IMG/VR virus record: IMGVR_UViG_3300012936_002700
Location: 1 to 54,265 of that record
Reading direction: 5' to 3' (one strand)
Length of the DNA: 54,265 bases
Origin: a virus
The first letter of the stretch is position 1. Each line of letters begins with the position of its first letter. Made by a program: the position numbers and the translations under genes. The notes beneath the pieces are model-generated. The model had not been told where the DNA came from, did not search any database, and saw only the letters and a list, made by a program, of their open reading frames with translations. Below, piece by piece: positions 1-54,265 of this stretch.

Positions 1-586
1 ATTTTTTTAGTATCTTTTTATTTGCAGGTTCCATGTAAGGTTCACCGCCTTTAATACTTAGATAACGTAAGTTCATAAATGGTGTAGGATCCTCAAACAA
101 TCTTTCTATAATTTGCTCACTTTTATTTGTGTAACCAAATTCTGGATTGTCAATTCTTCTATGATATGGATTACCATTTTTAGTAAGTTTCAATTCATCT
201 TTTACCCATGCACTTGAATTGATTCCATCACACATACGACATTTTAAATTACAAATATTACTCATATTAAATTCCAAAAAGTAGATATCTGTGAAGTTTT
301 TGGAGTAATCATTTTTACTACCTACAAGCATAGGATTCAAAATATCACGAAAGAATAATCTTCTACTATGTCCTACTGCGGCTTCTTTTAAAGCACATTG
401 TTGGCACTCGGGCGGTAACACTCCACTACGGATAGAATCACGTGTGTATGACGCTGTAATGCTGTTTAAAAGGTCATTTAAAGGCGTTTGTAGCACGTTT
501 CCGTAACGTTTTGTATACACTCCGTCCGGCACAATATCGCCGTTAAAGCGTACCAAAATACTATGCCAAGGTGCGTAACATTTCAT
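1..586 (-). CDS. Twitch-type radical SAM protein (C-terminus beyond window edge)
   Basis: The frame is open from the ATG at 586 to the window edge, so the C-terminus is missing. The product starts MKCYAPWHSI and carries an N-terminal cysteine pair (PECQQC), then the radical SAM cluster motif CNLKCRMC about 130 residues in, then a GGEPY motif that in this superfamily contacts S-adenosylmethionine. Proteins of this layout bind a [4Fe-4S] cluster, cleave SAM and often have a second cluster in a twitch/SPASM domain; the substrate cannot be read from sequence. It overlaps the kinase-like gene upstream by 26 bases and is the third radical SAM gene of the same minus-strand run, which suggests a shared pathway. 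Confidence 0.85.
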   Translation of the reverse strand, partial: MKCYAPWHSILVRFNGDIVPDGVYTKRYGNVLQTPLNDLLNSITASYTRDSIRSGVLPPECQQCALKEAAVGHSRRLFFRDILNPMLVGSKNDYSKNFTDIYFLEFNMSNICNLKCRMCDGINSSAWVKDELKLTKNGNPYHRRIDNPEFGYTNKSEQIIERLFEDPTPFMNLRYLSIKGGEPYMEPANKKILKK

Positions 587-1034
587 TAAATTTCTCTCCA
601 AAAGCAGATTCTAAATCGCTATGTAGTTTATCCAAAATAGTTGTGGGTTGATATATTCCTACGTTATCCCAATCCACCATTTCCATTTTTCCAGAGCCAT
701 CTGGACTTATAATTATATTACTCAAAACCCAATCAAAGTGTGCGTATGGTTGCGTTTCTTCTATATTTTTTAAACAAAAATTATACACTTGATTTATAAA
801 CAAGTCCGTATGTTCGAACTTACTTGCTGGTGTTCCTAATATAGTTTTACAATCTATAAACATCTTACCGTTAGCACAACCACTATTAATTATGTAGCCA
901 GGACGTATTTCGTCCATTATTTCAATATGCTCTTCAAAGTACTCTAAATTTTCAAAGTCCCATTCCTTCCTATAAAAATTAGGACCTTTGTAAACACGTC
1001 TTTGTTTTTCTTTATTTTCTTTTATTAAGTCCAT
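561..1034 (-). CDS. Very small kinase-like protein (APH/LPS-kinase fold motifs)
   Basis: This 157-residue protein has a catalytic-loop-like motif HFDWVLSN (residues 99-106) followed by MVDWDNVG (119-126). These resemble HxDxxxxN and the metal-binding DxD of aminoglycoside/choline phosphotransferase-type small-molecule kinases. The N-lobe is much shorter than in ordinary kinases of this fold (250-300 residues). It overlaps both flanking radical SAM genes (26 and 23 bases), so it is translationally coupled to them and probably acts on the same product. The kinase assignment rests on two motifs only; substrate and activity are unknown, and a degenerate kinase is possible. Confidence 0.6.
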   Translation of the reverse strand: MDLIKENKEKQRRVYKGPNFYRKEWDFENLEYFEEHIEIMDEIRPGYIINSGCANGKMFIDCKTILGTPASKFEHTDLFINQVYNFCLKNIEETQPYAHFDWVLSNIIISPDGSGKMEMVDWDNVGIYQPTTILDKLHSDLESAFGEKFNEMLRTLA

Positions 1035-2064
1035 ATGCTTCTGCTACTTCAGGAATGTAATCCTGTATGTGGCATCCTCTTAATTCATCAAATGTTTTTA
1101 TCCAATGCAAAAATGCATTTTGTTCTATTTGATCTGGTTTCTGATTTACCCAATACTTAAATTTTTCTGGCGCAAACTTTTTAATTGTGTCAGGTGCATT
1201 CTTTGAGTCAAAGTATGTAGGATGAAAAAGTAAATTATCAAACACATCAAACTCATTAGTCTTTGCCCATGCAACTATATTATCGTAGTCGTGCAAGTTC
1301 ATTATTTGTATTGTTGGACCAACACTTTTGTATTTTACAAATTCTGCCCAACGTAACATATTTGTTTCTACAGTTTTCCAATCACTACCCCAACGTATGT
1401 AATCATTTACTTTGCCTATACCGTCAATACTAAAACACATATTAACAGTATCAAAACGTTTTAGTTCTTCATAAACATTAGGATTTATAATTGTAGCATT
1501 AGTATTGAATCTTATTTCAACACTGTTATCTAACTTTTTAAGAAACTTGTGTAATCCTCTTACCATCATAGGTTCGCCACCTGTTAAGTACACTTCTCTT
1601 AGTTCGGGCAAACTTGCAAGATAATCTCCACGTTCTTCTGTGTACCAATCGTAATTAGGAAACTGTTCATTACCCCATGGGGATTCCATACCCTTTTTAA
1701 GTAATTCTTTATGATCCTGATTGACTCCGCTTGACGTAGCAGGATAACACATAGTACATTTTAAATTACAGTTACTTCCAAAACGTAAATCAAGATGACT
1801 TACTCCTGGACCGTATTGTCTTGGTTTTGTGCGTTGACTGCCTTTGCCTGACGCTTCCTGTATTTCACACTTTTTACAAGCATCTGGAAATACACCGTCC
1901 TCAAATTTTTGCACTGCGTTTTTAAATACTTTACTTTCACGCCATTCTTCTATAGTGTGTGTTTGTATGTTTTCTTTGTTTGTAGGTTCATTACTTATAC
2001 AACACAAACGGAATTCACCAGAAGTTCTAATACAAACTTGATGGTCTAAATATTTACACTTCAC
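1012..2064 (-). CDS. Twitch-type radical SAM protein
   Basis: About 350 residues. The radical SAM motif CNLKCTMC lies about 100 residues in, followed by LTGGEPMMV. N-terminal cysteines (VCIRTSGEFRLCC and ACKKC) fit an accessory twitch-type Fe-S cluster. An in-frame ATG exists at 2118, but I prefer the GTG at 2064: it has a GAGG ribosome site nine bases upstream, overlaps the preceding gene by only 11 bases, and gives an N-terminus (MKCKYLDH) matching that of the neighbouring paralogue (MKCYAPWH). The protein probably carries out a radical modification in the same pathway as the other two radical SAM proteins; its substrate is unknown. Confidence 0.85.
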   Translation of the reverse strand: MKCKYLDHQVCIRTSGEFRLCCISNEPTNKENIQTHTIEEWRESKVFKNAVQKFEDGVFPDACKKCEIQEASGKGSQRTKPRQYGPGVSHLDLRFGSNCNLKCTMCYPATSSGVNQDHKELLKKGMESPWGNEQFPNYDWYTEERGDYLASLPELREVYLTGGEPMMVRGLHKFLKKLDNSVEIRFNTNATIINPNVYEELKRFDTVNMCFSIDGIGKVNDYIRWGSDWKTVETNMLRWAEFVKYKSVGPTIQIMNLHDYDNIVAWAKTNEFDVFDNLLFHPTYFDSKNAPDTIKKFAPEKFKYWVNQKPDQIEQNAFLHWIKTFDELRGCHIQDYIPEVAEAYGLNKRK

Positions 2065-3037
2065 TACAAGTAACCTCACATATTTTAAATCGTTTGTCGC
2101 TTGGTTGTAGTAGAACATTTGATTCTATTATATCTTCTATGTTAGTATCATTTACGTTGGGCCACTGCACACTGTTACATTCTTTAGCATAAGGACTATC
2201 AGGATTCTTAGCATATCTATCACTCAGCAAATAGCAACAAGGAAACACTTCGCCAGTATGACTAATTTGTATTTTTTGTTTCTTTTGCCATTTACAAGTA
2301 ATACAACCTTTGTCTAAACCTTTTTCTAATAAACCTTCTAATCTTACAACATTGTCTAAATGTTTCTTTTCATACTTGATAGTTCGTGCTTCTTCTTTTT
2401 TAGTAGCCTTGAATTTTTCTACTGCTTCAGATACAATACTATTCATAGCAGTAAATGTATATCCGCCATTTATATCAAAAACTTTGAATCCCATATCTTT
2501 AGACAGTTGTTCGCATTTTTCTATTTGATGTTTGTTATGATCAAATACAAGCATACGCCATCTTGCTAAACCGCCTGCGTCTATAAATGCTTTAGCATTA
2601 GCCATTACATTATCCCATACCACATGACGTCTATACAAATGATTAGTATCTTCTAATCCATCTATACTAAATGTAATTACTGCTTGTGGAAAATTACGTA
2701 ATTCTTGTGCAATCATTCTATACAAATTAGGTTTACCTATGCCTCCATTTGTGTGAATCATAATTTTACATTTTAATTTTTTTGCATATTTTAATGCAAA
2801 TGGTAAATTAGGATTCATAAAAGGATCTCCATAACTACCATTAAATATTATTTCTTCAACTCCTTTGGCATCATCTACTATACGTTTCCATGTGTCCATT
2901 GACATATGCCCAAGAGGCATATTAGGATTGACTTTTACACCATCAATATTGCGTGAACAGTTACCGCACATCGCATTACAATGACTTGTAAAATCAACCA
3001 CTATTGTTTTAAGATCTTTTTTAGACAAGAACCGCAT
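2054..3037 (-). CDS. Radical SAM protein with SPASM-like C-terminus
   Basis: 327 residues. The cluster motif CNAMCGNC lies near the N-terminus (residues about 20-27), and the middle of the protein has the usual radical SAM barrel pattern, for example VITFSIDGLED. The C-terminus has further cysteines (GCITCKWQ, GEVFPCCY, CEVTCSEV) typical of SPASM or twitch auxiliary clusters. It is the first gene of the minus-strand radical SAM run and is divergent from the oxygenase gene at 3095. Families with this architecture include peptide-maturation and sugar- or cofactor-modifying enzymes; nothing here identifies the substrate. Confidence 0.85.
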   Translation of the reverse strand: MRFLSKKDLKTIVVDFTSHCNAMCGNCSRNIDGVKVNPNMPLGHMSMDTWKRIVDDAKGVEEIIFNGSYGDPFMNPNLPFALKYAKKLKCKIMIHTNGGIGKPNLYRMIAQELRNFPQAVITFSIDGLEDTNHLYRRHVVWDNVMANAKAFIDAGGLARWRMLVFDHNKHQIEKCEQLSKDMGFKVFDINGGYTFTAMNSIVSEAVEKFKATKKEEARTIKYEKKHLDNVVRLEGLLEKGLDKGCITCKWQKKQKIQISHTGEVFPCCYLLSDRYAKNPDSPYAKECNSVQWPNVNDTNIEDIIESNVLLQPSDKRFKICEVTCSEV

Positions 3038-3094
3038 ACTGTATTTACCGCCAAAATAGTAGCATTTAACTTACATTGGTAGGTAAATATTACT
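3038..3094. promoter_or_regulatory. Divergent intergenic region with paired GGTAAATA boxes
   Basis: The 57-base gap separates two divergently transcribed genes. GGTAAATA lies four bases before the minus-strand ATG (3042-3049 reversed) and five bases before the plus-strand ATG (3082-3089). The box differs by one base from the GATAAATA late-promoter element seen elsewhere in the window. It is either a pair of late promoters giving almost leaderless transcripts or a translation-related motif; the sequence does not decide. Confidence 0.4.
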
Positions 3095-3811
3095 ATGCAA
3101 GAATTGGAACAATACCATAACGAACACGGCATAATTAAGCAAGAATTATATCCAGATACCTTTGACCCTAAGTGGTTAGTGATGGAAAGTGGCTGGGGAT
3201 ATTTTCATCTAAGTGCATTAGATAACCAACCATGGAAAGAAATGCACAAAGAAGCAGAAGCACTTGCAGATAAGTTTCATTCACACAGAGAAGACAGTTA
3301 CGGTAAAGGTTGGAAAAGTTTGACACTACACGGACTTGACGAAGACACACAAAGTCTAAATCAATATGGGCAAAGAGAAGAAGTACTCAAACAATTAGAT
3401 TGGACTTGGGTGGCAGAGAAATGTCCTATTACAAAGAATTTTTTAACAAATGTTTGGCCAGCAGAATTTTTAAATCGTGTAAGGTTTATGTATCTTGAAC
3501 CTGGCGGATATATTCTTCCGCATCAAGATCGTAAAGATGAAGAAAAGCGTTTAAGTGTTTGTAACATAAGTTTGAATAATCCAGAAGGCTGTCAATTTGT
3601 TTACAAAGACAAAGGCATAGTGCCTTTCAAAGACGAAGGTAGTGCATTTTTAATGGACATTAGTAACGTACATTCTGTTTGGAATAAAAGTGATAAGCCA
3701 AGAATACATATGATTATACATTATGAACTTGGTAGACGCACCAGGGATATGTTTTACACATTAAGAGAAAGTTTCTACTCCAATAGGAGAGCAATCAATG
3801 GATTGGAATAG
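3095..3811 (+). CDS. Aspartyl/asparaginyl-hydroxylase-like 2-oxoglutarate Fe(II) oxygenase
   Basis: 238 residues with a double-stranded beta-helix oxygenase signature. The iron ligands look like H143 and D145 (LPHQDR) with H193 (NVHSVWN), and R203 (KPRIHMIIHY) is the probable 2-oxoglutarate anchor. Such enzymes hydroxylate or otherwise oxidise a substrate using O2 and 2-oxoglutarate. It is the first gene of a four-gene plus-strand run, overlapping the next gene by 14 bases, and sits opposite three radical SAM genes. The substrate is not evident. Confidence 0.75.
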   Translation: MQELEQYHNEHGIIKQELYPDTFDPKWLVMESGWGYFHLSALDNQPWKEMHKEAEALADKFHSHREDSYGKGWKSLTLHGLDEDTQSLNQYGQREEVLKQLDWTWVAEKCPITKNFLTNVWPAEFLNRVRFMYLEPGGYILPHQDRKDEEKRLSVCNISLNNPEGCQFVYKDKGIVPFKDEGSAFLMDISNVHSVWNKSDKPRIHMIIHYELGRRTRDMFYTLRESFYSNRRAINGLE

Positions 3812-5258
3812 TTTATCAGTTGATCGTTACTACGAAGACCTTGATGGCAATAATGATGTTGGCATAGGTATATTAGATATCACACGAGATATAGATAACA
3901 AGTTTGTTGCAAAACGCACACTTGATATGACCTACTTTTATATCAATAGAATGATTAAAATGAATTTGTGTTCATATGTAGGACATCATAAAACTGTAAA
4001 AGAAATATTAGAACTTGCAATTATTGAAGGCAAAAAATATTGTATGGTTGCGTGTCAAGGTTTGCTTTTATATAGAGGACCAAGTTTAGTACAAAAAAGT
4101 TTACAGTATGCAGAAAACAATCCTGAATTTTTTGTAATAGGGCATATTATGGACAAGCAAGGGCAACATCATTATCTTACTAAAGGTGCATATCCAGGAT
4201 TACACAGACAATATTTGTTTGTAAATTTGAACAAATGGGTAGAATTAGGACAACCAGACTTTGATGAACTTGGTGTGTTTACAGACAGGCCAAGAAAGTA
4301 TCGCAATGTTGAATATAGCAAAGAAAAAATACACAGTGAATACACACCTAAGTGGGTAAAGGGTGCAGAAGGTTATATGCAAAGCACTATCACTGCTGAT
4401 GGCAGTAACTGGATAAATCTTGCCGCTGAAAACAATATTACAATAGATAACCTTGATAATGATATGCGTGAGTGCAAAGTATTTTTATATCCGTATAATA
4501 AACCACATATACTTGAACAAGTATGGTTAGATAAAACTAATGACAAACTTGTAGATCAATTGAATTACAGTCAAAAGGCTTGGATAAGAAAATTAGGTTA
4601 TCAAGAAGAAATTGAAAAAAATAGAGTTTATGCATTTAATACAGAAAGACTTTCAGGTGAAGGCATTAGAACAAATGGCAAACATATAGATCATTTGTTT
4701 AGTGCGGCCGCTGGATTCAAACCTCTTGCTATTTTAAATGCTAATGGTTTCCATGAAGGTACAACCGTGCATTACTTTGATTGGTGTGAAGCAAGTTTAA
4801 ATTTTAAAAAGCATTTACTTGAAACTTGGGACGGTTATGATTTAGATAAATGGCTCTTAGAACACGATTTAACTTATAACTTCAGTAGCACTTACCGTGC
4901 AAACTATAAAGAATTTTGGCAACAAGAACTAAAAGAGTTTGGTGGAAGTCTTGCATTTCAAAGATTATGGTCAAGATATAAAACTTTAAAACACGAATTT
5001 CATGTAATAGATATCGTAACAGAAAGCAATAAGTTATTTGATCTAATTGATAATGTACATGGTACAAAGGTATTATGGACTACAAATATATGGTCAAGTG
5101 AAATGCTTCAATGGAATGTTCAACCTGAAGAACTTGAAATGCACTACAAAAAATTTAAAAGTAGAATAAAAAATTTAATTGTATATGGACACGATTATTG
5201 TGCAATAGATCTAAATGATAGTATAAAAGGAGATTACACTCATGTCAGATTTGCATGA
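3798..5258 (+). CDS. Large protein of unknown function
   Basis: 486 residues, not recognised. It starts at an ATG with a good ribosome site (GGAGAGCAATCA). The first half has alternating strand/helix blocks with motifs such as KKYCMVACQG, FFVIGHIMD and GLHRQYLFVNLNKW, which vaguely recall a nucleotide-sugar transferase (GT-A-like) fold. The second half is rich in aromatic and charged residues. No signal peptide or membrane segment is apparent. It overlaps the oxygenase upstream and the PP-loop gene downstream, so it belongs to the same operon. A glycosyltransferase role is only a guess. Confidence 0.7.
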   Translation: MDWNSLSVDRYYEDLDGNNDVGIGILDITRDIDNKFVAKRTLDMTYFYINRMIKMNLCSYVGHHKTVKEILELAIIEGKKYCMVACQGLLLYRGPSLVQKSLQYAENNPEFFVIGHIMDKQGQHHYLTKGAYPGLHRQYLFVNLNKWVELGQPDFDELGVFTDRPRKYRNVEYSKEKIHSEYTPKWVKGAEGYMQSTITADGSNWINLAAENNITIDNLDNDMRECKVFLYPYNKPHILEQVWLDKTNDKLVDQLNYSQKAWIRKLGYQEEIEKNRVYAFNTERLSGEGIRTNGKHIDHLFSAAAGFKPLAILNANGFHEGTTVHYFDWCEASLNFKKHLLETWDGYDLDKWLLEHDLTYNFSSTYRANYKEFWQQELKEFGGSLAFQRLWSRYKTLKHEFHVIDIVTESNKLFDLIDNVHGTKVLWTTNIWSSEMLQWNVQPEELEMHYKKFKSRIKNLIVYGHDYCAIDLNDSIKGDYTHVRFA

Positions 5259-5943
5259 TATGGCAAGACCTCATTGGGACCTTCCTATATATAAACAAGA
5301 AATTCTTACGAACAATGTAGTGTTCAATTATTATGACTGTGATGTATGTGTAAGTATCAGCGGCGGAATAGATAGTGCTTTACTATTGTATAACGTTGCA
5401 TTACATTCTCCTCGTGATATTCATGTGTATACTTTAGCAAATAATGATCTAATGCTTAAAAATGTAACTGCCGCGACAGCAGTAGTTAACAAAGTAAGAG
5501 AACTTACAAACAATCCAAATATATATCATACAGTGATGCATATGGAAGGATCTAAACCAAACGGTGGCGAAGTTATAGGACATAGAATGCGTAAACACTT
5601 TGGCAAATTTATGGAAGTGTGTTATATGGGTGTAACACAAAATCCACCACTTGATGTAATGAAGAACTGGGACGTAGCAGATTGGAGTCACAAGTACAGA
5701 GACAATCTAACAAAAGAATTTGAAGTTTTACCTAACGTAGGCAATATCTATATGCCTTGGACAAATGTACACAAAAAATATATTGCGGCTATTTACAGAG
5801 CCCAAGGATTATTAGATACACTATTTCCTGTTACATATAGTTGTGAATGGTATGCTAAAGACGGCAATGATCCTGGTATGGACCATTGTAAAAACTGTTG
5901 GTGGTGTTTAGAACGTTATTGGGGGTTCAATAGATATGTATAA
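5242..5943 (+). CDS. QueC-like PP-loop ATPase (7-cyano-7-deazaguanine synthase-like)
   Basis: 233 residues. The PP-loop motif SISGGIDSALLL (residues 38-49) activates a carboxylate with ATP. The C-terminus has C201, C216, C219 and C222 in the order YSC...CKNCWWCLER, which matches the zinc-binding tail of QueC. QueC converts 7-carboxy-7-deazaguanine and ammonia to preQ0. FolE, QueD and QueE are also in this window, which makes a preQ0 role attractive. Caveat: this gene is in the plus-strand radical SAM/oxygenase island, far from the other pathway genes, so another PP-loop amidating or adenylating role is possible. It starts in the overlap with the upstream gene behind a GGAG site. Confidence 0.65.
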   Translation: MSDLHDMARPHWDLPIYKQEILTNNVVFNYYDCDVCVSISGGIDSALLLYNVALHSPRDIHVYTLANNDLMLKNVTAATAVVNKVRELTNNPNIYHTVMHMEGSKPNGGEVIGHRMRKHFGKFMEVCYMGVTQNPPLDVMKNWDVADWSHKYRDNLTKEFEVLPNVGNIYMPWTNVHKKYIAAIYRAQGLLDTLFPVTYSCEWYAKDGNDPGMDHCKNCWWCLERYWGFNRYV

Positions 5944-6478
5944 AGTAGTACAGTGGAATGAATCAATTGATCTAACAGACTACTACAATAGAGCAAAAGA
6001 AAAAGGCTTTGTTAATAATGCAAGTCGTGAAATGCTTATTGATTGTTTTAAGAATGAACGAGAAATGATATTGTTTTTGTTATACGAAGATGATACAATC
6101 ATAGGCACACAAGTATTACATACATTTGATGAGTTAGGTCCTGATGCTTGGAGAGCAGGAAGAACAAGTTTGCTTGTACCACCTTTAGGCAAAGGCAGAA
6201 GTATTATTACAAAGTTTCAAAATCATACAGATCAATTTTTACATCCTGCCGTTATTAATTTTGTGACAGAACGCAAGGGTAAATTATATTCAACTACAAA
6301 TATGAATCCAGAAGCCAAACAAAATCAATCACACTTAATATATTTTCCATTGTTAGAAAAGATGGGTGTAGTTGATAAAGTTAAGGATATGGAATATAGA
6401 TATACCAAACAGTCAGTTTGGAAATTTAATTTTAATCGTTTTTGGGAATTGTATAACTTATTTCCTAAATGGAATTAA
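5936..6478 (+). CDS. Small protein, possibly GNAT-like acyltransferase
   Basis: 180 residues. Alternating segments such as MILFLLYEDDTIIGTQVLHTF followed by a loop RAGRTSLLVPPLGKGRSIITKF are loosely compatible with a GNAT acetyltransferase, but the acetyl-CoA motif is not clear. It overlaps the QueC-like gene by eight bases and is the last gene of the plus-strand run. Its TAA shares bases with the stop codon of the convergent fibre gene, so there is no room for a separate terminator. Function unassigned. Confidence 0.6.
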   Translation: MYKVVQWNESIDLTDYYNRAKEKGFVNNASREMLIDCFKNEREMILFLLYEDDTIIGTQVLHTFDELGPDAWRAGRTSLLVPPLGKGRSIITKFQNHTDQFLHPAVINFVTERKGKLYSTTNMNPEAKQNQSHLIYFPLLEKMGVVDKVKDMEYRYTKQSVWKFNFNRFWELYNLFPKWN

Positions 6479-7773
6479 GCAATCATTGCTACCCACGCCG
6501 AGCCTGTCCAGAACACTGGGTAAGGTGTTGATCCACTGTAACTTGCTGGATCCCAATTAGTCTTGTTAGCAACTGCAATCATTCCAATAACTGGAGTAGA
6601 CGGAGCCGCCGCTTGTGGTTCTAATGTCATTACACCTTCAATATCAATAGTTGATCTTGCACTTGTTCTATTAATAGCAAGTTGACCTTGACTGTCTAAT
6701 ACCATTAGTTTTGGAACTGGTGTAGTATTAGTTCCTGCGTTAGTAATAAATTCTATTTGTCCTGGTGCTTGGTCGTCTGCAATAGTACCGTTTGGATCTG
6801 TTCTAAATAAAATTACAGAAGAAAGTACTTTAGTTCCAAATGTACCAAAGTCTGGATCAAATGCAGTTGCACTGATTTCTCCAATGTAGTTACCAGCAGT
6901 TACTTTAACTTCGTTTCCGCTATCTGGGAATCCACCATAGTAACCATTTAATGTCATACCAGAAATGTTTGCACTTGTGGCACCATTTAAACTGTTAATT
7001 CTTACCGCACTTGATTCGTCGGAGTTCCATACATTAAGTACAGTGTCATCAGTTTCAGTTGGACCACTGATGTTAACTTCTAATTGTGTTGAAAGAAGTG
7101 TGTCGCCAGTTACACTAAACTGACCATTGTTAATAATTACTTTACTGTTTACTGCGTCAACAAGTAATGTTGAATCATCACCAAATACTGAACCTTTAAT
7201 ATCTGCTGTCAAGTTAGTAATTGAAGCACCAGCAAGATCTAAATCACCTGGTACAAATAATGCTCTTGCATTATCCCATATTAAGTATTGTCCTTGTGTA
7301 GGAGTATCACTACCTGATACACTAACATCACCTAAGTTGTCAATGCTTTTTGATGCTAACTGAGCATCTAAATCAAATGATAAAAATGCTTCATCACCTG
7401 CTACCCAACCACCTGCGCCGCCGTTAGCAGTTGCATCATATTTTAAAACTTTGTTTGTAGCAACGCCTGTTACTGCGTCTACGTTAGTTAAATCATTAAG
7501 AGTTTGTGCGATAGACAGTGTTTCTGCCTGCCATCTTGCATTAGGAGTATTCCACTGAAGTACTTGACCGTTTGCTGGAGTAAGAGTGTCTTCTACATCA
7601 GTTAAATTTTGAATTGAAAGGTTAGGGTTAATTTGGACACCGCCAGTTGTTACACCGTCACCTATCCATAGTTTACCTGTATCTGTTACGAAAATGGGTT
7701 CACCCAATGCTGGGTTTATGCCCGTCAGTGCCGCTCTTTCGGCCTCTGTACCTCTTCTAATTTTTAATGCCAT
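6475..7773 (-). CDS. Tail/head fibre protein with MTD-like N-terminal domain
   Basis: 432 residues. The N-terminus (LKIRRGTEAERAALT and GEPIFVTDTGKLWIGDG, residues 3-42) is the short anchoring domain found at the start of many phage fibre and major-tropism-determinant-like proteins. The rest is rich in Gly, Thr, Ser, Asn and Val, and the periodic NLGDVSVSGSDTPTQGQYLIWD-type segments are typical of fibrous shaft repeats. It is probably a virion adhesin or fibre. A CATAAATAC late-promoter box lies about 33 bases upstream of the ATG, consistent with late expression. The receptor-binding part is presumably C-terminal (SGSTPYPVFWTGSAWVAM). Confidence 0.75.
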   Translation of the reverse strand: MALKIRRGTEAERAALTGINPALGEPIFVTDTGKLWIGDGVTTGGVQINPNLSIQNLTDVEDTLTPANGQVLQWNTPNARWQAETLSIAQTLNDLTNVDAVTGVATNKVLKYDATANGGAGGWVAGDEAFLSFDLDAQLASKSIDNLGDVSVSGSDTPTQGQYLIWDNARALFVPGDLDLAGASITNLTADIKGSVFGDDSTLLVDAVNSKVIINNGQFSVTGDTLLSTQLEVNISGPTETDDTVLNVWNSDESSAVRINSLNGATSANISGMTLNGYYGGFPDSGNEVKVTAGNYIGEISATAFDPDFGTFGTKVLSSVILFRTDPNGTIADDQAPGQIEFITNAGTNTTPVPKLMVLDSQGQLAINRTSARSTIDIEGVMTLEPQAAAPSTPVIGMIAVANKTNWDPASYSGSTPYPVFWTGSAWVAMIA

Positions 7774-7805
7774 ACTCGCTTACTCCTGAAGTGCTTTTGC
7801 TATAT

Positions 7806-7814
7806 GTATTTATG
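7806..7814 (-). promoter_or_regulatory. T4-type late promoter box
   Basis: Minus strand reads CATAAATAC, matching the TATAAATA late-promoter -10 element of T4-like phages. It sits 33 bases upstream of the fibre gene start. Confidence 0.6.
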
Positions 7815-7841
7815 CCAAATACTTTAATTCAATAATATACA

Positions 7842-8159
7842 TTATTTACGCATTTTGGCGTTTTTAAACACTGTAGCAGTGCCCTTTTGTATGTCTTGCT
7901 TTATCTTTCTACTGTCTAAAGCAAAGTCTACGGACTTAATTTTAGGTCCATATTCATTGAAAAGGTTCCTTATGTCCTTCTCAAAACGCTTCTGCGTAAT
8001 GTTAGGCTTACACTCTATGATCCACTTTTTCCTACTTGAGAACGTAACTTCAATGTGTTCCAGGTATTCAAGGGGGATAGTTTTAACTTCTATGCCCTTG
8101 AATACTTCTGGCCAATGTCTGATTACGTCTTCAGGAAGTTTTAATTTCCTGTAGGCCAT
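7842..8159 (-). CDS. Hypothetical phage protein
   Basis: 105 residues, not recognised. It is basic, with a central IKSVDFALDSRKIKQD segment, and lacks signal peptide or membrane segments. The gene lies four bases after the 200-residue gene and before the fibre gene, in the likely virion-gene block. The conserved look of the block suggests a structural or assembly role, but there is no motif evidence. Confidence 0.6.
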   Translation of the reverse strand: MAYRKLKLPEDVIRHWPEVFKGIEVKTIPLEYLEHIEVTFSSRKKWIIECKPNITQKRFEKDIRNLFNEYGPKIKSVDFALDSRKIKQDIQKGTATVFKNAKMRK

Positions 8160-8163
8160 TTAT

Positions 8164-8766
8164 TTAGGCCTTGCTTTTTTTCTTAGTAGGTACAAGTTCC
8201 TCTGCTTGACGTCTTAATTGTGCCGCTTCTTTGCTTAATCTATCCGCTTGTGAACGGTATGATTTAGCAAGATCTTCATCACTCATAACATCATTTGATG
8301 CAGTTGCTACTGGCTCGTTTGATGGAGCAGTTTCACTTGCAGACGCTGGTGTATCAGTTACTGTTGCAAGATTAGTTGCATCTTCTGATAAAGCAATATC
8401 TTTTATGCTTACACCTTTTTGCTCTGCAATCAGTTTGTTCAACTCGTCCAATGTTACTGTATCAGTAGAAGTTGGAGTCATTGTAACCTCTGATGTAGGA
8501 ACTTTCATTAGTTTACCTTGTGCATGAAAGCGAGATAGCATAACACTACCGTCTGAAAGACGTGTACGTGCCATTGCTTCTGCAAGTTCATATGCATCTT
8601 GGCCCGATGGTGAATCTACTAATTGCATTAAAATATCATGATCTGAATCTGTTAAGTTTTCAGTTGATACCACTAAACAATTTTCGTGATCACCTGGGAT
8701 TGTTCTATACGCAACAGCAACTTTTCTTTTGTTGCTATTGAGTCTACCTATGTGCTTAATAGCCAT
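8164..8766 (-). CDS. Hypothetical protein, possible virion component
   Basis: 200 residues. A compact N-terminal region of about 95 residues (AIKHIGRLNSNKRKVAVAYR, then LVDSPSGQDAYELAEAMA) is followed by a Ser/Thr/Ala-rich linker. The C-terminal part (DEDLAKSYRSQADRLSKEAA) is charged and predicted to form a coiled coil, ending in a Lys-rich tail. This layout is common in phage structural or scaffold-associated proteins. It is two bases from the preceding gene, in an operon with the Ala/Pro-rich 114-residue protein. Function unknown. Confidence 0.6.
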   Translation of the reverse strand: MAIKHIGRLNSNKRKVAVAYRTIPGDHENCLVVSTENLTDSDHDILMQLVDSPSGQDAYELAEAMARTRLSDGSVMLSRFHAQGKLMKVPTSEVTMTPTSTDTVTLDELNKLIAEQKGVSIKDIALSEDATNLATVTDTPASASETAPSNEPVATASNDVMSDEDLAKSYRSQADRLSKEAAQLRRQAEELVPTKKKSKA

Positions 8767-8768
8767 AA

Positions 8769-9113
8769 TTATTCTCCTTTAGCAACTGGAGCCGGCTCGC
8801 CTGTTAGGGCCGCTGAAGCATCTGCATCGGCTACTGGTGCCGCTGGTGCCGCTGGTGCTTCACCTTCTTTTGCCTTTTGTGCTTCGGCTTGTTGCTTCTG
8901 TACCTGCGATAGGAATGTATCCAACTTATTATAAGTTGTTCCTACAGCCTGTAATTCGTTTGCTTTGAATGCGCCACGTTGAGTAGCGACATCGATTACT
9001 GTTCTAAGAGTGTTTAGATCTTGAACAGTTAAGTCAACCATTCCTGCTGGACCTGGTGCACCCGCTGGTGCTGATCCTGCCGGAGCGGCTGGTGTTGTTT
9101 TATTATCAGACAT
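8769..9113 (-). CDS. Ala/Pro-rich small protein
   Basis: 114 residues. Low-complexity Ala/Pro/Gly stretches at both ends flank a helical core (VDLTVQDLNTLRTVIDVATQ...LQAVGTTYNKLDTFLSQV). The core is conserved-looking and could be a small helical oligomer. It is preceded by AGGAGATATGACAT and followed by the 200-residue gene. Similar small proteins occur among T4-like marine phage virion genes, but this is a context-only inference. Confidence 0.6.
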   Translation of the reverse strand: MSDNKTTPAAPAGSAPAGAPGPAGMVDLTVQDLNTLRTVIDVATQRGAFKANELQAVGTTYNKLDTFLSQVQKQQAEAQKAKEGEAPAAPAAPVADADASAALTGEPAPVAKGE

Positions 9114-9150
9114 ATGTCATATCTCCTTTGTTTTTAAAGTACATACTTAA

Positions 9151-9702
9151 TTACTTAACTGATTTTAAATAATCGATCATGTTTTCTGGCTTTGTTTCAA
9201 TATATGGATCATCGTCCAATCCGTCGTTATTGATACCTGGCTCTTCCCACCATTTTTCAACAACGCCGTCATTAATAACACACATATATCTCCAACTTCT
9301 ATTACCAAAACCTCTGTGATTTTTTCCAATCAGCATACCCATAAAGCGAGTAAAGTTACCGCTACCATCTGGGATTACTTTCACATTCTTAATGCCAAGC
9401 ACTTCTGCCCATGCATTCATTACAAATGTGTCGTTTACTGAACAACAGTAAACTTCATCAATATTCATTGACTTAATCTGTTCATAATTTTGTTCAAAAC
9501 TTGGTAGTTGTGTCGATGTGCAAGTTGGTGTAAACGCACCCGGTAGACTAAACAATACTACTCTTTTACCTTTGAAATAATCATCTGTAGTCTTTTCAAC
9601 CCATTTGCCTTCATCAAAACTGCAACCTTGTTCTAAAACTACGTCACCTTCTCTTACCTTGAAAGTTGTTTTTGGAATCTTAAATCCAACTGTCATACTC
9701 AT
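9151..9702 (-). CDS. Peroxiredoxin (Prx5/AhpC-TSA family)
   Basis: 183 residues. The motif PGAFTPTCTSTQLPSFE (residues 54-70) contains the peroxidatic cysteine C61 in the diagnostic TPxCT context. Further family features are VYCCSVND (about 88-95) and a conserved tail with RSWRYMCVIND and VEKWWEEPG. Prx5-type enzymes reduce hydrogen peroxide and organic peroxides, usually with thioredoxin or glutaredoxin as electron donor. A phage copy would be an auxiliary gene protecting the infected cell from oxidative damage. It has an AGGAGAATGAG ribosome site and appears full-length. Confidence 0.9.
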   Translation of the reverse strand: MSMTVGFKIPKTTFKVREGDVVLEQGCSFDEGKWVEKTTDDYFKGKRVVLFSLPGAFTPTCTSTQLPSFEQNYEQIKSMNIDEVYCCSVNDTFVMNAWAEVLGIKNVKVIPDGSGNFTRFMGMLIGKNHRGFGNRSWRYMCVINDGVVEKWWEEPGINNDGLDDDPYIETKPENMIDYLKSVK

Positions 9703-9728
9703 TCTCCTTAGTTAGTATTACGATGTAA

Positions 9729-10004
9729 TTATTTGTATTTTAAAAGAGGACAGGCCAAAGCGAAATAAGAAAGTTCCTTTGGGTCTTCAAATCCAATTTT
9801 AATTTTATTCTGTAAACTTTTGTCGTCACCTGTGCCTACTGCTTTTCCAATATAGTAACGACTTTTACAATTCTGTTCAATCCAATTAATTATTGCTTTG
9901 TCAAGATTATAACTTTGTTGAATATCCATAAACTCTAAATGAGGTCCGGGATATTCTAATCTTCTAATGCCAAAAAAGTTAAGCGGATTTGGTTTCATTT
10001 TCAT
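9729..10004 (-). CDS. Hypothetical small protein
   Basis: 91 residues, not recognised. Visible features are FFGIRRLEYPGPHLEFMDI near the N-terminus and a C-terminal hydrophobic block ELSYFALACPLLKYK. It overlaps the end of the VWA-domain gene by 26 bases and probably depends on it for translation. Two in-frame ATGs (10004 and 9998) are possible starts. Confidence 0.6.
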   Translation of the reverse strand: MKMKPNPLNFFGIRRLEYPGPHLEFMDIQQSYNLDKAIINWIEQNCKSRYYIGKAVGTGDDKSLQNKIKIGFEDPKELSYFALACPLLKYK

Positions 10005-11280
10005 AGTGTGTTGTTACTCCAAATGGTGCTTCAATATCTTTATTGTGATGTGAGTGAATTACAAAAATTGTATCACAGTAATCTGCATCACCCCAACTGT
10101 CCCAAGTATAACCATCTGTAAACATAATAAACTTCTTAGGAACAATATCATTGTCCTTCATATATCTCCAATTAGCATCAAAGTCTGTGCCACCACCACC
10201 TACAACTTCATAGGATAAAAGGTCATCGTTAGTAGCATCAAAGTCTTGCTCATTGTAAACTTCTGTGTCAAAGCACCAAATTTTAATTTTGTAATCTTGA
10301 TACTGTGACATAATACCTTGTACTTCACTTAAAAATACCTGTGCTTGTTCATTGCTAATAGACCCACTCATATCAATAGCAATACATAAATCAATAGTGT
10401 CTTCAAAGTTAAGTCCTGGAAGGATAGCACCAGTGTGCCAACCTTTACGTGAAGGACGACTAAATGTAAAGTCGTTTCTTATAGTAGATTGAATCTGTTG
10501 TTGCAATAGTTCACGCCAATTCATTTTAGGCTCAGTAAGTTCCTTAATCATTCTCTGAATTTCTTTAGGAAGATTACCAGCACCTGTTGATTGTGCGGCA
10601 CTAATCATAGACTCTTTTACTTCATCACGTATCTTACGTAATTCATCTTTGCTATAAGATGGAGGGCCTTTCTTTTTATCTTTTTTATCACCACTACCTT
10701 GTGCGGCACCATTACCATCTTGATCCCAGTCTACGTGTTCATCAAGTAATTGACCAAGTTGTTTTAATTCTTCTTCATCATATTTTTTGTAAATGTCTTC
10801 ATATACATCTTCTGATGTCCAACCTTCATATTTAAAGTCTTGGAAAATAGGAATATCTGCAGGCTTTGTACCAATGCCATCTCTTACAAGTAAATTGTTT
10901 ACAATATAGTCAGCGGCAATATTGTGTATTTGTGGATCACGTTTCTCTCTACGTGTCATATGATCATAAACACAATGAAGTATTTCATGTGCAATAACAA
11001 ACTCAACTTCTTTGTTACTCATTTTAGCAAAGAACGGAACACTGTAAAACATATGTCTGCCATCTGTAGCGGCAGTAGGACACCAGTCAGTTGCTTCAAC
11101 CATCTTAAGACGTGTAGCCATGTTACCAAAGAATGGATGTCTCATTAGCAGGCCAACACGAGCAACAATAATACGGTCAAGAACTTCTTGACGTAATTCG
11201 TCAGTAACTTCTACTTCTGGAAGATTTTTAATCTCTTCCCATCTATCTAAAACTTCTTGATCTTGTGTTTGTGTTGTCAT
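9979..11280 (-). CDS. VWA-domain/putative metallopeptidase protein (DUF2201-type)
   Basis: 433 residues in two parts. The N-terminal half has a zinc-metallopeptidase-like motif HEILH (residues 98-102, in VEFVIAHEILHCVYDH). The C-terminal half is a von Willebrand factor A domain with the MIDAS motif CIAIDMSGSIS near residue 303 and FTDGYTW further on. A basic/acidic linker rich in Lys and Asp joins them. VWA proteins of this type work with MoxR AAA+ ATPases, and the MoxR gene is directly upstream. The pair probably assembles, inserts cofactors into, or remodels a target. The promoter at 11309-11337 is a perfect sigma70 match, suggesting early expression. Confidence 0.85.
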   Translation of the reverse strand: MTTQTQDQEVLDRWEEIKNLPEVEVTDELRQEVLDRIIVARVGLLMRHPFFGNMATRLKMVEATDWCPTAATDGRHMFYSVPFFAKMSNKEVEFVIAHEILHCVYDHMTRREKRDPQIHNIAADYIVNNLLVRDGIGTKPADIPIFQDFKYEGWTSEDVYEDIYKKYDEEELKQLGQLLDEHVDWDQDGNGAAQGSGDKKDKKKGPPSYSKDELRKIRDEVKESMISAAQSTGAGNLPKEIQRMIKELTEPKMNWRELLQQQIQSTIRNDFTFSRPSRKGWHTGAILPGLNFEDTIDLCIAIDMSGSISNEQAQVFLSEVQGIMSQYQDYKIKIWCFDTEVYNEQDFDATNDDLLSYEVVGGGGTDFDANWRYMKDNDIVPKKFIMFTDGYTWDSWGDADYCDTIFVIHSHHNKDIEAPFGVTTHYENETKSA

Positions 11281-11308
11281 GTGCCTATTCCTTATTGTTT
11301 ATAATATT

Positions 11309-11337
11309 ATTATAGTATATTTAATTGGATTTGTCAA
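11309..11337 (-). promoter_or_regulatory. Consensus sigma70 promoter for the VWA gene
   Basis: On the minus strand TTGACA (11337-11332) and TATAAT (11314-11309) are separated by exactly 17 bases. Both hexamers are perfect. The ATG at 11280 is about 29 bases downstream. This is a strong host-type early promoter. Confidence 0.85.
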
Positions 11338-11347
11338 CCAAAAGAAA

Positions 11348-11377
11348 TGGGGTAGCATACCAAAATATACTACCCCA
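11348..11377 (-). terminator. Rho-independent terminator after the MoxR gene
   Basis: The inverted repeat TGGGGTAG ... CTACCCCA (8 base pairs, 14-base loop) lies seven bases after the MoxR stop codon. On the minus strand it is followed by TTTCTTTT. It sits between the MoxR gene and the next promoter, which fits an intrinsic terminator separating two transcription units. Confidence 0.7.
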
Positions 11378-11383
11378 AAATGT

Positions 11384-12469
11384 TTAAGAAGCCTGAGCGG
11401 CCGTTACGTACTTGCCAAACTTCTCATGGAATTCATCAAAGTTTGGTGTTTCGTCTGGATCAATCGGTAGTTCATATTGTGTAAGAGCAAGTTTAATACC
11501 CATTACAACCAATTCCGTATCGAAATTGTCCATTGCAAAACGTAAAAAATTATTAACCTTAGTATCAAACTTTTTATCGTTTTTATCGCTCGCCTCTTTA
11601 AGTTCATAGCAGAGTGAGACAGTTAAGGAATACATGGCACTGATTTCTTTTGTCTTCAACTCTTTTACCTTACCATCCAAAATTTCCGAAGGATTCGGAA
11701 GTTGTGATGCCATCTTTCGATGAGCCATGAACTTCACAGCCAGGCCTTCGCCTACTGCTCCACTTACCAGATCGGTAGTGGTATTCTCGTCATCGTCATC
11801 TTCGAGTAACTCGGATACGAATGACCAAGAACGCGGTGTTGCAAAAGATCTACTTGGACTCTTAGGATCAAAGTCATACAAGTCTTTCTTTGCAAATGTC
11901 AAGTAACCTACAACGTCTGGGTGAATCTTATTATCAGATGCCCAAGCAAACCAATCATCAAAGTCCACTTTAAGTTCTAAGTGAACAAATCTGTTTGCCA
12001 ACGGAGCAGGCATTCTGTAAGTAACACCTTTATCAGCGTCTCTGTTACCAGCGGCAACTATTAATACATTGTCCGGTAACTTATACTGACCAACCCTTCT
12101 ATTAAGGATAAGTTGATAAGCCGCCGCCTGTACAGCCGGTGCCGCAGAATTCATTTCATCAAGAAACAAAATAATAGTCTTATGTTTCTTTGCCATTTCT
12201 GCACTTGGCAGTTCTTGTGGCGGTGCCCATTGCATTGTATTATCGTTAGCCGCATAATACGGGATACCTTTAATATCTGTAGGTTCCCATAATGACAATC
12301 TTACGTCAATAACATGAGCCTTTAGTTGTACACCAATTTGGTGAATGATGTCCGACTTACCAATACCAGGTGCCCCCCAGATAAAAAGTGGACGTTGTTT
12401 TTTGAATGCCCTAAGAATACTCTTTTTAGCATTATTTGGACTAATAGTCCTTGTAGCAATGTTTTCCAT
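11384..12469 (-). CDS. MoxR-type AAA+ ATPase
   Basis: 361 residues. Walker A is WGAPGIGKSD (residues 31-40) and Walker B is IILFLDEMNSA (about 99-109), followed by a sensor-like NVLIVAAGNRDAD. These are the marks of the MoxR/McrB-like AAA+ group. MoxR ATPases usually partner with VWA-domain proteins, and the VWA gene is directly downstream. The ATPase probably powers conformational change or metal insertion in an unknown client. It has its own promoter (12509-12537) and an AAAGGAGTACAAC ribosome site. Confidence 0.88.
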   Translation of the reverse strand: MENIATRTISPNNAKKSILRAFKKQRPLFIWGAPGIGKSDIIHQIGVQLKAHVIDVRLSLWEPTDIKGIPYYAANDNTMQWAPPQELPSAEMAKKHKTIILFLDEMNSAAPAVQAAAYQLILNRRVGQYKLPDNVLIVAAGNRDADKGVTYRMPAPLANRFVHLELKVDFDDWFAWASDNKIHPDVVGYLTFAKKDLYDFDPKSPSRSFATPRSWSFVSELLEDDDDENTTTDLVSGAVGEGLAVKFMAHRKMASQLPNPSEILDGKVKELKTKEISAMYSLTVSLCYELKEASDKNDKKFDTKVNNFLRFAMDNFDTELVVMGIKLALTQYELPIDPDETPNFDEFHEKFGKYVTAAQAS

Positions 12470-12508
12470 GTTGTACTCCTTTTAGTTTCAGTGCCTTATT
12501 ATGTTTAT

Positions 12509-12537
12509 ACTATAGCACCTTTATATTAAAAGGTCAA
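12509..12537 (-). promoter_or_regulatory. Sigma70-type promoter for the MoxR gene
   Basis: Minus strand TTGACC (12537-12532), 17-base spacer, TATAGT (12514-12509). Ten of twelve hexamer positions match consensus. It lies about 40 bases upstream of the MoxR ATG. Confidence 0.75.
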
Positions 12538-12566
12538 CCAGAAAATGTATTATTTTGGTAAAAAAG

Positions 12567-12959
12567 TTAATTTAATTCTTCATCAGCACGTTTGAGTGCT
12601 TTGGATAAGCCGTATTTCTTAATATCTCCGCTAAAAAGATGCAGTTCGATTGATTTCTTTTCGTCGAAAACGGTTATTTGATGCTTGTTCAAATAGTAAG
12701 GGCAAGTGATAAATCTATCTAACCAAATTACAGAATTGGTTGTAAGTTCAAAGTCCTGTGGGAAAGGAACATCATAACATTGCAAATCTAATTCGCCTGT
12801 AAGATACAAGAATCCTTGATCTGTTAATCTTAATCCTCCGTCTCCTTTAGAACGAGTGTTTTGCCACCACTCCGACATATACTTCTTTACATTAATATCA
12901 CTTACTGCTTTGTCGGATTGTTTTAAAAAGACTTTTGTGTATGTCTCTTTCCAGTTCAC
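12567..12959 (-). CDS. Hypothetical protein
   Basis: 130 residues, not recognised. The N-terminus is charged and helical (NWKETYTKVFLKQSDKAVSD). The middle has a beta-rich segment (RLTDQGFLYLTGELDLQCYD) and an aromatic motif FITCPYYL. The stop/start overlap with the SNase gene (they share base 12959) indicates coupling. It looks like a conserved phage early protein, without a known function. Confidence 0.6.
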   Translation of the reverse strand: MNWKETYTKVFLKQSDKAVSDINVKKYMSEWWQNTRSKGDGGLRLTDQGFLYLTGELDLQCYDVPFPQDFELTTNSVIWLDRFITCPYYLNKHQITVFDEKKSIELHLFSGDIKKYGLSKALKRADEELN

Positions 12960-13432
12960 TATTTTTTCTTTTCCATTAGTTTAACTGCGGCATCATGATC
13001 TTTTTTACTTACTACGCCTTCACGTAAAAGTTTTTCTCTATTTGCCATATGCTTCATTTGGATTTCTTCTTTGCTACCGCCGAAGTATGCAACTGCGTGT
13101 CCGTCTGCAATCATCATATCTGTAAGTCTTTCTTTATCAAACAAAAAGTCTCCTAAGATACGTCCAAACTTTCCTTTTTTATCTGAACCACTTCTATCTA
13201 TTTCTGTTTTAAGAATTTGCATACTACCTGTAGGCATATATTTCTTAACATAGTCTTTAGCCGTTAATCCAAATAATTTTTCTACTTTATCTCTTGTGCG
13301 TGATTCAGGGGTATCAATCCCCATCATTCTTACTCTTTCTTTATGAAGCCAAACTCCAAACCCTAAATCTATATCAACATCAACTGTATCTCCGTCAACT
13401 ACTTTTAAGATTTTACATTTATATTCGTACAT
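12959..13432 (-). CDS. Staphylococcal-nuclease-like (thermonuclease) protein
   Basis: 157 residues with the SNase OB-fold signature VVDGDTVDVDIDLGFGV near the N-terminus, then RVRMMGIDTPESR carrying the catalytic Arg and Asp of the family, and the later MMIADGHAVAYFGG block. SNase enzymes hydrolyse DNA or RNA with calcium. There is no signal peptide, so it would act inside the cell, perhaps in host nucleic acid degradation or phage DNA repair. It lies five bases downstream of the 96-residue gene and overlaps the next gene by one base. Confidence 0.85.
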   Translation of the reverse strand: MYEYKCKILKVVDGDTVDVDIDLGFGVWLHKERVRMMGIDTPESRTRDKVEKLFGLTAKDYVKKYMPTGSMQILKTEIDRSGSDKKGKFGRILGDFLFDKERLTDMMIADGHAVAYFGGSKEEIQMKHMANREKLLREGVVSKKDHDAAVKLMEKKK

Positions 13433-13437
13433 TAGTA

Positions 13438-13728
13438 TTACCCCTCTACTACTATTTCCCCCGATACTAATTTAACTACAGTAAAGTCTTGTACATTAAA
13501 GAGATCGTTTAATTTTTTTGCTAAATTGTGTGCGTGTCCTGGATTACTAAAAGATACTTTTTTATATTTAGGTCCAGGAAAACTTGATAATGAATTTTGC
13601 GTTTTTAAGTTAAATGGCTTCCCTTGGTAAAAGACTGCCCAGATAGCCTCTGCCGCCAGAATCTGATCTGACTTATAAGTCTTTTTATCAATGTGTTCTA
13701 ATAACACTGTTGGTTTAGGTCTACTCAT
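13438..13728 (-). CDS. Hypothetical protein
   Basis: 96 residues, not recognised. It is basic, with AAEAIWAVFYQGKPFNLKT and a C-terminal strand-rich block (NVQDFTVVKLVSGEIVVEG). A GATAAATA late box is 35 bases upstream, so it may lead a late or middle transcript with the SNase gene. Confidence 0.6.
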   Translation of the reverse strand: MSRPKPTVLLEHIDKKTYKSDQILAAEAIWAVFYQGKPFNLKTQNSLSSFPGPKYKKVSFSNPGHAHNLAKKLNDLFNVQDFTVVKLVSGEIVVEG

Positions 13729-13762
13729 TTATATACGTGTCCTTTGTTATAAACTACGTATA

Positions 13763-13770
13763 TATTTATC
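13763..13770 (-). promoter_or_regulatory. T4-type late promoter box
   Basis: Minus strand GATAAATA, 35 bases upstream of the ATG at 13728. Spacing matches the other late boxes in this window. Confidence 0.55.
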
Positions 13771-13831
13771 TGATTAATAAGGAAATTGTATAATAAAGTT
13801 AGTAGATAATTCGCCGGTTAAGGTGCTTGTA

Positions 13832-14083
13832 TTAGTCCTTAAATCCGCCACCGTCCATTTCGACGTTGATAACTTCTTGTTCGCTTTGTGTTTGTTTGTT
13901 AGAAATAAACTGTTCCATGTCGCCAAGTAATCTTGCATTAATCTGTCCAACAGTCAATGCAAGTACCTTAGCGTCAGCAATGCTTAGACGTACATCTTTG
14001 CTATTGCTTTGTTCAGCAACTTTTACTTGCTGAAAAAATTTCTCTAATGGAACTGTATTAATAGGCTCTTTTGTCATCTGCAT
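13832..14083 (-). CDS. Hypothetical small protein
   Basis: 83 residues, mostly helical (VPLEKFFQQVKVAEQSNSKD, VRLSIADAKVLALTVGQINA) with an acidic C-terminus. The gene overlaps the upstream gene by 26 bases. A second in-frame ATG at 14077 is nine bases from an AAGG site and may be the real start. Not recognised. Confidence 0.6.
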   Translation of the reverse strand: MQMTKEPINTVPLEKFFQQVKVAEQSNSKDVRLSIADAKVLALTVGQINARLLGDMEQFISNKQTQSEQEVINVEMDGGGFKD

Positions 14084-14546
14084 TAGCCTTACTTAATTCT
14101 TGACGCATTGTAACTTCGTCTTTGAATGGTCCTTTAGAAGTATAGTTTTCAATAGTTACAAGTTTAGGACAAAAACTTCTTACCCAACCCTTGTCAAATT
14201 TAATAATGTAATATCCTGCACAATATAAACTTTTACTTTTTTTGCTTTTTGTAAACAATGGTAACTTACGTTTTACATCATACATACTGTTATGTGGCAC
14301 ACAAGAAGTAGGAAAATTATGTACTTCTTTATCGCCTGTTGGAACAGTTTCTTTATCTTTGATACCCCATTCGATATCTACATCTTTAACAAGTTGTTTT
14401 TCGTTTTCATAAAACTTTGTGAATGTATTGCAACAATACATAAATGTTTTATCTTCTTGTTTAGAAAGTGTACCGATACGTTCGCCATCTTCCTCTACAA
14501 TCCAAAACTTACCTGCTACAATCGGGTTTGCTTTTAAATTTGTCAT
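14058..14546 (-). CDS. Hypothetical phage protein
   Basis: 162 residues, not recognised. The N-terminus (NPIVAGKFWIVEEDGERIGT) is beta-rich. Later parts include CAGYYIIKFDKGWVRSFCPK, and several cysteines (YCCNTF, LYCAGYY) are scattered without a metal-site pattern. It directly follows the ParB-like gene with no gap, so they share a transcript. The sequence style is that of conserved T4-like marine phage early genes. Confidence 0.6.
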   Translation of the reverse strand: MTNLKANPIVAGKFWIVEEDGERIGTLSKQEDKTFMYCCNTFTKFYENEKQLVKDVDIEWGIKDKETVPTGDKEVHNFPTSCVPHNSMYDVKRKLPLFTKSKKSKSLYCAGYYIIKFDKGWVRSFCPKLVTIENYTSKGPFKDEVTMRQELSKANADDKRAY

Positions 14547-15104
14547 TTATACACCTCCTAAGTATTCTTTTAAATTCTTATCATTTATTACAATTACATT
14601 AGCATCTTTGTCAGCGGCAATAGATGCATATAATCTTGTTCTTCCATCAATAACATACCTTACATTATCCAACTCTACAATCAGTAATGGTCTACAATTT
14701 CCGGCTTCAACTGCTTCAATTATAGGCTCTAACGGAAACTCTCTTTCGCGGTAATCACGTTTATCACGTTTTAACATCTCCGCTACAAATGTTTCTTTAT
14801 AGCCTTTTTGACCTCTTACTTCACGTATTGCCTTAAGTGTATATGGATCTTCTGGCAAATTGTCTAAGTTATTTAACTTCAGAATATCGTCAACTGACAG
14901 TTTTTGGACAGGTAGTTGCTCCAAAAACTTGCCTATTTTAGCCACTGCACGTTCCTGAATTGCTTGATTATGTGGCATTCCTGGCCGACTTCTATCACCT
15001 AAATTAATAGGAAGTTCTGCAATCATTGATTGTATTTCAGGTACAGGACACCCTATAAATTCATATGCGTCTAAAAAGTTTTCATCTATTAGTTCTGGAT
15101 TCAT
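14547..15104 (-). CDS. ParB/Srx-like domain protein
   Basis: 185 residues. The C-terminal third contains RPLLIVELDNVRYVIDGRTR then LYASIAADKD. The hydrophobic strand, DGRTR and helix are the core of the ParB N-terminal (ParB/sulfiredoxin-like) fold, which binds nucleotides or acts as a nuclease. The N-terminal part is phage-specific. Related motifs (NGHHRYDA, DGHHRFWG) occur in the 845-residue protein at 38660-41197. It overlaps the exonuclease gene by four bases, suggesting a role in DNA metabolism. Confidence 0.65.
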   Translation of the reverse strand: MNPELIDENFLDAYEFIGCPVPEIQSMIAELPINLGDRSRPGMPHNQAIQERAVAKIGKFLEQLPVQKLSVDDILKLNNLDNLPEDPYTLKAIREVRGQKGYKETFVAEMLKRDKRDYREREFPLEPIIEAVEAGNCRPLLIVELDNVRYVIDGRTRLYASIAADKDANVIVINDKNLKEYLGGV

Positions 15105-16084
15105 ACTGTGTACCTTGCATTCAAAGGCTCACTGTATGCTTGTATCTGCTCACTAATTCTAACAAGTTCATGCTTTGCACAAAACTTCATTAGTTTTACA
15201 CCTACTTGTGCTACTTCTTTTTGTTTCATATTATCTGCGATAGTTTGTGCAATAATTTTCTTTATATCATCAGGTTGTGCAGATAAATCACAAAGTGTTA
15301 CGTTACGTTGATAGTCTTCAAGTACTCTATGTTCTTTGCCTTCATGATCTACCCAACGTTGCAACATCAAGTTATTCCAGTTATATCCTTTAGACTCTTT
15401 ATCTTCAAATGCTTCTGTTAAGCCTACTTTGTTCTTTGTGCCTTTTACACGTACACCTGGATATGCACTAAACACATTATCACTTGTATCACCACGCATA
15501 CATTTTTCAAACAACAACCATTTAGGATTAGGTGCCGCCTTTGCTTCTTTAGTTTTTTTATCAATTACAGGCTTCCCTTTTTTATCAAAGTAGCCTTCAT
15601 GTGTAATTGTTACATCTTGAATCCCATTGTACTGCTTTACATTGGGAGCAATTAATTGTGCAAAATCTCCGTCAGTTGAAATAATTACATGATTATCATT
15701 AGGGTGTGATTGCACCCAACCTGCAATAAGATCATCTGCTTCGAGTTGCGGATTATGTAAAACAGTACAATTCGTTTTTGTCTCTACAAATTTTTTAAAC
15801 TCATCAAACATTTCCCAGAAGACTTCTTCTTCCTCTTGCTGACTTGCTGTCAGTGCCGCACGAGCATCGCTTCTATTTCTCTTATAAGGCTCATAGTAAT
15901 CTTTACGCCAACTACGTCCTTCTAAACAAAAGATAACATGACTTCCATCAAACTCTTGCCAAACCTTTTTGATGCCTGCTAAAGTGATATGAAATGCCAT
16001 GCCAACCTTGTCAGTAAGATTGCCACGTACTACGTGTCTTGCACGAAAGAATGTGTTTGCAGTGTCAACTAAGATGTAAGTCAA
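15101..16084 (-). CDS. rnh: FEN-like 5'-3' exonuclease / RNase H (T4 Rnh-like)
   Basis: 327 residues. N-terminal ILVDTANTFFRAR (residues 4-16) has the first catalytic Asp. EADDLIAGWV and STDGDFAQLI carry the acidic metal ligands of the FEN/5'-exonuclease family, and a helix-hairpin-helix region (MRGDTSDNVFSAYPGV) follows. T4 Rnh of this family removes RNA primers from lagging-strand fragments. The start is a TTG at 16084, six bases after GGAG; no in-frame ATG lies before the essential Asp. The length is close to T4 Rnh (305). Confidence 0.85.
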   Translation of the reverse strand: MTYILVDTANTFFRARHVVRGNLTDKVGMAFHITLAGIKKVWQEFDGSHVIFCLEGRSWRKDYYEPYKRNRSDARAALTASQQEEEEVFWEMFDEFKKFVETKTNCTVLHNPQLEADDLIAGWVQSHPNDNHVIISTDGDFAQLIAPNVKQYNGIQDVTITHEGYFDKKGKPVIDKKTKEAKAAPNPKWLLFEKCMRGDTSDNVFSAYPGVRVKGTKNKVGLTEAFEDKESKGYNWNNLMLQRWVDHEGKEHRVLEDYQRNVTLCDLSAQPDDIKKIIAQTIADNMKQKEVAQVGVKLMKFCAKHELVRISEQIQAYSEPLNARYTV

Positions 16085-16119
16085 ATTATACTCCGTAAAA
16101 TACTTCTATTATTGTGTAT

Positions 16120-16148
16120 AGTTTACTTGACTTTTGCTTGATTGTCAA
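16120..16148 (-). promoter_or_regulatory. Weaker sigma70-like promoter upstream of the exonuclease
   Basis: Minus strand has a perfect TTGACA (16148-16143), a 17-base spacer and TAAACT (16125-16120), which matches the -10 consensus at four of six positions. It lies at the end of the upstream oxygenase gene, about 36 bases before the exonuclease start. Confidence 0.5.
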
Positions 16149-16839
16149 CCTCTTTTTTACCTTTCTCTTGAATCTCTTCCAAAATAGGTTTATTCATAAA
16201 CGGAATAGCATTCATAAAGTCTTGGTCAAAACTTCCTGTAAGTCTTAAATCAAATGCAACACTAACACGTAATCCATCTGCTTGATGTGTTTCTGTGTAA
16301 TGTTGTGTACAACTTGGAAACAAAACACTTCCACCTTTTTTATTAGGAAGTCCTATTTTTGATTCTGGATCAAAAGCACTCCTATAAAAGGTTTTAGTTT
16401 CATAGTCATCAAAGTGCATATTACCACTTAGATATGCATCAGGAGTTCCTGCATGAGCATGAACATCCATTGCTTCACCTTTACGTAATATGTTTGCCCA
16501 ACAAATTATTTGTAAGTCTTTTAACTCTAATTGTTGTTGCTGAACATATTCAAGATAAGAATATTGTAAAAACGTTAATAGTTCTTTAAAAGATTCATTA
16601 TCTTGTTTTAATAAATTATATCTACCAAAACGTGTTGTAATATGATTTTCAGTTAATCCTGTACCACCTGTGTTAGCATAGTCATATTTCTTTAGGATTT
16701 CTTCTTCGTTATCGATAATCCAATTTCTAATACTATCCACATGGGCAAGGTCAGTCCAATTTGTCAACCAAAGTGGAATATTCCAACTTGGTGCAAATTC
16801 TGTCAAAGGGTGATAACTTTTGATTCTTACTAAACTCAT
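16123..16839 (-). CDS. 2-oxoglutarate Fe(II) oxygenase-like protein
   Basis: 238 residues of the phage 2OG-FeII_Oxy type. Probable iron ligands are H127 or H129 (DVHAHAG) and H180 (FPSCTQHYTETH), with R191 (GLRVSVAFDL) as 2-oxoglutarate anchor. The GGSVLFPS strand just before the distal His is typical of this group. The substrate is unknown; marine myophages often carry several of these. It overlaps the tiny membrane-protein gene by four bases (ATGA). Confidence 0.75.
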   Translation of the reverse strand: MSLVRIKSYHPLTEFAPSWNIPLWLTNWTDLAHVDSIRNWIIDNEEEILKKYDYANTGGTGLTENHITTRFGRYNLLKQDNESFKELLTFLQYSYLEYVQQQQLELKDLQIICWANILRKGEAMDVHAHAGTPDAYLSGNMHFDDYETKTFYRSAFDPESKIGLPNKKGGSVLFPSCTQHYTETHQADGLRVSVAFDLRLTGSFDQDFMNAIPFMNKPILEEIQEKGKKEVDNQAKVK

Positions 16840-16988
16840 TTCTTAATCTTCTTTCCAATATGACACATTTCTTTTAATATCATTCTTAAGTTTCTTGCAA
16901 TTTTATATAAAAAATATACACCTGTTATAGTAATTGCATAATCAACATAAAACCAAATGTCTGAATAAATTAATTCATGATAAGTCAT
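16836..16988 (-). CDS. Tiny single-span membrane protein
   Basis: A 50-residue reading frame from the ATG at 16988, preceded by a strong GGAGGT ribosome site eight bases upstream. It is coupled by TAATG to the gene before and ATGA to the gene after. Residues about 11-29 (IWFYVDYAITITGVYFLYK) form one membrane span followed by a basic tail (KKIKK). Function unknown. The strong ribosome site and double coupling are the evidence that it is real. Confidence 0.7.
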   Translation of the reverse strand: MTYHELIYSDIWFYVDYAITITGVYFLYKIARNLRMILKEMCHIGKKIKK

Positions 16989-17359
16989 TATTTAACCTCC
17001 GATTTTCCGTCACCTAAGTTTTTAGTATTGATGTAGCCAGCACCTCTGCCTGTATCCATACCTTCTTCTGCAAGGACGTTTCTTGCAAGATCTTTAAACC
17101 ATAAGTCTACAATTTGTTCATTTGATTCACCTGAATAACCTGCGTCAATCAGTTGTTCAATAAATTCATTGTTCCAATCAAGTTCAAAGAAACCATTTCT
17201 TATATTGTCTTTGTTTACTTGCGTATCAAGTACACCAACCCAAGGCTTACCTGCTTTGGTTGCCTCTTCTTTTTCTTTCATCATCAAATCACGATGTGAA
17301 ACTGCTTTGCCATCTTTAGCCTTTTTCATGCCAAGCATATCTTTCATTTTATCTAACAT
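16988..17359 (-). CDS. Hypothetical protein
   Basis: 123 residues, not recognised. It is basic at the N-terminus (MLDKMKDMLGMKKAKDG), then acidic and helical (NEFIEQLIDAGYSGESNEQ). It lies three bases after the 61-residue gene and precedes the tiny membrane protein. Its N-terminus (MLDKMKDMLGMK) is similar in style to the neighbouring MLEWIKNLFVKK, hinting at a shared origin or location. Confidence 0.55.
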   Translation of the reverse strand: MLDKMKDMLGMKKAKDGKAVSHRDLMMKEKEEATKAGKPWVGVLDTQVNKDNIRNGFFELDWNNEFIEQLIDAGYSGESNEQIVDLWFKDLARNVLAEEGMDTGRGAGYINTKNLGDGKSEVK

Positions 17360-17362
17360 ATG

Positions 17363-17548
17363 TTACCATCCTGCCTTTCGTATAGCATCTTCGTCAAGTT
17401 GCTTTTTATTAAGTTTATTCTGTTCTGCCGCTTCATCAAGTACTTTATGCATATCATCATATGGATATATTGAATCCTGATGCAAGTGTACATCTTCATC
17501 AGGTTCTTCTTGTTTTTTAACAAACAAATTTTTGATCCATTCTAACAT
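17363..17548 (-). CDS. Hypothetical small protein with amphipathic N-terminus
   Basis: 61 residues. The N-terminal MLEWIKNLFVKKQ is amphipathic and could associate with membrane or a partner protein. The rest is acidic and helical (KVLDEAAEQNKLNKKQLDED). It starts one base after the QueE stop codon and is followed three bases later by the 123-residue gene. Function unknown. Confidence 0.55.
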   Translation of the reverse strand: MLEWIKNLFVKKQEEPDEDVHLHQDSIYPYDDMHKVLDEAAEQNKLNKKQLDEDAIRKAGW

Positions 17549-17549
17549 A

Positions 17550-18446
17550 TTAAGTACCTATTGCATTTCCAAACAAGTAAACGTGTACTCTTGCGGCAAC
17601 GTTATAACCTCTTTGAAAAGCCAATTTAGCAACATCACCTGCCGTTGCAGTTTGCTCTTCTTCTCTGGCGCCAACAGGCATAACCCATACAGGCCAGTTT
17701 ACACCTTCTGCTCTAAATTTCTCTATAACAGAATCCATTTCGTCCCATTGTTTTTGATCAGAACCAACAACAAATTTTAATTGTCCTGCTTTAGATAGTT
17801 CTGCATATTCTCCAACTACTTCTGGGATAATTGCTTTTTTACTTTCTTCACCTGATACTGTCCATAATTTAGGACTACAACTAAAGAATACTTCTTCGTC
17901 AATTCTTTTTACCCATTCTTTAAATGGATCTCTAAGTTTTTGTGTGCCGTTAGTTTCAAATGTCATACTGCTCGGCAAATTGTTTTGTTTTTCAAGTGCT
18001 TCATATATACCAACACTTGCCATTTGTCCTGTGACCATTAAAGGCTCACCACCTGTAAAACATAAGTGTTGTGTTTGTTTACTCATAGGATGTAAGAACT
18101 TTCCTTCTGGGTTCGAATCTGTCTTTAGTATATCAACAATCTTGTTTGCTAATACTTCAGGAGTTTCTTGACCCATCAAGTGTTTGTATTTCTTTGCCCA
18201 AGTATAAGAAGAGTCACAACCTTTTTCCCACACAGGCAAATCTTCTACTCTCTTTACTTGACTTACATCATAATCTAAAAATGGCAAATCATATGTATCT
18301 GGATTAGTAGGATCTATTTGTCCAAACCCACTACATTGTAAGTTACACAAGAAGAAACGTATCCAAGCCGTTGGAACACCTGTATAGTGTCCTTCACCTT
18401 GGATACTATGAAATATCTCGGAATAATAATATTTTTTATCTGACAT
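17550..18446 (-). CDS. queE: QueE-like 7-carboxy-7-deazaguanine synthase (radical SAM)
   Basis: 298 residues. It begins with the diagnostic QueE motif HSIQGEG (13-19) and GVPTAWIRF, then C34 and C38 (FLCNLQCSG), and CFTGGEPLM in the barrel. QueE converts CPH4 to 7-carboxy-7-deazaguanine, the third step to preQ0. Normally the cluster cysteines are CX3CX2C. Here the third cysteine, in GCDSSYTW (C77), is separated from C38 by 38 residues, so the cluster loop carries a large insertion. It overlaps the small gene upstream by 11 bases, and FolE is one gene further up, so the two pathway genes share the promoter at 19369-19397. Confidence 0.85.
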   Translation of the reverse strand: MSDKKYYYSEIFHSIQGEGHYTGVPTAWIRFFLCNLQCSGFGQIDPTNPDTYDLPFLDYDVSQVKRVEDLPVWEKGCDSSYTWAKKYKHLMGQETPEVLANKIVDILKTDSNPEGKFLHPMSKQTQHLCFTGGEPLMVTGQMASVGIYEALEKQNNLPSSMTFETNGTQKLRDPFKEWVKRIDEEVFFSCSPKLWTVSGEESKKAIIPEVVGEYAELSKAGQLKFVVGSDQKQWDEMDSVIEKFRAEGVNWPVWVMPVGAREEEQTATAGDVAKLAFQRGYNVAARVHVYLFGNAIGT

Positions 18447-18636
18447 CAGATACGGTTACCAAAGGTTCGTTTATATATGAATCATTGTAATCGCCGTTTT
18501 TCTGATACTGACGCACTGAAGTATCTTTTACCAGTACACCATCTTTAATAGTGTAAGTTGTATATTCTGCTTTGATTACACCTTCTTTAGATCTTTCAAT
18601 ATGTTCTTTCATTGGACCATCCTGTACTTTAGTCAT
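18436..18636 (-). CDS. Hypothetical small protein between folE and queE
   Basis: 66 residues from the ATG at 18636, chosen because AGGAG lies eight bases upstream; a TTG codon further upstream is less likely. It overlaps folE by eight bases and queE by 11, so all three are co-translated. It contains VIKAEYTTYTIKDGVLVKDT, which looks like a short beta-rich domain. No motif is recognised. The location suggests an accessory role, but this is unproven. Confidence 0.6.
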   Translation of the reverse strand: MTKVQDGPMKEHIERSKEGVIKAEYTTYTIKDGVLVKDTSVRQYQKNGDYNDSYINEPLVTVSDVR

Positions 18637-19315
18637 TTGCAAACTCCTGTTGTAGTTTTACGTTATCTATAAACTCTTTTTTAGTTGCTGGATCATCTTT
18701 AAATGCTCCACGCAACACAGTTGTCTGTGTTAAAGAACTATGTGCTCTAATACCTCTGTTCTCACAACAACCATGAGTTGCTTGTACATACACACCAACG
18801 TGTTCACTGCCTGTTTGTTCTTGAATCGCATTTGCAATCATTACATTCAGTTCTTCTTGTAGTGTACCACGTCTTGCACACCATTGTGCAATTCTTGTGT
18901 ACTTACTTAGACCAAGTAGTTTAGGACCAGCAATAATCCCAATGTATGCAACACCTTTAACAGTTTGGTGATGATGTGAACACAAACTTGTAAGTTCACT
19001 TCTTACTACAAGCATACCTTCGTATCCGCCTTCAATGTAATTAGGAAAGGCACTTGGATTAGGCATAGGATCATAACGACCAGACATAATCTCATTGATA
19101 TACATCTTAGCCATTCGCCTTGCAGTATCTTTACTGTTAGGATCTGTTTCAGTGTCAATTAATAAATTTTGTAGGACATTTTCAAAAGCCGGAACAGCCT
19201 CTTCTATAAGTGCCTGCTTATCGCCTTCTTGTAAGACGTCGCTGATATTGTCATTCGCCCAATATCTTTTACCTGCGTCTTTAAGACGTTGTTTGATTTC
19301 TTTTACTTTTTCCAT
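18629..19315 (-). CDS. folE: GTP cyclohydrolase I
   Basis: 228 residues, full-length. The zinc ligands are C112 and H115 (LCSHHH) and C183 (THGCCENRG). Flanking family blocks are SKDTARRMAKMYINEI, KLLGLSKYTRIAQWCARR and HSSLTQTTVLRGAF. FolE converts GTP to 7,8-dihydroneopterin triphosphate, the first step of both folate and 7-deazaguanine synthesis. QueE lies two genes downstream and QueD further on. It starts the transcript from a consensus sigma70 promoter, indicating early expression. Confidence 0.95.
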   Translation of the reverse strand: MEKVKEIKQRLKDAGKRYWANDNISDVLQEGDKQALIEEAVPAFENVLQNLLIDTETDPNSKDTARRMAKMYINEIMSGRYDPMPNPSAFPNYIEGGYEGMLVVRSELTSLCSHHHQTVKGVAYIGIIAGPKLLGLSKYTRIAQWCARRGTLQEELNVMIANAIQEQTGSEHVGVYVQATHGCCENRGIRAHSSLTQTTVLRGAFKDDPATKKEFIDNVKLQQEFAND

Positions 19316-19368
19316 TTTCTTCTCCGAGTTATAGACGTGGATGTCTCCAGTGTCATATTATAATTTAC

Positions 19369-19397
19369 ATTATATACTTTATTTAGGTTTTTGTCAA
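19369..19397 (-). promoter_or_regulatory. Consensus sigma70 promoter for folE-queE
   Basis: Minus strand TTGACA (19397-19392), 17-base spacer, TATAAT (19374-19369): both hexamers perfect. It is about 54 bases upstream of the folE ATG. Confidence 0.85.
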
Positions 19398-19410
19398 GTA
19401 TTATATGCAC

Positions 19411-19623
19411 TTAGAAATACTTTTTGAGCATTTCGATTTGATCATCATATTCAGCAATGATTTTCAATTCTTTTTCCATTGCTTCTAAGATGTCAGGATG
19501 TTCACCAATACCGCCTGAATTTTTCAAGTATACTTCTACATTCATTGCGTGTTTTGAAATATGTCCTTCTGCGTGTTTGATTAACGCATCAATCATATTC
19601 TCCCTGTTGTACTCTTTAGCCAT
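19411..19623 (-). CDS. Hypothetical small helical protein
   Basis: 70 residues. A largely alpha-helical acidic protein (MIDALIKHAEGHISKHAMNV, then DILEAMEKELKIIAEYDD). The gene overlaps the SGNH-like gene by eight bases. No recognised domain, signal peptide or membrane span. Confidence 0.55.
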   Translation of the reverse strand: MAKEYNRENMIDALIKHAEGHISKHAMNVEVYLKNSGGIGEHPDILEAMEKELKIIAEYDDQIEMLKKYF

Positions 19624-20431
19624 TTTTAGTTTCCTTTCCTATATTAGGCACGTACTCATTTGCAATTAATTGATGTGCTTCTACGTTATAATGCTCATCA
19701 TCAATCGTAAATGTTTTACCCTTTGTTGATAAAAATGTGTCAACACTTTTATTTGCAACCTTTCCATACGAGCAGTCGCCAATTATATTTAAGTCTTCCG
19801 GCAACCACGTTTGCTCATTGATGGTAAAGATTTTCAAATCAATATTTTTATCTTTACACATTGTATTCCAAAGATATATTTCTTTGAAAAAACTTCTTTG
19901 ATTTACTAACGTCATTATTTCATACCATGCTTTTACTCTTTGGTATCCATCAGTTTGTAAATTTGGTTCTGTTATATCAAAAGGGTCAAACTGCAAAGCA
20001 ATAGTAGGACTTATTGCATAATCGCCTTTTACAGTAATTCTGCTCCCGTCAAAACTTTTCGTATCATCATTCCACATATTGATATTGTAACAATCTATGC
20101 GTCCTTTTGTTTCTTCTAAATTCATGTGTGTATCAAGTGGAACTAAATTTTCATAATGGCAAGGGTTTTGAAATCCTATTCTAAACCTATTCCAATATGT
20201 TTGTTGTATAACAACTTCATCGATATCATCATATTTCTTCAACAAAAAAGCAAGACGCTCACTATAATCATACCAACCTCTACCAGGACAAGCAAATATT
20301 ACTCCGTCCTTGTTTTGATTGTTAATATAAATTTCTGCCCAGTTGTTGTCATTCCAACGGTCACGAGTACCGTGTTGCTTACTATAACTATAGCCTGCAC
20401 TATGACTACAACCTATGACAGCAGTTCTCAT
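19616..20431 (-). CDS. SGNH-hydrolase-like protein
   Basis: 271 residues. The N-terminus MRTAVIGCSHSAGYS matches SGNH block I, with the Ser in GCSHSAG. VVIQQTYWNRFRIGF resembles the central block with the conserved Asn. The C-terminal FTIDDEHYNVEAHQLIANEY has a DxxH-like pattern (D...H). Such phage proteins are usually esterase-like or of unknown activity. Coupled to the HIT gene (shared base 20431). Confidence 0.65.
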   Translation of the reverse strand: MRTAVIGCSHSAGYSYSKQHGTRDRWNDNNWAEIYINNQNKDGVIFACPGRGWYDYSERLAFLLKKYDDIDEVVIQQTYWNRFRIGFQNPCHYENLVPLDTHMNLEETKGRIDCYNINMWNDDTKSFDGSRITVKGDYAISPTIALQFDPFDITEPNLQTDGYQRVKAWYEIMTLVNQRSFFKEIYLWNTMCKDKNIDLKIFTINEQTWLPEDLNIIGDCSYGKVANKSVDTFLSTKGKTFTIDDEHYNVEAHQLIANEYVPNIGKETKNG

Positions 20432-20808
20432 TACGCAAATAACTCCATTTGTTTTTCTTCTTCTGTGCTATACTTTTGTTTAGCAGGAATAACACCACGA
20501 ACTCCACCTTTTGGATCGTCCATGTCTCCTTTACGTCTTGGAATCAAATGTACGTGAGAATACATTACAGTTTGTCCTGCTTCTTGTCCTACATTTTGTC
20601 CAATGTTAAATGCATCACAGTAGCCTTTATCTACCCAGTCGTATCCCCATTTGTAAGCGGCTTGAAAACAGTCTGTCAAATGTTGCCAGTCATCTTGTTT
20701 AGGAACAAAAAGAACATGGCCTTCTGTAACAGGATACTTGTCTTTAAATACTGTAAACTTTTTAGTATCAATTAAAACATCTTTCCAAGGTATTTCGTTA
20801 TATTGCAT
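20431..20808 (-). CDS. HIT-family nucleotide-binding protein
   Basis: 125 residues with the HIT motif in MYSHVHLIPRR and the upstream FKDKYPVTEGHVLFVPK block of this superfamily. HIT proteins hydrolyse or transfer nucleotides from adenylated substrates. The usual HxHxH triad reads YxHxH here: the first His is Tyr, while the second (nucleophilic) and third are kept, so activity may be altered. It shares one base with each neighbour, in a long operon with nucleotide-related enzymes. Confidence 0.8.
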   Translation of the reverse strand: MQYNEIPWKDVLIDTKKFTVFKDKYPVTEGHVLFVPKQDDWQHLTDCFQAAYKWGYDWVDKGYCDAFNIGQNVGQEAGQTVMYSHVHLIPRRKGDMDDPKGGVRGVIPAKQKYSTEEEKQMELFA

Positions 20809-21518
20809 TATTTGTCTCCGTGTGAAAGTTGATATGTATCTTCATAGAAGTGTACACTATATCCTTTACCATTTGTATCACCTCCATTGTTCATGACAGT
20901 ATTATCATCTGTTTTATATGAAACACCATCTATAATACATTCTCCGTTTGGCATTTCTACTTCTTTGAAAAGCAGTTTGTTAGGATCAAACTTCTCTCCC
21001 TGTAAATGTAAAACACCATCAAAGAACGTTCCTTTTTCATTACTAATCATTTGTGCGTACCAACCACTTGGCAAAGTTTCTTCTACAACTTCTACGTTTT
21101 CATCGTACTTCTCAAACCAATCAGTAAAGTTAACTCCTTCTACTACGTTGCTTATATGCTTTGAAGTATAGTCATAGCCTGCAACTTCGTCTACATCTAT
21201 TACTGCACTATCAGATGTTACACCGTAATAGTGTCCTGATTCATTAGGCGGTTCATGCCAACCTGTATGATATTCTCTATCCTGGTTCCAAAGGTAATCT
21301 GCATACTGTGGCATATCATTATGCTTACGATACTCTTCAGGATCTACCATATAATCTTCTGCTTCACCACTGCTTTGTTTGTTCCACCATTCAGCACATT
21401 CTTTTGTAATATTATTCCATACCATCTCGGATCCATATCCGTGAATTGTAATACGATAATATTTGTCCGGAAACTTAATATTTTCTATAAGTTCGTGCTT
21501 TTCCTGTGATGTTGCCAT
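20808..21518 (-). CDS. Hypothetical protein
   Basis: 236 residues from the ATG at 21518, which overlaps the phosphoribosyltransferase stop as TAATG; the earlier frame extension is unlikely. It contains KYYRITIHGYGSEMVWNNIT and ECAEWWNKQSS, and strand-rich C-terminal parts (GECIIDGVSYKTDDNTVMNN, GYSVHFYEDTYQLSHGDK). It resembles conserved hypothetical proteins of marine myophages. No enzymatic motif is visible. Confidence 0.6.
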   Translation of the reverse strand: MATSQEKHELIENIKFPDKYYRITIHGYGSEMVWNNITKECAEWWNKQSSGEAEDYMVDPEEYRKHNDMPQYADYLWNQDREYHTGWHEPPNESGHYYGVTSDSAVIDVDEVAGYDYTSKHISNVVEGVNFTDWFEKYDENVEVVEETLPSGWYAQMISNEKGTFFDGVLHLQGEKFDPNKLLFKEVEMPNGECIIDGVSYKTDDNTVMNNGGDTNGKGYSVHFYEDTYQLSHGDK

Positions 21519-22087
21519 TAGTACTCTGCCACATTTTCCCATGGATAAACAAGCCAAACATCTTCTTCTGCTTTGTTTACTGTATCACAAGCATAATTTA
21601 CACACTGGTCAAATTTAGAACTTAAATTATCTGTTAGCACTGCAAAGTGTACATTATCTCTCCATACTGCTTTCCAGGCATCATCTTGTTCTGGCAAACA
21701 ACTTTGTTGCCAATCTTTTTTAATCCAATTAAATGTTGCACCAGTATCATTAATATCATCAACAATTAAAATATTCTTTCTTAAGTTAGGTGCCCATCTT
21801 GCACCTGTTACCTGTGTTGTCTTTCCTGTTCTATCACTATTGTATCCGAATGCATCTTCTGCCATCCAAAAGTTACTTTCACTATCTCTTTTATCATCAC
21901 GCAAACTTACTTTTAGTGCTTCACAACGTATTCCTGTCATATTGGAAATAATAGTTGCAGGAACATTACCTCCACGTGTAATACCTACTATGTAATCTGG
22001 TTTCCAATTTTCTTTATACATTTGATTAACAATACTAACACACATTTTTTCTATGTCAGTCCAACTGTAATATTTCTTCTTAATCAT
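21518..22087 (-). CDS. Type I phosphoribosyltransferase
   Basis: 189 residues. The PRPP-binding motif ILIVDDINDTGATF (residues 106-119) and YIVGITRGGNVPATI (33-47, the phosphate loop) are clear. Family members join PRPP to a purine, pyrimidine or other base. The acceptor base cannot be told from sequence; a hypoxanthine/guanine or xanthine-type enzyme is likely. Such a gene could feed nucleotide salvage during replication. It overlaps both neighbours. Confidence 0.85.
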   Translation of the reverse strand: MIKKKYYSWTDIEKMCVSIVNQMYKENWKPDYIVGITRGGNVPATIISNMTGIRCEALKVSLRDDKRDSESNFWMAEDAFGYNSDRTGKTTQVTGARWAPNLRKNILIVDDINDTGATFNWIKKDWQQSCLPEQDDAWKAVWRDNVHFAVLTDNLSSKFDQCVNYACDTVNKAEEDVWLVYPWENVAEY

Positions 22088-22718
22088 AATTTTTCCTTAT
22101 GTTTAAAAACTGCTGGTTACCTTTTTCAACAATAACCCCAGTACCCTTTCCTTCACCTGCATTTACAAATTTAAGTGCTGGAACAAATCTTGCATTAGAT
22201 CTAAATCCTGTAGCACTATGGTTAATATTACTCCTAAAAAAACAAAAACGTCCTGGAATTGGAGCAATGCTTATAACAAGAGGTTCATCAAAGTTTTCAA
22301 TATCTTTTACTTTGTAATCCCCAAGATCTTCTTTAGTAATAAAGAATTTTGTTTCACCTTTTTCATCTGGTGCCCATTTACTATTACAGTAATACAATAA
22401 TGTATAATCACAATCATCTTGATGATAATATGCATCTTCGCCTGTTGCAAAGAAGTTTAAATTGCTTCTTCTATATTCTAATCCTTCAAGGTCATTTAAT
22501 TTTTCATTTACAACGTTCCATAGAGTTGACCATGTATGTGTATTTTCAAAATCAAAGCATTGTAAACCTGTTGGCGGTTGATCTGGATTATCTCTTGTCC
22601 CCCATTTAAAAGGCACATTTTGTATATCTTTTTCTAACACTTGTATTACATTAGAATTAAAGACATTATCATATACAGTTATTAAACCACCATAGTATAC
22701 TTGCTTTTTAATTTCCAC
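22080..22718 (-). CDS. 2-oxoglutarate Fe(II) oxygenase-like protein
   Basis: 212 residues. Iron ligands are probably H99 and D101 (AYYHQDDCDYTLLYYCN) and H167 (FRSNINHSATG), with R177 (NARFVPALKF) as the co-substrate anchor. The GETKFF strand is typical of phage prolyl-hydroxylase-like oxygenases. It overlaps the cupin gene upstream by 11 bases and the phosphoribosyltransferase downstream by eight. Substrate unknown; a protein, sugar or nucleobase is possible. Confidence 0.75.
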   Translation of the reverse strand: MEIKKQVYYGGLITVYDNVFNSNVIQVLEKDIQNVPFKWGTRDNPDQPPTGLQCFDFENTHTWSTLWNVVNEKLNDLEGLEYRRSNLNFFATGEDAYYHQDDCDYTLLYYCNSKWAPDEKGETKFFITKEDLGDYKVKDIENFDEPLVISIAPIPGRFCFFRSNINHSATGFRSNARFVPALKFVNAGEGKGTGVIVEKGNQQFLNIRKNYD

Positions 22719-23226
22719 CTGCTAAATCCTTTTGTGCAAGATAAGTTTCATTATCTATCCATTTGTATCCACGTTCAGTTATAGTATCTCCTCCAACCCA
22801 ACGTACAAATCCCCATTGCTTTGTTTTACGCCCCATAAAGAAAATACTTGTACAAGGTATCTCTTTTCCGTTTTCATCTTTTGCTAATTCTAACCAATGT
22901 AAGTCATCTGCTTTTCTAAAACGTATTGAGCCTGGACCTCTCCAAACTCGCGTACTACCAACAACTCCTCCTGTGTCATCATTGAGTAAAGGAATATGTT
23001 CCCAGTAACCACCTTTAAGAATAATTGCACCCCAACTCCATGGATGATCATGTAACACTGGTTCATCGCTTACAAGTACCTTATGCAATGTAATATTGAA
23101 AGGAAAGTTTTTTCTTTCTTTCAAAAACAAGTAATAACGAATTAGATATGGTATTTGTCCTGTTCTATCCGTAATAACTCTACGTCTTCCAAGTTTATCC
23201 ATTAATTTAGAAAGGAACGTCATCAT
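22708..23226 (-). CDS. Cupin-like protein
   Basis: 172 residues with LHDHPWSWGAIILKGGYWEH (residues 58-77), a cupin motif-1-like His cluster and beta-strand pattern. SIRFRKADDLHWLEL is a plausible second cupin motif. Cupins bind metals or sugars and include isomerases and oxygenases. Its place next to a 2OG oxygenase and a glycosyltransferase fits a carbohydrate or small-molecule modification role, but this is inference. Confidence 0.65.
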   Translation of the reverse strand: MMTFLSKLMDKLGRRRVITDRTGQIPYLIRYYLFLKERKNFPFNITLHKVLVSDEPVLHDHPWSWGAIILKGGYWEHIPLLNDDTGGVVGSTRVWRGPGSIRFRKADDLHWLELAKDENGKEIPCTSIFFMGRKTKQWGFVRWVGGDTITERGYKWIDNETYLAQKDLAGGN

Positions 23227-23542
23227 CTAATTTTTTTCTCCCATTATAATCATCTTTGACCATATTGTATATTTTAATAAATTGTTCATACTGCAATTTA
23301 AGTGCAGGATAAATTTCAATCATTTGTTCAACTTGATATTCACTTGGCCAATTGTCTTGTGGACTTACATCAAACGTTGGCGTAAATGATGTTGTATCGT
23401 CCCAACTTGATGTGTCAATAGTAAATGTACCATCGTCATTTTGTAAACTATCAGTATCAATAGTAATATTATAATCGTTATCGTTTCCCATAATGCCACC
23501 AACTGTTGCACCTGAATAAGTTATTTTTGTTTTATCGTCCAT
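23207..23542 (-). CDS. Hypothetical acidic small protein
   Basis: 111 residues from the ATG at 23542. The N-terminal half is Asp/Thr-rich (KITYSGATVGGIMGNDNDYN), the C-terminal half helical (EYQVEQMIEIYPALKLQYEQ). I reject the longer in-frame extension because it lies inside the glycosyltransferase gene. It overlaps that gene by 11 bases. Function unknown. Confidence 0.6.
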   Translation of the reverse strand: MDDKTKITYSGATVGGIMGNDNDYNITIDTDSLQNDDGTFTIDTSSWDDTTSFTPTFDVSPQDNWPSEYQVEQMIEIYPALKLQYEQFIKIYNMVKDDYNGRKKLDDDVPF

Positions 23543-24581
23543 CTTGAATTGCCCTATACAATGCTTTACCACTGAAAAAATCATTTGCAAGTTTCTGCGT
23601 TTGTTTTTGCATCGGAATAATATATTTTTTATAGTTTTCCATGTAGTCAATAATTTTATCCATAACAAATTTTTTATTAAGTTTATATGTTTCAAAGTCT
23701 TTAGTCCATTCGCTTGGATACTTAAATTCATCAATTGCCATTTCACTGTAACTTAATCTATCTGGAATCATTGGAATAGTATCTACAAGTAAACCTTCAT
23801 ACCAACTAATACCAAGTGTTTCTTGTAGGTTAGCACTAAACACAAGTTTCGCTTTACCTAACAAATTATGATATTCATTTTTTGTCAATTCTTTTTCTTG
23901 GCATACAATAAATTCATATTGTGGCAAACTTTCTTTTAAGTCTTGAAATATTTCAGGCTGTTTTTCAGGAGCAATTCTATGTGGAAACAAAATAATATTT
24001 TCTTTATCCATGCCTTTATACATATCAAAACTGTTTCTCAAATACTCCATAGGCCAACCAACACGTTTAGTTTTGTCTTCTTGCATAGCAAGACTTTGTC
24101 TAAACAAGTCTATATGGAAGTCAGTTGCATAAAAGTTGTCATCATAACATTCATACATAGAACGTTCTGCATGACGTACCCAAGGTTTGTCGCCAATCAG
24201 TCTACCTAAAAAGTCTTGTGGATCATAACTACCAGCGTGCCACAAACCACCAATGCGAATGTTAACACCCAATAGTTCTGCCATATAGCGTAATTGAATA
24301 ACTGTAGGATTCCAAGCATCAGTATAAAGAAAATAGTCACCATTCTTAATTTCTCCATCACAAAACTTTTCTCCTATAGTTTCTAATTGTTTACTTTTGT
24401 AAACATTTGTTCCGCCAAAGTTAAGAAATGCCCCAGGCGTTGTAGCCTGAGGCGTCTCTCCTCCACTAATGACTTCTACTGTTTCATTTGTAGCACGTTG
24501 AAGTTGCTTTGGAAGATGTTCCTTCCATTGCTTTGTATACCGTGTATCAACTGCTTCAATGTCTACAATATGAATAGTCAT
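23532..24581 (-). CDS. GT-B-type glycosyltransferase
   Basis: 349 residues. The C-terminal half has ILFPHRIAPEKQPEIF (the GT-B nucleotide-sugar subdomain) and KLVFSANLQETLGISWYEGL, containing the E(x7)E-like donor motif of GT4 enzymes. The N-terminal half has FLYTDAWNPTVIQLRYMAEL and an acceptor domain with KPWVRHAERSMYE. Such enzymes transfer sugar from a nucleotide donor. It is among 7-deazaguanine pathway genes, so DNA glycosylation is conceivable, but LPS or protein targets are equally so. Confidence 0.75.
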   Translation of the reverse strand: MTIHIVDIEAVDTRYTKQWKEHLPKQLQRATNETVEVISGGETPQATTPGAFLNFGGTNVYKSKQLETIGEKFCDGEIKNGDYFLYTDAWNPTVIQLRYMAELLGVNIRIGGLWHAGSYDPQDFLGRLIGDKPWVRHAERSMYECYDDNFYATDFHIDLFRQSLAMQEDKTKRVGWPMEYLRNSFDMYKGMDKENIILFPHRIAPEKQPEIFQDLKESLPQYEFIVCQEKELTKNEYHNLLGKAKLVFSANLQETLGISWYEGLLVDTIPMIPDRLSYSEMAIDEFKYPSEWTKDFETYKLNKKFVMDKIIDYMENYKKYIIPMQKQTQKLANDFFSGKALYRAIQDGR

Positions 24582-24808
24582 TAGTTTCTCCTAAAGTTTT
24601 TCTTTTTAAAGTGTGGACGAGGTCGTTTACCTTTAGTAAACGCAACGTATGTGCGCCACGCTTCGCTCTTGTTATTGTACAAGTCACGTTCATCAAACTT
24701 AAATGAACGGCTGTAACCATCAACCCAAGTAGTTGCACAGAACTTCTTGAACTTCGCAAGATCTGTATGGATCTTGTTATACGTTTCACGATCAAATTCA
24801 ATCGCCAT
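24581..24808 (-). CDS. Hypothetical small basic protein
   Basis: 75 residues from the ATG at 24808, preceded by GAGGAG nine bases upstream; upstream in-frame codons belong to the QueD gene region. The N-terminus is helical (EFDRETYNKIHTDLAKFKKF) and the C-terminus basic (KGKRPRPHFKKKNFRRN), suggesting nucleic-acid binding. The stop shares a base with the glycosyltransferase start. Confidence 0.6.
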   Translation of the reverse strand: MAIEFDRETYNKIHTDLAKFKKFCATTWVDGYSRSFKFDERDLYNNKSEAWRTYVAFTKGKRPRPHFKKKNFRRN

Positions 24809-24821
24809 TTCATAATACTCC

Positions 24822-25265
24822 TCAGTATTTTGCGTACTCAATATGTGCGCCATTTTCACCATCTTCACTAATGTCAATGTGAACTTCACGCCCAGGGAAT
24901 TTTTCGTTGATCTTTTCATAAAGATCATCACTCATCATTTCACATGATTTGTAATCTAAGTCTAAAGTTTTTTCTGCGTATAGTTTCTCCATCCATCGTT
25001 TAAATTGTATGAATTCAATATCTCTGTCATTATGTGTTACAGTGATACCTACTTTAAAATGGAAGATGTGTCTATGAGGATAACCTAAAAACGATACATC
25101 ATCCCAATCACCTGTTGCTAACTTAGGATCATCTAAGGCCGCAGGATATTTGTGGATACCTTCCTTACGAAATGTTACCCATATCATTCTTTTTGCCGTA
25201 TTCATAATACGTTCATGTGTTTCTTTTGTCATTGCTTCTTTCATCATTGTGTCAGTTATACTCAT
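24822..25265 (-). CDS. queD: QueD/6-pyruvoyl-tetrahydropterin synthase-like protein
   Basis: 147 residues. The zinc ligands look like H38 (GIHKYP) and H64 and H66 (GYPHRHIFHFKVGI), followed by the T-fold strand and the helical VTHNDRDIEFIQFKRW block. QueD converts dihydroneopterin triphosphate to CPH4, step two to preQ0. The cysteine that normally lies between the first His and the HxH pair is absent (only C108 is visible), so catalysis may differ or use another residue. It overlaps the aminotransferase by four bases. Confidence 0.75.
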   Translation of the reverse strand: MSITDTMMKEAMTKETHERIMNTAKRMIWVTFRKEGIHKYPAALDDPKLATGDWDDVSFLGYPHRHIFHFKVGITVTHNDRDIEFIQFKRWMEKLYAEKTLDLDYKSCEMMSDDLYEKINEKFPGREVHIDISEDGENGAHIEYAKY

Positions 25266-26494
25266 ATTATAAAACCTTTCTCATCGTTTGTCAATGGTTT
25301 ATTTTGATTTATTTTGGAAACCAGGTCATCAAAAACTGTTAAAATATAATCAGTTTCTTGTTTCTTGGTTTCGTAAAAACTACATACTTTGAGTGTAGTT
25401 GTTGAGTAAATCCAAATACCATTGCCATTTAGAAATGCTCTAATATCGTTTAGCATCATTTGATTTCCTACTTTACTCATATTACAATTTAAAAAACTGC
25501 CTTTATGTGTAACATCAAATGCTTCTACTTTCTTAAGTATCTCTGCAAGTTGTTCTATAAATTTTGATACATTTGATTTAACGTTTGCACCAATTTTATG
25601 TGTTTCACAATATTCAAGTGCGGCAACAGTTGCAGTTGCTCCTACAGGATCTTGACTTCTTGAATTGCCAATACATAATGGCAATGCCCAACCTGTGTCA
25701 ATTGGTCTTGATATTTGATCAAGTATCTCTCTTGAAATACAAGTGATTGCAAACGAACTAAATCCGCCTGCAAGTGCTTTTCCAAAACACCCAATGTCGG
25801 GTTGTAAATTACGTACAACGGCATCACTAAAATTACCAAATCTATACATACCTGTAAACACTTCGTCTGCAATAATTTTGTAATCGTATTTTTCTCTGCC
25901 TTTCTTGATCTTTTCAATTAGTTCGTCGGACATTTCATCTACACCATTGAACCAACTTACAGTATCACAAAGCACTGCACAAATGTTTCCTTTGTGCTTT
26001 TCTAAAACATTATCAAAGTCATTATCATAAAAGTCCACAAACTCTACTGTAGGTAAATGACTACTCCAACCTCTATAGTCGGACATTGCCCAACCAGTAA
26101 TACTACCACTGTGAAAACTTCCTTTACGTACAAGAACTTTGTTTTTCTTTTTGTTTGAATAGTATTGAAAACAAAACTTTAGTGCATTATCTGTTGCGTC
26201 ACTGCCACTATGTGCAGGAATAAACGCCCAGTAGTTAGGAAGTAATTTTCCAAGTGTGCTTTCTAATTTTTCCCATATTACAGGTTTAGCATTCCAATCG
26301 TTACTTGGCCAAACTCTATGTGCGTGTGTTGTGTGTAATGAAATATATTCATTGTTGAAGCCAAGAACATTACAACCTTTACCAGCACTTATATCGTAAT
26401 AGTTCTTACCTTTAGACTCAACAAACCTACTGCTCATACTTGTTACAGTAGGCATTGTGTCTGTTGGATCACAAAAACTGTGCAGTAATTTCAT
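25262..26494 (-). CDS. Class III PLP-dependent aminotransferase
   Basis: 410 residues. IIADEVFTGMYRFG contains the PLP-binding Asp (about 210), CFGKALAGGFSSFA the Schiff-base Lys (K239), and HSGSDATDNALKF the phosphate-binding GS-type loop. Close relatives include glutamate-1-semialdehyde and omega aminotransferases. It lies between QueD and DpdA, with four-base overlap to QueD, so it could provide an amine-containing side chain or sugar for base modification, or serve host-like metabolism. The substrate is unresolved. Confidence 0.85.
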   Translation of the reverse strand: MKLLHSFCDPTDTMPTVTSMSSRFVESKGKNYYDISAGKGCNVLGFNNEYISLHTTHAHRVWPSNDWNAKPVIWEKLESTLGKLLPNYWAFIPAHSGSDATDNALKFCFQYYSNKKKNKVLVRKGSFHSGSITGWAMSDYRGWSSHLPTVEFVDFYDNDFDNVLEKHKGNICAVLCDTVSWFNGVDEMSDELIEKIKKGREKYDYKIIADEVFTGMYRFGNFSDAVVRNLQPDIGCFGKALAGGFSSFAITCISREILDQISRPIDTGWALPLCIGNSRSQDPVGATATVAALEYCETHKIGANVKSNVSKFIEQLAEILKKVEAFDVTHKGSFLNCNMSKVGNQMMLNDIRAFLNGNGIWIYSTTTLKVCSFYETKKQETDYILTVFDDLVSKINQNKPLTNDEKGFII

Positions 26495-27004
26495 TTAGTC
26501 CTCCGACGGATTATCGTCTCTATACTTTGACCAATCTGTAAATTTATCCCATTGTAGTAGCGGGTGAACGTTATGTACCCATACACCCGGATTAGAATGA
26601 TCAAAATCAGCATCGTCAATCTTGATACAAGCATTGTAGTTTAGTTGTTTGACGTAAGGCAGTTTTACACTAATCATACTAATAAAATTGTGTCTTTCAT
26701 TATAACCTGTTTCAAGTACCCAATCATGATACTTTACGTCATAGTCAAGTGTTACAAGATATTTCTTGTCAAGCAATCCAAACACAAGATCGTCCCAACC
26801 TTCTTTAGGAACAAAACTATGATTAGCACCTAAGTAAATATGATCTACTACGTGTTTCTTTGCTTGTACTAATACATTTTCTAATGGTTGACATCCTGTT
26901 ACAAACAATGTATGCATATCATGAGCAGGAGTTTTTTCTACTTCATATCCTGTAAAGTATATTACATCATCTGCAACAACATCATCTGCGTAGTCTCTTT
27001 TCAT
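26495..27004 (-). CDS. Hypothetical protein near DpdA
   Basis: 169 residues, acidic, not recognised. Notable blocks are DVIYFTGYEVEKTPAHDMHT, HIYLGANHSFVPKEG and IKIDDADFDHSNPG. Its start adjoins the small coiled-coil gene (shared base 27004) and its stop abuts the aminotransferase start, so it is locked between the two. It is a candidate partner in the same pathway. Confidence 0.6.
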   Translation of the reverse strand: MKRDYADDVVADDVIYFTGYEVEKTPAHDMHTLFVTGCQPLENVLVQAKKHVVDHIYLGANHSFVPKEGWDDLVFGLLDKKYLVTLDYDVKYHDWVLETGYNERHNFISMISVKLPYVKQLNYNACIKIDDADFDHSNPGVWVHNVHPLLQWDKFTDWSKYRDDNPSED

Positions 27005-27195
27005 TATCTTGCCTCTTTTAACATAGATGTTAATTGATCTTTAATTGCTAACTTTGTTTTCTTTAATTTTAGTAGTAAAGACTTGTGTGTAAAAGTACGA
27101 TCATGTTTTCTTTCTTCTTCAAGTTCTTTTACTTTCTTGTCATACCACTTATGACTTTCTTGTAGTTTTTTTACTTTTTTACTTACTTTTTCCAT
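27004..27195 (-). CDS. DUF465/YdcH-like coiled-coil small protein
   Basis: 63 residues from the ATG at 27195, behind GAGGAGG. The pattern LQESHKWYDKKVKELEEERK then LLLKLKKTKLAIKDQLTSML matches the DUF465 (YdcH) family of short helical-hairpin proteins found in proteobacteria. Their role is not firmly known. It starts one base after the DpdA stop codon and likely shares its transcript. Confidence 0.65.
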   Translation of the reverse strand: MEKVSKKVKKLQESHKWYDKKVKELEEERKHDRTFTHKSLLLKLKKTKLAIKDQLTSMLKEAR

Positions 27196-27196
27196 T

Positions 27197-28657
27197 TTAT
27201 GCCTCCTCAAATAAATTTCCGAATTGTGTTTGTGCATTAACTGTCTTTTTACCAGTTGCACCACGAGTACCAATTATACTCATCCAGAACTTATTAAATT
27301 CTTCAATCACTGCGTATGCTTCGTCTTTGTTTGAAGTTGCGAATATTGCCTCCACAACATCTCTAAAAAATAACCTGTCAAAACGTTCTTCGACAAGCAT
27401 TGCTGGAATGACTCCATTGTCGTATTGTCTATTTGCTTCTTGTACTGCATTAATATGACTCCATACATTATGACCCATCTGGATCGCATAAGAAAAACTA
27501 TCCCAAGATGTTTTTCCTTCTTTGCCAATCTTATTTAGGTCACCTGGAGCATAAATGCAAATATCTTTTGCTTGGAGTCCTTGAGTGATTGGACTATTCT
27601 TAAAACTTCCGTGTTTGCCTTCTCTTACAAATGCATCTGCAAATGGACTTGTATCAGTTGCCATTGCTTTATCATCAATGCTTGGCACCATTCTATACAC
27701 CCATTTCTTTCTATCACCTGTTTCAAGTTCACAATAAATTTGTCCGTTAGCAGTTGCTAAGAATGGACTTGCACAATCAAACGTAATTGTAAAATTAGGA
27801 TTGTGATACTTACGCACTGCTCTTTGTATATCTGTTAGTAATGTTGCCCATTCTAACTTACTTGTACCTAAGAAGTGCATAAAGTCATGTTTGTCTTTTT
27901 CAAGTAATCCATCATATCGTAATGCAACAAGTCTTTTTAGCACAAGATGAATATCACACATATTCTGACCACCCATTGACCAACCATTAAAATGTGTGTC
28001 AGGATAAACTTTAGGATCACAATAGTCCTTCATTTGCTGATACCAATCTTCAGCATCTGCATGATTTTCACCTTGTAATACATTTAAGAATTTACAACTA
28101 CCACTTCTATTATTCATAAAGTAATCGTTGTTGATGCGTGTAGCATTAACGGCATCTTGATAGTTATCAATACCTGTTGCTTTAGCACCTGCTGGACTTC
28201 TTGATACCCAAGCCGGAATATCAAGTATCATACCATAATCCATATATGCGTCCATCCAAGCAAGAACTTGTTCACGTTTCTTTTTCGCTTTAGGACAATT
28301 AGGATCTTTCCAGTCACCTTCCCAAACACCTTTACCAATTTGGAATCCGCCACTGTCACCTAACAACCAAGAAGTATTTCTATCCCTATCTCTAATCATG
28401 TCTTCTTTAGGACTATCCTTGTTAATGTCTAACTCGGCGTGTCCTGCGGAATACAAACTCCAGTTGTATCCAAATAAACTTTTAGTTGGATTCAACCAGT
28501 TCATACTTTCAACACCGTTAGTAAAGTGTTTAGGTATACGGGAGTATTCTACATATTCTTCTTTACGTTGTTTGCCTACAAATGTAGCAAAGAAGCCACT
28601 AATTGCTGGCAAGAAGATTGCGTAGTCCTTCTGTTCTTGTGTTAGGTTAGTATTCAC
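27197..28657 (-). CDS. dpdA: DpdA-like DNA 7-deazaguanine transglycosylase (TGT superfamily)
   Basis: 486 residues. GDSGGFQIG (residues 100-108) matches the TGT active-site motif with its Asp (D101). Other TGT-like blocks are LDIPAW, LNVLQG, GWSMGGQ and TFDCASP (D294 would be the nucleophile position). The C-terminal zinc motif CxCxxC of tRNA TGTs is not visible, and the N-terminal part is phage-specific, as in DpdA enzymes. DpdA exchanges guanine in DNA for preQ0 or a derivative. FolE, QueD, QueE and a QueC-like gene are all in this window, which strongly supports DNA rather than tRNA as target. Confidence 0.8.
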   Translation of the reverse strand: MNTNLTQEQKDYAIFLPAISGFFATFVGKQRKEEYVEYSRIPKHFTNGVESMNWLNPTKSLFGYNWSLYSAGHAELDINKDSPKEDMIRDRDRNTSWLLGDSGGFQIGKGVWEGDWKDPNCPKAKKKREQVLAWMDAYMDYGMILDIPAWVSRSPAGAKATGIDNYQDAVNATRINNDYFMNNRSGSCKFLNVLQGENHADAEDWYQQMKDYCDPKVYPDTHFNGWSMGGQNMCDIHLVLKRLVALRYDGLLEKDKHDFMHFLGTSKLEWATLLTDIQRAVRKYHNPNFTITFDCASPFLATANGQIYCELETGDRKKWVYRMVPSIDDKAMATDTSPFADAFVREGKHGSFKNSPITQGLQAKDICIYAPGDLNKIGKEGKTSWDSFSYAIQMGHNVWSHINAVQEANRQYDNGVIPAMLVEERFDRLFFRDVVEAIFATSNKDEAYAVIEEFNKFWMSIIGTRGATGKKTVNAQTQFGNLFEEA

Positions 28658-28855
28658 TTATATGTCCGTCCTTACAATATGTTTTCTTAAGGCTCTTACA
28701 AGTTCTTCAATTTTATCTACTACTGCTATCATATCTTTATCAGTAATATATTTTTGTTTCTCTCGCAATTTATCATATTCCTTAAGAGGTATAGTTACTG
28801 TGCTTCCTTCATTTTCAAACGATTTATCGTCATCTCTTTCATCAACACTTGTCAT
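28658..28855 (-). CDS. Hypothetical small protein
   Basis: 65 residues from the ATG at 28855; the longer in-frame start lies inside the clamp gene and is rejected. The acidic N-terminus (SVDERDDDKSFENEG) leads to helix EYDKLREKQKYITDKDMIAV and a basic tail. It ends where DpdA begins. No function can be assigned. Confidence 0.55.
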   Translation of the reverse strand: MTSVDERDDDKSFENEGSTVTIPLKEYDKLREKQKYITDKDMIAVVDKIEELVRALRKHIVRTDI

Positions 28856-28862
28856 AAAATCC

Positions 28863-29591
28863 TTATTTTGTTTGTGCTGGAAGAATATAGTTATACTCTG
28901 CCAACCCACTATCAACAGTAAGTTGCATTGCACCTTGATCGGAAATGCTCATTGTTACCTTACCATCTAAGTTTAAGATTGCTTGTACTTGTGCTACAGG
29001 CCATGCCCATGCGTGTTTCAAACCACCAGTTACATCTGCATGGAATACAAATGAACCTGCGTGTTGCGATGCATCACCAAAACTAAACACAAGATTATTA
29101 TTTTCTGTTTTAACTGTAAAAACAGTTTCTTCAGAATGTGCAAGACTTTGAAACTTCATTCTTTGAATTGCCGCCATAGTTGGCTCAACAGTTACGTCCC
29201 AAGCCGCACCTTTAAATTTAACAGTTTTAAGTTTTTCTTCAATGATTTGTTTATTCATAAAACGATAATCATTTTCAAAGTCACCTGTTTCATTTTCAAA
29301 GTGAATGTGTGTTGGAACAGTTTCACCATTACGTTCTGCTTGTTCAACACTAATTTTTGCGTTCTTCTGATATTCTGGACACTTCAAATGAAGTGATAGT
29401 TTATCTAAGTTAGGCATACCAAAAGTACCTGTAAATTCTGCTACAGGATTTTTAGTTTTCGAACTTAGGATTACGGAACGATCTTCTGCCATCGATTCGA
29501 TAGTAGTATCTGTTTCGTTTGTCACCTTTACAATGTTAAGAAATCCTAACGAATGTGTATGGGCAACGATGTCTTGTAAAATGTCTTTCAT
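28863..29591 (-). CDS. 45: Sliding clamp (gp45)
   Basis: 242 residues (T4 gp45 is 228). The pattern VILSSKTKNPVAEFTGTFGM and DKLSLHLKCPEY in the first domain, and NLDGKVTMSISDQGAMQLTV near the C-terminus, match T4-like DNA polymerase clamps. The clamp tethers gp43 to DNA and also couples late transcription to replication. A perfect sigma70 promoter lies 22-50 bases upstream and an AATAGGAGATCAACC ribosome site precedes the ATG. Polymerase is about 2 kb further upstream. Confidence 0.85.
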   Translation of the reverse strand: MKDILQDIVAHTHSLGFLNIVKVTNETDTTIESMAEDRSVILSSKTKNPVAEFTGTFGMPNLDKLSLHLKCPEYQKNAKISVEQAERNGETVPTHIHFENETGDFENDYRFMNKQIIEEKLKTVKFKGAAWDVTVEPTMAAIQRMKFQSLAHSEETVFTVKTENNNLVFSFGDASQHAGSFVFHADVTGGLKHAWAWPVAQVQAILNLDGKVTMSISDQGAMQLTVDSGLAEYNYILPAQTK

Positions 29592-29612
29592 GGTTGATCT
29601 CCTATTGTTACT

Positions 29613-29641
29613 ATTATATTTAGAAAATTACGATTTGTCAA
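29613..29641 (-). promoter_or_regulatory. Consensus sigma70 promoter for the sliding clamp
   Basis: Minus strand TTGACA (29641-29636), 17 bases, TATAAT (29618-29613). Both hexamers are perfect. The -35 lies inside the last codons of the epimerase gene. Confidence 0.85.
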
Positions 29642-30365
29642 GTGTTTTCTCTTGGCTAACAAATTCTAATGCATCAATTTGTGGCTTCCAACCAATTGAT
29701 GATAAATGACTAATGTCTGCGACATTGTCTTTACGTTCATGTTCATCGCCATTTCTTTCTTCATAATTTTCCAAACCTACTGCATTGCAGTAATCTGATA
29801 AAGGTCTTGACGTACCCGTTCCTACATCAATTACTCCTGTTAAATCACTTTCTAACAATTGAGTAACTGCTCTACACACATCAGATATATGTATAAAATC
29901 TCTTTTATGATCTACATTAATAAATGTAACTTCATTGTTTAATAATTTTGGTATAAACATATAATCTCTACCTGCGCCACCAATCACAGTTGTAAATCTC
30001 ATGCCTAAACTATCTTTTGGTGCAATACGTTCTACAACATATTTTGACATTGCATATGGATTTCTATATGGTTCTTTTGCAGTGCTTGAACTTGCATACA
30101 AAATTCTTGCCTTTGGAAATGCTTTAAATAATCTATTTGAAGCCACAACATTGTTTTCAAAATATTGTTGCGGAACTTCAAGGCTTTTTCTTACACCACT
30201 CATGGCCGCTAAATGCACCACTGCATCTACTTGGTAATTTAATTCACAATCAAGTAAGTCATTACCTGATTTAATGTCAACTGGTATCACAGTGTGCATT
30301 CCTGCCCAATACTTTTTAAGTACTGAACCTATCATGCCATCACTGCCTGTTAGTAGGATTCTCAT
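29628..30365 (-). CDS. NAD-dependent epimerase/dehydratase (extended SDR)
   Basis: 245 residues. The N-terminal GSDGMIG (7-13) matches the Rossmann GxxGxxG motif. The catalytic Ser/Tyr/Lys of SDR sugar enzymes are visible as YASSS (90-94) and YAMSK (104-108). Such enzymes interconvert nucleotide sugars (UDP-galactose, dTDP or GDP types). It overlaps the DNA glycosylase gene by four bases. A nucleotide-sugar supply role would suit the glycosyltransferase at 23532-24581. Confidence 0.8.
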   Translation of the reverse strand: MRILLTGSDGMIGSVLKKYWAGMHTVIPVDIKSGNDLLDCELNYQVDAVVHLAAMSGVRKSLEVPQQYFENNVVASNRLFKAFPKARILYASSSTAKEPYRNPYAMSKYVVERIAPKDSLGMRFTTVIGGAGRDYMFIPKLLNNEVTFINVDHKRDFIHISDVCRAVTQLLESDLTGVIDVGTGTSRPLSDYCNAVGLENYEERNGDEHERKDNVADISHLSSIGWKPQIDALEFVSQEKTLDKS

Positions 30366-30754
30366 GCCGCTACTTCCTCCTCGATGTATCTCAATAATTC
30401 TTTATCTTGTACATCGTTTGGTATGTCGTTTTTATAAAAGATTCGATAACTATCCGATCCATATTTTCCAATACCATATAGTTCTGTAGCATCTTCTCCG
30501 TCCCAATCTTCAAACTGTTCACTCATTCGATACAGTCTTTCTGCTCTTACTCTTTGCATACCAAGAGGTTTTAAAATATCCTCAAGTTGATTGCGAGTTG
30601 CGTGTAATAGACTGTTATGTGTTGGCCAACGTTTAAAGAATTCTGTAAGCACAGGTTTAGTTTGCTTTCTGTTGACTTGGTTCAAACAAATTACTCCAAC
30701 CATATGTTGCCATACGTTTTCTACTTGTTGTTGTACCATTAAGTCGTCTCTCAT
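30362..30754 (-). CDS. MBD4-like HhH-GPD DNA glycosylase
   Basis: 130 residues from the ATG at 30754, coupled by ATGA to the exonuclease. The helix-hairpin-helix ELYGIGKYGSDSYRIF (residues 91-106) and the following VQDKELLRY closely follow the C-terminal glycosylase domain of MBD4, with D117 in the position of the catalytic Asp. LNQVNRKQTKPVLTEFFK and LEDILKPLGMQRVRAERL align to the same domain. MBD4 removes T or U opposite G. In a phage it may correct deamination or act on modified or host DNA. It lacks the methyl-binding domain of the animal protein. Confidence 0.75.
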   Translation of the reverse strand: MRDDLMVQQQVENVWQHMVGVICLNQVNRKQTKPVLTEFFKRWPTHNSLLHATRNQLEDILKPLGMQRVRAERLYRMSEQFEDWDGEDATELYGIGKYGSDSYRIFYKNDIPNDVQDKELLRYIEEEVAA

Positions 30755-31293
30755 TTTGTAACTCCAAAATGTTTGAAAGTTGATTGGACACACTTTGCTT
30801 GATAATAACAATCTGCAAGTGCATTGTGTAATTCTTCTTGTACTGCTTTACGTGGATCTTGTGGCATCATACTGAACAATGTTCTACTATCTCTAATTTG
30901 CCAAAAGTTCCAAGGCACAGGCTTTCCAATATTTTTATATAAATTTTGTAGAATAGCATAATCAAACAAAGGACCTTGACACCATAATTGGTCAACACCT
31001 ACACAAAATTTATTAATTGCTTTTGTAAGTGTGTCCATATTCACTCTATCTTTATGGTCACCAAATGCTTCGTCTTGAATCTTTTGATCTTGTTTTGTCC
31101 ACCAAGCAAGTGTATTATCATCAATAGTTCTTTTGTATTTTTCAGATTGTTCTTCTATATCACAACGTAAATATAATCCGTTGTGTGGCTCTGCATCGGA
31201 ATAAGGATCAAACTTAATAGCACCAAGTGTAATAATTACACTATCTGGTTCAACACCAAGTGTTTCTAAGTCTATCATTCCATGTATAGCCAT
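30751..31293 (-). CDS. DEDDh 3'-5' exonuclease
   Basis: 180 residues. IDLETLG (D8, E10), QGPLFDYAILQ and HNALADCYYQA carry the acidic ligands and His of the DEDDh exonuclease family, with the Rv2179c-like layout also seen in T4-type DexA. It likely trims 3' ends of RNA or single-stranded DNA. It is coupled to the glycosylase by ATGA and shares base 31293 with the tiny membrane-protein gene. Confidence 0.8.
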   Translation of the reverse strand: MAIHGMIDLETLGVEPDSVIITLGAIKFDPYSDAEPHNGLYLRCDIEEQSEKYKRTIDDNTLAWWTKQDQKIQDEAFGDHKDRVNMDTLTKAINKFCVGVDQLWCQGPLFDYAILQNLYKNIGKPVPWNFWQIRDSRTLFSMMPQDPRKAVQEELHNALADCYYQAKCVQSTFKHFGVTK

Positions 31294-31421
31294 TATAAAA
31301 TCCTCATTAAAATTACAACTTGTAACATCAATACTGCAATAGGAACAATAGTTCTTATTAGTTCCATAGTATGATTATACTCATCTAATTTTCTTTCTAA
31401 TTTATTTCTTTTCTTTTTCAT
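31293..31421 (-). CDS. Tiny membrane peptide
   Basis: A 42-residue frame just downstream of the polymerase gene: basic start (MKKKRNKLERKLDEYN), then one hydrophobic span of about 20 residues (RTIVPIAVLMLQVVILMRIL). GGGGG precedes the ATG by about eight bases, and the stop shares a base with the exonuclease start. No homologous function is recognised. It could be a small membrane modulator. Confidence 0.55.
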   Translation of the reverse strand: MKKKRNKLERKLDEYNHTMELIRTIVPIAVLMLQVVILMRIL

Positions 31422-31424
31422 ATA

Positions 31425-34094
31425 TTAACCCCCAAAGTCAAATAAGTTATTAAATGTGTTTTTAGTTTTAGTGCTTTCTAAATCATAGTTAAGCACACCA
31501 ATCAAGTTGCCAAGTTTGTTGTCAATGATTGTTCCTTCCATAGCATCGCCATCGAACGGAAGTTCTTTAAACCAGTCCGGCAAATGTAATTCATCTACAG
31601 GATATGCAACACTTGTATAACCCATTGGATTTTGTTTTAGTTTACAAACAATAACTTTCATACCATCTACGATTTCTTGTGAATATTTGTCACCGTTCAT
31701 CTTTTTAAGTGTATTCCAGTTAATACTTGCTCTTACGTGTCCAGGCATATTTGCTTTACCTTGCTTTTGTTCAAGACGTTGATAATGTCCAATCTTGTTT
31801 GCACGTTTAGGCGAACCTTTTTCATGTCCAGGACGTGATTTAAATTCAGTTCTAAATTCTGTAATACGATCTAAAATAGTTTCTTCTTCTTCAAACTGTA
31901 ATACTTTAAGCAATAGTTCACTTAAAAAGTCTTGCATAAACACAGGAGTATCAGAACGTTTCAAGTCAAGACCCATTGCTTTTACTTTGCCTGGCTTACC
32001 ATCTACATCTGTACGTTCACCTTCATTATCATAAATTAGTGCGGCATACCTTTTCTTTGTAATGTACAATCCGCTTTCTGCAACAATCTCTCTACCTGCC
32101 GCAATTACATCTGATCTGCTTTTAGGACAATGAAATGCATCTATCATAAACTTAGGAAATGACTTGTTTGCTTCTGTACAAACTTGATCATACAATTTAA
32201 TTACATTGTCTTTACCCCAAGGAATATTACCTGCATCAATGTCTTGTTTAAGTACAGGATATGCACTAAAGTAACAGGAGTCTGTATCACCATATATAAT
32301 ACTTTTACCTACATGGTTGTATTCACCTGTAATAACTTTGTTTACTTCTGCGGACATATGTTTTACAATTTGTCTGCCTGTAAGTGTAGTTGATTGACCA
32401 ATACGTCCATCAAAGAATCTACAACCTGGATTAAGAATAGCACCATATAAACTATTTAGGTTAATTTTCTTAACAAGTTGCCTTTTATCCCAAAATTCTA
32501 TTTCTGCTTGGTTACCTGCATCAATGGCTTTCTTCTTCATTGCCTGCATATCTTTACGTTCACTATACCAACGTTTAAGTAGTCCTGGAATAACACCTTC
32601 ATACTCATATGTAAAAATAGTACCGTTAGCACTCATCATCCAAGGATTGTTGCTATCAAAAATTATTTTGTGTATTTGTGCACCACTCATTACATCACTT
32701 TGTCCGTTCTCCCAGTCTACAGTAATGCTTACATCTCTACGTTGTTCCATGACAGCATCATACTCCATAGTACCAAAACGACCTTCCCAAGCCGCCGCAA
32801 ATGATTTCTTTTTCAAGTTCATTTGTTCGCCTACATACTTGTTTGTAAGTTCTGGACGAAGTTGTCCTATTACAGTTTCAGGAGCCATGTTCAATGCTCT
32901 AATTACAGATGGATATAGTGAATTCAAGTCCATTGAACCAATCCATCTATGCACTCCTACCTTAGGAAAGGCCACGTAAGCACCTGCCGCCGGATCACTT
33001 CCAGGTTCACGTTTTACTCTATTAGGAACTTGCATTCCTCTGTGATGTGCTTCGTTGATAATTGCTTGTTCTGTAACTGCTACTGCACCCATAGTAGTCT
33101 GTAGCAAAACAGTATTTGCATGAGCAAGTTCGTTACTTAGGTCAATAAATCTTAGTTTTTTGTCCAGTTTGTCCAGCAGGGCAACGTCTTGTCTATTGTA
33201 TTCGATAAACGTTCTGAAGTCATTGTTATAAAGTTGATCGAGTGTACCTTCATACACAGTTTTCTTTTCACCAACTTCCATTTCTCCAATAGCGTCAAGT
33301 CTATATGTGTGTCTTTCTTCATATGTGTATTTACGATATAGTTCCAAACTATCTAAATGCACTCTGCCTATTAGGTCATAGGTTTCTTGTTGTCTTCCAA
33401 ACTTTTCATATTCTCTTTTCTTAGGAAACTGATCCCACAAACAAAAACGTCTTGTATCATCTTTACTCAATACTTTTGCAACACGATTGACTGTATATGG
33501 AATATCATAACCTTCACTGTTCCAACCAGTAATAATATCACTGTCTTGTATAAGATCAAGAAATGTTTTAAGCATATCTCTTTCATCAGCAAATAAATGT
33601 GTATTAGGAAATTCTTTGACTTGCTCTTGTGCTTCTTCCATTGTAAGTGTCTTAGGCGGAACTGCAAGTGTTACAAGACTGTCTAACCATTGCAAGTGTA
33701 CTGTGATTGCAGTAATTGGCATAAATGGATCACTTGGATCAGCAAAGCCTCTTTCAGGATCAAAGTCTGTCTCAATATCAAAGAATGCTACGTTAAGTTT
33801 AGGAGCATCATGATGTAGATAGTTTTCACTCAAACATTGGAATATAGGATTGATATCGCTTTCGAATAATTCTTTGTTTTTGTTTATTGCTTGTTCTTTA
33901 CGAAAGTCTTTTGTATTTTTACAAATAATTCTGTTTAAAGGATCACCGTGGATACTTTTATATTTCCCTCTTGGGTCTGCATAGTAAAATGTATATTTGA
34001 CTGGATATTCTGTAAAGTGTCTCTTACCATCTTTACGTTCTACAACACGAATAATATCTGCGTTGCGGTCAAAGTGTGCGTCTACGTAACTCAT
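31425..34094 (-). CDS. 43: Family B DNA polymerase (gp43)
   Basis: 889 residues (T4 gp43 is 898). The N-terminal exonuclease motifs are visible as VAFFDIETDFD, IITGWNSEGYDIPY and YNRQDVALLDKL. Polymerase motif A is SMDLNSLYPSVIRAL, motif B KKINLNSLYGAI, and motif C YGDTDSCYF. It replicates the phage genome with the gp45 clamp. The start is well supported by AGAGGAGAATAA. No intein or frameshift was seen. Confidence 0.95.
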   Translation of the reverse strand: MSYVDAHFDRNADIIRVVERKDGKRHFTEYPVKYTFYYADPRGKYKSIHGDPLNRIICKNTKDFRKEQAINKNKELFESDINPIFQCLSENYLHHDAPKLNVAFFDIETDFDPERGFADPSDPFMPITAITVHLQWLDSLVTLAVPPKTLTMEEAQEQVKEFPNTHLFADERDMLKTFLDLIQDSDIITGWNSEGYDIPYTVNRVAKVLSKDDTRRFCLWDQFPKKREYEKFGRQQETYDLIGRVHLDSLELYRKYTYEERHTYRLDAIGEMEVGEKKTVYEGTLDQLYNNDFRTFIEYNRQDVALLDKLDKKLRFIDLSNELAHANTVLLQTTMGAVAVTEQAIINEAHHRGMQVPNRVKREPGSDPAAGAYVAFPKVGVHRWIGSMDLNSLYPSVIRALNMAPETVIGQLRPELTNKYVGEQMNLKKKSFAAAWEGRFGTMEYDAVMEQRRDVSITVDWENGQSDVMSGAQIHKIIFDSNNPWMMSANGTIFTYEYEGVIPGLLKRWYSERKDMQAMKKKAIDAGNQAEIEFWDKRQLVKKINLNSLYGAILNPGCRFFDGRIGQSTTLTGRQIVKHMSAEVNKVITGEYNHVGKSIIYGDTDSCYFSAYPVLKQDIDAGNIPWGKDNVIKLYDQVCTEANKSFPKFMIDAFHCPKSRSDVIAAGREIVAESGLYITKKRYAALIYDNEGERTDVDGKPGKVKAMGLDLKRSDTPVFMQDFLSELLLKVLQFEEEETILDRITEFRTEFKSRPGHEKGSPKRANKIGHYQRLEQKQGKANMPGHVRASINWNTLKKMNGDKYSQEIVDGMKVIVCKLKQNPMGYTSVAYPVDELHLPDWFKELPFDGDAMEGTIIDNKLGNLIGVLNYDLESTKTKNTFNNLFDFGG

Positions 34095-34144
34095 TTATTC
34101 TCCTCTTTCTGTCATTTGCGGCTGACAAATACCAATTGTTTCGT

Positions 34145-34408
34145 TTATTGGCCGAAAAAACCATCTTGTATTAAACCTGCAATATATATTATTGTAAGGC
34201 CTGCGTTTAAAATAATCAACGACTTTTCTTTCCAAAGTACACCTACTGCCACCCAAATACCGTTAGCAATACAAAATGCGTAACTGTAGTAAGGGTACAT
34301 ATTGAAAGCGGCCATTGTAGCGGCAATCAATAATATAGTTGTGCCTGTCCAGGCTAACCCTTGATAAGGTTTACTCTGTGTTTGTTTTAATTTGTTTAAA
34401 GTACTCAT
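34145..34408 (-). CDS. Small membrane protein
   Basis: 87 residues with about three hydrophobic segments: LAWTGTTILLIAATMAAFNM, YAFCIANGIWVAVGVLW and LIILNAGLTIIYIAGLI. The N-terminus is basic and polar (KLKQTQSKPYQG). Resembles small transporter-like or holin-like phage membrane proteins, but nothing identifies a function. It overlaps the HAD gene upstream by 38 bases in another frame. Confidence 0.65.
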   Translation of the reverse strand: MSTLNKLKQTQSKPYQGLAWTGTTILLIAATMAAFNMYPYYSYAFCIANGIWVAVGVLWKEKSLIILNAGLTIIYIAGLIQDGFFGQ

Positions 34409-34685
34409 TTACGTTTATTGCCTTGTCGTCTATCCAAATTTCGTAGTGTGGTTTGTGAAATCTTACTGTTGTATATTTTACTTCCCACTCTTCTAATTGC
34501 CTTTCTGTGAACTGTCTCCAATCCAAATGTGAATTTGCGCCTCTTGCTGTCCAATAATGTATTTCATTGCCTTCATCATAGAGTTTGTTAAAGTGGTCAA
34601 TTCTTTCTTGTATTGGTTTACTATTTTCATAATCACTTGCGTTAGTATAACATATTGTATTGTCAATGTCAACCATATAAATCAT
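34371..34685 (-). CDS. HAD-like phosphatase
   Basis: 104 residues. The HAD motif I is MVDIDNTIC (D6, D8), YWTARGAN fits motif II (T/S), and WIDDKAINV fits motif IV. This minimal HAD domain resembles polynucleotide-kinase 3'-phosphatase and phage nucleotidase domains. It overlaps the upstream gene by four bases. The substrate, perhaps a nucleotide, is unknown. Confidence 0.75.
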   Translation of the reverse strand: MIYMVDIDNTICYTNASDYENSKPIQERIDHFNKLYDEGNEIHYWTARGANSHLDWRQFTERQLEEWEVKYTTVRFHKPHYEIWIDDKAINVNEYFKQIKTNTE

Positions 34686-35119
34686 CTTTGACCCCTAATT
34701 TCTCTAAAAGTTTGGTTATCAGGATATTCACTATAATATCCTTTTTTCAATAGTTTATCACTTGCTTCTTTTGTTTCATCCAATTTCTGTAGAACAAAAA
34801 ATCTAATACTTGGATCATTTAAGTCGTTTTCGTAATCCATGTACTTGTATTCAATAAACAATACATTTCTATCCAAAAAATATCTTGTTCTACATAAACC
34901 AAATAGTTCTTGTCCTTCTGTTGGATCTTGTACATCATGTAAAATAACAAGAACTGCGTGACTATTATAACTATCGAACTCAAACATAATTTTCATTATA
35001 TCTAAGTATTGATCGGTGTGGACTCTTTTAACATCTTTGCTATTTGCCCAGGGACATCTTCCAGTAGATAATTGTTGTAGATGTGTGTCTAACCATTTAT
35101 CTATTTTCTCAACATCCAT
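34682..35119 (-). CDS. Hypothetical protein
   Basis: 145 residues from the ATG at 35119 (TAATG overlap with the membrane gene). Acidic, with VLVILHDVQDPTEGQELFGL and RTRYFLDRNVLFIEYKYM. Resembles conserved marine-phage proteins of unknown role. No catalytic motif is visible. Confidence 0.6.
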   Translation of the reverse strand: MDVEKIDKWLDTHLQQLSTGRCPWANSKDVKRVHTDQYLDIMKIMFEFDSYNSHAVLVILHDVQDPTEGQELFGLCRTRYFLDRNVLFIEYKYMDYENDLNDPSIRFFVLQKLDETKEASDKLLKKGYYSEYPDNQTFREIRGQR

Positions 35120-35403
35120 TACCACCAACCTGCGGCTACTCCATATCCAAATATATTAACACATACGAACCAGCCTGTTATTAACATAACCCAAGCGGCC
35201 CCTCTACGATAAGATGCATAGCATTGTGTTGTACTTCCAACAAAAAATGCAGGGTAAACATATAACATATTAGGGTCCTTGGCTGTCAATGCCAGTGTCA
35301 TACTCGCACCAACTGTAAAAATAAAACTGATAAGTTCAAATGTAAATGCGATCTTATCAGACTTGTAACTATCAATCCAAAAGTTTTTTATCTTTTGCAA
35401 CAC
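35119..35403 (-). CDS. Small membrane protein
   Basis: 94 residues with three predicted hydrophobic spans: FELISFIFTVGASMTLALT, MLYVYPAFFVGSTTQCYAS and AAWVMLITGWFVCVNIFGY. The ends are short and basic/aromatic. The start shares base 35403 with the DsbA-like gene stop. No function can be named. Confidence 0.65.
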   Translation of the reverse strand: MLQKIKNFWIDSYKSDKIAFTFELISFIFTVGASMTLALTAKDPNMLYVYPAFFVGSTTQCYASYRRGAAWVMLITGWFVCVNIFGYGVAAGWW

Positions 35404-35666
35404 TACACTTTATCCTTACCAACTGTAACGACGAGTGTTTCTAAATCATCAAACTCGTCTGCTACTTTTGCCCAATCTTGTTTATGAGCAACCTTAATGG
35501 CTTTGTTGATAAGTGCAGGTTTGATATCAAGTTCTTGTGCAACTGCTTTAACAGTTTCTCTAAGACCTTCTTGTAGGTCTTCTACTTCTCTCATAACGTT
35601 TGCGCCTTCGTTAACCAATCTTTCAAGTTTGGCTTTTTCGTCAGCACCGTATGTTCTACTTGACAT
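35403..35666 (-). CDS. dsbA: DsbA-like dsDNA-binding transcription protein
   Basis: 87 residues, close to the T4 DsbA length (89). The sequence is alpha-helical and charged (EKAKLERLVNEGANVMREVE, ALINKAIKVAHKQDWAKVAD), with the ...KEELDIKPALINKAIKVAH-type core of the late-transcription DNA-binding family. T4 DsbA binds DNA and assists late gene expression. It is preceded by TTGACA-N17-TATACT, so it is early. The homology is moderate and the call is provisional. Confidence 0.6.
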   Translation of the reverse strand: MSSRTYGADEKAKLERLVNEGANVMREVEDLQEGLRETVKAVAQELDIKPALINKAIKVAHKQDWAKVADEFDDLETLVVTVGKDKV

Positions 35667-35691
35667 ATATATTCTCCTATATTATGTTAGT

Positions 35692-35720
35692 AGTATATAT
35701 TCAACAGACAGCGTTGTCAA
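35692..35720 (-). promoter_or_regulatory. Sigma70 promoter for the DsbA-like gene
   Basis: Minus strand TTGACA (35720-35715), 17-base spacer, TATACT (35697-35692). Eleven of twelve consensus positions match. ATG at 35666 is 26 bases downstream. Confidence 0.75.
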
Positions 35721-35732
35721 CAGTTAATGTGA

Positions 35733-36383
35733 CTATGTGTCCAATGTTTCGTCTTTTGATTTGTATGCCCATTGGTCTGTGTGTCCAACTGACCATTTTG
35801 GTGTATTTTCAACTGTGTAGTTTTGAGTGCATACTTTGAAGTCTGGAGTCATTTTATCAGGATTAACAAGACTTTGATCTGTAAACACAACTCTATTATT
35901 AGGTTGTGCCGCAAATTGTCCGTTATCAAGTTTTATAAAATTAAATGATTTGTGTTCTGGATCATGTTCAGAGAAGTTAGTATCTAAAGAACTGTTATCT
36001 CTATGACAAGTGTCAAGGGTAAACATATATTCACCTTTGTGCATTTTACGATCTTTGCCAAAAAATTCACAGTCACAAAGTAAAGGCTTTTTAATAACAG
36101 TAATATCGTAATCAAAACAATCCCATATTTGTAATGTGTCTAAAGGAAGTTGATTATCTTTGTCATAATCTTCTTTCCAAACAAATGCACTAATAGGTAG
36201 TTTATCATACAATGCTCCGTATTCTGTGAGTAATGTCTCAATATATAATGCTTTAGATTGTATGCTTCTTATTGATATCCAGACACCAGGGGTTAGTTCA
36301 CCGTGTCCTTTTTGATGATCGTACAGATATTCTTTTTTAACATAAACTTCTGTTGGTGGTAAATTGTGTACTAAAAAGGCCAT
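35733..36383 (-). CDS. Hypothetical protein
   Basis: 216 residues, not recognised. Notable parts are CDCEFFGKDRKMHKGEYMFT and HDPEHKSFNFIKLDNGQFAA. It looks like a globular beta-rich protein, possibly virion-associated. A GATAAATAC late promoter lies 27 bases upstream. Confidence 0.6.
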   Translation of the reverse strand: MAFLVHNLPPTEVYVKKEYLYDHQKGHGELTPGVWISIRSIQSKALYIETLLTEYGALYDKLPISAFVWKEDYDKDNQLPLDTLQIWDCFDYDITVIKKPLLCDCEFFGKDRKMHKGEYMFTLDTCHRDNSSLDTNFSEHDPEHKSFNFIKLDNGQFAAQPNNRVVFTDQSLVNPDKMTPDFKVCTQNYTVENTPKWSVGHTDQWAYKSKDETLDT

Positions 36384-36409
36384 AGTGTTCCTTGGTTAAG
36401 TTAGTACAA

Positions 36410-36418
36410 GTATTTATC
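36410..36418 (-). promoter_or_regulatory. T4-type late promoter box
   Basis: Minus strand GATAAATAC, 27 bases upstream of the ATG at 36383. It overlaps the stop codon of the 41-residue gene. Confidence 0.65.
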
Positions 36419-36539
36419 GCTTTTTCTTTTTCCTGCCTGCACAATGAGCCTTTTGAGAGAAGCCTTTTGGATTAGAACAGTTAATACTTTTCTTGTATTT
36501 TGCTGTCCATTTTTCTCGGACTATCTCTTTAAATCTCAT
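36414..36539 (-). CDS. Tiny basic protein with NPKGFSQKAHCAG motif
   Basis: A 41-residue frame: MRFKEIVREK then a conserved-looking CSNPKGFSQKAHCAGRKKKK. The GFSQKAHCAGRKK motif occurs in several T4-like phage basic proteins and is Lys/Arg-rich, consistent with DNA association. The start is coupled (ATGA) to the lipoprotein gene. Its N-terminus fits the shared leader of the neighbouring cluster. It is too short for standard gene callers. Confidence 0.7.
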   Translation of the reverse strand: MRFKEIVREKWTAKYKKSINCSNPKGFSQKAHCAGRKKKKR

Positions 36540-36730
36540 TTAATAAGGTCACAGGTTTTAGCATTGGCTGTAAGTTCTTCACCCTTTTTGTGTAACCATA
36601 CATAAGAGTATACAATAGTACCATCTTCTGCTTCACTACACTTTTTGCCAAATTTCATTGCTGGTGGTACAATGTGTCCACTGCATCCAGCCAAGAATAA
36701 ACCTAATGTGATAATTGCTATAAGTTTCAT
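36536..36730 (-). CDS. Small lipoprotein
   Basis: 64 residues with a signal peptide and lipobox (MKLIAIITLGLFLAGCSG, Cys16). The mature part is short and charged (KKCSEAEDGTIVYSYVWLHK). It probably anchors to the inner or outer membrane. The gene lies among packaged-protein-like genes, where it is an odd companion, overlapping neighbours by four bases. Confidence 0.7.
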   Translation of the reverse strand: MKLIAIITLGLFLAGCSGHIVPPAMKFGKKCSEAEDGTIVYSYVWLHKKGEELTANAKTCDLIK

Positions 36731-37137
36731 TTTGTTTTAACGTTCTTCGCTTTACCGCGTCTATTTTTGTTTGGATCTTCTCGACGCTTACGACTTGCGG
36801 CTTTTTTACGGCCTTTTTTACCTAAAGCATATGCTTTAGCGGCAGGTAAGCATTTAGGCTTTCCTTCTTTGCTACTGCCTCTTGCACACTGGCCTCTAAC
36901 TTTTCCATCAGGACCAAAGCGTACCCATTTCTGTTTAAACCATTTTTTAAGATTTTCGTTTAGTTCTACTTCTTCAGAAAACAGCAAGTTACCGCATTTT
37001 ACACAATAGTCAACGTGTTCACGTTTTACACAATTAGGTACACGTTTTCCGAACATGGTTTTCATGCCCTTCTTTTCGTAGCCTTTCCAGCAACGTGTTC
37101 CTTCGTCTATTATGTTGATTAGTTCTCTTAGCCTCAT
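36727..37137 (-). CDS. Basic protein with shared leader and cysteine motifs
   Basis: 136 residues. N-terminus MRLRELINIIDEG matches the leader shared in this cluster, with a possible cleavage motif IDE-G. The body has CWKGYEKKGMKTMFGKRVPN, CVKCGN (a zinc-ribbon half-site) and a very basic tail (KKGRKKAASRKRREDPNKNR). The WVRFGPDGKVRGQCARGSSK block recurs in phage DUF5872-like proteins. Probably a DNA-associated, possibly packaged, internal protein. Confidence 0.7.
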   Translation of the reverse strand: MRLRELINIIDEGTRCWKGYEKKGMKTMFGKRVPNCVKREHVDYCVKCGNLLFSEEVELNENLKKWFKQKWVRFGPDGKVRGQCARGSSKEGKPKCLPAAKAYALGKKGRKKAASRKRREDPNKNRRGKAKNVKTK

Positions 37138-37138
37138 C

Positions 37139-37795
37139 TTACTTCTTACTGTTGCCCCAGTTCTTTGCGCCTTTCTTACGACACTGAACTAAAGCACCAG
37201 AGGCGTAAGCACTTGGCCAAACTTTGTATCTTGCTTTGACTTTATGATAACAAGCATCTTTTTTACCTGCGGCTTCGTCAAACTGTTCCTCAGTGATAGG
37301 CTTGTTAATGAAATTTTCTAATACTAATGACTGGTTAGTCTTTTTTTTTGAACTTAAATTTTCTTTAAGTTTATCTTCAAGTGAACTTTTGTAATTCTCT
37401 TTTTTCTTTTTACCGCGATCATGTTTATATGCTTCGTCGGTTTGTTTTTCTTTTTTATCTTTGATAGCCTTTTTCATAGGCTCTTTTTTATTGCCGTCTT
37501 TATCCATATCTAAAAAATCTGGTTTAGATTTCTTTGCTTCTTGTACTTCATCAAACTTTTGTTCGTAATCCATATGGTGATAAACAGATGCCATATAGTC
37601 TGCGGCTTTAGTAATTTTTGATTGCACCCAACCTTCAAGTCCTTCACGCTCTTCAACACCTTTAAGCATTTCGTGCATCTTAATGGAGTACTTGGCAATT
37701 TTGTACAGTTCTGCACGTGCCATTTGTACTTCGTGATCTGATTCAGCCTTGTATGCTAAATCTGCTAATCCTTCTTTAAGTTGTTTTGCTTTCAT
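37139..37795 (-). CDS. Basic protein with VWPSAYASGALVQCRKKGA motif
   Basis: 218 residues. Leader MKAKQLKEGLAD (LKE-G cleavage-like). An alpha-helical first half is followed by an acidic/basic linker and the conserved C-terminal YKVWPSAYASGALVQCRKKG, well known from phage proteins of unknown role. It is basic overall. The upstream box GGTAAATACTATT sits directly before the ATG. Candidate internal or packaged head protein. Confidence 0.7.
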   Translation of the reverse strand: MKAKQLKEGLADLAYKAESDHEVQMARAELYKIAKYSIKMHEMLKGVEEREGLEGWVQSKITKAADYMASVYHHMDYEQKFDEVQEAKKSKPDFLDMDKDGNKKEPMKKAIKDKKEKQTDEAYKHDRGKKKKENYKSSLEDKLKENLSSKKKTNQSLVLENFINKPITEEQFDEAAGKKDACYHKVKARYKVWPSAYASGALVQCRKKGAKNWGNSKK

Positions 37796-37803
37796 AATAG
37801 TAT

Positions 37804-38655
37804 TTACCTTTTTACTGCGGCTCCGCCCATTAAGTTTGCTCCGCCCATATCCAAAGCATTTACCGCTGTACCATCACCTTTTTTCTTTTGTGGTGCTTTA
37901 GGTAAACCTTTTGAATCTCTTGGACGCTGTCCATATGCCATACTTGGATTTGCTACTGCGGCAATATTTCCTGCGGCTGTAGCACCTGCTGTAGCGGCTT
38001 CTTCAATGCCTGCAAGTTTTCTCATTTCGTTGGCTAAATCTGATACCGGCTTTTCTTGATTAACAGTTGCACCGGATACAATCTTTGCTAATTGTTTTAC
38101 AGCATCTACTTCTGATGCTTCATTGCTTGTATAACCTTTTTTGGCTCCGTCAACTTTTAATTTATGTAATCTACGACTTATTTCTTTTTTAAGATCATCA
38201 TCTTTATCTGTGTTTGGATCCATTTGAAGATCTTGAATGGCTTTTTTCTTAGCCATGTAATCTTCTTTATCTCTTGTAGGAGTAGTTCTACTATCTTCAG
38301 CCGCTGGTGCTGGAGCACCTCCTGCTTTTTCTGCTTGTTTAACAAGCATCATAAATTTGTTTCTTAAAGTTTGGTCACCAAGTATAGTTGATAATTGTTT
38401 TGCAAAAGGAGCAATTTGTTTGCTTAATGTTCCTGTTAATGCACCACCTGACGCAAGTTTATCTAAACCCTTTGCCATTGCCGCACCAGAACCGCTTTTG
38501 CCACCCATTTTATTAGCGGCCATTTTAGCACCTTGACCAACTTTTTGTGCTACTTTACCAGCCGCCGCTTTCACTGCACCAGCCGCTTGTGTTGCAGGCT
38601 CTTGTTGTTGTGCTAACGGGTTTTCTTCTATGCTTGTTAATTCTCTCAGTTTCAT
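37804..38655 (-). CDS. Ala/Lys-rich protein with shared leader
   Basis: 283 residues. Leader MKLRELTSIEEN with an IEE-N cleavage-like site. A low-complexity Ala/Gly/Lys region (KAAAGKVAQKVGQGAKMAAN) follows, then helices (LNKQIAPFAKQLSTI type) and a Gly-rich end. No enzymatic motif. The composition resembles internal head or scaffold-like proteins. ATG is preceded by GGTAAATAGTAGT. Confidence 0.65.
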   Translation of the reverse strand: MKLRELTSIEENPLAQQQEPATQAAGAVKAAAGKVAQKVGQGAKMAANKMGGKSGSGAAMAKGLDKLASGGALTGTLSKQIAPFAKQLSTILGDQTLRNKFMMLVKQAEKAGGAPAPAAEDSRTTPTRDKEDYMAKKKAIQDLQMDPNTDKDDDLKKEISRRLHKLKVDGAKKGYTSNEASEVDAVKQLAKIVSGATVNQEKPVSDLANEMRKLAGIEEAATAGATAAGNIAAVANPSMAYGQRPRDSKGLPKAPQKKKGDGTAVNALDMGGANLMGGAAVKR

Positions 38656-38659
38656 ACTA

Positions 38660-41197
38660 CTATTTACCTTTTTTCTTACGTCCGCCCTTCATGTTGGCGC
38701 ACCAATGATACATTTTTGCACGTTCTCCTGATGCATTTTTAGCCTTCTTACGCAATGATGTTACACTTCCTTTACAACTTGCACCCGCTTTTTTAACCCT
38801 TCCAGGTCTACTTTTGCCCTTCTTCTTGCCATCAGCAAAGTTTTCAGAAACTTTATCTTTTACTTCTATATCTGTATCTGGAATTACAATAGCACTTATT
38901 TCTTTTTTACCTGCTTTTTTGTGTCCCCAGAATCTATGATGTCCGTCAATAACTTGATAACCATTTTTATACTTTCTTACCCATACTGGCGGCATTTTTT
39001 CACCTTTTTCGATTGATGAAATAATATTAGCAAGTTTTGTTGCACTTGCAGGTTGATTCATTTTTTTATCAGGTTCAAAACCTACTAATTTATCAGTTGA
39101 AATATTTATAGGTGCTCCTGACGGTTTATAGTCTCCTGGCTCAGCACCATAGTAACTTGGGTCAGTGTATAAGATTATTTTCTTTTTTCCGTCTGCAACG
39201 TTTTCTCCAAATGGTCTATTTTTAGCAGACTTATCTTTTTTAATCTGTAATTCAATGCCGGATAATCTTTTATTTAGATCTCGAATTTTTGGCTCAAGAT
39301 CCTTAATAGTTTGCACGACTTTCTTTAGTTTACTATTTTGTTTATCGTCAACAGCATCGTTATCTTGATCAGTGTCTATTACAGATTTAAGTAATGCATC
39401 TAATGGATCCTGTGCGTGTGGATATTTTGCTCTAAGTTGTGCTAAAGCCTGCATTGTCTCAGGGTCAAACCCTCTCATTTCTTCTTTGTCTTTTGCTTCA
39501 TTGACTAAAGATTCTACATAGTCGTCAATCATTACAACACGAGCCATATCTTTTCCTTGTGTTGCAAGTGCATCATATCTATGATGGCCGTTAACGATTC
39601 TGCCTTTGCGATCAACAACAATAGGTGAATAAGTATCTTCACGTACTTTCTTATATTGTTTTATAAGTTTTATAAAATCTCTATCTTTTTGCACAGGCTT
39701 AATATTTGCAAGTTTCATTACACCTTGCTTACCGTCAACATCTTTTGATTTAATTTGTGGTGGTGCTTCTCCGTCTGTAGGCTCTGGATCAAAGTTATGA
39801 TCTTGATAACCACTTACGTCACCTACCTTGTATCCTAAACGTTTTAAGTTTCGAATCATATGTTTTGCTTCTTTTTCTCCACCAAAGAAGTTTAACATTA
39901 TATCTTGGTCACCCATGTTAGCATCATCTGGATTAGTTGTTGCTATGTTGGCCATGTTACGCCCTAACTTCATAAAGTCGTAATCTGTTGCGTCACTATC
40001 TACTGATACACTATTTTTTGGTAAAGGTATAAGGTCGCCTTCATCAACTGGCTTGTCAAAGTAGCCTTTTAAATTTTTTGCAGTTCTTTCAAACTTATGA
40101 TCTTTGTGTTTAAATCCAACACCGCCTGATGCTTCCCACTTACTAACATTTTGACCAAAGTCATCAATTAGTATGTTTGGAGTTCCGTCTGCTTGTTTTG
40201 CATAAGACTGTTTATCTGTTGTAATTATAACTTGCTTCGGAGGAAATGCTGATAAGTTTTTCTTTACCCACTCACGTTTGTGTGGTTCTGCTCTTTCATC
40301 ATTTGCTAACGGAGCAGATAGAATGTTGTATTCGCCTTTTATATCTTTAATAATACCTAATAATTTATCTGCATTAGGAGTAGGCTTTAAGTTAAGCCAA
40401 AAATCTTCTTTGTCTCTAATTGCCTGTAGTGCTTGATCAATGTTTTTTATTTGTTTCCAATCATCAACACCCATCATCTTTGTCCACTCACCAAAGAAGT
40501 CAACAAGTACACCGTCCATGTCAACAAATATTTCACTTGCACTTGAAAGTTCTTTTGCTTGTAATTCATTTACTTTACTTTCTTTAGCCATTTTTGTTGC
40601 GGTTGCATACATAACTGCTTTTGCATCTTTGCCATAGCGTTTTTTAAAGTCCTTGGAATTCTTTTTCATTCCTTTAACATATTTTTCTTTATCTTTTTCT
40701 TCGCCTTTAGTTAATGAACGTTCTTCAACACTTTCTTTTAATTCTGGATGATACAACCAATGAACATTTTTTGCATCTTTGCTTACTGATTTGTTGTCAA
40801 TTTTTATTTCAATTGGATACTTTTTCTTAGGATCGTTGTACCAATAGTATGAATCATAACTGCCATCAGCATTACTACGTATTACAAGTCCTCTTGTATG
40901 ATCTTTATCATCTGCTTGTAGTATAATATTTTTTCCATTTGGTAATTTTAAGTCAGCATCAAACTTTACTTTTTTAGTTTCTTTATGTGCAGATTCAGCC
41001 ATTCCTAAATTAAACAATACATTTGTTTTGGAACCTTTTACTTTTTTAGATAGTGTAGGTGGACGTCCACCTTTGTCTACTTTGTTTCCAAACTTGGCGG
41101 CTTGTTTCTTTATTTCGCCAGGACCTACATCAGCAGTTGTATTTTGCTTTGTAATAATACCAACACCAGCGGCTTCTATAACATCACGCCATTTCAT
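38660..41197 (-). CDS. Large multidomain HAD/ParB-like protein
   Basis: 845 residues. Leader MKWRDVIEAAG (VIE-A). Then a KFDADLKLPNGKNIILQAD domain, a Lys-rich block (KDFKKRYGKDAKAVMYATAT), and a HAD-type 5'-nucleotidase domain beginning SEIFVDMDGVLVDFF (residues 221-235) with ILIDDFGQNV later. Two ParB-like segments follow: IVVDRKGRIVNGHHRYDA and GYQVIDGHHRFWGH. The C-terminus has CKGSVTSLRKKAKNASGERA and is very basic. Two ENxADGKKK copies (GENVADGKKK, SENFADGKKK) look like repeated inter-domain linkers. It may be a processed, packaged multienzyme. Confidence 0.7.
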   Translation of the reverse strand: MKWRDVIEAAGVGIITKQNTTADVGPGEIKKQAAKFGNKVDKGGRPPTLSKKVKGSKTNVLFNLGMAESAHKETKKVKFDADLKLPNGKNIILQADDKDHTRGLVIRSNADGSYDSYYWYNDPKKKYPIEIKIDNKSVSKDAKNVHWLYHPELKESVEERSLTKGEEKDKEKYVKGMKKNSKDFKKRYGKDAKAVMYATATKMAKESKVNELQAKELSSASEIFVDMDGVLVDFFGEWTKMMGVDDWKQIKNIDQALQAIRDKEDFWLNLKPTPNADKLLGIIKDIKGEYNILSAPLANDERAEPHKREWVKKNLSAFPPKQVIITTDKQSYAKQADGTPNILIDDFGQNVSKWEASGGVGFKHKDHKFERTAKNLKGYFDKPVDEGDLIPLPKNSVSVDSDATDYDFMKLGRNMANIATTNPDDANMGDQDIMLNFFGGEKEAKHMIRNLKRLGYKVGDVSGYQDHNFDPEPTDGEAPPQIKSKDVDGKQGVMKLANIKPVQKDRDFIKLIKQYKKVREDTYSPIVVDRKGRIVNGHHRYDALATQGKDMARVVMIDDYVESLVNEAKDKEEMRGFDPETMQALAQLRAKYPHAQDPLDALLKSVIDTDQDNDAVDDKQNSKLKKVVQTIKDLEPKIRDLNKRLSGIELQIKKDKSAKNRPFGENVADGKKKIILYTDPSYYGAEPGDYKPSGAPINISTDKLVGFEPDKKMNQPASATKLANIISSIEKGEKMPPVWVRKYKNGYQVIDGHHRFWGHKKAGKKEISAIVIPDTDIEVKDKVSENFADGKKKGKSRPGRVKKAGASCKGSVTSLRKKAKNASGERAKMYHWCANMKGGRKKKGK

Positions 41198-41412
41198 TTA
41201 GTACGTCCTCTAAATTTTGCAGGCATTCCTAACCAGTAAGGTCTACTAAACCAAAGTTGAAACCATTCTGTATCTCCAGGTTTAATACCTTTTTCTCTTT
41301 CAATGCGTTTTTTTTCAGTTCCGGTATGACTTATATTTTCATCAACAGGCTTCAATCCTTGAAAACTATATTCACCTACACCTGCTAATCTTTTTAAAGT
41401 ATCTAAATCCAT
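41194..41412 (-). CDS. Hypothetical small protein
   Basis: 72 residues: MDLDTLKRLAGVGEYSF start and a C-terminal TEWFQLWFSRPYWLGMPAKF, aromatic-rich. It overlaps the 845-residue gene by four bases and shares one base with the nucleotidyltransferase-like gene. Its N-terminus only loosely resembles the shared leader. Function unknown. Confidence 0.6.
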   Translation of the reverse strand: MDLDTLKRLAGVGEYSFQGLKPVDENISHTGTEKKRIEREKGIKPGDTEWFQLWFSRPYWLGMPAKFRGRTK

Positions 41413-42554
41413 TATGCTGTCGCTAAATCTGCTTCTATTTCTTTTTTAATTTGTGCTATTTCTGCATTATCAGGTTTGAAGTCTTTGATAATGTTTGTCA
41501 TTTCTTTTCTGGATTTACCTTCTTTCTCTGCGGTAGTCAATTCATCATATAATTTTTTACCACCGTATATAGCAATAGCAACGCCCACTGCTGGTAATCC
41601 ATACTTTAATAATCCTTTTACAATAGGATGATCAATTACGCCTTGAACAAATTCTATTGCATCTGATATCCAACTAATACCTTTCCATGCAACTAATGAG
41701 AAACTAATTAACCATTTGTTGTTCCATAAAAATTTTCCAAGTTTTAATATTGTACCACCATATCGAAGTGTTGTTAACACCGCTGGCATTATTTCATCTA
41801 AATTTTCATCTTTTTTCTTAGTACCGAAAGCATCATGTCTAAAGGCTTTATCAGTACCAACTTTACTTGCCAATGCTCTACGTCTTTTAATTTTATCTTG
41901 TATTGATGGTTCTTCTGGCTCTGGTGGTCTTCTTTTTACTGTATGCTTTTTTCCACTGGTAGTTGCAAAGCCGAATATTTCATTTGTATTTTCATTACCT
42001 AAAATACCTTGTAACTTTTCAAACATTTTTTTAGCAAAAGGTTTTGCACTTTTAGTAACATTTGCTTCAAAGGTATCATAGTCACCATCCATTGCCGCTT
42101 GACGTAACTTTGTTGCACTTGCACCAGAAGCATCATCTGCTGATGCATCACGTGAAAGTTTCTTTTGATTAATACTATTAAATTGAAAAAAGCCATGTGT
42201 GGCTTCTGTTCCATTATATTTTTCTAATAAAGGACGTAATTTATCTTCTCCTTCAAAAATTGTTATATCTGTATATCCTTTTTTGTATAATTCTACAGCA
42301 ACAGGAAATACATTCTTTGCAAGACTAACATTTATATCTGGAAAACTTTTTTCTGCCCAGTCTAATTTTTCTTGTGGTGATAAAGGATCTGTTGGTAGTT
42401 TAGCAGGACGATCAGTTAAGAATAAAAATGCATCTCCTGGTCCTTGTTTAATTGCTTCAACGAGTAAGGCATGACCTCTATGTGCAGGATTCATTCTGCC
42501 TAATGCAAAACTTGCTTCTTTAGTAGGTGCTTCGAATAGTTGCCTTAGTAACAT
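41412..42554 (-). CDS. Nucleotidyltransferase-like protein with shared leader
   Basis: 380 residues. Leader MLLRQLFEAP (LFE-A). Then SFALGRMNPAHRGHALLVEA (HxGH of the cytidylyl/adenylyltransferase superfamily) and SGASATKLRQAA (resembling the ISxTxxR motif). The middle is a charged linker. The C-terminus has hydrophobic spans (LISFSLVAWKGISWISDAI, YGLPAVGVAIAIYGGKKLY). Nucleotidyltransferases transfer NMPs, as in NMNAT. A leader plus enzyme plus possible membrane region suggests an injected enzyme, but this is inference. Confidence 0.7.
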   Translation of the reverse strand: MLLRQLFEAPTKEASFALGRMNPAHRGHALLVEAIKQGPGDAFLFLTDRPAKLPTDPLSPQEKLDWAEKSFPDINVSLAKNVFPVAVELYKKGYTDITIFEGEDKLRPLLEKYNGTEATHGFFQFNSINQKKLSRDASADDASGASATKLRQAAMDGDYDTFEANVTKSAKPFAKKMFEKLQGILGNENTNEIFGFATTSGKKHTVKRRPPEPEEPSIQDKIKRRRALASKVGTDKAFRHDAFGTKKKDENLDEIMPAVLTTLRYGGTILKLGKFLWNNKWLISFSLVAWKGISWISDAIEFVQGVIDHPIVKGLLKYGLPAVGVAIAIYGGKKLYDELTTAEKEGKSRKEMTNIIKDFKPDNAEIAQIKKEIEADLATA

Positions 42555-42889
42555 TAGTACTCGCCTTCTTTAAATCCATCTGTCTCTTGATCAATTATTG
42601 ACTGTGCAAGTACCTTTCTTTCATCGGGTGTCATTAAATCATTTTCGGCATAAGGTAAATCATATTTCTTTACATAATGACTTAATCCTTTGTCAACCAT
42701 AGGCAATACAAATCCCATTACTTTGTTAGCATCGCCTTTGTTATAGCAGTCTTGACACTTTGCCATAGTAGGATAATATAATTGTCTGTAAAAATTAGTA
42801 TCATCTCTCATGTGGCATAACAAATCACTCGGTACGTCAAATGATGGTTGGTCTTGTTTATCTTTTTTGATTAAATCATCAATGTTCAT
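42554..42889 (-). CDS. Hypothetical protein
   Basis: 111 residues: DLLCHMRDDTNFYRQLYYPT and KCQDCYNKGDANKVMGFVLP. The CQDC pair might bind metal. Charged and helical, without signal or membrane segments. It shares base 42554 with the nucleotidyltransferase-like start, so they are co-translated. It looks like a conserved small protein of T4-like marine phages. Confidence 0.6.
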   Translation of the reverse strand: MNIDDLIKKDKQDQPSFDVPSDLLCHMRDDTNFYRQLYYPTMAKCQDCYNKGDANKVMGFVLPMVDKGLSHYVKKYDLPYAENDLMTPDERKVLAQSIIDQETDGFKEGEY

Positions 42890-42892
42890 AAT

Positions 42893-43714
42893 TTACCACT
42901 TTCTGCAAGACCAGTAACGTGCTTTTGTTCTTGGTCCTGGATTATCACAATTATGTCTTGCTCTAAAACTCTTTCTTGCACCTGGATTGTTTTTTCTAAT
43001 ACGCATTGATTTACCTTTTACACTGCTACCGCCGTGTCCAAAGTTAACCTTTTTAACGTTTCCTGTTTTAGGATCTTTTACGTATACTTTAAATTTCTTA
43101 ACATCACCTGCCATAGGTTTGCCAAGTTTAACTTTACGTCCTTGGTACTCTGCTTCATCCATAGGATCGTCATCATCATTGTACCACATAACACCATATG
43201 CTTCGTAGAAATCATCATCGTCATCATATGTTTCGTCTATACTTGCATTTGCAAGTGTTTTGATTCTATCAAGTTCGTCAGTGTCTTCATCAACACCAAA
43301 ACCTACAATATCATCTCCTAAGATCTTTACCGCTTCTGTGCAGGTGTCTTCATCAATTTCTGATACACCCATAAGTTTCATAAATTCTTTTTGCATAGCA
43401 TCTGTGATAGGTAACATTTTTGAGAATTTTTCTGGATTACGAAACAGTTCATCTTCGGCTTTGTTTCTGTCGCCACCAAACATTTCTACTGCTTTTTCAA
43501 ATTCGTTGTCTTCAACCCCATCTGTTAAAATGCCTGAGTCTATAAAGCCTCTAAACATACCAGATGGTAGTTCGTCACCGTTGTTGCCTCGATACTTGCT
43601 GTATTTGTTATACCAAGCCTCTAATGCTGACTTGTCAACGTGTGCTTCTGCTACATTAGGTTGGTCGACTACATCGAGTCCTGCTTCTTTAAGATATCTT
43701 TTAAATTCGCTCAT
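42893..43714 (-). CDS. Acidic/basic protein with shared leader and Cys-rich tail
   Basis: 273 residues. Leader MSEFKRYLKEAGLDVV (LKE-A) is the best match in the cluster to the T4 capsid-targeting sequence. A long acidic helical middle (AVEMFGGDRNKAEDELFRNP, VDEDTDELDRIKTLANA) precedes a basic tail with KGKSMRIRKNNPGARKSFRA and HNCDNPGPRTKARYWSCRKW. The tail is a recurrent phage motif. A late promoter (43745-43753) lies upstream, so it starts the leader-bearing gene cluster. Confidence 0.7.
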   Translation of the reverse strand: MSEFKRYLKEAGLDVVDQPNVAEAHVDKSALEAWYNKYSKYRGNNGDELPSGMFRGFIDSGILTDGVEDNEFEKAVEMFGGDRNKAEDELFRNPEKFSKMLPITDAMQKEFMKLMGVSEIDEDTCTEAVKILGDDIVGFGVDEDTDELDRIKTLANASIDETYDDDDDFYEAYGVMWYNDDDDPMDEAEYQGRKVKLGKPMAGDVKKFKVYVKDPKTGNVKKVNFGHGGSSVKGKSMRIRKNNPGARKSFRARHNCDNPGPRTKARYWSCRKW

Positions 43715-43744
43715 ATGATTAACCCTTTATACTGCTAATATAAA

Positions 43745-43753
43745 GTATTTATC
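43745..43753 (-). promoter_or_regulatory. T4-type late promoter box
   Basis: Minus strand GATAAATAC, 31 bases upstream of the ATG at 43714, at the head of the leader-bearing gene cluster. Confidence 0.65.
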
Positions 43754-43773
43754 ACAGTTTGTCTACTAAAAGT

Positions 43774-44043
43774 TTATACAGAGATTTCGATATTGAACTT
43801 TGAAAACCCTAAATCAAACAGTCTATTTGCTACTCTTTCAGCAACAGCGTTGCTTTCTGCTTCATCTAACTGCTTGTGGGTATCAATTGTAAGCACAGTT
43901 TCGCCCTTATCAGACTCATATACTTCATATAATGCTTCAGACTCAGTAAGTGCTTCGTCAGTGCAGTTTAACACTTGTTCAGCAACAATAGAATCTACAT
44001 CTTCTTGCTTACCTTGCCATACAATATTAATAAAATTTGACAT
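43774..44043 (-). CDS. Hypothetical small acidic protein
   Basis: 89 residues: strongly acidic, with a beta/alpha pattern (FINIVWQGKQEDVDSIVAEQ, ETVLTIDTHKQLDEAESNAV) and a final strand FSKFNIEISV. The ribosome site TTAGGAGTCAAT precedes the ATG. Its position, eight bases after the 113-residue structural-like gene, suggests the same transcript. No function can be assigned. Confidence 0.6.
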   Translation of the reverse strand: MSNFINIVWQGKQEDVDSIVAEQVLNCTDEALTESEALYEVYESDKGETVLTIDTHKQLDEAESNAVAERVANRLFDLGFSKFNIEISV

Positions 44044-44051
44044 ATTGACTC

Positions 44052-44393
44052 CTAATGATTTAACAAGATGCTGTTAATAGTACCATCTGTATATGTTACT
44101 ACTGCTCTTATCCATACATAATTACCTGTTACATTAACAATTTTACTTGCAGTTGTGCCTTGTTCAAGATTACTGCTTACGCTGAACCAGTCTGTATCTG
44201 CAGGAGCCGTTGCAAGTGAGGCTTGTATATCTATTGTGCCTCTAAAGCCTGTGATATTGTACTGTATTGTGTGTACGCCATCTGCACGACCATAATAGCC
44301 GTCACCTTTAAACTTATCACCTGTGATAGTTTCTACAGTGCTATCTCCAGGATGCGTATTTGCTGATAAAATTGTTTCACTACTGCTTGGCAT
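44052..44393 (-). CDS. Beta-rich virion-like protein
   Basis: 113 residues, rich in Thr, Ser, Gly and Val (HTIQYNITGFRGTIDIQASL, IVNVTGNYVWIRAVVTYTDG), ending in a strand-like TINSILLNH. The composition is typical of capsid decoration or tail-associated beta-sandwich proteins. GATAAATAGTTGT immediately precedes the ATG, which may be a late promoter giving a leaderless message. Structural role inferred only. Confidence 0.6.
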   Translation of the reverse strand: MPSSSETILSANTHPGDSTVETITGDKFKGDGYYGRADGVHTIQYNITGFRGTIDIQASLATAPADTDWFSVSSNLEQGTTASKIVNVTGNYVWIRAVVTYTDGTINSILLNH

Positions 44394-44398
44394 ACAAC

Positions 44399-44406
44399 TA
44401 TTTATC
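44399..44406 (-). promoter_or_regulatory. Late promoter-like box next to the ATG
   Basis: Minus strand GATAAATA ends five bases before the ATG at 44393. If it acts as a T4-type late promoter, transcription would start at or near the start codon. It may instead be a chance match. Confidence 0.4.
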
Positions 44407-44410
44407 CGAT

Positions 44411-46663
44411 CTATGCTGTTACAGTTTCTGCTTTTTTACTCGGTACTAATTGGATTTTGTTGTTCTTAGTGTCAATATGCAAGTGGCCACCATCTTTTAG
44501 TTTTCCGAACAATAGTATCTTACTCAAATCACGTTTGATCTCTTTGTCTATTGTACGTTGCAATGGTCTTGCACCCATCTTCTTGTCAAAGCCAACATCT
44601 ACAAGGTAATCAATAGTATCATCTGTAATGTCAACAGTAACATTTTTCTCTTTAAGCATATCACGTAATTCAACAAGGAACTTGCCTACAATTTTGATCA
44701 TTGTATTTTTCTCAAGTTTGCCAAATGCGATAACGCCATCAAGTCTATTACGGAATTCTGGAGCAAAAAACTTCTTAAGTTCTGTGTCTTCGTAATCCAT
44801 TTCCATATCTTCATTGAAGCCGATAGCATTTTTCTCTGCTTGTTCCGCACCTAAGTTAGTGGTAAGGATCAATACACAATTTTTTGCATCGGCTTCTTTC
44901 CCGTTGCTTCCGGTAACTTTTCCATTGTCCATTAATTGTAGTAGAATTTGTGAAACATCTGGGTGTGCTTTTTCTACTTCATCAAGTAGTAATACACAAT
45001 TAGGATGTTCTTGCAGTTTAGTAATTAACTGTCCTGCACTATCTTCATAACCTACATATCCTGGAGGTGAACCAATTAATTTTGCTACTGAATGTTTTTC
45101 TTGATACTCAGACATATCAAAACGTACAAGTTCAACACTTAATTCATTTGCAAGTTGCTTGGCTGTTTCTGTTTTACCTACACCAGTTGGACCCATAAAC
45201 ACAAACGCACCTACTGGTTTGTTATCTGGTTTAAGTCCTGCTTGTGCTACAAGGATTTTGTCTACAATCTCATCAATCGCTTTGTCTTGTCCATAAACTT
45301 GTTTCTTAAGATTATTTTCAAGATGTGCAAGATTGCTTGATTCTTTTTGTGATATTTGCTCTGGCGGAAGTTTAATTGCTTTTGCAAGTTCAAATTCTAC
45401 TTCTGCTTTGCCTACAATTTTGTCTCCTTTAACTTTTTTCAAATTAAAGCGTGAACAAGCAAGATCAAGTAAATCAATTGCTTTGTCTGGTAATTTTTTA
45501 TCTGCCATATATTTCACACTTAATTTAATTGCGGCATCAATTGCTTCTTCTGTAATAGTTGTACTATGATAATCTTCATAATACTTTTTAATACCAAGTA
45601 AAATATCTTTTGTAACTTCTTTGCTTGGCTCTGTAACACTAACACGTTGAAATCTACGCATCAATGCTCTGTCTTTTTCAAAATACTTTCTATATTCTTC
45701 CCATGTTGTACTTGCAACAACTTTAATATCACCTTTACCAAGTGCTGGCTTTAACATATTAGCAAGATCATTTGCACTATTAGAACCACCACCTGCACCT
45801 GCACCATTTATCATATGTGCTTCGTCGATGAATACTACTGTTTTACCTTGCTTTTTAATTGCCTGCATAACAAGTTTGAAACGTTCTTCAAAGTCGCCTC
45901 TGTATTTAGAACCTGCTAACATGGCACTTACGTCAAGATTATATACACTATATTCTTGTAAAAATTCTGGAACTGTTTTGTTAACAATATTAAATGCAAG
46001 TCCTTCAGCAATAGCAGTTTTACCTACACCAGGATCGCCTACAAGTAATACATTGTTTTTAGTTCTACGTCCAAGTGCAAGAGCAATGCTTTCAAGTTCT
46101 TCTGCTCTGCCAATAACGGGATCAATTTTATTTTGTTCAACTTCTTTGTTTAAATTTGTTGTATACTCACGTAAGGCTTTTTGTGCGACTGCTTTCATTT
46201 CTTCGTCGTCTGCCCAAGTATCAATCTCACTGTTTAAGTATTCTGCAAATCCTTCTTTTGTAAGTCCTGCTTTTTGAATATGGTAATATGACCAAGACTT
46301 TTTCTCATTCATGATACTTAAGAACACATCTGTTATCTCAATATGATGTCTACCACTGAACAAAACTTGTGTAAATGCTCTATTAAGAACACGTTCTACA
46401 GTAGCAGTCTTTTTAGGCTTGTATTTTTTAGCCATTTCTGGTGTTAACGTAATATCTTGTAAGTCTGCTTTTAAATAATGCTCAATATTCTTTTTAATAA
46501 ACTCAGGATCTACTCCTGTGCCTTCAACAATTTTACAGAACTTTTCAGAACATAGCATTGCAAATAGCAAATGCTCAAGAGTCACATACTCGTGATTTAA
46601 CTTCTTAGCATCTCCTGTTGCTTTATCAAATACTGCTTGTAAATCGTCACTTGGTTCAACCAT
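44411..46663 (-). CDS. clpA: ClpA, AAA+ unfoldase subunit of Clp protease
   Basis: 750 residues, full-length ClpA architecture. N-domain (1-140), first AAA+ module with Walker A GDPGVGKT (209-216) and Walker B VVFIDEAH (276-283), second module with GPTGVGKT (491-498) and VLLLDEVEKAH (557-567). The loop NAIGFNE (about 612-618) has an IGF tripeptide at the position of the ClpP-docking loop of E. coli ClpA. That suggests the phage protein can still couple to host ClpP and redirect degradation. It overlaps the deformylase by eight bases. Confidence 0.92.
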   Translation of the reverse strand: MVEPSDDLQAVFDKATGDAKKLNHEYVTLEHLLFAMLCSEKFCKIVEGTGVDPEFIKKNIEHYLKADLQDITLTPEMAKKYKPKKTATVERVLNRAFTQVLFSGRHHIEITDVFLSIMNEKKSWSYYHIQKAGLTKEGFAEYLNSEIDTWADDEEMKAVAQKALREYTTNLNKEVEQNKIDPVIGRAEELESIALALGRRTKNNVLLVGDPGVGKTAIAEGLAFNIVNKTVPEFLQEYSVYNLDVSAMLAGSKYRGDFEERFKLVMQAIKKQGKTVVFIDEAHMINGAGAGGGSNSANDLANMLKPALGKGDIKVVASTTWEEYRKYFEKDRALMRRFQRVSVTEPSKEVTKDILLGIKKYYEDYHSTTITEEAIDAAIKLSVKYMADKKLPDKAIDLLDLACSRFNLKKVKGDKIVGKAEVEFELAKAIKLPPEQISQKESSNLAHLENNLKKQVYGQDKAIDEIVDKILVAQAGLKPDNKPVGAFVFMGPTGVGKTETAKQLANELSVELVRFDMSEYQEKHSVAKLIGSPPGYVGYEDSAGQLITKLQEHPNCVLLLDEVEKAHPDVSQILLQLMDNGKVTGSNGKEADAKNCVLILTTNLGAEQAEKNAIGFNEDMEMDYEDTELKKFFAPEFRNRLDGVIAFGKLEKNTMIKIVGKFLVELRDMLKEKNVTVDITDDTIDYLVDVGFDKKMGARPLQRTIDKEIKRDLSKILLFGKLKDGGHLHIDTKNNKIQLVPSKKAETVTA

Positions 46664-47180
46664 ATGTTATTACACCTTTATATCTTTTCATTAATTTTGC
46701 TTGTTTCTTCTTTGCCATATCTATTTTAATTTTACTTACACGGTCTGTATAATTAATACCATATAAGTGATCAAACTCATGTTGAAATATTCTTGCATTC
46801 CAACCTGTAAACTCTATTGTACATTCTTTTCCTGTAGAGTCAAGAAAAGATGCTACCAAAGCCTCGGCACGTTTTACCTTAAAGTATAGTAATGGAAAAC
46901 TTAAACACCCTTCTTCTCCTAAAACAGTTTGTTCAGATACCTTTTCAATCTTAGGATTGATTACTGCAAAAGGTTTATCATCATAACCTTCAAGTTTTTC
47001 AGGAGATAAAACAAAAATTTGTGCATCAAGTCCTACTTGATTTGCACTTAGACCAACACCATGTTCTTTTAACATGATAGCAATCATTTCCTCTTCAATT
47101 TTTTTAGCATCTAACTTATCAAAATCAAATGGTTGAACTTTCTTTTCTAACCATTCATTTGGATGATATACTAATTTCAT
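46656..47180 (-). CDS. def: Peptide deformylase
   Basis: 174 residues with all three deformylase motifs: GVGLSANQ (41-48), EGCLS (90-94, metal-binding Cys92) and HEFDH (134-138, metal ligands and catalytic Glu). It removes the formyl group from nascent proteins. Marine phages carry such genes as auxiliary genes. It overlaps the DnaJ gene by four bases and the ClpA gene by eight, forming a three-gene operon. The first motif has Ser in place of the usual Ala. Confidence 0.95.
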   Translation of the reverse strand: MKLVYHPNEWLEKKVQPFDFDKLDAKKIEEEMIAIMLKEHGVGLSANQVGLDAQIFVLSPEKLEGYDDKPFAVINPKIEKVSEQTVLGEEGCLSFPLLYFKVKRAEALVASFLDSTGKECTIEFTGWNARIFQHEFDHLYGINYTDRVSKIKIDMAKKKQAKLMKRYKGVITYG

Positions 47181-48013
47181 TTCTTTAACTTCCTTATTAC
47201 TTCGCGTTCTTCTTGTGTAAGATTCTTTGGAATCACACCGTTAATTTTTAAGTAAACATTTCCTGAAGATCCAGTGTTATAGTCGGGTAAGCCTTGTCCG
47301 TTTATGCTCATTACTGTGCCTGGTTGTGTGCCTTGTGGTATGTTAATACTTATAGTTCTACCTGAGGGCAAGGTTAAGTTTGTGGTAGTTCCTAATATCA
47401 AATCATATACATTTATAGATTTTTGAGTATGTAAATTCAAATGATCAATATCAAAATTTGGATCACGTAAAATTCTAACTCTAACATTTAAATTTCCTGC
47501 AGGTATATTTGGAATACTATTATCCCCTAAGCCTTGGTACCTAATTGTGTCACCTTGCCTTGCACCTTTGGGTACATCAATATTTACTGTACGTTCTTGT
47601 CCGCTATGTGTTCTGAATGTTGCAATTACTCCCTTTCCAGTATAAACTTCAGCAAGTGTAATATCACAATTGATTGTTATATCTGCATTTTGTTGATGTC
47701 GCGGACCTCTCCGTCCACCAAAGCCTCCTCCAAAAAATGTAGAAAACAAATCTCCCATATCACCATCAAAATGGAATTGAGTTCCTCCACCTTGGAATGG
47801 ATTTGCTTGTTGTGGATCAGCAGTACCATATTGGTCATACATTTGTTTCTTTTGGGGATCGGATAAAACTTGATATGCTTCGTTTAATTGGGTAAATTTT
47901 TTATGGTCACCACCTTTGTCAGGGTGATGCTTTGCCGCTTGTTTTCGGAAAGCAGTTTTTATATCTTTATCTGATGCGTTACGTGAAACGCCTAAAAGGT
48001 CGTAATAATCCAT
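47177..48013 (-). CDS. dnaJ: DnaJ/CbpA-type co-chaperone
   Basis: 278 residues. J-domain with HPD at 30-32 (AAKHHPDKGGD), a Gly/Phe-rich region (FQGGGTQF, FFGGGFGGRRG), and C-terminal substrate-binding domains (VPKGARQGDTIRYQGLGD, IPQGTQPGTVMSINGQGLPD). The zinc-finger domain of classical DnaJ is absent, so it is CbpA-like. It would stimulate host DnaK. It heads the DnaJ-deformylase-ClpA operon from a consensus promoter. Confidence 0.92.
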   Translation of the reverse strand: MDYYDLLGVSRNASDKDIKTAFRKQAAKHHPDKGGDHKKFTQLNEAYQVLSDPQKKQMYDQYGTADPQQANPFQGGGTQFHFDGDMGDLFSTFFGGGFGGRRGPRHQQNADITINCDITLAEVYTGKGVIATFRTHSGQERTVNIDVPKGARQGDTIRYQGLGDNSIPNIPAGNLNVRVRILRDPNFDIDHLNLHTQKSINVYDLILGTTTNLTLPSGRTISINIPQGTQPGTVMSINGQGLPDYNTGSSGNVYLKINGVIPKNLTQEEREVIRKLKK

Positions 48014-48019
48014 AGCAGT

Positions 48020-48048
48020 ATTATATACTTATTTCAGGCGTTTGTCAA
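48020..48048 (-). promoter_or_regulatory. Consensus sigma70 promoter for the dnaJ-def-clpA operon
   Basis: Minus strand TTGACA (48048-48043), 17 bases, TATAAT (48025-48020). Both hexamers perfect. The TATAAT is only seven bases upstream of the DnaJ ATG, so the message would be leaderless or nearly so. Confidence 0.8.
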
Positions 48049-48051
48049 TGA

Positions 48052-48351
48052 TTATTTGTCTGACTTCTTAGATGTACCTGTGTAAAGACCAAACCATGCC
48101 GCGCCAGCACCAACTACAATACTAATCAAACCACTTTGTTCCATTGTAGGTGCCGCCAAGTTCATATACCAAATTACACATTTGTATAACAATATGATGT
48201 AAACTGTTAAAAACAATCTTGGAAAAATTCTCCAAGCATCAACTGCCTTTGCTAAATGGATAAGTCCTTGATAAGGATTCTGCGAACTATCTGTAGTTGT
48301 TGTATCAACTTCAAGATCGATTTGTACACTCTTTTTAACTGGATCACTCAT
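48052..48351 (-). CDS. Small membrane protein, holin candidate
   Basis: 99 residues. Two hydrophobic spans (RLFLTVYIILLYKCVIWYM and SGLISIVVGAGAAWFGLYTG) with charged ends and a polar N-terminus with acidic/Thr stretch. Size and topology fit a class II-like holin, and it lies in the lysis region with the spanin and endolysin genes. Coupled to the next membrane gene by one base. Function is inferred from context. Confidence 0.65.
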   Translation of the reverse strand: MSDPVKKSVQIDLEVDTTTTDSSQNPYQGLIHLAKAVDAWRIFPRLFLTVYIILLYKCVIWYMNLAAPTMEQSGLISIVVGAGAAWFGLYTGTSKKSDK

Positions 48352-48632
48352 TATTTTTTACCCTCAAGTTTTTTAAGACGACTTTCAAGTTCGTCTATCT
48401 TCTTAGTCACGTATGGATACTTTTTACGCCAAGCATCTTTGTCCTGTTTAAACCAAGTCCAACCCCAACGTTCGACTAAAAAGTCTACAGTGAGATCAAA
48501 TTTAGCATATAGCCATAGTCCCAATCGTGTGCTTTTGAAATATGTTGAAAATGCTAATCCAAACAATGACCCTACTAATGCTGTGTAGATCCACAGTCTA
48601 TCAGTTGCCATTCTTTCAATCATTTCCCACAT
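48351..48632 (-). CDS. Small membrane protein in lysis region
   Basis: 93 residues. One hydrophobic segment (LWIYTALVGSLFGLAFSTYF) followed by a tryptophan-rich and Lys-rich coiled coil (VTKKIDELESRLKKLEGKK). It could be an antiholin or another lysis-associated protein. A GATAAATAC late promoter is 27 bases upstream, so it leads a two-gene transcript with the holin candidate. Confidence 0.6.
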   Translation of the reverse strand: MWEMIERMATDRLWIYTALVGSLFGLAFSTYFKSTRLGLWLYAKFDLTVDFLVERWGWTWFKQDKDAWRKKYPYVTKKIDELESRLKKLEGKK

Positions 48633-48658
48633 AATTTTCGCCCTTCTTTATTATGTAA

Positions 48659-48667
48659 GTATTTATC
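48659..48667 (-). promoter_or_regulatory. T4-type late promoter box
   Basis: Minus strand GATAAATAC, 27 bases upstream of the ATG at 48632. Confidence 0.65.
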
Positions 48668-48673
48668 TATATA

Positions 48674-48841
48674 TTAGAAAGAACAGGATAGTTCACCCTT
48701 GGGTTTGTAGTTTTCTCTTTTGTTAAGATCTTCTATAGTGTTTGCTTCAACGTCAACTCCAGGCTTAATTTTGCAGTTATTTTTAGCAGAACATGAGGCC
48801 AGAACGATCGCTACTGACAATATGGTTAGTATCCTAAACAT
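48674..48841 (-). CDS. Tiny lipoprotein (possible o-spanin)
   Basis: A 55-residue frame with signal peptide and lipobox: MFRILTILSVAIVLASCSAK, Cys17. The mature part is short (KPGVDVEANTIEDLNKRENY) and carries two more cysteines. Size and lipobox fit an outer-membrane spanin, and it follows another lipoprotein and an i-spanin-like gene. It is shorter than usual gene-calling cut-offs. Confidence 0.65.
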   Translation of the reverse strand: MFRILTILSVAIVLASCSAKNNCKIKPGVDVEANTIEDLNKRENYKPKGELSCSF

Positions 48842-48847
48842 ATTATC

Positions 48848-49198
48848 TTATTTTGTTTGGTCGCTTTCGTAATATTCTTTGTATTGATCAATAACCTGAC
48901 GTTGCTTGATCATGTATGCACGGATCTGTGCAAAGTTTTTAGAAAGAAATTCGTAATCTTTATCGCTTAAACCAAATAGCACAGGGTCTTTACCTTCTTC
49001 TTTTAGTTTAGCAAATACTTCATCTGCATTTTCGCTTGTAATGATTACCCATTTCAAAGGTTCCATCTTAACCGCTTCTGGATATGGCAAGTTCAAATTT
49101 TCTCTTGGAACTTCTTGTTCAAAGATTTTTAATTCTTTCACAGTAGAACACCCACTCACTGCTATAGCAAGTAAGGCAATAATTAATATTTTACTCAT
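48848..49198 (-). CDS. Lipoprotein, o-spanin candidate
   Basis: 116 residues from the ATG at 49198 (an ATG nine bases earlier is also possible). Signal sequence and lipobox MSKILIIALLAIAVSGCS. The mature domain is charged and helical (SENADEVFAKLKEEGKDPVL, AQIRAYMIKQRQVIDQYKEY). It overlaps the end of the i-spanin-like gene by eight bases, as in nested or overlapping spanin pairs. Confidence 0.7.
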   Translation of the reverse strand: MSKILIIALLAIAVSGCSTVKELKIFEQEVPRENLNLPYPEAVKMEPLKWVIITSENADEVFAKLKEEGKDPVLFGLSDKDYEFLSKNFAQIRAYMIKQRQVIDQYKEYYESDQTK

Positions 49199-49679
49199 AC
49201 GGTACATAATTTGGATTTGCTATACTCGGACATTCAGAATTAATTTCTGATTTCAGTGTAGCATTTATTTCCTTCTCTGTTAGTTCTGCTCCCATAGCAA
49301 TTTCTACACATCTCATTGCTTTCTTGGTAGCATTGTTTATAACACGTTCTACTGACTCTGATCTTTTTACAGCAAGATCACCTAAGTCTCTTACTTCACC
49401 ACGACCATTTATTTTATTAAAACGTTTGTCCAGAGCGGCAAACTCTGCGGCAAGCGTTTTATTTGTTTTTTCAAGTTCTTTGTTTGCGGCCAATATTGCT
49501 TTGAAGTCATTTGCCTGTTGTTCTATCACAGCCTTTTGACTTTCAACACTTTTTTCTAACTTTAAATTGTTTGCTTCTGATGTAGCCAAGTCTGCTTTAA
49601 GATTCTTAACATACACAAAGCCACCGCCGGCACCTGCCAACATAATTAAAACCATTGCTATTTTAATTGATCCAAACAT
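49191..49679 (-). CDS. i-spanin-like membrane-anchored coiled-coil protein
   Basis: 162 residues. N-terminal membrane span (IKIAMVLIMLAGAGGGFVYV), then a long coiled coil (ANNLKLEKSVESQKAVIEQQ, ELEKTNKTLAAEFAALDKRF) and a globular C-terminal part with ECPSIANPNYVPYE. This is the Rz-type inner-membrane spanin topology. It sits between the ACP-like gene and the lipoprotein gene in the lysis cluster. It probably connects the inner and outer membranes at lysis. Confidence 0.75.
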   Translation of the reverse strand: MFGSIKIAMVLIMLAGAGGGFVYVKNLKADLATSEANNLKLEKSVESQKAVIEQQANDFKAILAANKELEKTNKTLAAEFAALDKRFNKINGRGEVRDLGDLAVKRSESVERVINNATKKAMRCVEIAMGAELTEKEINATLKSEINSECPSIANPNYVPYE

Positions 49680-49894
49680 TATGCTTCTACCAGTTTAATA
49701 AAGTCGCCAACTGTTTTTACGTTTGCTTCGTCTTCACTTGAAATAGTTTTGCCTGTTGCTTCTTGTATCGCAACTGCTAACTCAATAATATCAAACTCGT
49801 CTGCACCTAAGTCATCTATCAAAGATGCTTCTGGTACTACCTTAGATACATCAACGTCTAAATGTTCTGCAATGGCTTTAACGACTTTTTCCAT
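49679..49894 (-). CDS. Acyl-carrier-protein-like protein lacking the attachment serine
   Basis: 71 residues from the ATG at 49894, behind an AGGAAG ribosome site and coupled by TAATG to the zinc-ribbon gene. The ACP fold pattern is clear (VVPEASLIDDLGADEFDIIE, then LAVAIQEATGKTISSEDEAN). The phosphopantetheine attachment site, normally LGADSLD, is LGADEFD here: Ser is replaced by Glu. It cannot carry acyl chains in the standard way and may instead mimic an ACP. Confidence 0.8.
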   Translation of the reverse strand: MEKVVKAIAEHLDVDVSKVVPEASLIDDLGADEFDIIELAVAIQEATGKTISSEDEANVKTVGDFIKLVEA

Positions 49895-50058
49895 TATCTT
49901 CTTCCTTGTTTGCAAACTTCGATGGTAATTGGCTTACCATCTCCGTCAAGCATTTCCTTAAAAAGAGGTCCTTCGTGATATTCGTGTCCACAGTTAGAAC
50001 AGCCTACTTGGCCATTCCCAACGCTGTGTCCTTCGTTTCTGTTACTCTGCGTGTCCAT
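49894..50058 (-). CDS. Small zinc-ribbon-like peptide overlapping the endolysin gene
   Basis: A 54-residue frame reading through the 3' end of the endolysin gene in another frame. It has CSNCGHEYHEGP and a later EVCKQGRR, a possible zinc knuckle of CxxCxH...C type. Its stop codon is coupled (TAATG) to the ACP-like gene. No strong ribosome site precedes the ATG at 50058 and no protein family is recognised, so reality is likely but not certain. Confidence 0.5.
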   Translation of the reverse strand: MDTQSNRNEGHSVGNGQVGCSNCGHEYHEGPLFKEMLDGDGKPITIEVCKQGRR

Positions 50059-50531
50059 CCTCTACCAAATGTTTTAAATGTTGATAATGACTCATAGTAA
50101 TCTTGGCGAATCTGTTGGTAGTCTTCGATTGCTTTTGCAACACCATGTGTTTCTACATAGCCTTTTGTTTTTGCAATAGTGTTTGGTCCAATCCAACCAT
50201 CTACTTTTGATCCTGCCATTTGTTGTAAGAATTTAGTTGCTCTATGTCTACCTGCATTTACACACATATCAAAGACACATAAGTCTAAACCTGCTGGAAT
50301 TTCATCTGCCATGATAGCAGTCCAGTAATTCTTTTTGTAAATTGGAGTAACATCTTCAACTGTTAACTCTTTAATTTTATCTTTAGTAACTACTTTACCT
50401 ACCCAATCTTCGTAAGTTTGTTTTGTAACGCCCATATTAGTAGCACCACCTGGGTCTTTTGGATGATCTACATAACCACCTTCATGATGAAGGATAATTT
50501 CTAAGCACTTCTTAAAGTTCTCTGTTGCCAT
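50004..50531 (-). CDS. Endolysin (glycoside hydrolase 108-type muramidase)
   Basis: 175 residues. HHEGGYVDHPKDPGGATNMG (residues 15-34) contains the catalytic Glu and the family signature of phage N-acetylmuramidases of the GH108 type. VDGWIGPNTIAKTK (peptidoglycan-binding-like domain) follows. It degrades peptidoglycan at the end of infection. No signal peptide, so it needs a holin; holin and spanin candidates are adjacent. The 3' end overlaps the zinc-ribbon peptide gene. Confidence 0.9.
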   Translation of the reverse strand: MATENFKKCLEIILHHEGGYVDHPKDPGGATNMGVTKQTYEDWVGKVVTKDKIKELTVEDVTPIYKKNYWTAIMADEIPAGLDLCVFDMCVNAGRHRATKFLQQMAGSKVDGWIGPNTIAKTKGYVETHGVAKAIEDYQQIRQDYYESLSTFKTFGRGWTRRVTETKDTALGMAK

Positions 50532-50533
50532 TT

Positions 50534-51247
50534 TTAATAACCTCTTTTTAATATTAAACTGTGGCCTTCGTTTTCAAGCACTATCTTCTTACCATATTTT
50601 GTAATATTGTAATCACCTAAGTACTTTGTCAAGTAAATGACCTCAGCGAAGCCGTTAACATCTAACGCTTCATTGATATTTATCTCCTCATTAGCGCCAA
50701 AGTCGATAACTTTGAATACTACTGGATCCTTATATTTATTTTGGATTTTCAAAGTGCTTTCATCTAACATTTCGATACTATCAGCATAACTTTTGTTAAA
50801 AAAGTTTTTGTAGTTGTCCATATGTGATTCTGTAACTCTGATGTCATATGCTTCTTTGTCTGTAGGAATCATTTCTGCTAAATTACTGTCTGATGCATCA
50901 TGACTCTTGAAACTTTTATAGTATCTAAATTTCATACCATCTAAGCCTGCTATTTTTTGAATGCCGTCAATCATTTCATAAATGTTCATTGGACTGTCTT
51001 TTGTTCTTTCTATTTCAACAAATACTTTATACATACCGTCTGATTGTTCACCAGCAGTTGCATCAGCATCTAAAACAAAAGGGTAACCTTTTTCTAAAAA
51101 GTTTTCTAAGTCTTTAGCACTTGATTCATTTTTTGTGGAAAAACTTAAAACACAAATGTCTTGATCTTTTCCCATTTTTGATTTGTAAGAATCTATTTCA
51201 AAAATTCTATCTACGAGGTGTTTTAAATCGTCTTTGCGTAAACCCAT
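50534..51247 (-). CDS. Hypothetical phage protein
   Basis: 237 residues, globular, acidic, not recognised. It contains DQDICVLSFSTKNESSAKDL, KFRYYKSFKSHDASDSNLAE and SLILKRGY. It shares base 51247 with the 180-residue gene, so the two are co-translated. It has the sequence character of a conserved T4-like marine phage protein, maybe virion-associated. No membrane or signal sequence. Confidence 0.6.
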   Translation of the reverse strand: MGLRKDDLKHLVDRIFEIDSYKSKMGKDQDICVLSFSTKNESSAKDLENFLEKGYPFVLDADATAGEQSDGMYKVFVEIERTKDSPMNIYEMIDGIQKIAGLDGMKFRYYKSFKSHDASDSNLAEMIPTDKEAYDIRVTESHMDNYKNFFNKSYADSIEMLDESTLKIQNKYKDPVVFKVIDFGANEEININEALDVNGFAEVIYLTKYLGDYNITKYGKKIVLENEGHSLILKRGY

Positions 51248-51789
51248 TATACTGCTCCTTCTGCTGGAACTTCTGCACCTGCTCCTACACCTGGTTCAAC
51301 ACCTGCTTCTGCTGGTTGTGCTTCTGGTGTTGGTGCTTGTTCTGCACCTGGCTCAGTAGTTAAGTCTAACATTTCATTGTAGCCACTATAGATATCTACA
51401 ATTAATTTCTTCGGCATCATGATTTCAACAATCCAAATAGGTTCTCTATCAAGTTTACCTTTTTTAGTGCCGGGTCTAATATCACCTGGTTGTTTAATTT
51501 TACGTGGTTTTAGGATATAATCTTTTTTGTATGTTACTTTACAATCGTAATCAAGTAATCTCTTCCCGCCCATTGGATCAGGCATATTGTCTCTTTCCCA
51601 CATAAATTGACAAATTACCCAATGACGCTTAATTTGCGGGCCTGCAACTAATTCGCCATCTTCCCAGTTATCATAAACGTATAAATCTAACTCATCAAGT
51701 ACACGTTCAAAGTCTTTAAGCACTGTAAAAGCGGTATCGCTTTCGTAAATGCCTTGCACGTTTTTAATAACTTCGACTACATCTTTCAT
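51247..51789 (-). CDS. Hypothetical phage protein with Pro/Ala/Glu-rich tail
   Basis: 180 residues from the ATG at 51789; a TTG 12 bases earlier gives the alternative start. The N-terminal domain is globular (VVEVIKNVQGIYESDTAFTV, DRVLDELDLYVYDNWEDGEL). The C-terminal 40 residues are a low-complexity EPAEAGVEPGVGAGAEVPAE-type tail, which often marks flexible virion or chaperone proteins. A GATAAATA late box lies 24 bases upstream. Confidence 0.6.
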   Translation of the reverse strand: MKDVVEVIKNVQGIYESDTAFTVLKDFERVLDELDLYVYDNWEDGELVAGPQIKRHWVICQFMWERDNMPDPMGGKRLLDYDCKVTYKKDYILKPRKIKQPGDIRPGTKKGKLDREPIWIVEIMMPKKLIVDIYSGYNEMLDLTTEPGAEQAPTPEAQPAEAGVEPGVGAGAEVPAEGAV

Positions 51790-51812
51790 ATTAGTATCCA
51801 ATCTTATACACT

Positions 51813-51820
51813 TATTTATC
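51813..51820 (-). promoter_or_regulatory. T4-type late promoter box
   Basis: Minus strand GATAAATA, 24-31 bases upstream of the ATG at 51789. Confidence 0.55.
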
Positions 51821-51893
51821 CGGTTTACGTTTATAAGTTAGCAGTTTTGTCATGAAGGTAACCTGCTAAATATTTTTGTAGAACGCAGAAGAT

Positions 51894-51909
51894 ATAGCGT
51901 CTACGCTAT
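51894..51909 (+). repeat. Small perfect inverted repeat upstream of phoH
   Basis: ATAGCG - TCTA - CGCTAT: a six-base-pair stem with a four-base loop, about 49 bases before the phoH ATG and just upstream of its promoter. It might be an operator or RNA hairpin; no T-run follows, so a terminator is unlikely. Confidence 0.5.
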
Positions 51910-51910
51910 G

Positions 51911-51940
51911 TTAATGCAGTATCTACGGTACTTATATAAT
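51911..51940 (+). promoter_or_regulatory. Probable sigma70 promoter for phoH
   Basis: TTAATG (51911-51916), 18-base spacer, TATAAT (51935-51940). The -10 is perfect and the -35 weak. It ends 17 bases before the phoH ATG and 10 bases before its AGGAGG ribosome site. Confidence 0.55.
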
Positions 51941-51957
51941 CCAGATAGGAGGACTGC

Positions 51958-52686
51958 ATGGGTGCAAAACGAAGTGCTCGGAAGAGCAAACACTACAATA
52001 GCAATATTGTGGAAATCAACAAGTTTCTTCCTCAGAAGAAAAAAGAAGTCAAAATCCTTCCAAGAAATATTAATCAAGAAACATACGTGTTACAACTGTT
52101 AGACTCTAAGAAAGACATAGTCTTTGGCATAGGGCCGGCAGGAACAGGTAAAACTCTGTTGGCCGTACAAGTCGCGATTAAACAATTCAAAGAAGGTAAT
52201 GTCGATAAAATTATCGTCACAAGACCCGCCGTAAGTGCGGACGAAGATTTAGGTTTTTTACCTGGTACATTAGAAGAAAAAATGGCACCTTGGACAAGAC
52301 CTATTTTTGATGTCCTTAAAGAGTATTTTACAGCACATGAAATTTCAGGTATGATACAAGAAGGTGTAATAGAAATTGCACCACTTGCATATATGCGTGG
52401 AAGAACGTTTAAGAGAGCGTTTATCATTGCTGATGAAATGCAAAATGCTACACAAAATCAAATGAAGATGTTACTTACTCGTTTAGGTATTGGTTCAGCA
52501 ATGGCTGTAACAGGCGATTTGAATCAAGCAGATAGATTACGTGATAATGGCTTAATTGATTTTTGTAGACACTTAGATAATAAAGGTGGTGCTCACAGGA
52601 TCGATGTTGTCGAGTTTACAAAAGGAGATATTGAACGACACGATGCAGTCAAAGAAGTATTAGAAATTTATGGAGATGTAGTTTAA
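51958..52686 (+). CDS. phoH: PhoH-like P-loop ATPase
   Basis: 242 residues. Walker A is GIGPAGTGKTLLA (about 56-68), Walker B-like AFIIADEMQNAT with the PhoH TRPAVSADEDLGFLPG motif before it. PhoH proteins are common in marine phages, usually linked to phosphate stress, but the biochemical role is unsettled (RNA helicase/ribonuclease-related). It is the only plus-strand gene in its region, behind AGGAGGACTGC. Its stop shares bases with the stop of the convergent gene. Confidence 0.92.
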   Translation: MGAKRSARKSKHYNSNIVEINKFLPQKKKEVKILPRNINQETYVLQLLDSKKDIVFGIGPAGTGKTLLAVQVAIKQFKEGNVDKIIVTRPAVSADEDLGFLPGTLEEKMAPWTRPIFDVLKEYFTAHEISGMIQEGVIEIAPLAYMRGRTFKRAFIIADEMQNATQNQMKMLLTRLGIGSAMAVTGDLNQADRLRDNGLIDFCRHLDNKGGAHRIDVVEFTKGDIERHDAVKEVLEIYGDVV

Positions 52687-53459
52687 CTACAAGGTAAGTC
52701 GGTGTCTTTAGCATCGACTCTATAAAGTTTCTTTTGCTTTACCCACTTGATCCAGCCTGCAAAGGTCATACTATGTAGGCTGGACACAGCCCAATGACGC
52801 TTCATTACTGTTTCTGACATTTCTTGTGTTAGTGCAGTAGTTACTTCTCGTTTGAAAGGTACAACTTGCACAATAGGTTCACCCATCTTTATAATTGTAG
52901 GCTTGATTTCTTTTAGCATAATGTTGATAGGACTTTGTGGTGCTCCAGTATCATGATCAATTACACCTGGGACTGCTTCCCAGTTTCTTCCTTCGCTATG
53001 ATAATACATAGGCAAATATAAAGTACTGTATCCTTTAGGTTGCCATGTAAACCATGGATTGTCTAATTTAACAGCACCTCTTACACTAAATTTACCTGCC
53101 ATAAATCCGTCTAATTGTTCTTCAGGATGATATGCATCATTATATTCAGGTGAAGAATATCTTGTTTCTATATGATTGCCATCGGGTGTTGGTGTTATTT
53201 CTATATCACACCAAGCAGGAATAACAAATCCCATGCTCATATAATCAGTTATACCAGGACATGAACGTATTGTTTTCTTACTATCGATGTTATGTTTCTC
53301 TTTACCATCTTCAAAGTAAGGACTCATCTTTTTAAATTTTTCAGGAAAGAATTTACCAGCAGGTTGGATTGGTGCATACTTACGCACACCCCAATTATTA
53401 CAGGCAAAACTAATTGCATATTTTTTCTTTCCGAACATATTTTTAATTATTGGAATCAT
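52683..53459 (-). CDS. Conserved hypothetical protein
   Basis: 258 residues, globular. MIPIIKNMFGKKKYAISFAC start, then FVIPAWCDIEITPTPDG and SYPMYYHSEGRNW-like beta segments. The look is of a beta-sandwich or cupin-like enzyme of the conserved phage hypothetical type, without catalytic signature. It lies between thyX and phoH. Starts seven bases after the thyX stop codon. Confidence 0.6.
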   Translation of the reverse strand: MIPIIKNMFGKKKYAISFACNNWGVRKYAPIQPAGKFFPEKFKKMSPYFEDGKEKHNIDSKKTIRSCPGITDYMSMGFVIPAWCDIEITPTPDGNHIETRYSSPEYNDAYHPEEQLDGFMAGKFSVRGAVKLDNPWFTWQPKGYSTLYLPMYYHSEGRNWEAVPGVIDHDTGAPQSPINIMLKEIKPTIIKMGEPIVQVVPFKREVTTALTQEMSETVMKRHWAVSSLHSMTFAGWIKWVKQKKLYRVDAKDTDLPCS

Positions 53460-53466
53460 ATTTTGG

Positions 53467-54147
53467 TTAACTAATATCTGACTTGAAATCGTCCATCAAT
53501 GGAAATATTTGTGCAATTACTTTTGCACAGGCATGAGCAATTTCCATATGTTCTTTTTGTGTTCCATTTGCACCACGTAATTCAATGTAATGCACCCAAG
53601 AACGTAAAGTTCCATTCATATATAATCTTGTTTTTGTAAGTCCTTCGGGTAACACAACACGAGCCTGTTCTTTAGCAATACCTTTTTGGATTGCCCAATC
53701 ATATGCTTCTTTACAAGTTTCAATAACTTTCTTTTGATAGTGACCCCAATCCATCTCTAATTGTGTATCTTGCACTTCAATACTATTTTGTCTGTTCTTT
53801 TTATCTTGTAATCTTGGTTCTCTGTATGTAAAAGCATTTTCCATGTCTTGTGGATTTGCATATCGTTGACTGAACTCTTGGAAACTAAAACTTCTGTGTC
53901 TTACTATTTGATGTGCAATGTCTCTTGTGGTGTCTATTTCAAGACAAGCACTTACCATTTCAAGTGGAGACCAGTGAGCGTGTTTAATCAAATACTTAAT
54001 TAATTTTGCACTTGTTTCTCTGTTTACTTGTGCTGATGGATTACTTACTCTTGCACAATAGGCAATCAAGTCTTGTGCATCTTTTAAGTAAGATGCTGTT
54101 AAGCCTTCAACTGGTTGTGAATAACTTACTAATTTTACATTTGTCAT
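53467..54147 (-). CDS. thyX: Flavin-dependent thymidylate synthase
   Basis: 226 residues with the ThyX signature RHRSFSFQEFSQR (residues 83-95, RHRx7S), where S93 and the flavin/dUMP-binding residues lie. ThyX makes dTMP from dUMP with methylene-tetrahydrofolate and FAD. It helps nucleotide supply for AT-rich phage DNA. ATG follows GGAGAACAGC and overlaps the upstream gene as ATGA. Confidence 0.95.
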   Translation of the reverse strand: MTNVKLVSYSQPVEGLTASYLKDAQDLIAYCARVSNPSAQVNRETSAKLIKYLIKHAHWSPLEMVSACLEIDTTRDIAHQIVRHRSFSFQEFSQRYANPQDMENAFTYREPRLQDKKNRQNSIEVQDTQLEMDWGHYQKKVIETCKEAYDWAIQKGIAKEQARVVLPEGLTKTRLYMNGTLRSWVHYIELRGANGTQKEHMEIAHACAKVIAQIFPLMDDFKSDIS

Positions 54148-54265
54148 TGCTGTTCTCCTGCTTTATTGACTGTGCAACTAATGTTGCCTGATACTGCTAC
54201 TCTATCGTGTGTGCATTGTTGTATAGGGACACTATGGCTTACAATACCTGGAAAAATAACCATTA
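54144..54265 (-). CDS. C-terminal end of a 2-oxoglutarate oxygenase-like protein (5' end beyond window)
   Basis: The last 40 codons are within the window: MVIFPGIVSHSVPIQQCTHD, then RVAVSGNISCTV. The pattern FPGxxxHxV and the later Arg in a strand match the distal His/Arg part of phage 2OG-FeII oxygenases, like the FPSCTQHY part of the 16123-16839 protein. The stop TGA overlaps the thyX start as ATGA. The N-terminal iron ligands cannot be seen. Confidence 0.6.
   Translation of the reverse strand, partial: MVIFPGIVSHSVPIQQCTHDRVAVSGNISCTVNKAGEQQ

Follow-up and report, generated by a model that had tools for sequence, protein, structure and literature searches.

A recurrent set of radical-SAM, kinase-like and hydroxylase genes in a hypervariable slot next to a marine jumbo-phage tail-fibre gene

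Introduction

Genes for radical-SAM enzymes and 2OG oxygenases are recurrent auxiliary genes of marine phages, reported without a pathway. The window analysed here, which is the whole of the IMG/VR virus record IMGVR_UViG_3300012936_002700 (54,265 bases), opens with eight such tailoring-type genes and raises the question of whether they form one pathway and, if so, what it might make. An earlier note on this DNA, made from the letters alone, took them for a biosynthetic or modification cassette; the open reading frames, strands and 57-base divergent gap (3038-3094) on which it drew are all borne out by the sequence, with four genes on the reverse strand followed by four on the forward strand. 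Families were assigned using Pfam, PHROGs and NCBIfam profiles, and the features are as follows:

2..601, reverse strand: rSAM1, probable N-terminal-twitch radical-SAM fragment (NF033640, 106.8 bits; dN/dS about 0.1)
561..1034, reverse: KIN, 157-residue protein with a minimal protein-kinase-like fold (HxDWVLSN and (V/I)DWDN as catalytic motifs)
1012..2118, reverse: rSAM2, twitch-domain radical SAM (NF033640, 225.4 bits; probable start near 2064)
2054..3037, reverse: rSAM3, radical SAM with C-terminal SPASM domain (PF04055, 46.9 bits; PF13186, 23 bits)
3038..3094: divergent junction of 57 bases, with a late-promoter-like TAAATA box on either strand
3095..3811, forward: OX, 2OG oxygenase of the aspartyl/asparaginyl-beta-hydroxylase family (PF05118, 56.2 bits)
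3798..5258, forward: U486, predicted two-domain protein, N-half GT-A-like and C-half Rossmann/methyltransferase-like (55 loci)
5242..5943, forward: PP, PP-loop ATP pyrophosphatase, QueC-like but not QueC; accessory
5936..6478, forward: GNAT-like acyltransferase; accessory (PF21926/PF13420 weak, below cut-off)
6475..7773, reverse: FIB, tail-fibre-type protein (Mtd_N; PF18454, 35.5 bits), the right edge of the island
7842..12469, reverse: conserved phage backbone genes c14, c13, c15, c17, c20 and c24, the anchor for the slot test

The 3′ end of FIB converges on that of the GNAT-like gene, with an overlap of 4 nt. The island is larger than the window shows: its right-hand portion alone is present here, and it continues in relatives.

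Recurrence and selection of the core

A scan of IMG/VR located U486 at 55 loci and KIN at 80, on a combined 96 distinct contigs of up to 356 kb; these contigs are partly redundant, the 80 KIN contigs representing 49 distinct proteins. The same core recurs across them, with rSAM1, two beta-propeller genes, KIN, rSAM2 and rSAM3 divergent from OX and U486, although the clade of the window itself is without the propellers. In its full extent, the order runs [rSAMd, OXb, rSAM2b, rSAM3′, MTa] toward [rSAM1, PROPa, PROPb, KIN, rSAM2, rSAM3], divergent from [OX, U486, variable genes], and then the tail-fibre gene. KIN adjoins rSAM2 in 74 of the 80 contigs, and KIN contigs with enough flanking sequence carry U486 in 55 of 58 cases and OX in 54 of 58. 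In the closest relative contig, eight radical-SAM matches fall within 33.9 kb. A complete island that retains PP and the GNAT-like gene is present on the 33.9-kb contig IMGVR_UViG_3300020463_002011. Thus the search for the same gene set in other phages, as the earlier note had proposed, recovered the core order in dozens of contigs but showed PP and the GNAT-like gene to be optional: both are variable accessories, PP is missing from most relatives, and most relatives carry hydroxylases, SDRs, a flavin halogenase and an adenylation protein in their place.

The eight open reading frames are real genes under purifying selection, with dN/dS of 0.05-0.26 against the three nearest relatives (L049, L004 and L007). 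Constraint is tightest on rSAM2, OX and U486 (0.05-0.09) and loosest on KIN and the GNAT-like gene (up to 0.25-0.26); when L047, a more distant relative, is the comparison, PP reaches 0.36 and the GNAT-like gene 0.43. Gene-by-gene identity to one relative spans 66-94%, and this unevenness indicates that alleles probably recombine.

The conserved small substrate gene that the earlier note suggested looking for was not found within the module, where nearly all junctions overlap or leave a gap of at most about 130 nt. A reading of the locus as a RiPP cluster was rejected for the module itself, since these junctions hold no short precursor-peptide gene, although a precursor may be encoded at a distance.

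Location beside the tail fibre

The island occupies a hypervariable slot next to the tail-fibre gene in a marine jumbo-phage lineage, the backbone of which is jumbo-phage-like (nearest matches PA5oct, XaC1 and Atu_ph07). With the backbone gene c20 as anchor, and counting contigs that include FIB and at least 3 kb beyond it (n = 35), the slot holds this module in 10, other members of the same enzyme families in 24, and nothing recognised in one. Backbone gene order is unchanged in the backbone contigs examined. Sister slots carry adenylation enzymes, TctA, IMPDH, Asn-synthase, a fatty-acid desaturase, a nitroreductase, a B12-binding radical SAM and class III/IV aminotransferases. In each of nine long records, strong radical-SAM matches are confined to a single stretch, about 16-50 kb in length and lying, for instance, at 150-171 kb in a contig of 268 kb, with PF05118 matches co-located; a tenth record, in which the slot is cut at the contig end, has neither strong radical-SAM nor PF05118 matches. 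The core genes are therefore co-inherited, under purifying selection and swapped as sets at one slot, and the cassette proposed by the earlier note is upheld to the extent that the core is a single tailoring set, as opposed to chance neighbours.

A (G)ATAAATA box is enriched 5′ of the window genes. TAAATA lies upstream of FIB in 67 of 67 distinct homologues, and within the divergent junction it faces the rSAM operon in 63 of 64 distinct junctions and OX in 36 of 64, over a background of 8%, all of these counts being inflated by the relatedness of the sequences. No such enrichment is seen for the T4 consensus late promoter TATAAATA (one found, 7.5 expected), the enriched box being the shorter form (G)ATAAATA or TAAATA. 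From the box, we infer that the island is probably expressed late in infection.

Enzymes of the island

The earlier description of three twitch-type radical SAMs stands for rSAM2, which passes the NF033640 cut-off of 170 bits, and probably for rSAM1, a fragment (200 of about 375 residues, cut by the contig end) that matches the same model at a score below this cut-off. It does not extend to rSAM3, which scores 44.2 bits against that model and pairs its radical-SAM core with a SPASM domain. The CxxxCxxC cluster motif is present in 38/38 full rSAM1, 59/59 rSAM2 and 75/77 rSAM3 homologues. The start of rSAM2 is probably V19, so that its overlap with rSAM3 shrinks to about 11 nt, as in relatives. 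Cellular relatives of rSAM2 are distant (21 loci, best segments 22-39% identical), and only one of these, on contig L143, is a rich island. Identity of these proteins as prokaryotic viperins was rejected (NF038283, 26.7 and 32.8 bits; cut-off 180).

KIN has no family match in Pfam, PHROGs or NCBIfam. Its HxD....N loop is kept in 60 of 60 distinct full-length homologues, and the motifs can also be read from an alignment of 29 sequences. The structure model (pLDDT 95.5) is a complete small kinase fold that Foldseek matches to kinases at E 2.6e-5, with lanthipeptide kinase domains, RIO kinases and WbdD (TMq 0.64) as best structural matches. WbdD is an O-antigen chain terminator. Together with class III lanthipeptide kinase domains, it offers the closest solved fold among kinases of small substrates or peptides; unlike these, KIN is a stand-alone protein of 157 residues and is about 11-13% identical to them. 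With the fold, the HxD....N loop and a metal-binding Asp of the protein-kinase-like group, KIN is predicted to be a kinase.

OX scores well above the PF05118 cut-off of 22.6 bits and keeps the Fe-binding H-x-D/E in 57 of 57 homologues. For U486 (model pLDDT 80), the N-half matches glycosyltransferases in BFVD weakly (E about 3e-4 to 8e-4) and the C-half has no obvious SAM motif; structural matches in the PDB are weak (best E 4e-3, none below 1e-3) and include collagen hydroxylysine galactosyltransferase and a viral-capsid glycosyltransferase. Full-length matches are to three uncharacterised phage proteins (E 2e-23 or better). Neither U486 nor the propeller has a PDB sequence match, the lysozyme matches of U486 being noise, and a pattern scan of 84,980 species genomes returned no relatives of U486. 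If the proposed role of the island is confirmed, KIN would represent a minimal kinase family and U486 a new two-domain family, found here only in phage contigs.

PP barely passes the PF06508 QueC profile (23.5 bits; cut-off 22), and its identity as QueC (7-cyano-7-deazaguanine synthase) was rejected on the equivalog TIGR00364 (14.9 bits; cut-off 150.3). It keeps SGGxDS (10/10 homologues) and a C-terminal C-x14-C-x2-C-x2-C, and is therefore described as QueC-like. Homologues of the GNAT-like protein are 30-87% identical.

What the island might make

Taken together, these observations suggest that, late in infection, large ocean phages synthesise or decorate an unusual molecule. The explanation that we tentatively favour is a late-expressed pathway whose product is a modified glycoconjugate decorating the envelope of the infected host or the virion. 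The core enzymes would share one pathway and one intermediate, on which the radical-SAM enzymes and 2OG hydroxylases would perform unusual C-H chemistry, which KIN would phosphorylate, and to which U486, through its GT-A-like and methyltransferase-like halves, may transfer or cap a sugar-like unit. Such decoration could alter recognition (e.g., superinfection exclusion), and exchange of the optional enzymes (PP, GNAT, halogenase, SDR, adenylation protein) would yield chemical variants; which substrate is used, and whether host or virion is decorated, is our supposition. A glycan product is preferred because homologous radical-SAM, PP and OXb genes on bacterial contig L143, beside ribosomal genes, adjoin UDP-glucose/GDP-mannose dehydrogenase, GT2 and PMT_2 protein genes, that is, nucleotide-sugar dehydrogenase and glycosyltransferase functions. 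It is also consistent with the GT-A-like half of U486, the structural match of KIN to WbdD, the NTP-transferase-like and HAD genes of island relatives, the co-inheritance, single slot, selection and late box shared with FIB, and the pelagimyophage host-recognition clusters that join fibres, glycosyltransferases and radical-SAM cassettes (PMC7029224). Against a glycoconjugate stand the weak GT-A call, a U486 C-half in which a SAM motif is not obvious, a core that contains no classical LPS glycosyltransferase, and the match of KIN also to lanthipeptide kinases, which act on peptides. The adenylation enzymes, class-IV aminotransferase, Asn-synthase, fatty-acid desaturase and TctA transporters of sister slots fit small-molecule metabolism just as well, and a partial Mantel test gives no specific link to the fibre.

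One alternative, somewhat unlikely in our estimation, is a phage-borne natural-product pathway in which a diffusible small molecule (a modified amino acid, peptide or aminosugar) would act on competitors, grazers or host metabolism. The enzymes are of the tailoring type, including flavin halogenases related to RebH/PyrH and to phage VirX1, a minimal adenylation protein, and amino-acid-type hydroxylases that match cis-4-proline hydroxylase; class III/IV aminotransferases, a TctA transporter and a B12-binding radical SAM occur in sister slots. However, the module, whose junctions overlap, revealed neither a carrier protein nor NRPS/PKS nor a short precursor gene, and a free metabolite leaves unexplained both the late box common to the fibre and the fixed fibre-side location.

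These two features would be expected if the enzymes modified a virion protein, chiefly the neighbouring tail fibre, by hydroxylation, radical-SAM cross-linking, phosphorylation or glycosylation. The island adjoins FIB, in some relatives a co-oriented PF05118 hydroxylase gene separates c14 from FIB, the TAAATA late-type box occurs at both FIB and the divergent junction, and U486 has the weak collagen-galactosyltransferase and capsid-glycosyltransferase matches noted above. We nevertheless consider this unlikely: the fibre evolves fast (dN/dS 0.26-0.35) while most of the enzymes are strongly constrained, no conserved acceptor motif was identified, and the partial Mantel correlation for fibre/island co-divergence (0.41) is little more than the island/backbone control (0.35), so that no specific fibre link is shown.

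Less probable again is a plastic region that gathers unrelated auxiliary metabolic genes lacking a common pathway. Slot content differs strongly in more distant relatives, PP and the GNAT-like gene come and go, and individual genes are mosaic, but the core order persists, with tight overlapping junctions, down to about 46% identity in KIN and about 61% in U486, which is unexpected for a random set. A nucleotide-level role, whether in making viperin-like antiviral nucleotides directed at rival phages or in hypermodifying DNA or RNA through a QueC-like step, is very improbable: the weak viperin-profile matches, the QueC-like PP-loop and the pairing of radical SAM with a kinase point toward it, but the viperin and QueC scores lie far below their cut-offs, PP is missing in most relatives, and the location and hydroxylases do not fit.

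The locus may perhaps be of a kind previously undescribed in phages: a slot dedicated to late biosynthesis and located at the tail-fibre gene in marine jumbo phages, where exchangeable radical-SAM, hydroxylase and halogenase sets, with a minimal kinase, would decorate the surface of virion or host with a novel chemistry. If so, the tailoring chemistry that phages encode would extend to several steps and be linked to host recognition. The conserved core defined here, with its fixed gene order, fixed genomic slot and likely expression class, makes this testable by expressing one complete island.

Relation to described phage systems

The earlier note knew of no described phage system with this set, which holds for the core among isolated phages but not for the type of neighbourhood, already described in PMC7029224, in PMC5332604 and in phage Mosig. 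KIN, U486, PP and the propeller have no matches in 50,697 phage records; among isolates, OX and rSAM3 have one weak match each, and rSAM2 has distant matches in Vibrio phages, many of them jumbo-sized. The core is likewise undescribed in the open-access literature searched.

The host recognition cluster (HRC) of pelagimyophages and cyanomyophages, located between the VrlC gene and gp14, pairs tail fibres with glycosyltransferases, radical-SAM cassettes and many enzymes seemingly unrelated to fibres, in a hypervariable island showing gradual divergence (PMC7029224). The present slot is also a hypervariable region with a tail fibre; it differs in its jumbo-phage-like backbone and in its core of KIN, U486, propellers, rSAM1-3 and OX, undescribed in the HRC. 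Pelagibacter phage Mosig EXVC030M (MT647606), an isolated phage, has a tail-fibre-adjacent island at 55-72 kb that encodes radical-SAM-type proteins (annotated as molybdenum cofactor enzymes), Asp_Arg_Hydrox, TauD, GNAT, aminotransferases, carbamoyltransferase and nitroreductase, and is matched by our OXb, OXc, TauD, rSAM3 and MTa profiles. Its genome, by contrast, is 141 kb, and orthologues of KIN, U486, rSAM1 and rSAM2 were not found in it. The T4-like marine phage TARA_ERS488813_N000010, with 12 radical-SAM genes treated there as Fe-S load only (PMC5332604), has a comparable radical-SAM load, the comparison being one of gene count.

Halogenase-family genes are absent from the window, but island relatives carry Trp-halogenase-family genes related to VirX1, alongside which the prnA-like genes of cyanophages may be compared. 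WxWxI is kept in only 19 of 30 of these homologues, and some may therefore not be halogenases. In P-SSM2, similar halogenase-family genes lie near tail-fibre-assembly genes.

Tail-Fibre Slot and Islands of Relatives

Contigs related to the window encode further proteins at the hypervariable slot beside the tail-fibre gene and within their islands:

L046:16679-17350 (and relatives), minimal adenylation protein of 223 aa, partial PF00501
L026:13454-14389, uroporphyrinogen decarboxylase (HemE), within the island
L036:4539-5681 and L012:4750-5988, beta-propeller-like proteins that occur in pairs and contain repeated PYG motifs

The 223-aa adenylation protein is paired with a GNAT gene beside the tail fibre, and in the slots of two other contigs (L203 and L185) an adenylation enzyme adjoins a TctA-type tricarboxylate transporter gene, which has a TctC-like neighbor (judged by eye). 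The paired beta-propeller-like proteins, which are absent from the window's clade, had no clear family. In L010 (257-1714), the two-domain island protein U486 appears chimeric, with an N-terminal half resembling that of L021 and a C-terminal half resembling that of L004, reflecting either recombination or mis-assembly.

The contig L143 (JAUHVL010000001.1) is from a bacterial MAG, and its stretch 20-17236, adjoining ribosomal genes, encodes seven radical SAM proteins accompanied by a QueC-like PP-loop protein and an OXb hydroxylase, as well as a nucleotide-sugar dehydrogenase and glycosyltransferases. This gene set is possibly a cellular counterpart of the phage island.

Other Features of the Window

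In the window's intergenic regions, a (G)ATAAATA late-promoter-like box is enriched upstream of genes, while the T4 form, TATAAATA, shows no such enrichment. Examples of these regions, and one further gene, are:

7774-7841, 36384 onward and 43715 onward, intergenic regions with the box
38660-41197, a single ORF whose 845-aa product has both deoxyribonucleotidase-like and ParB-like matches
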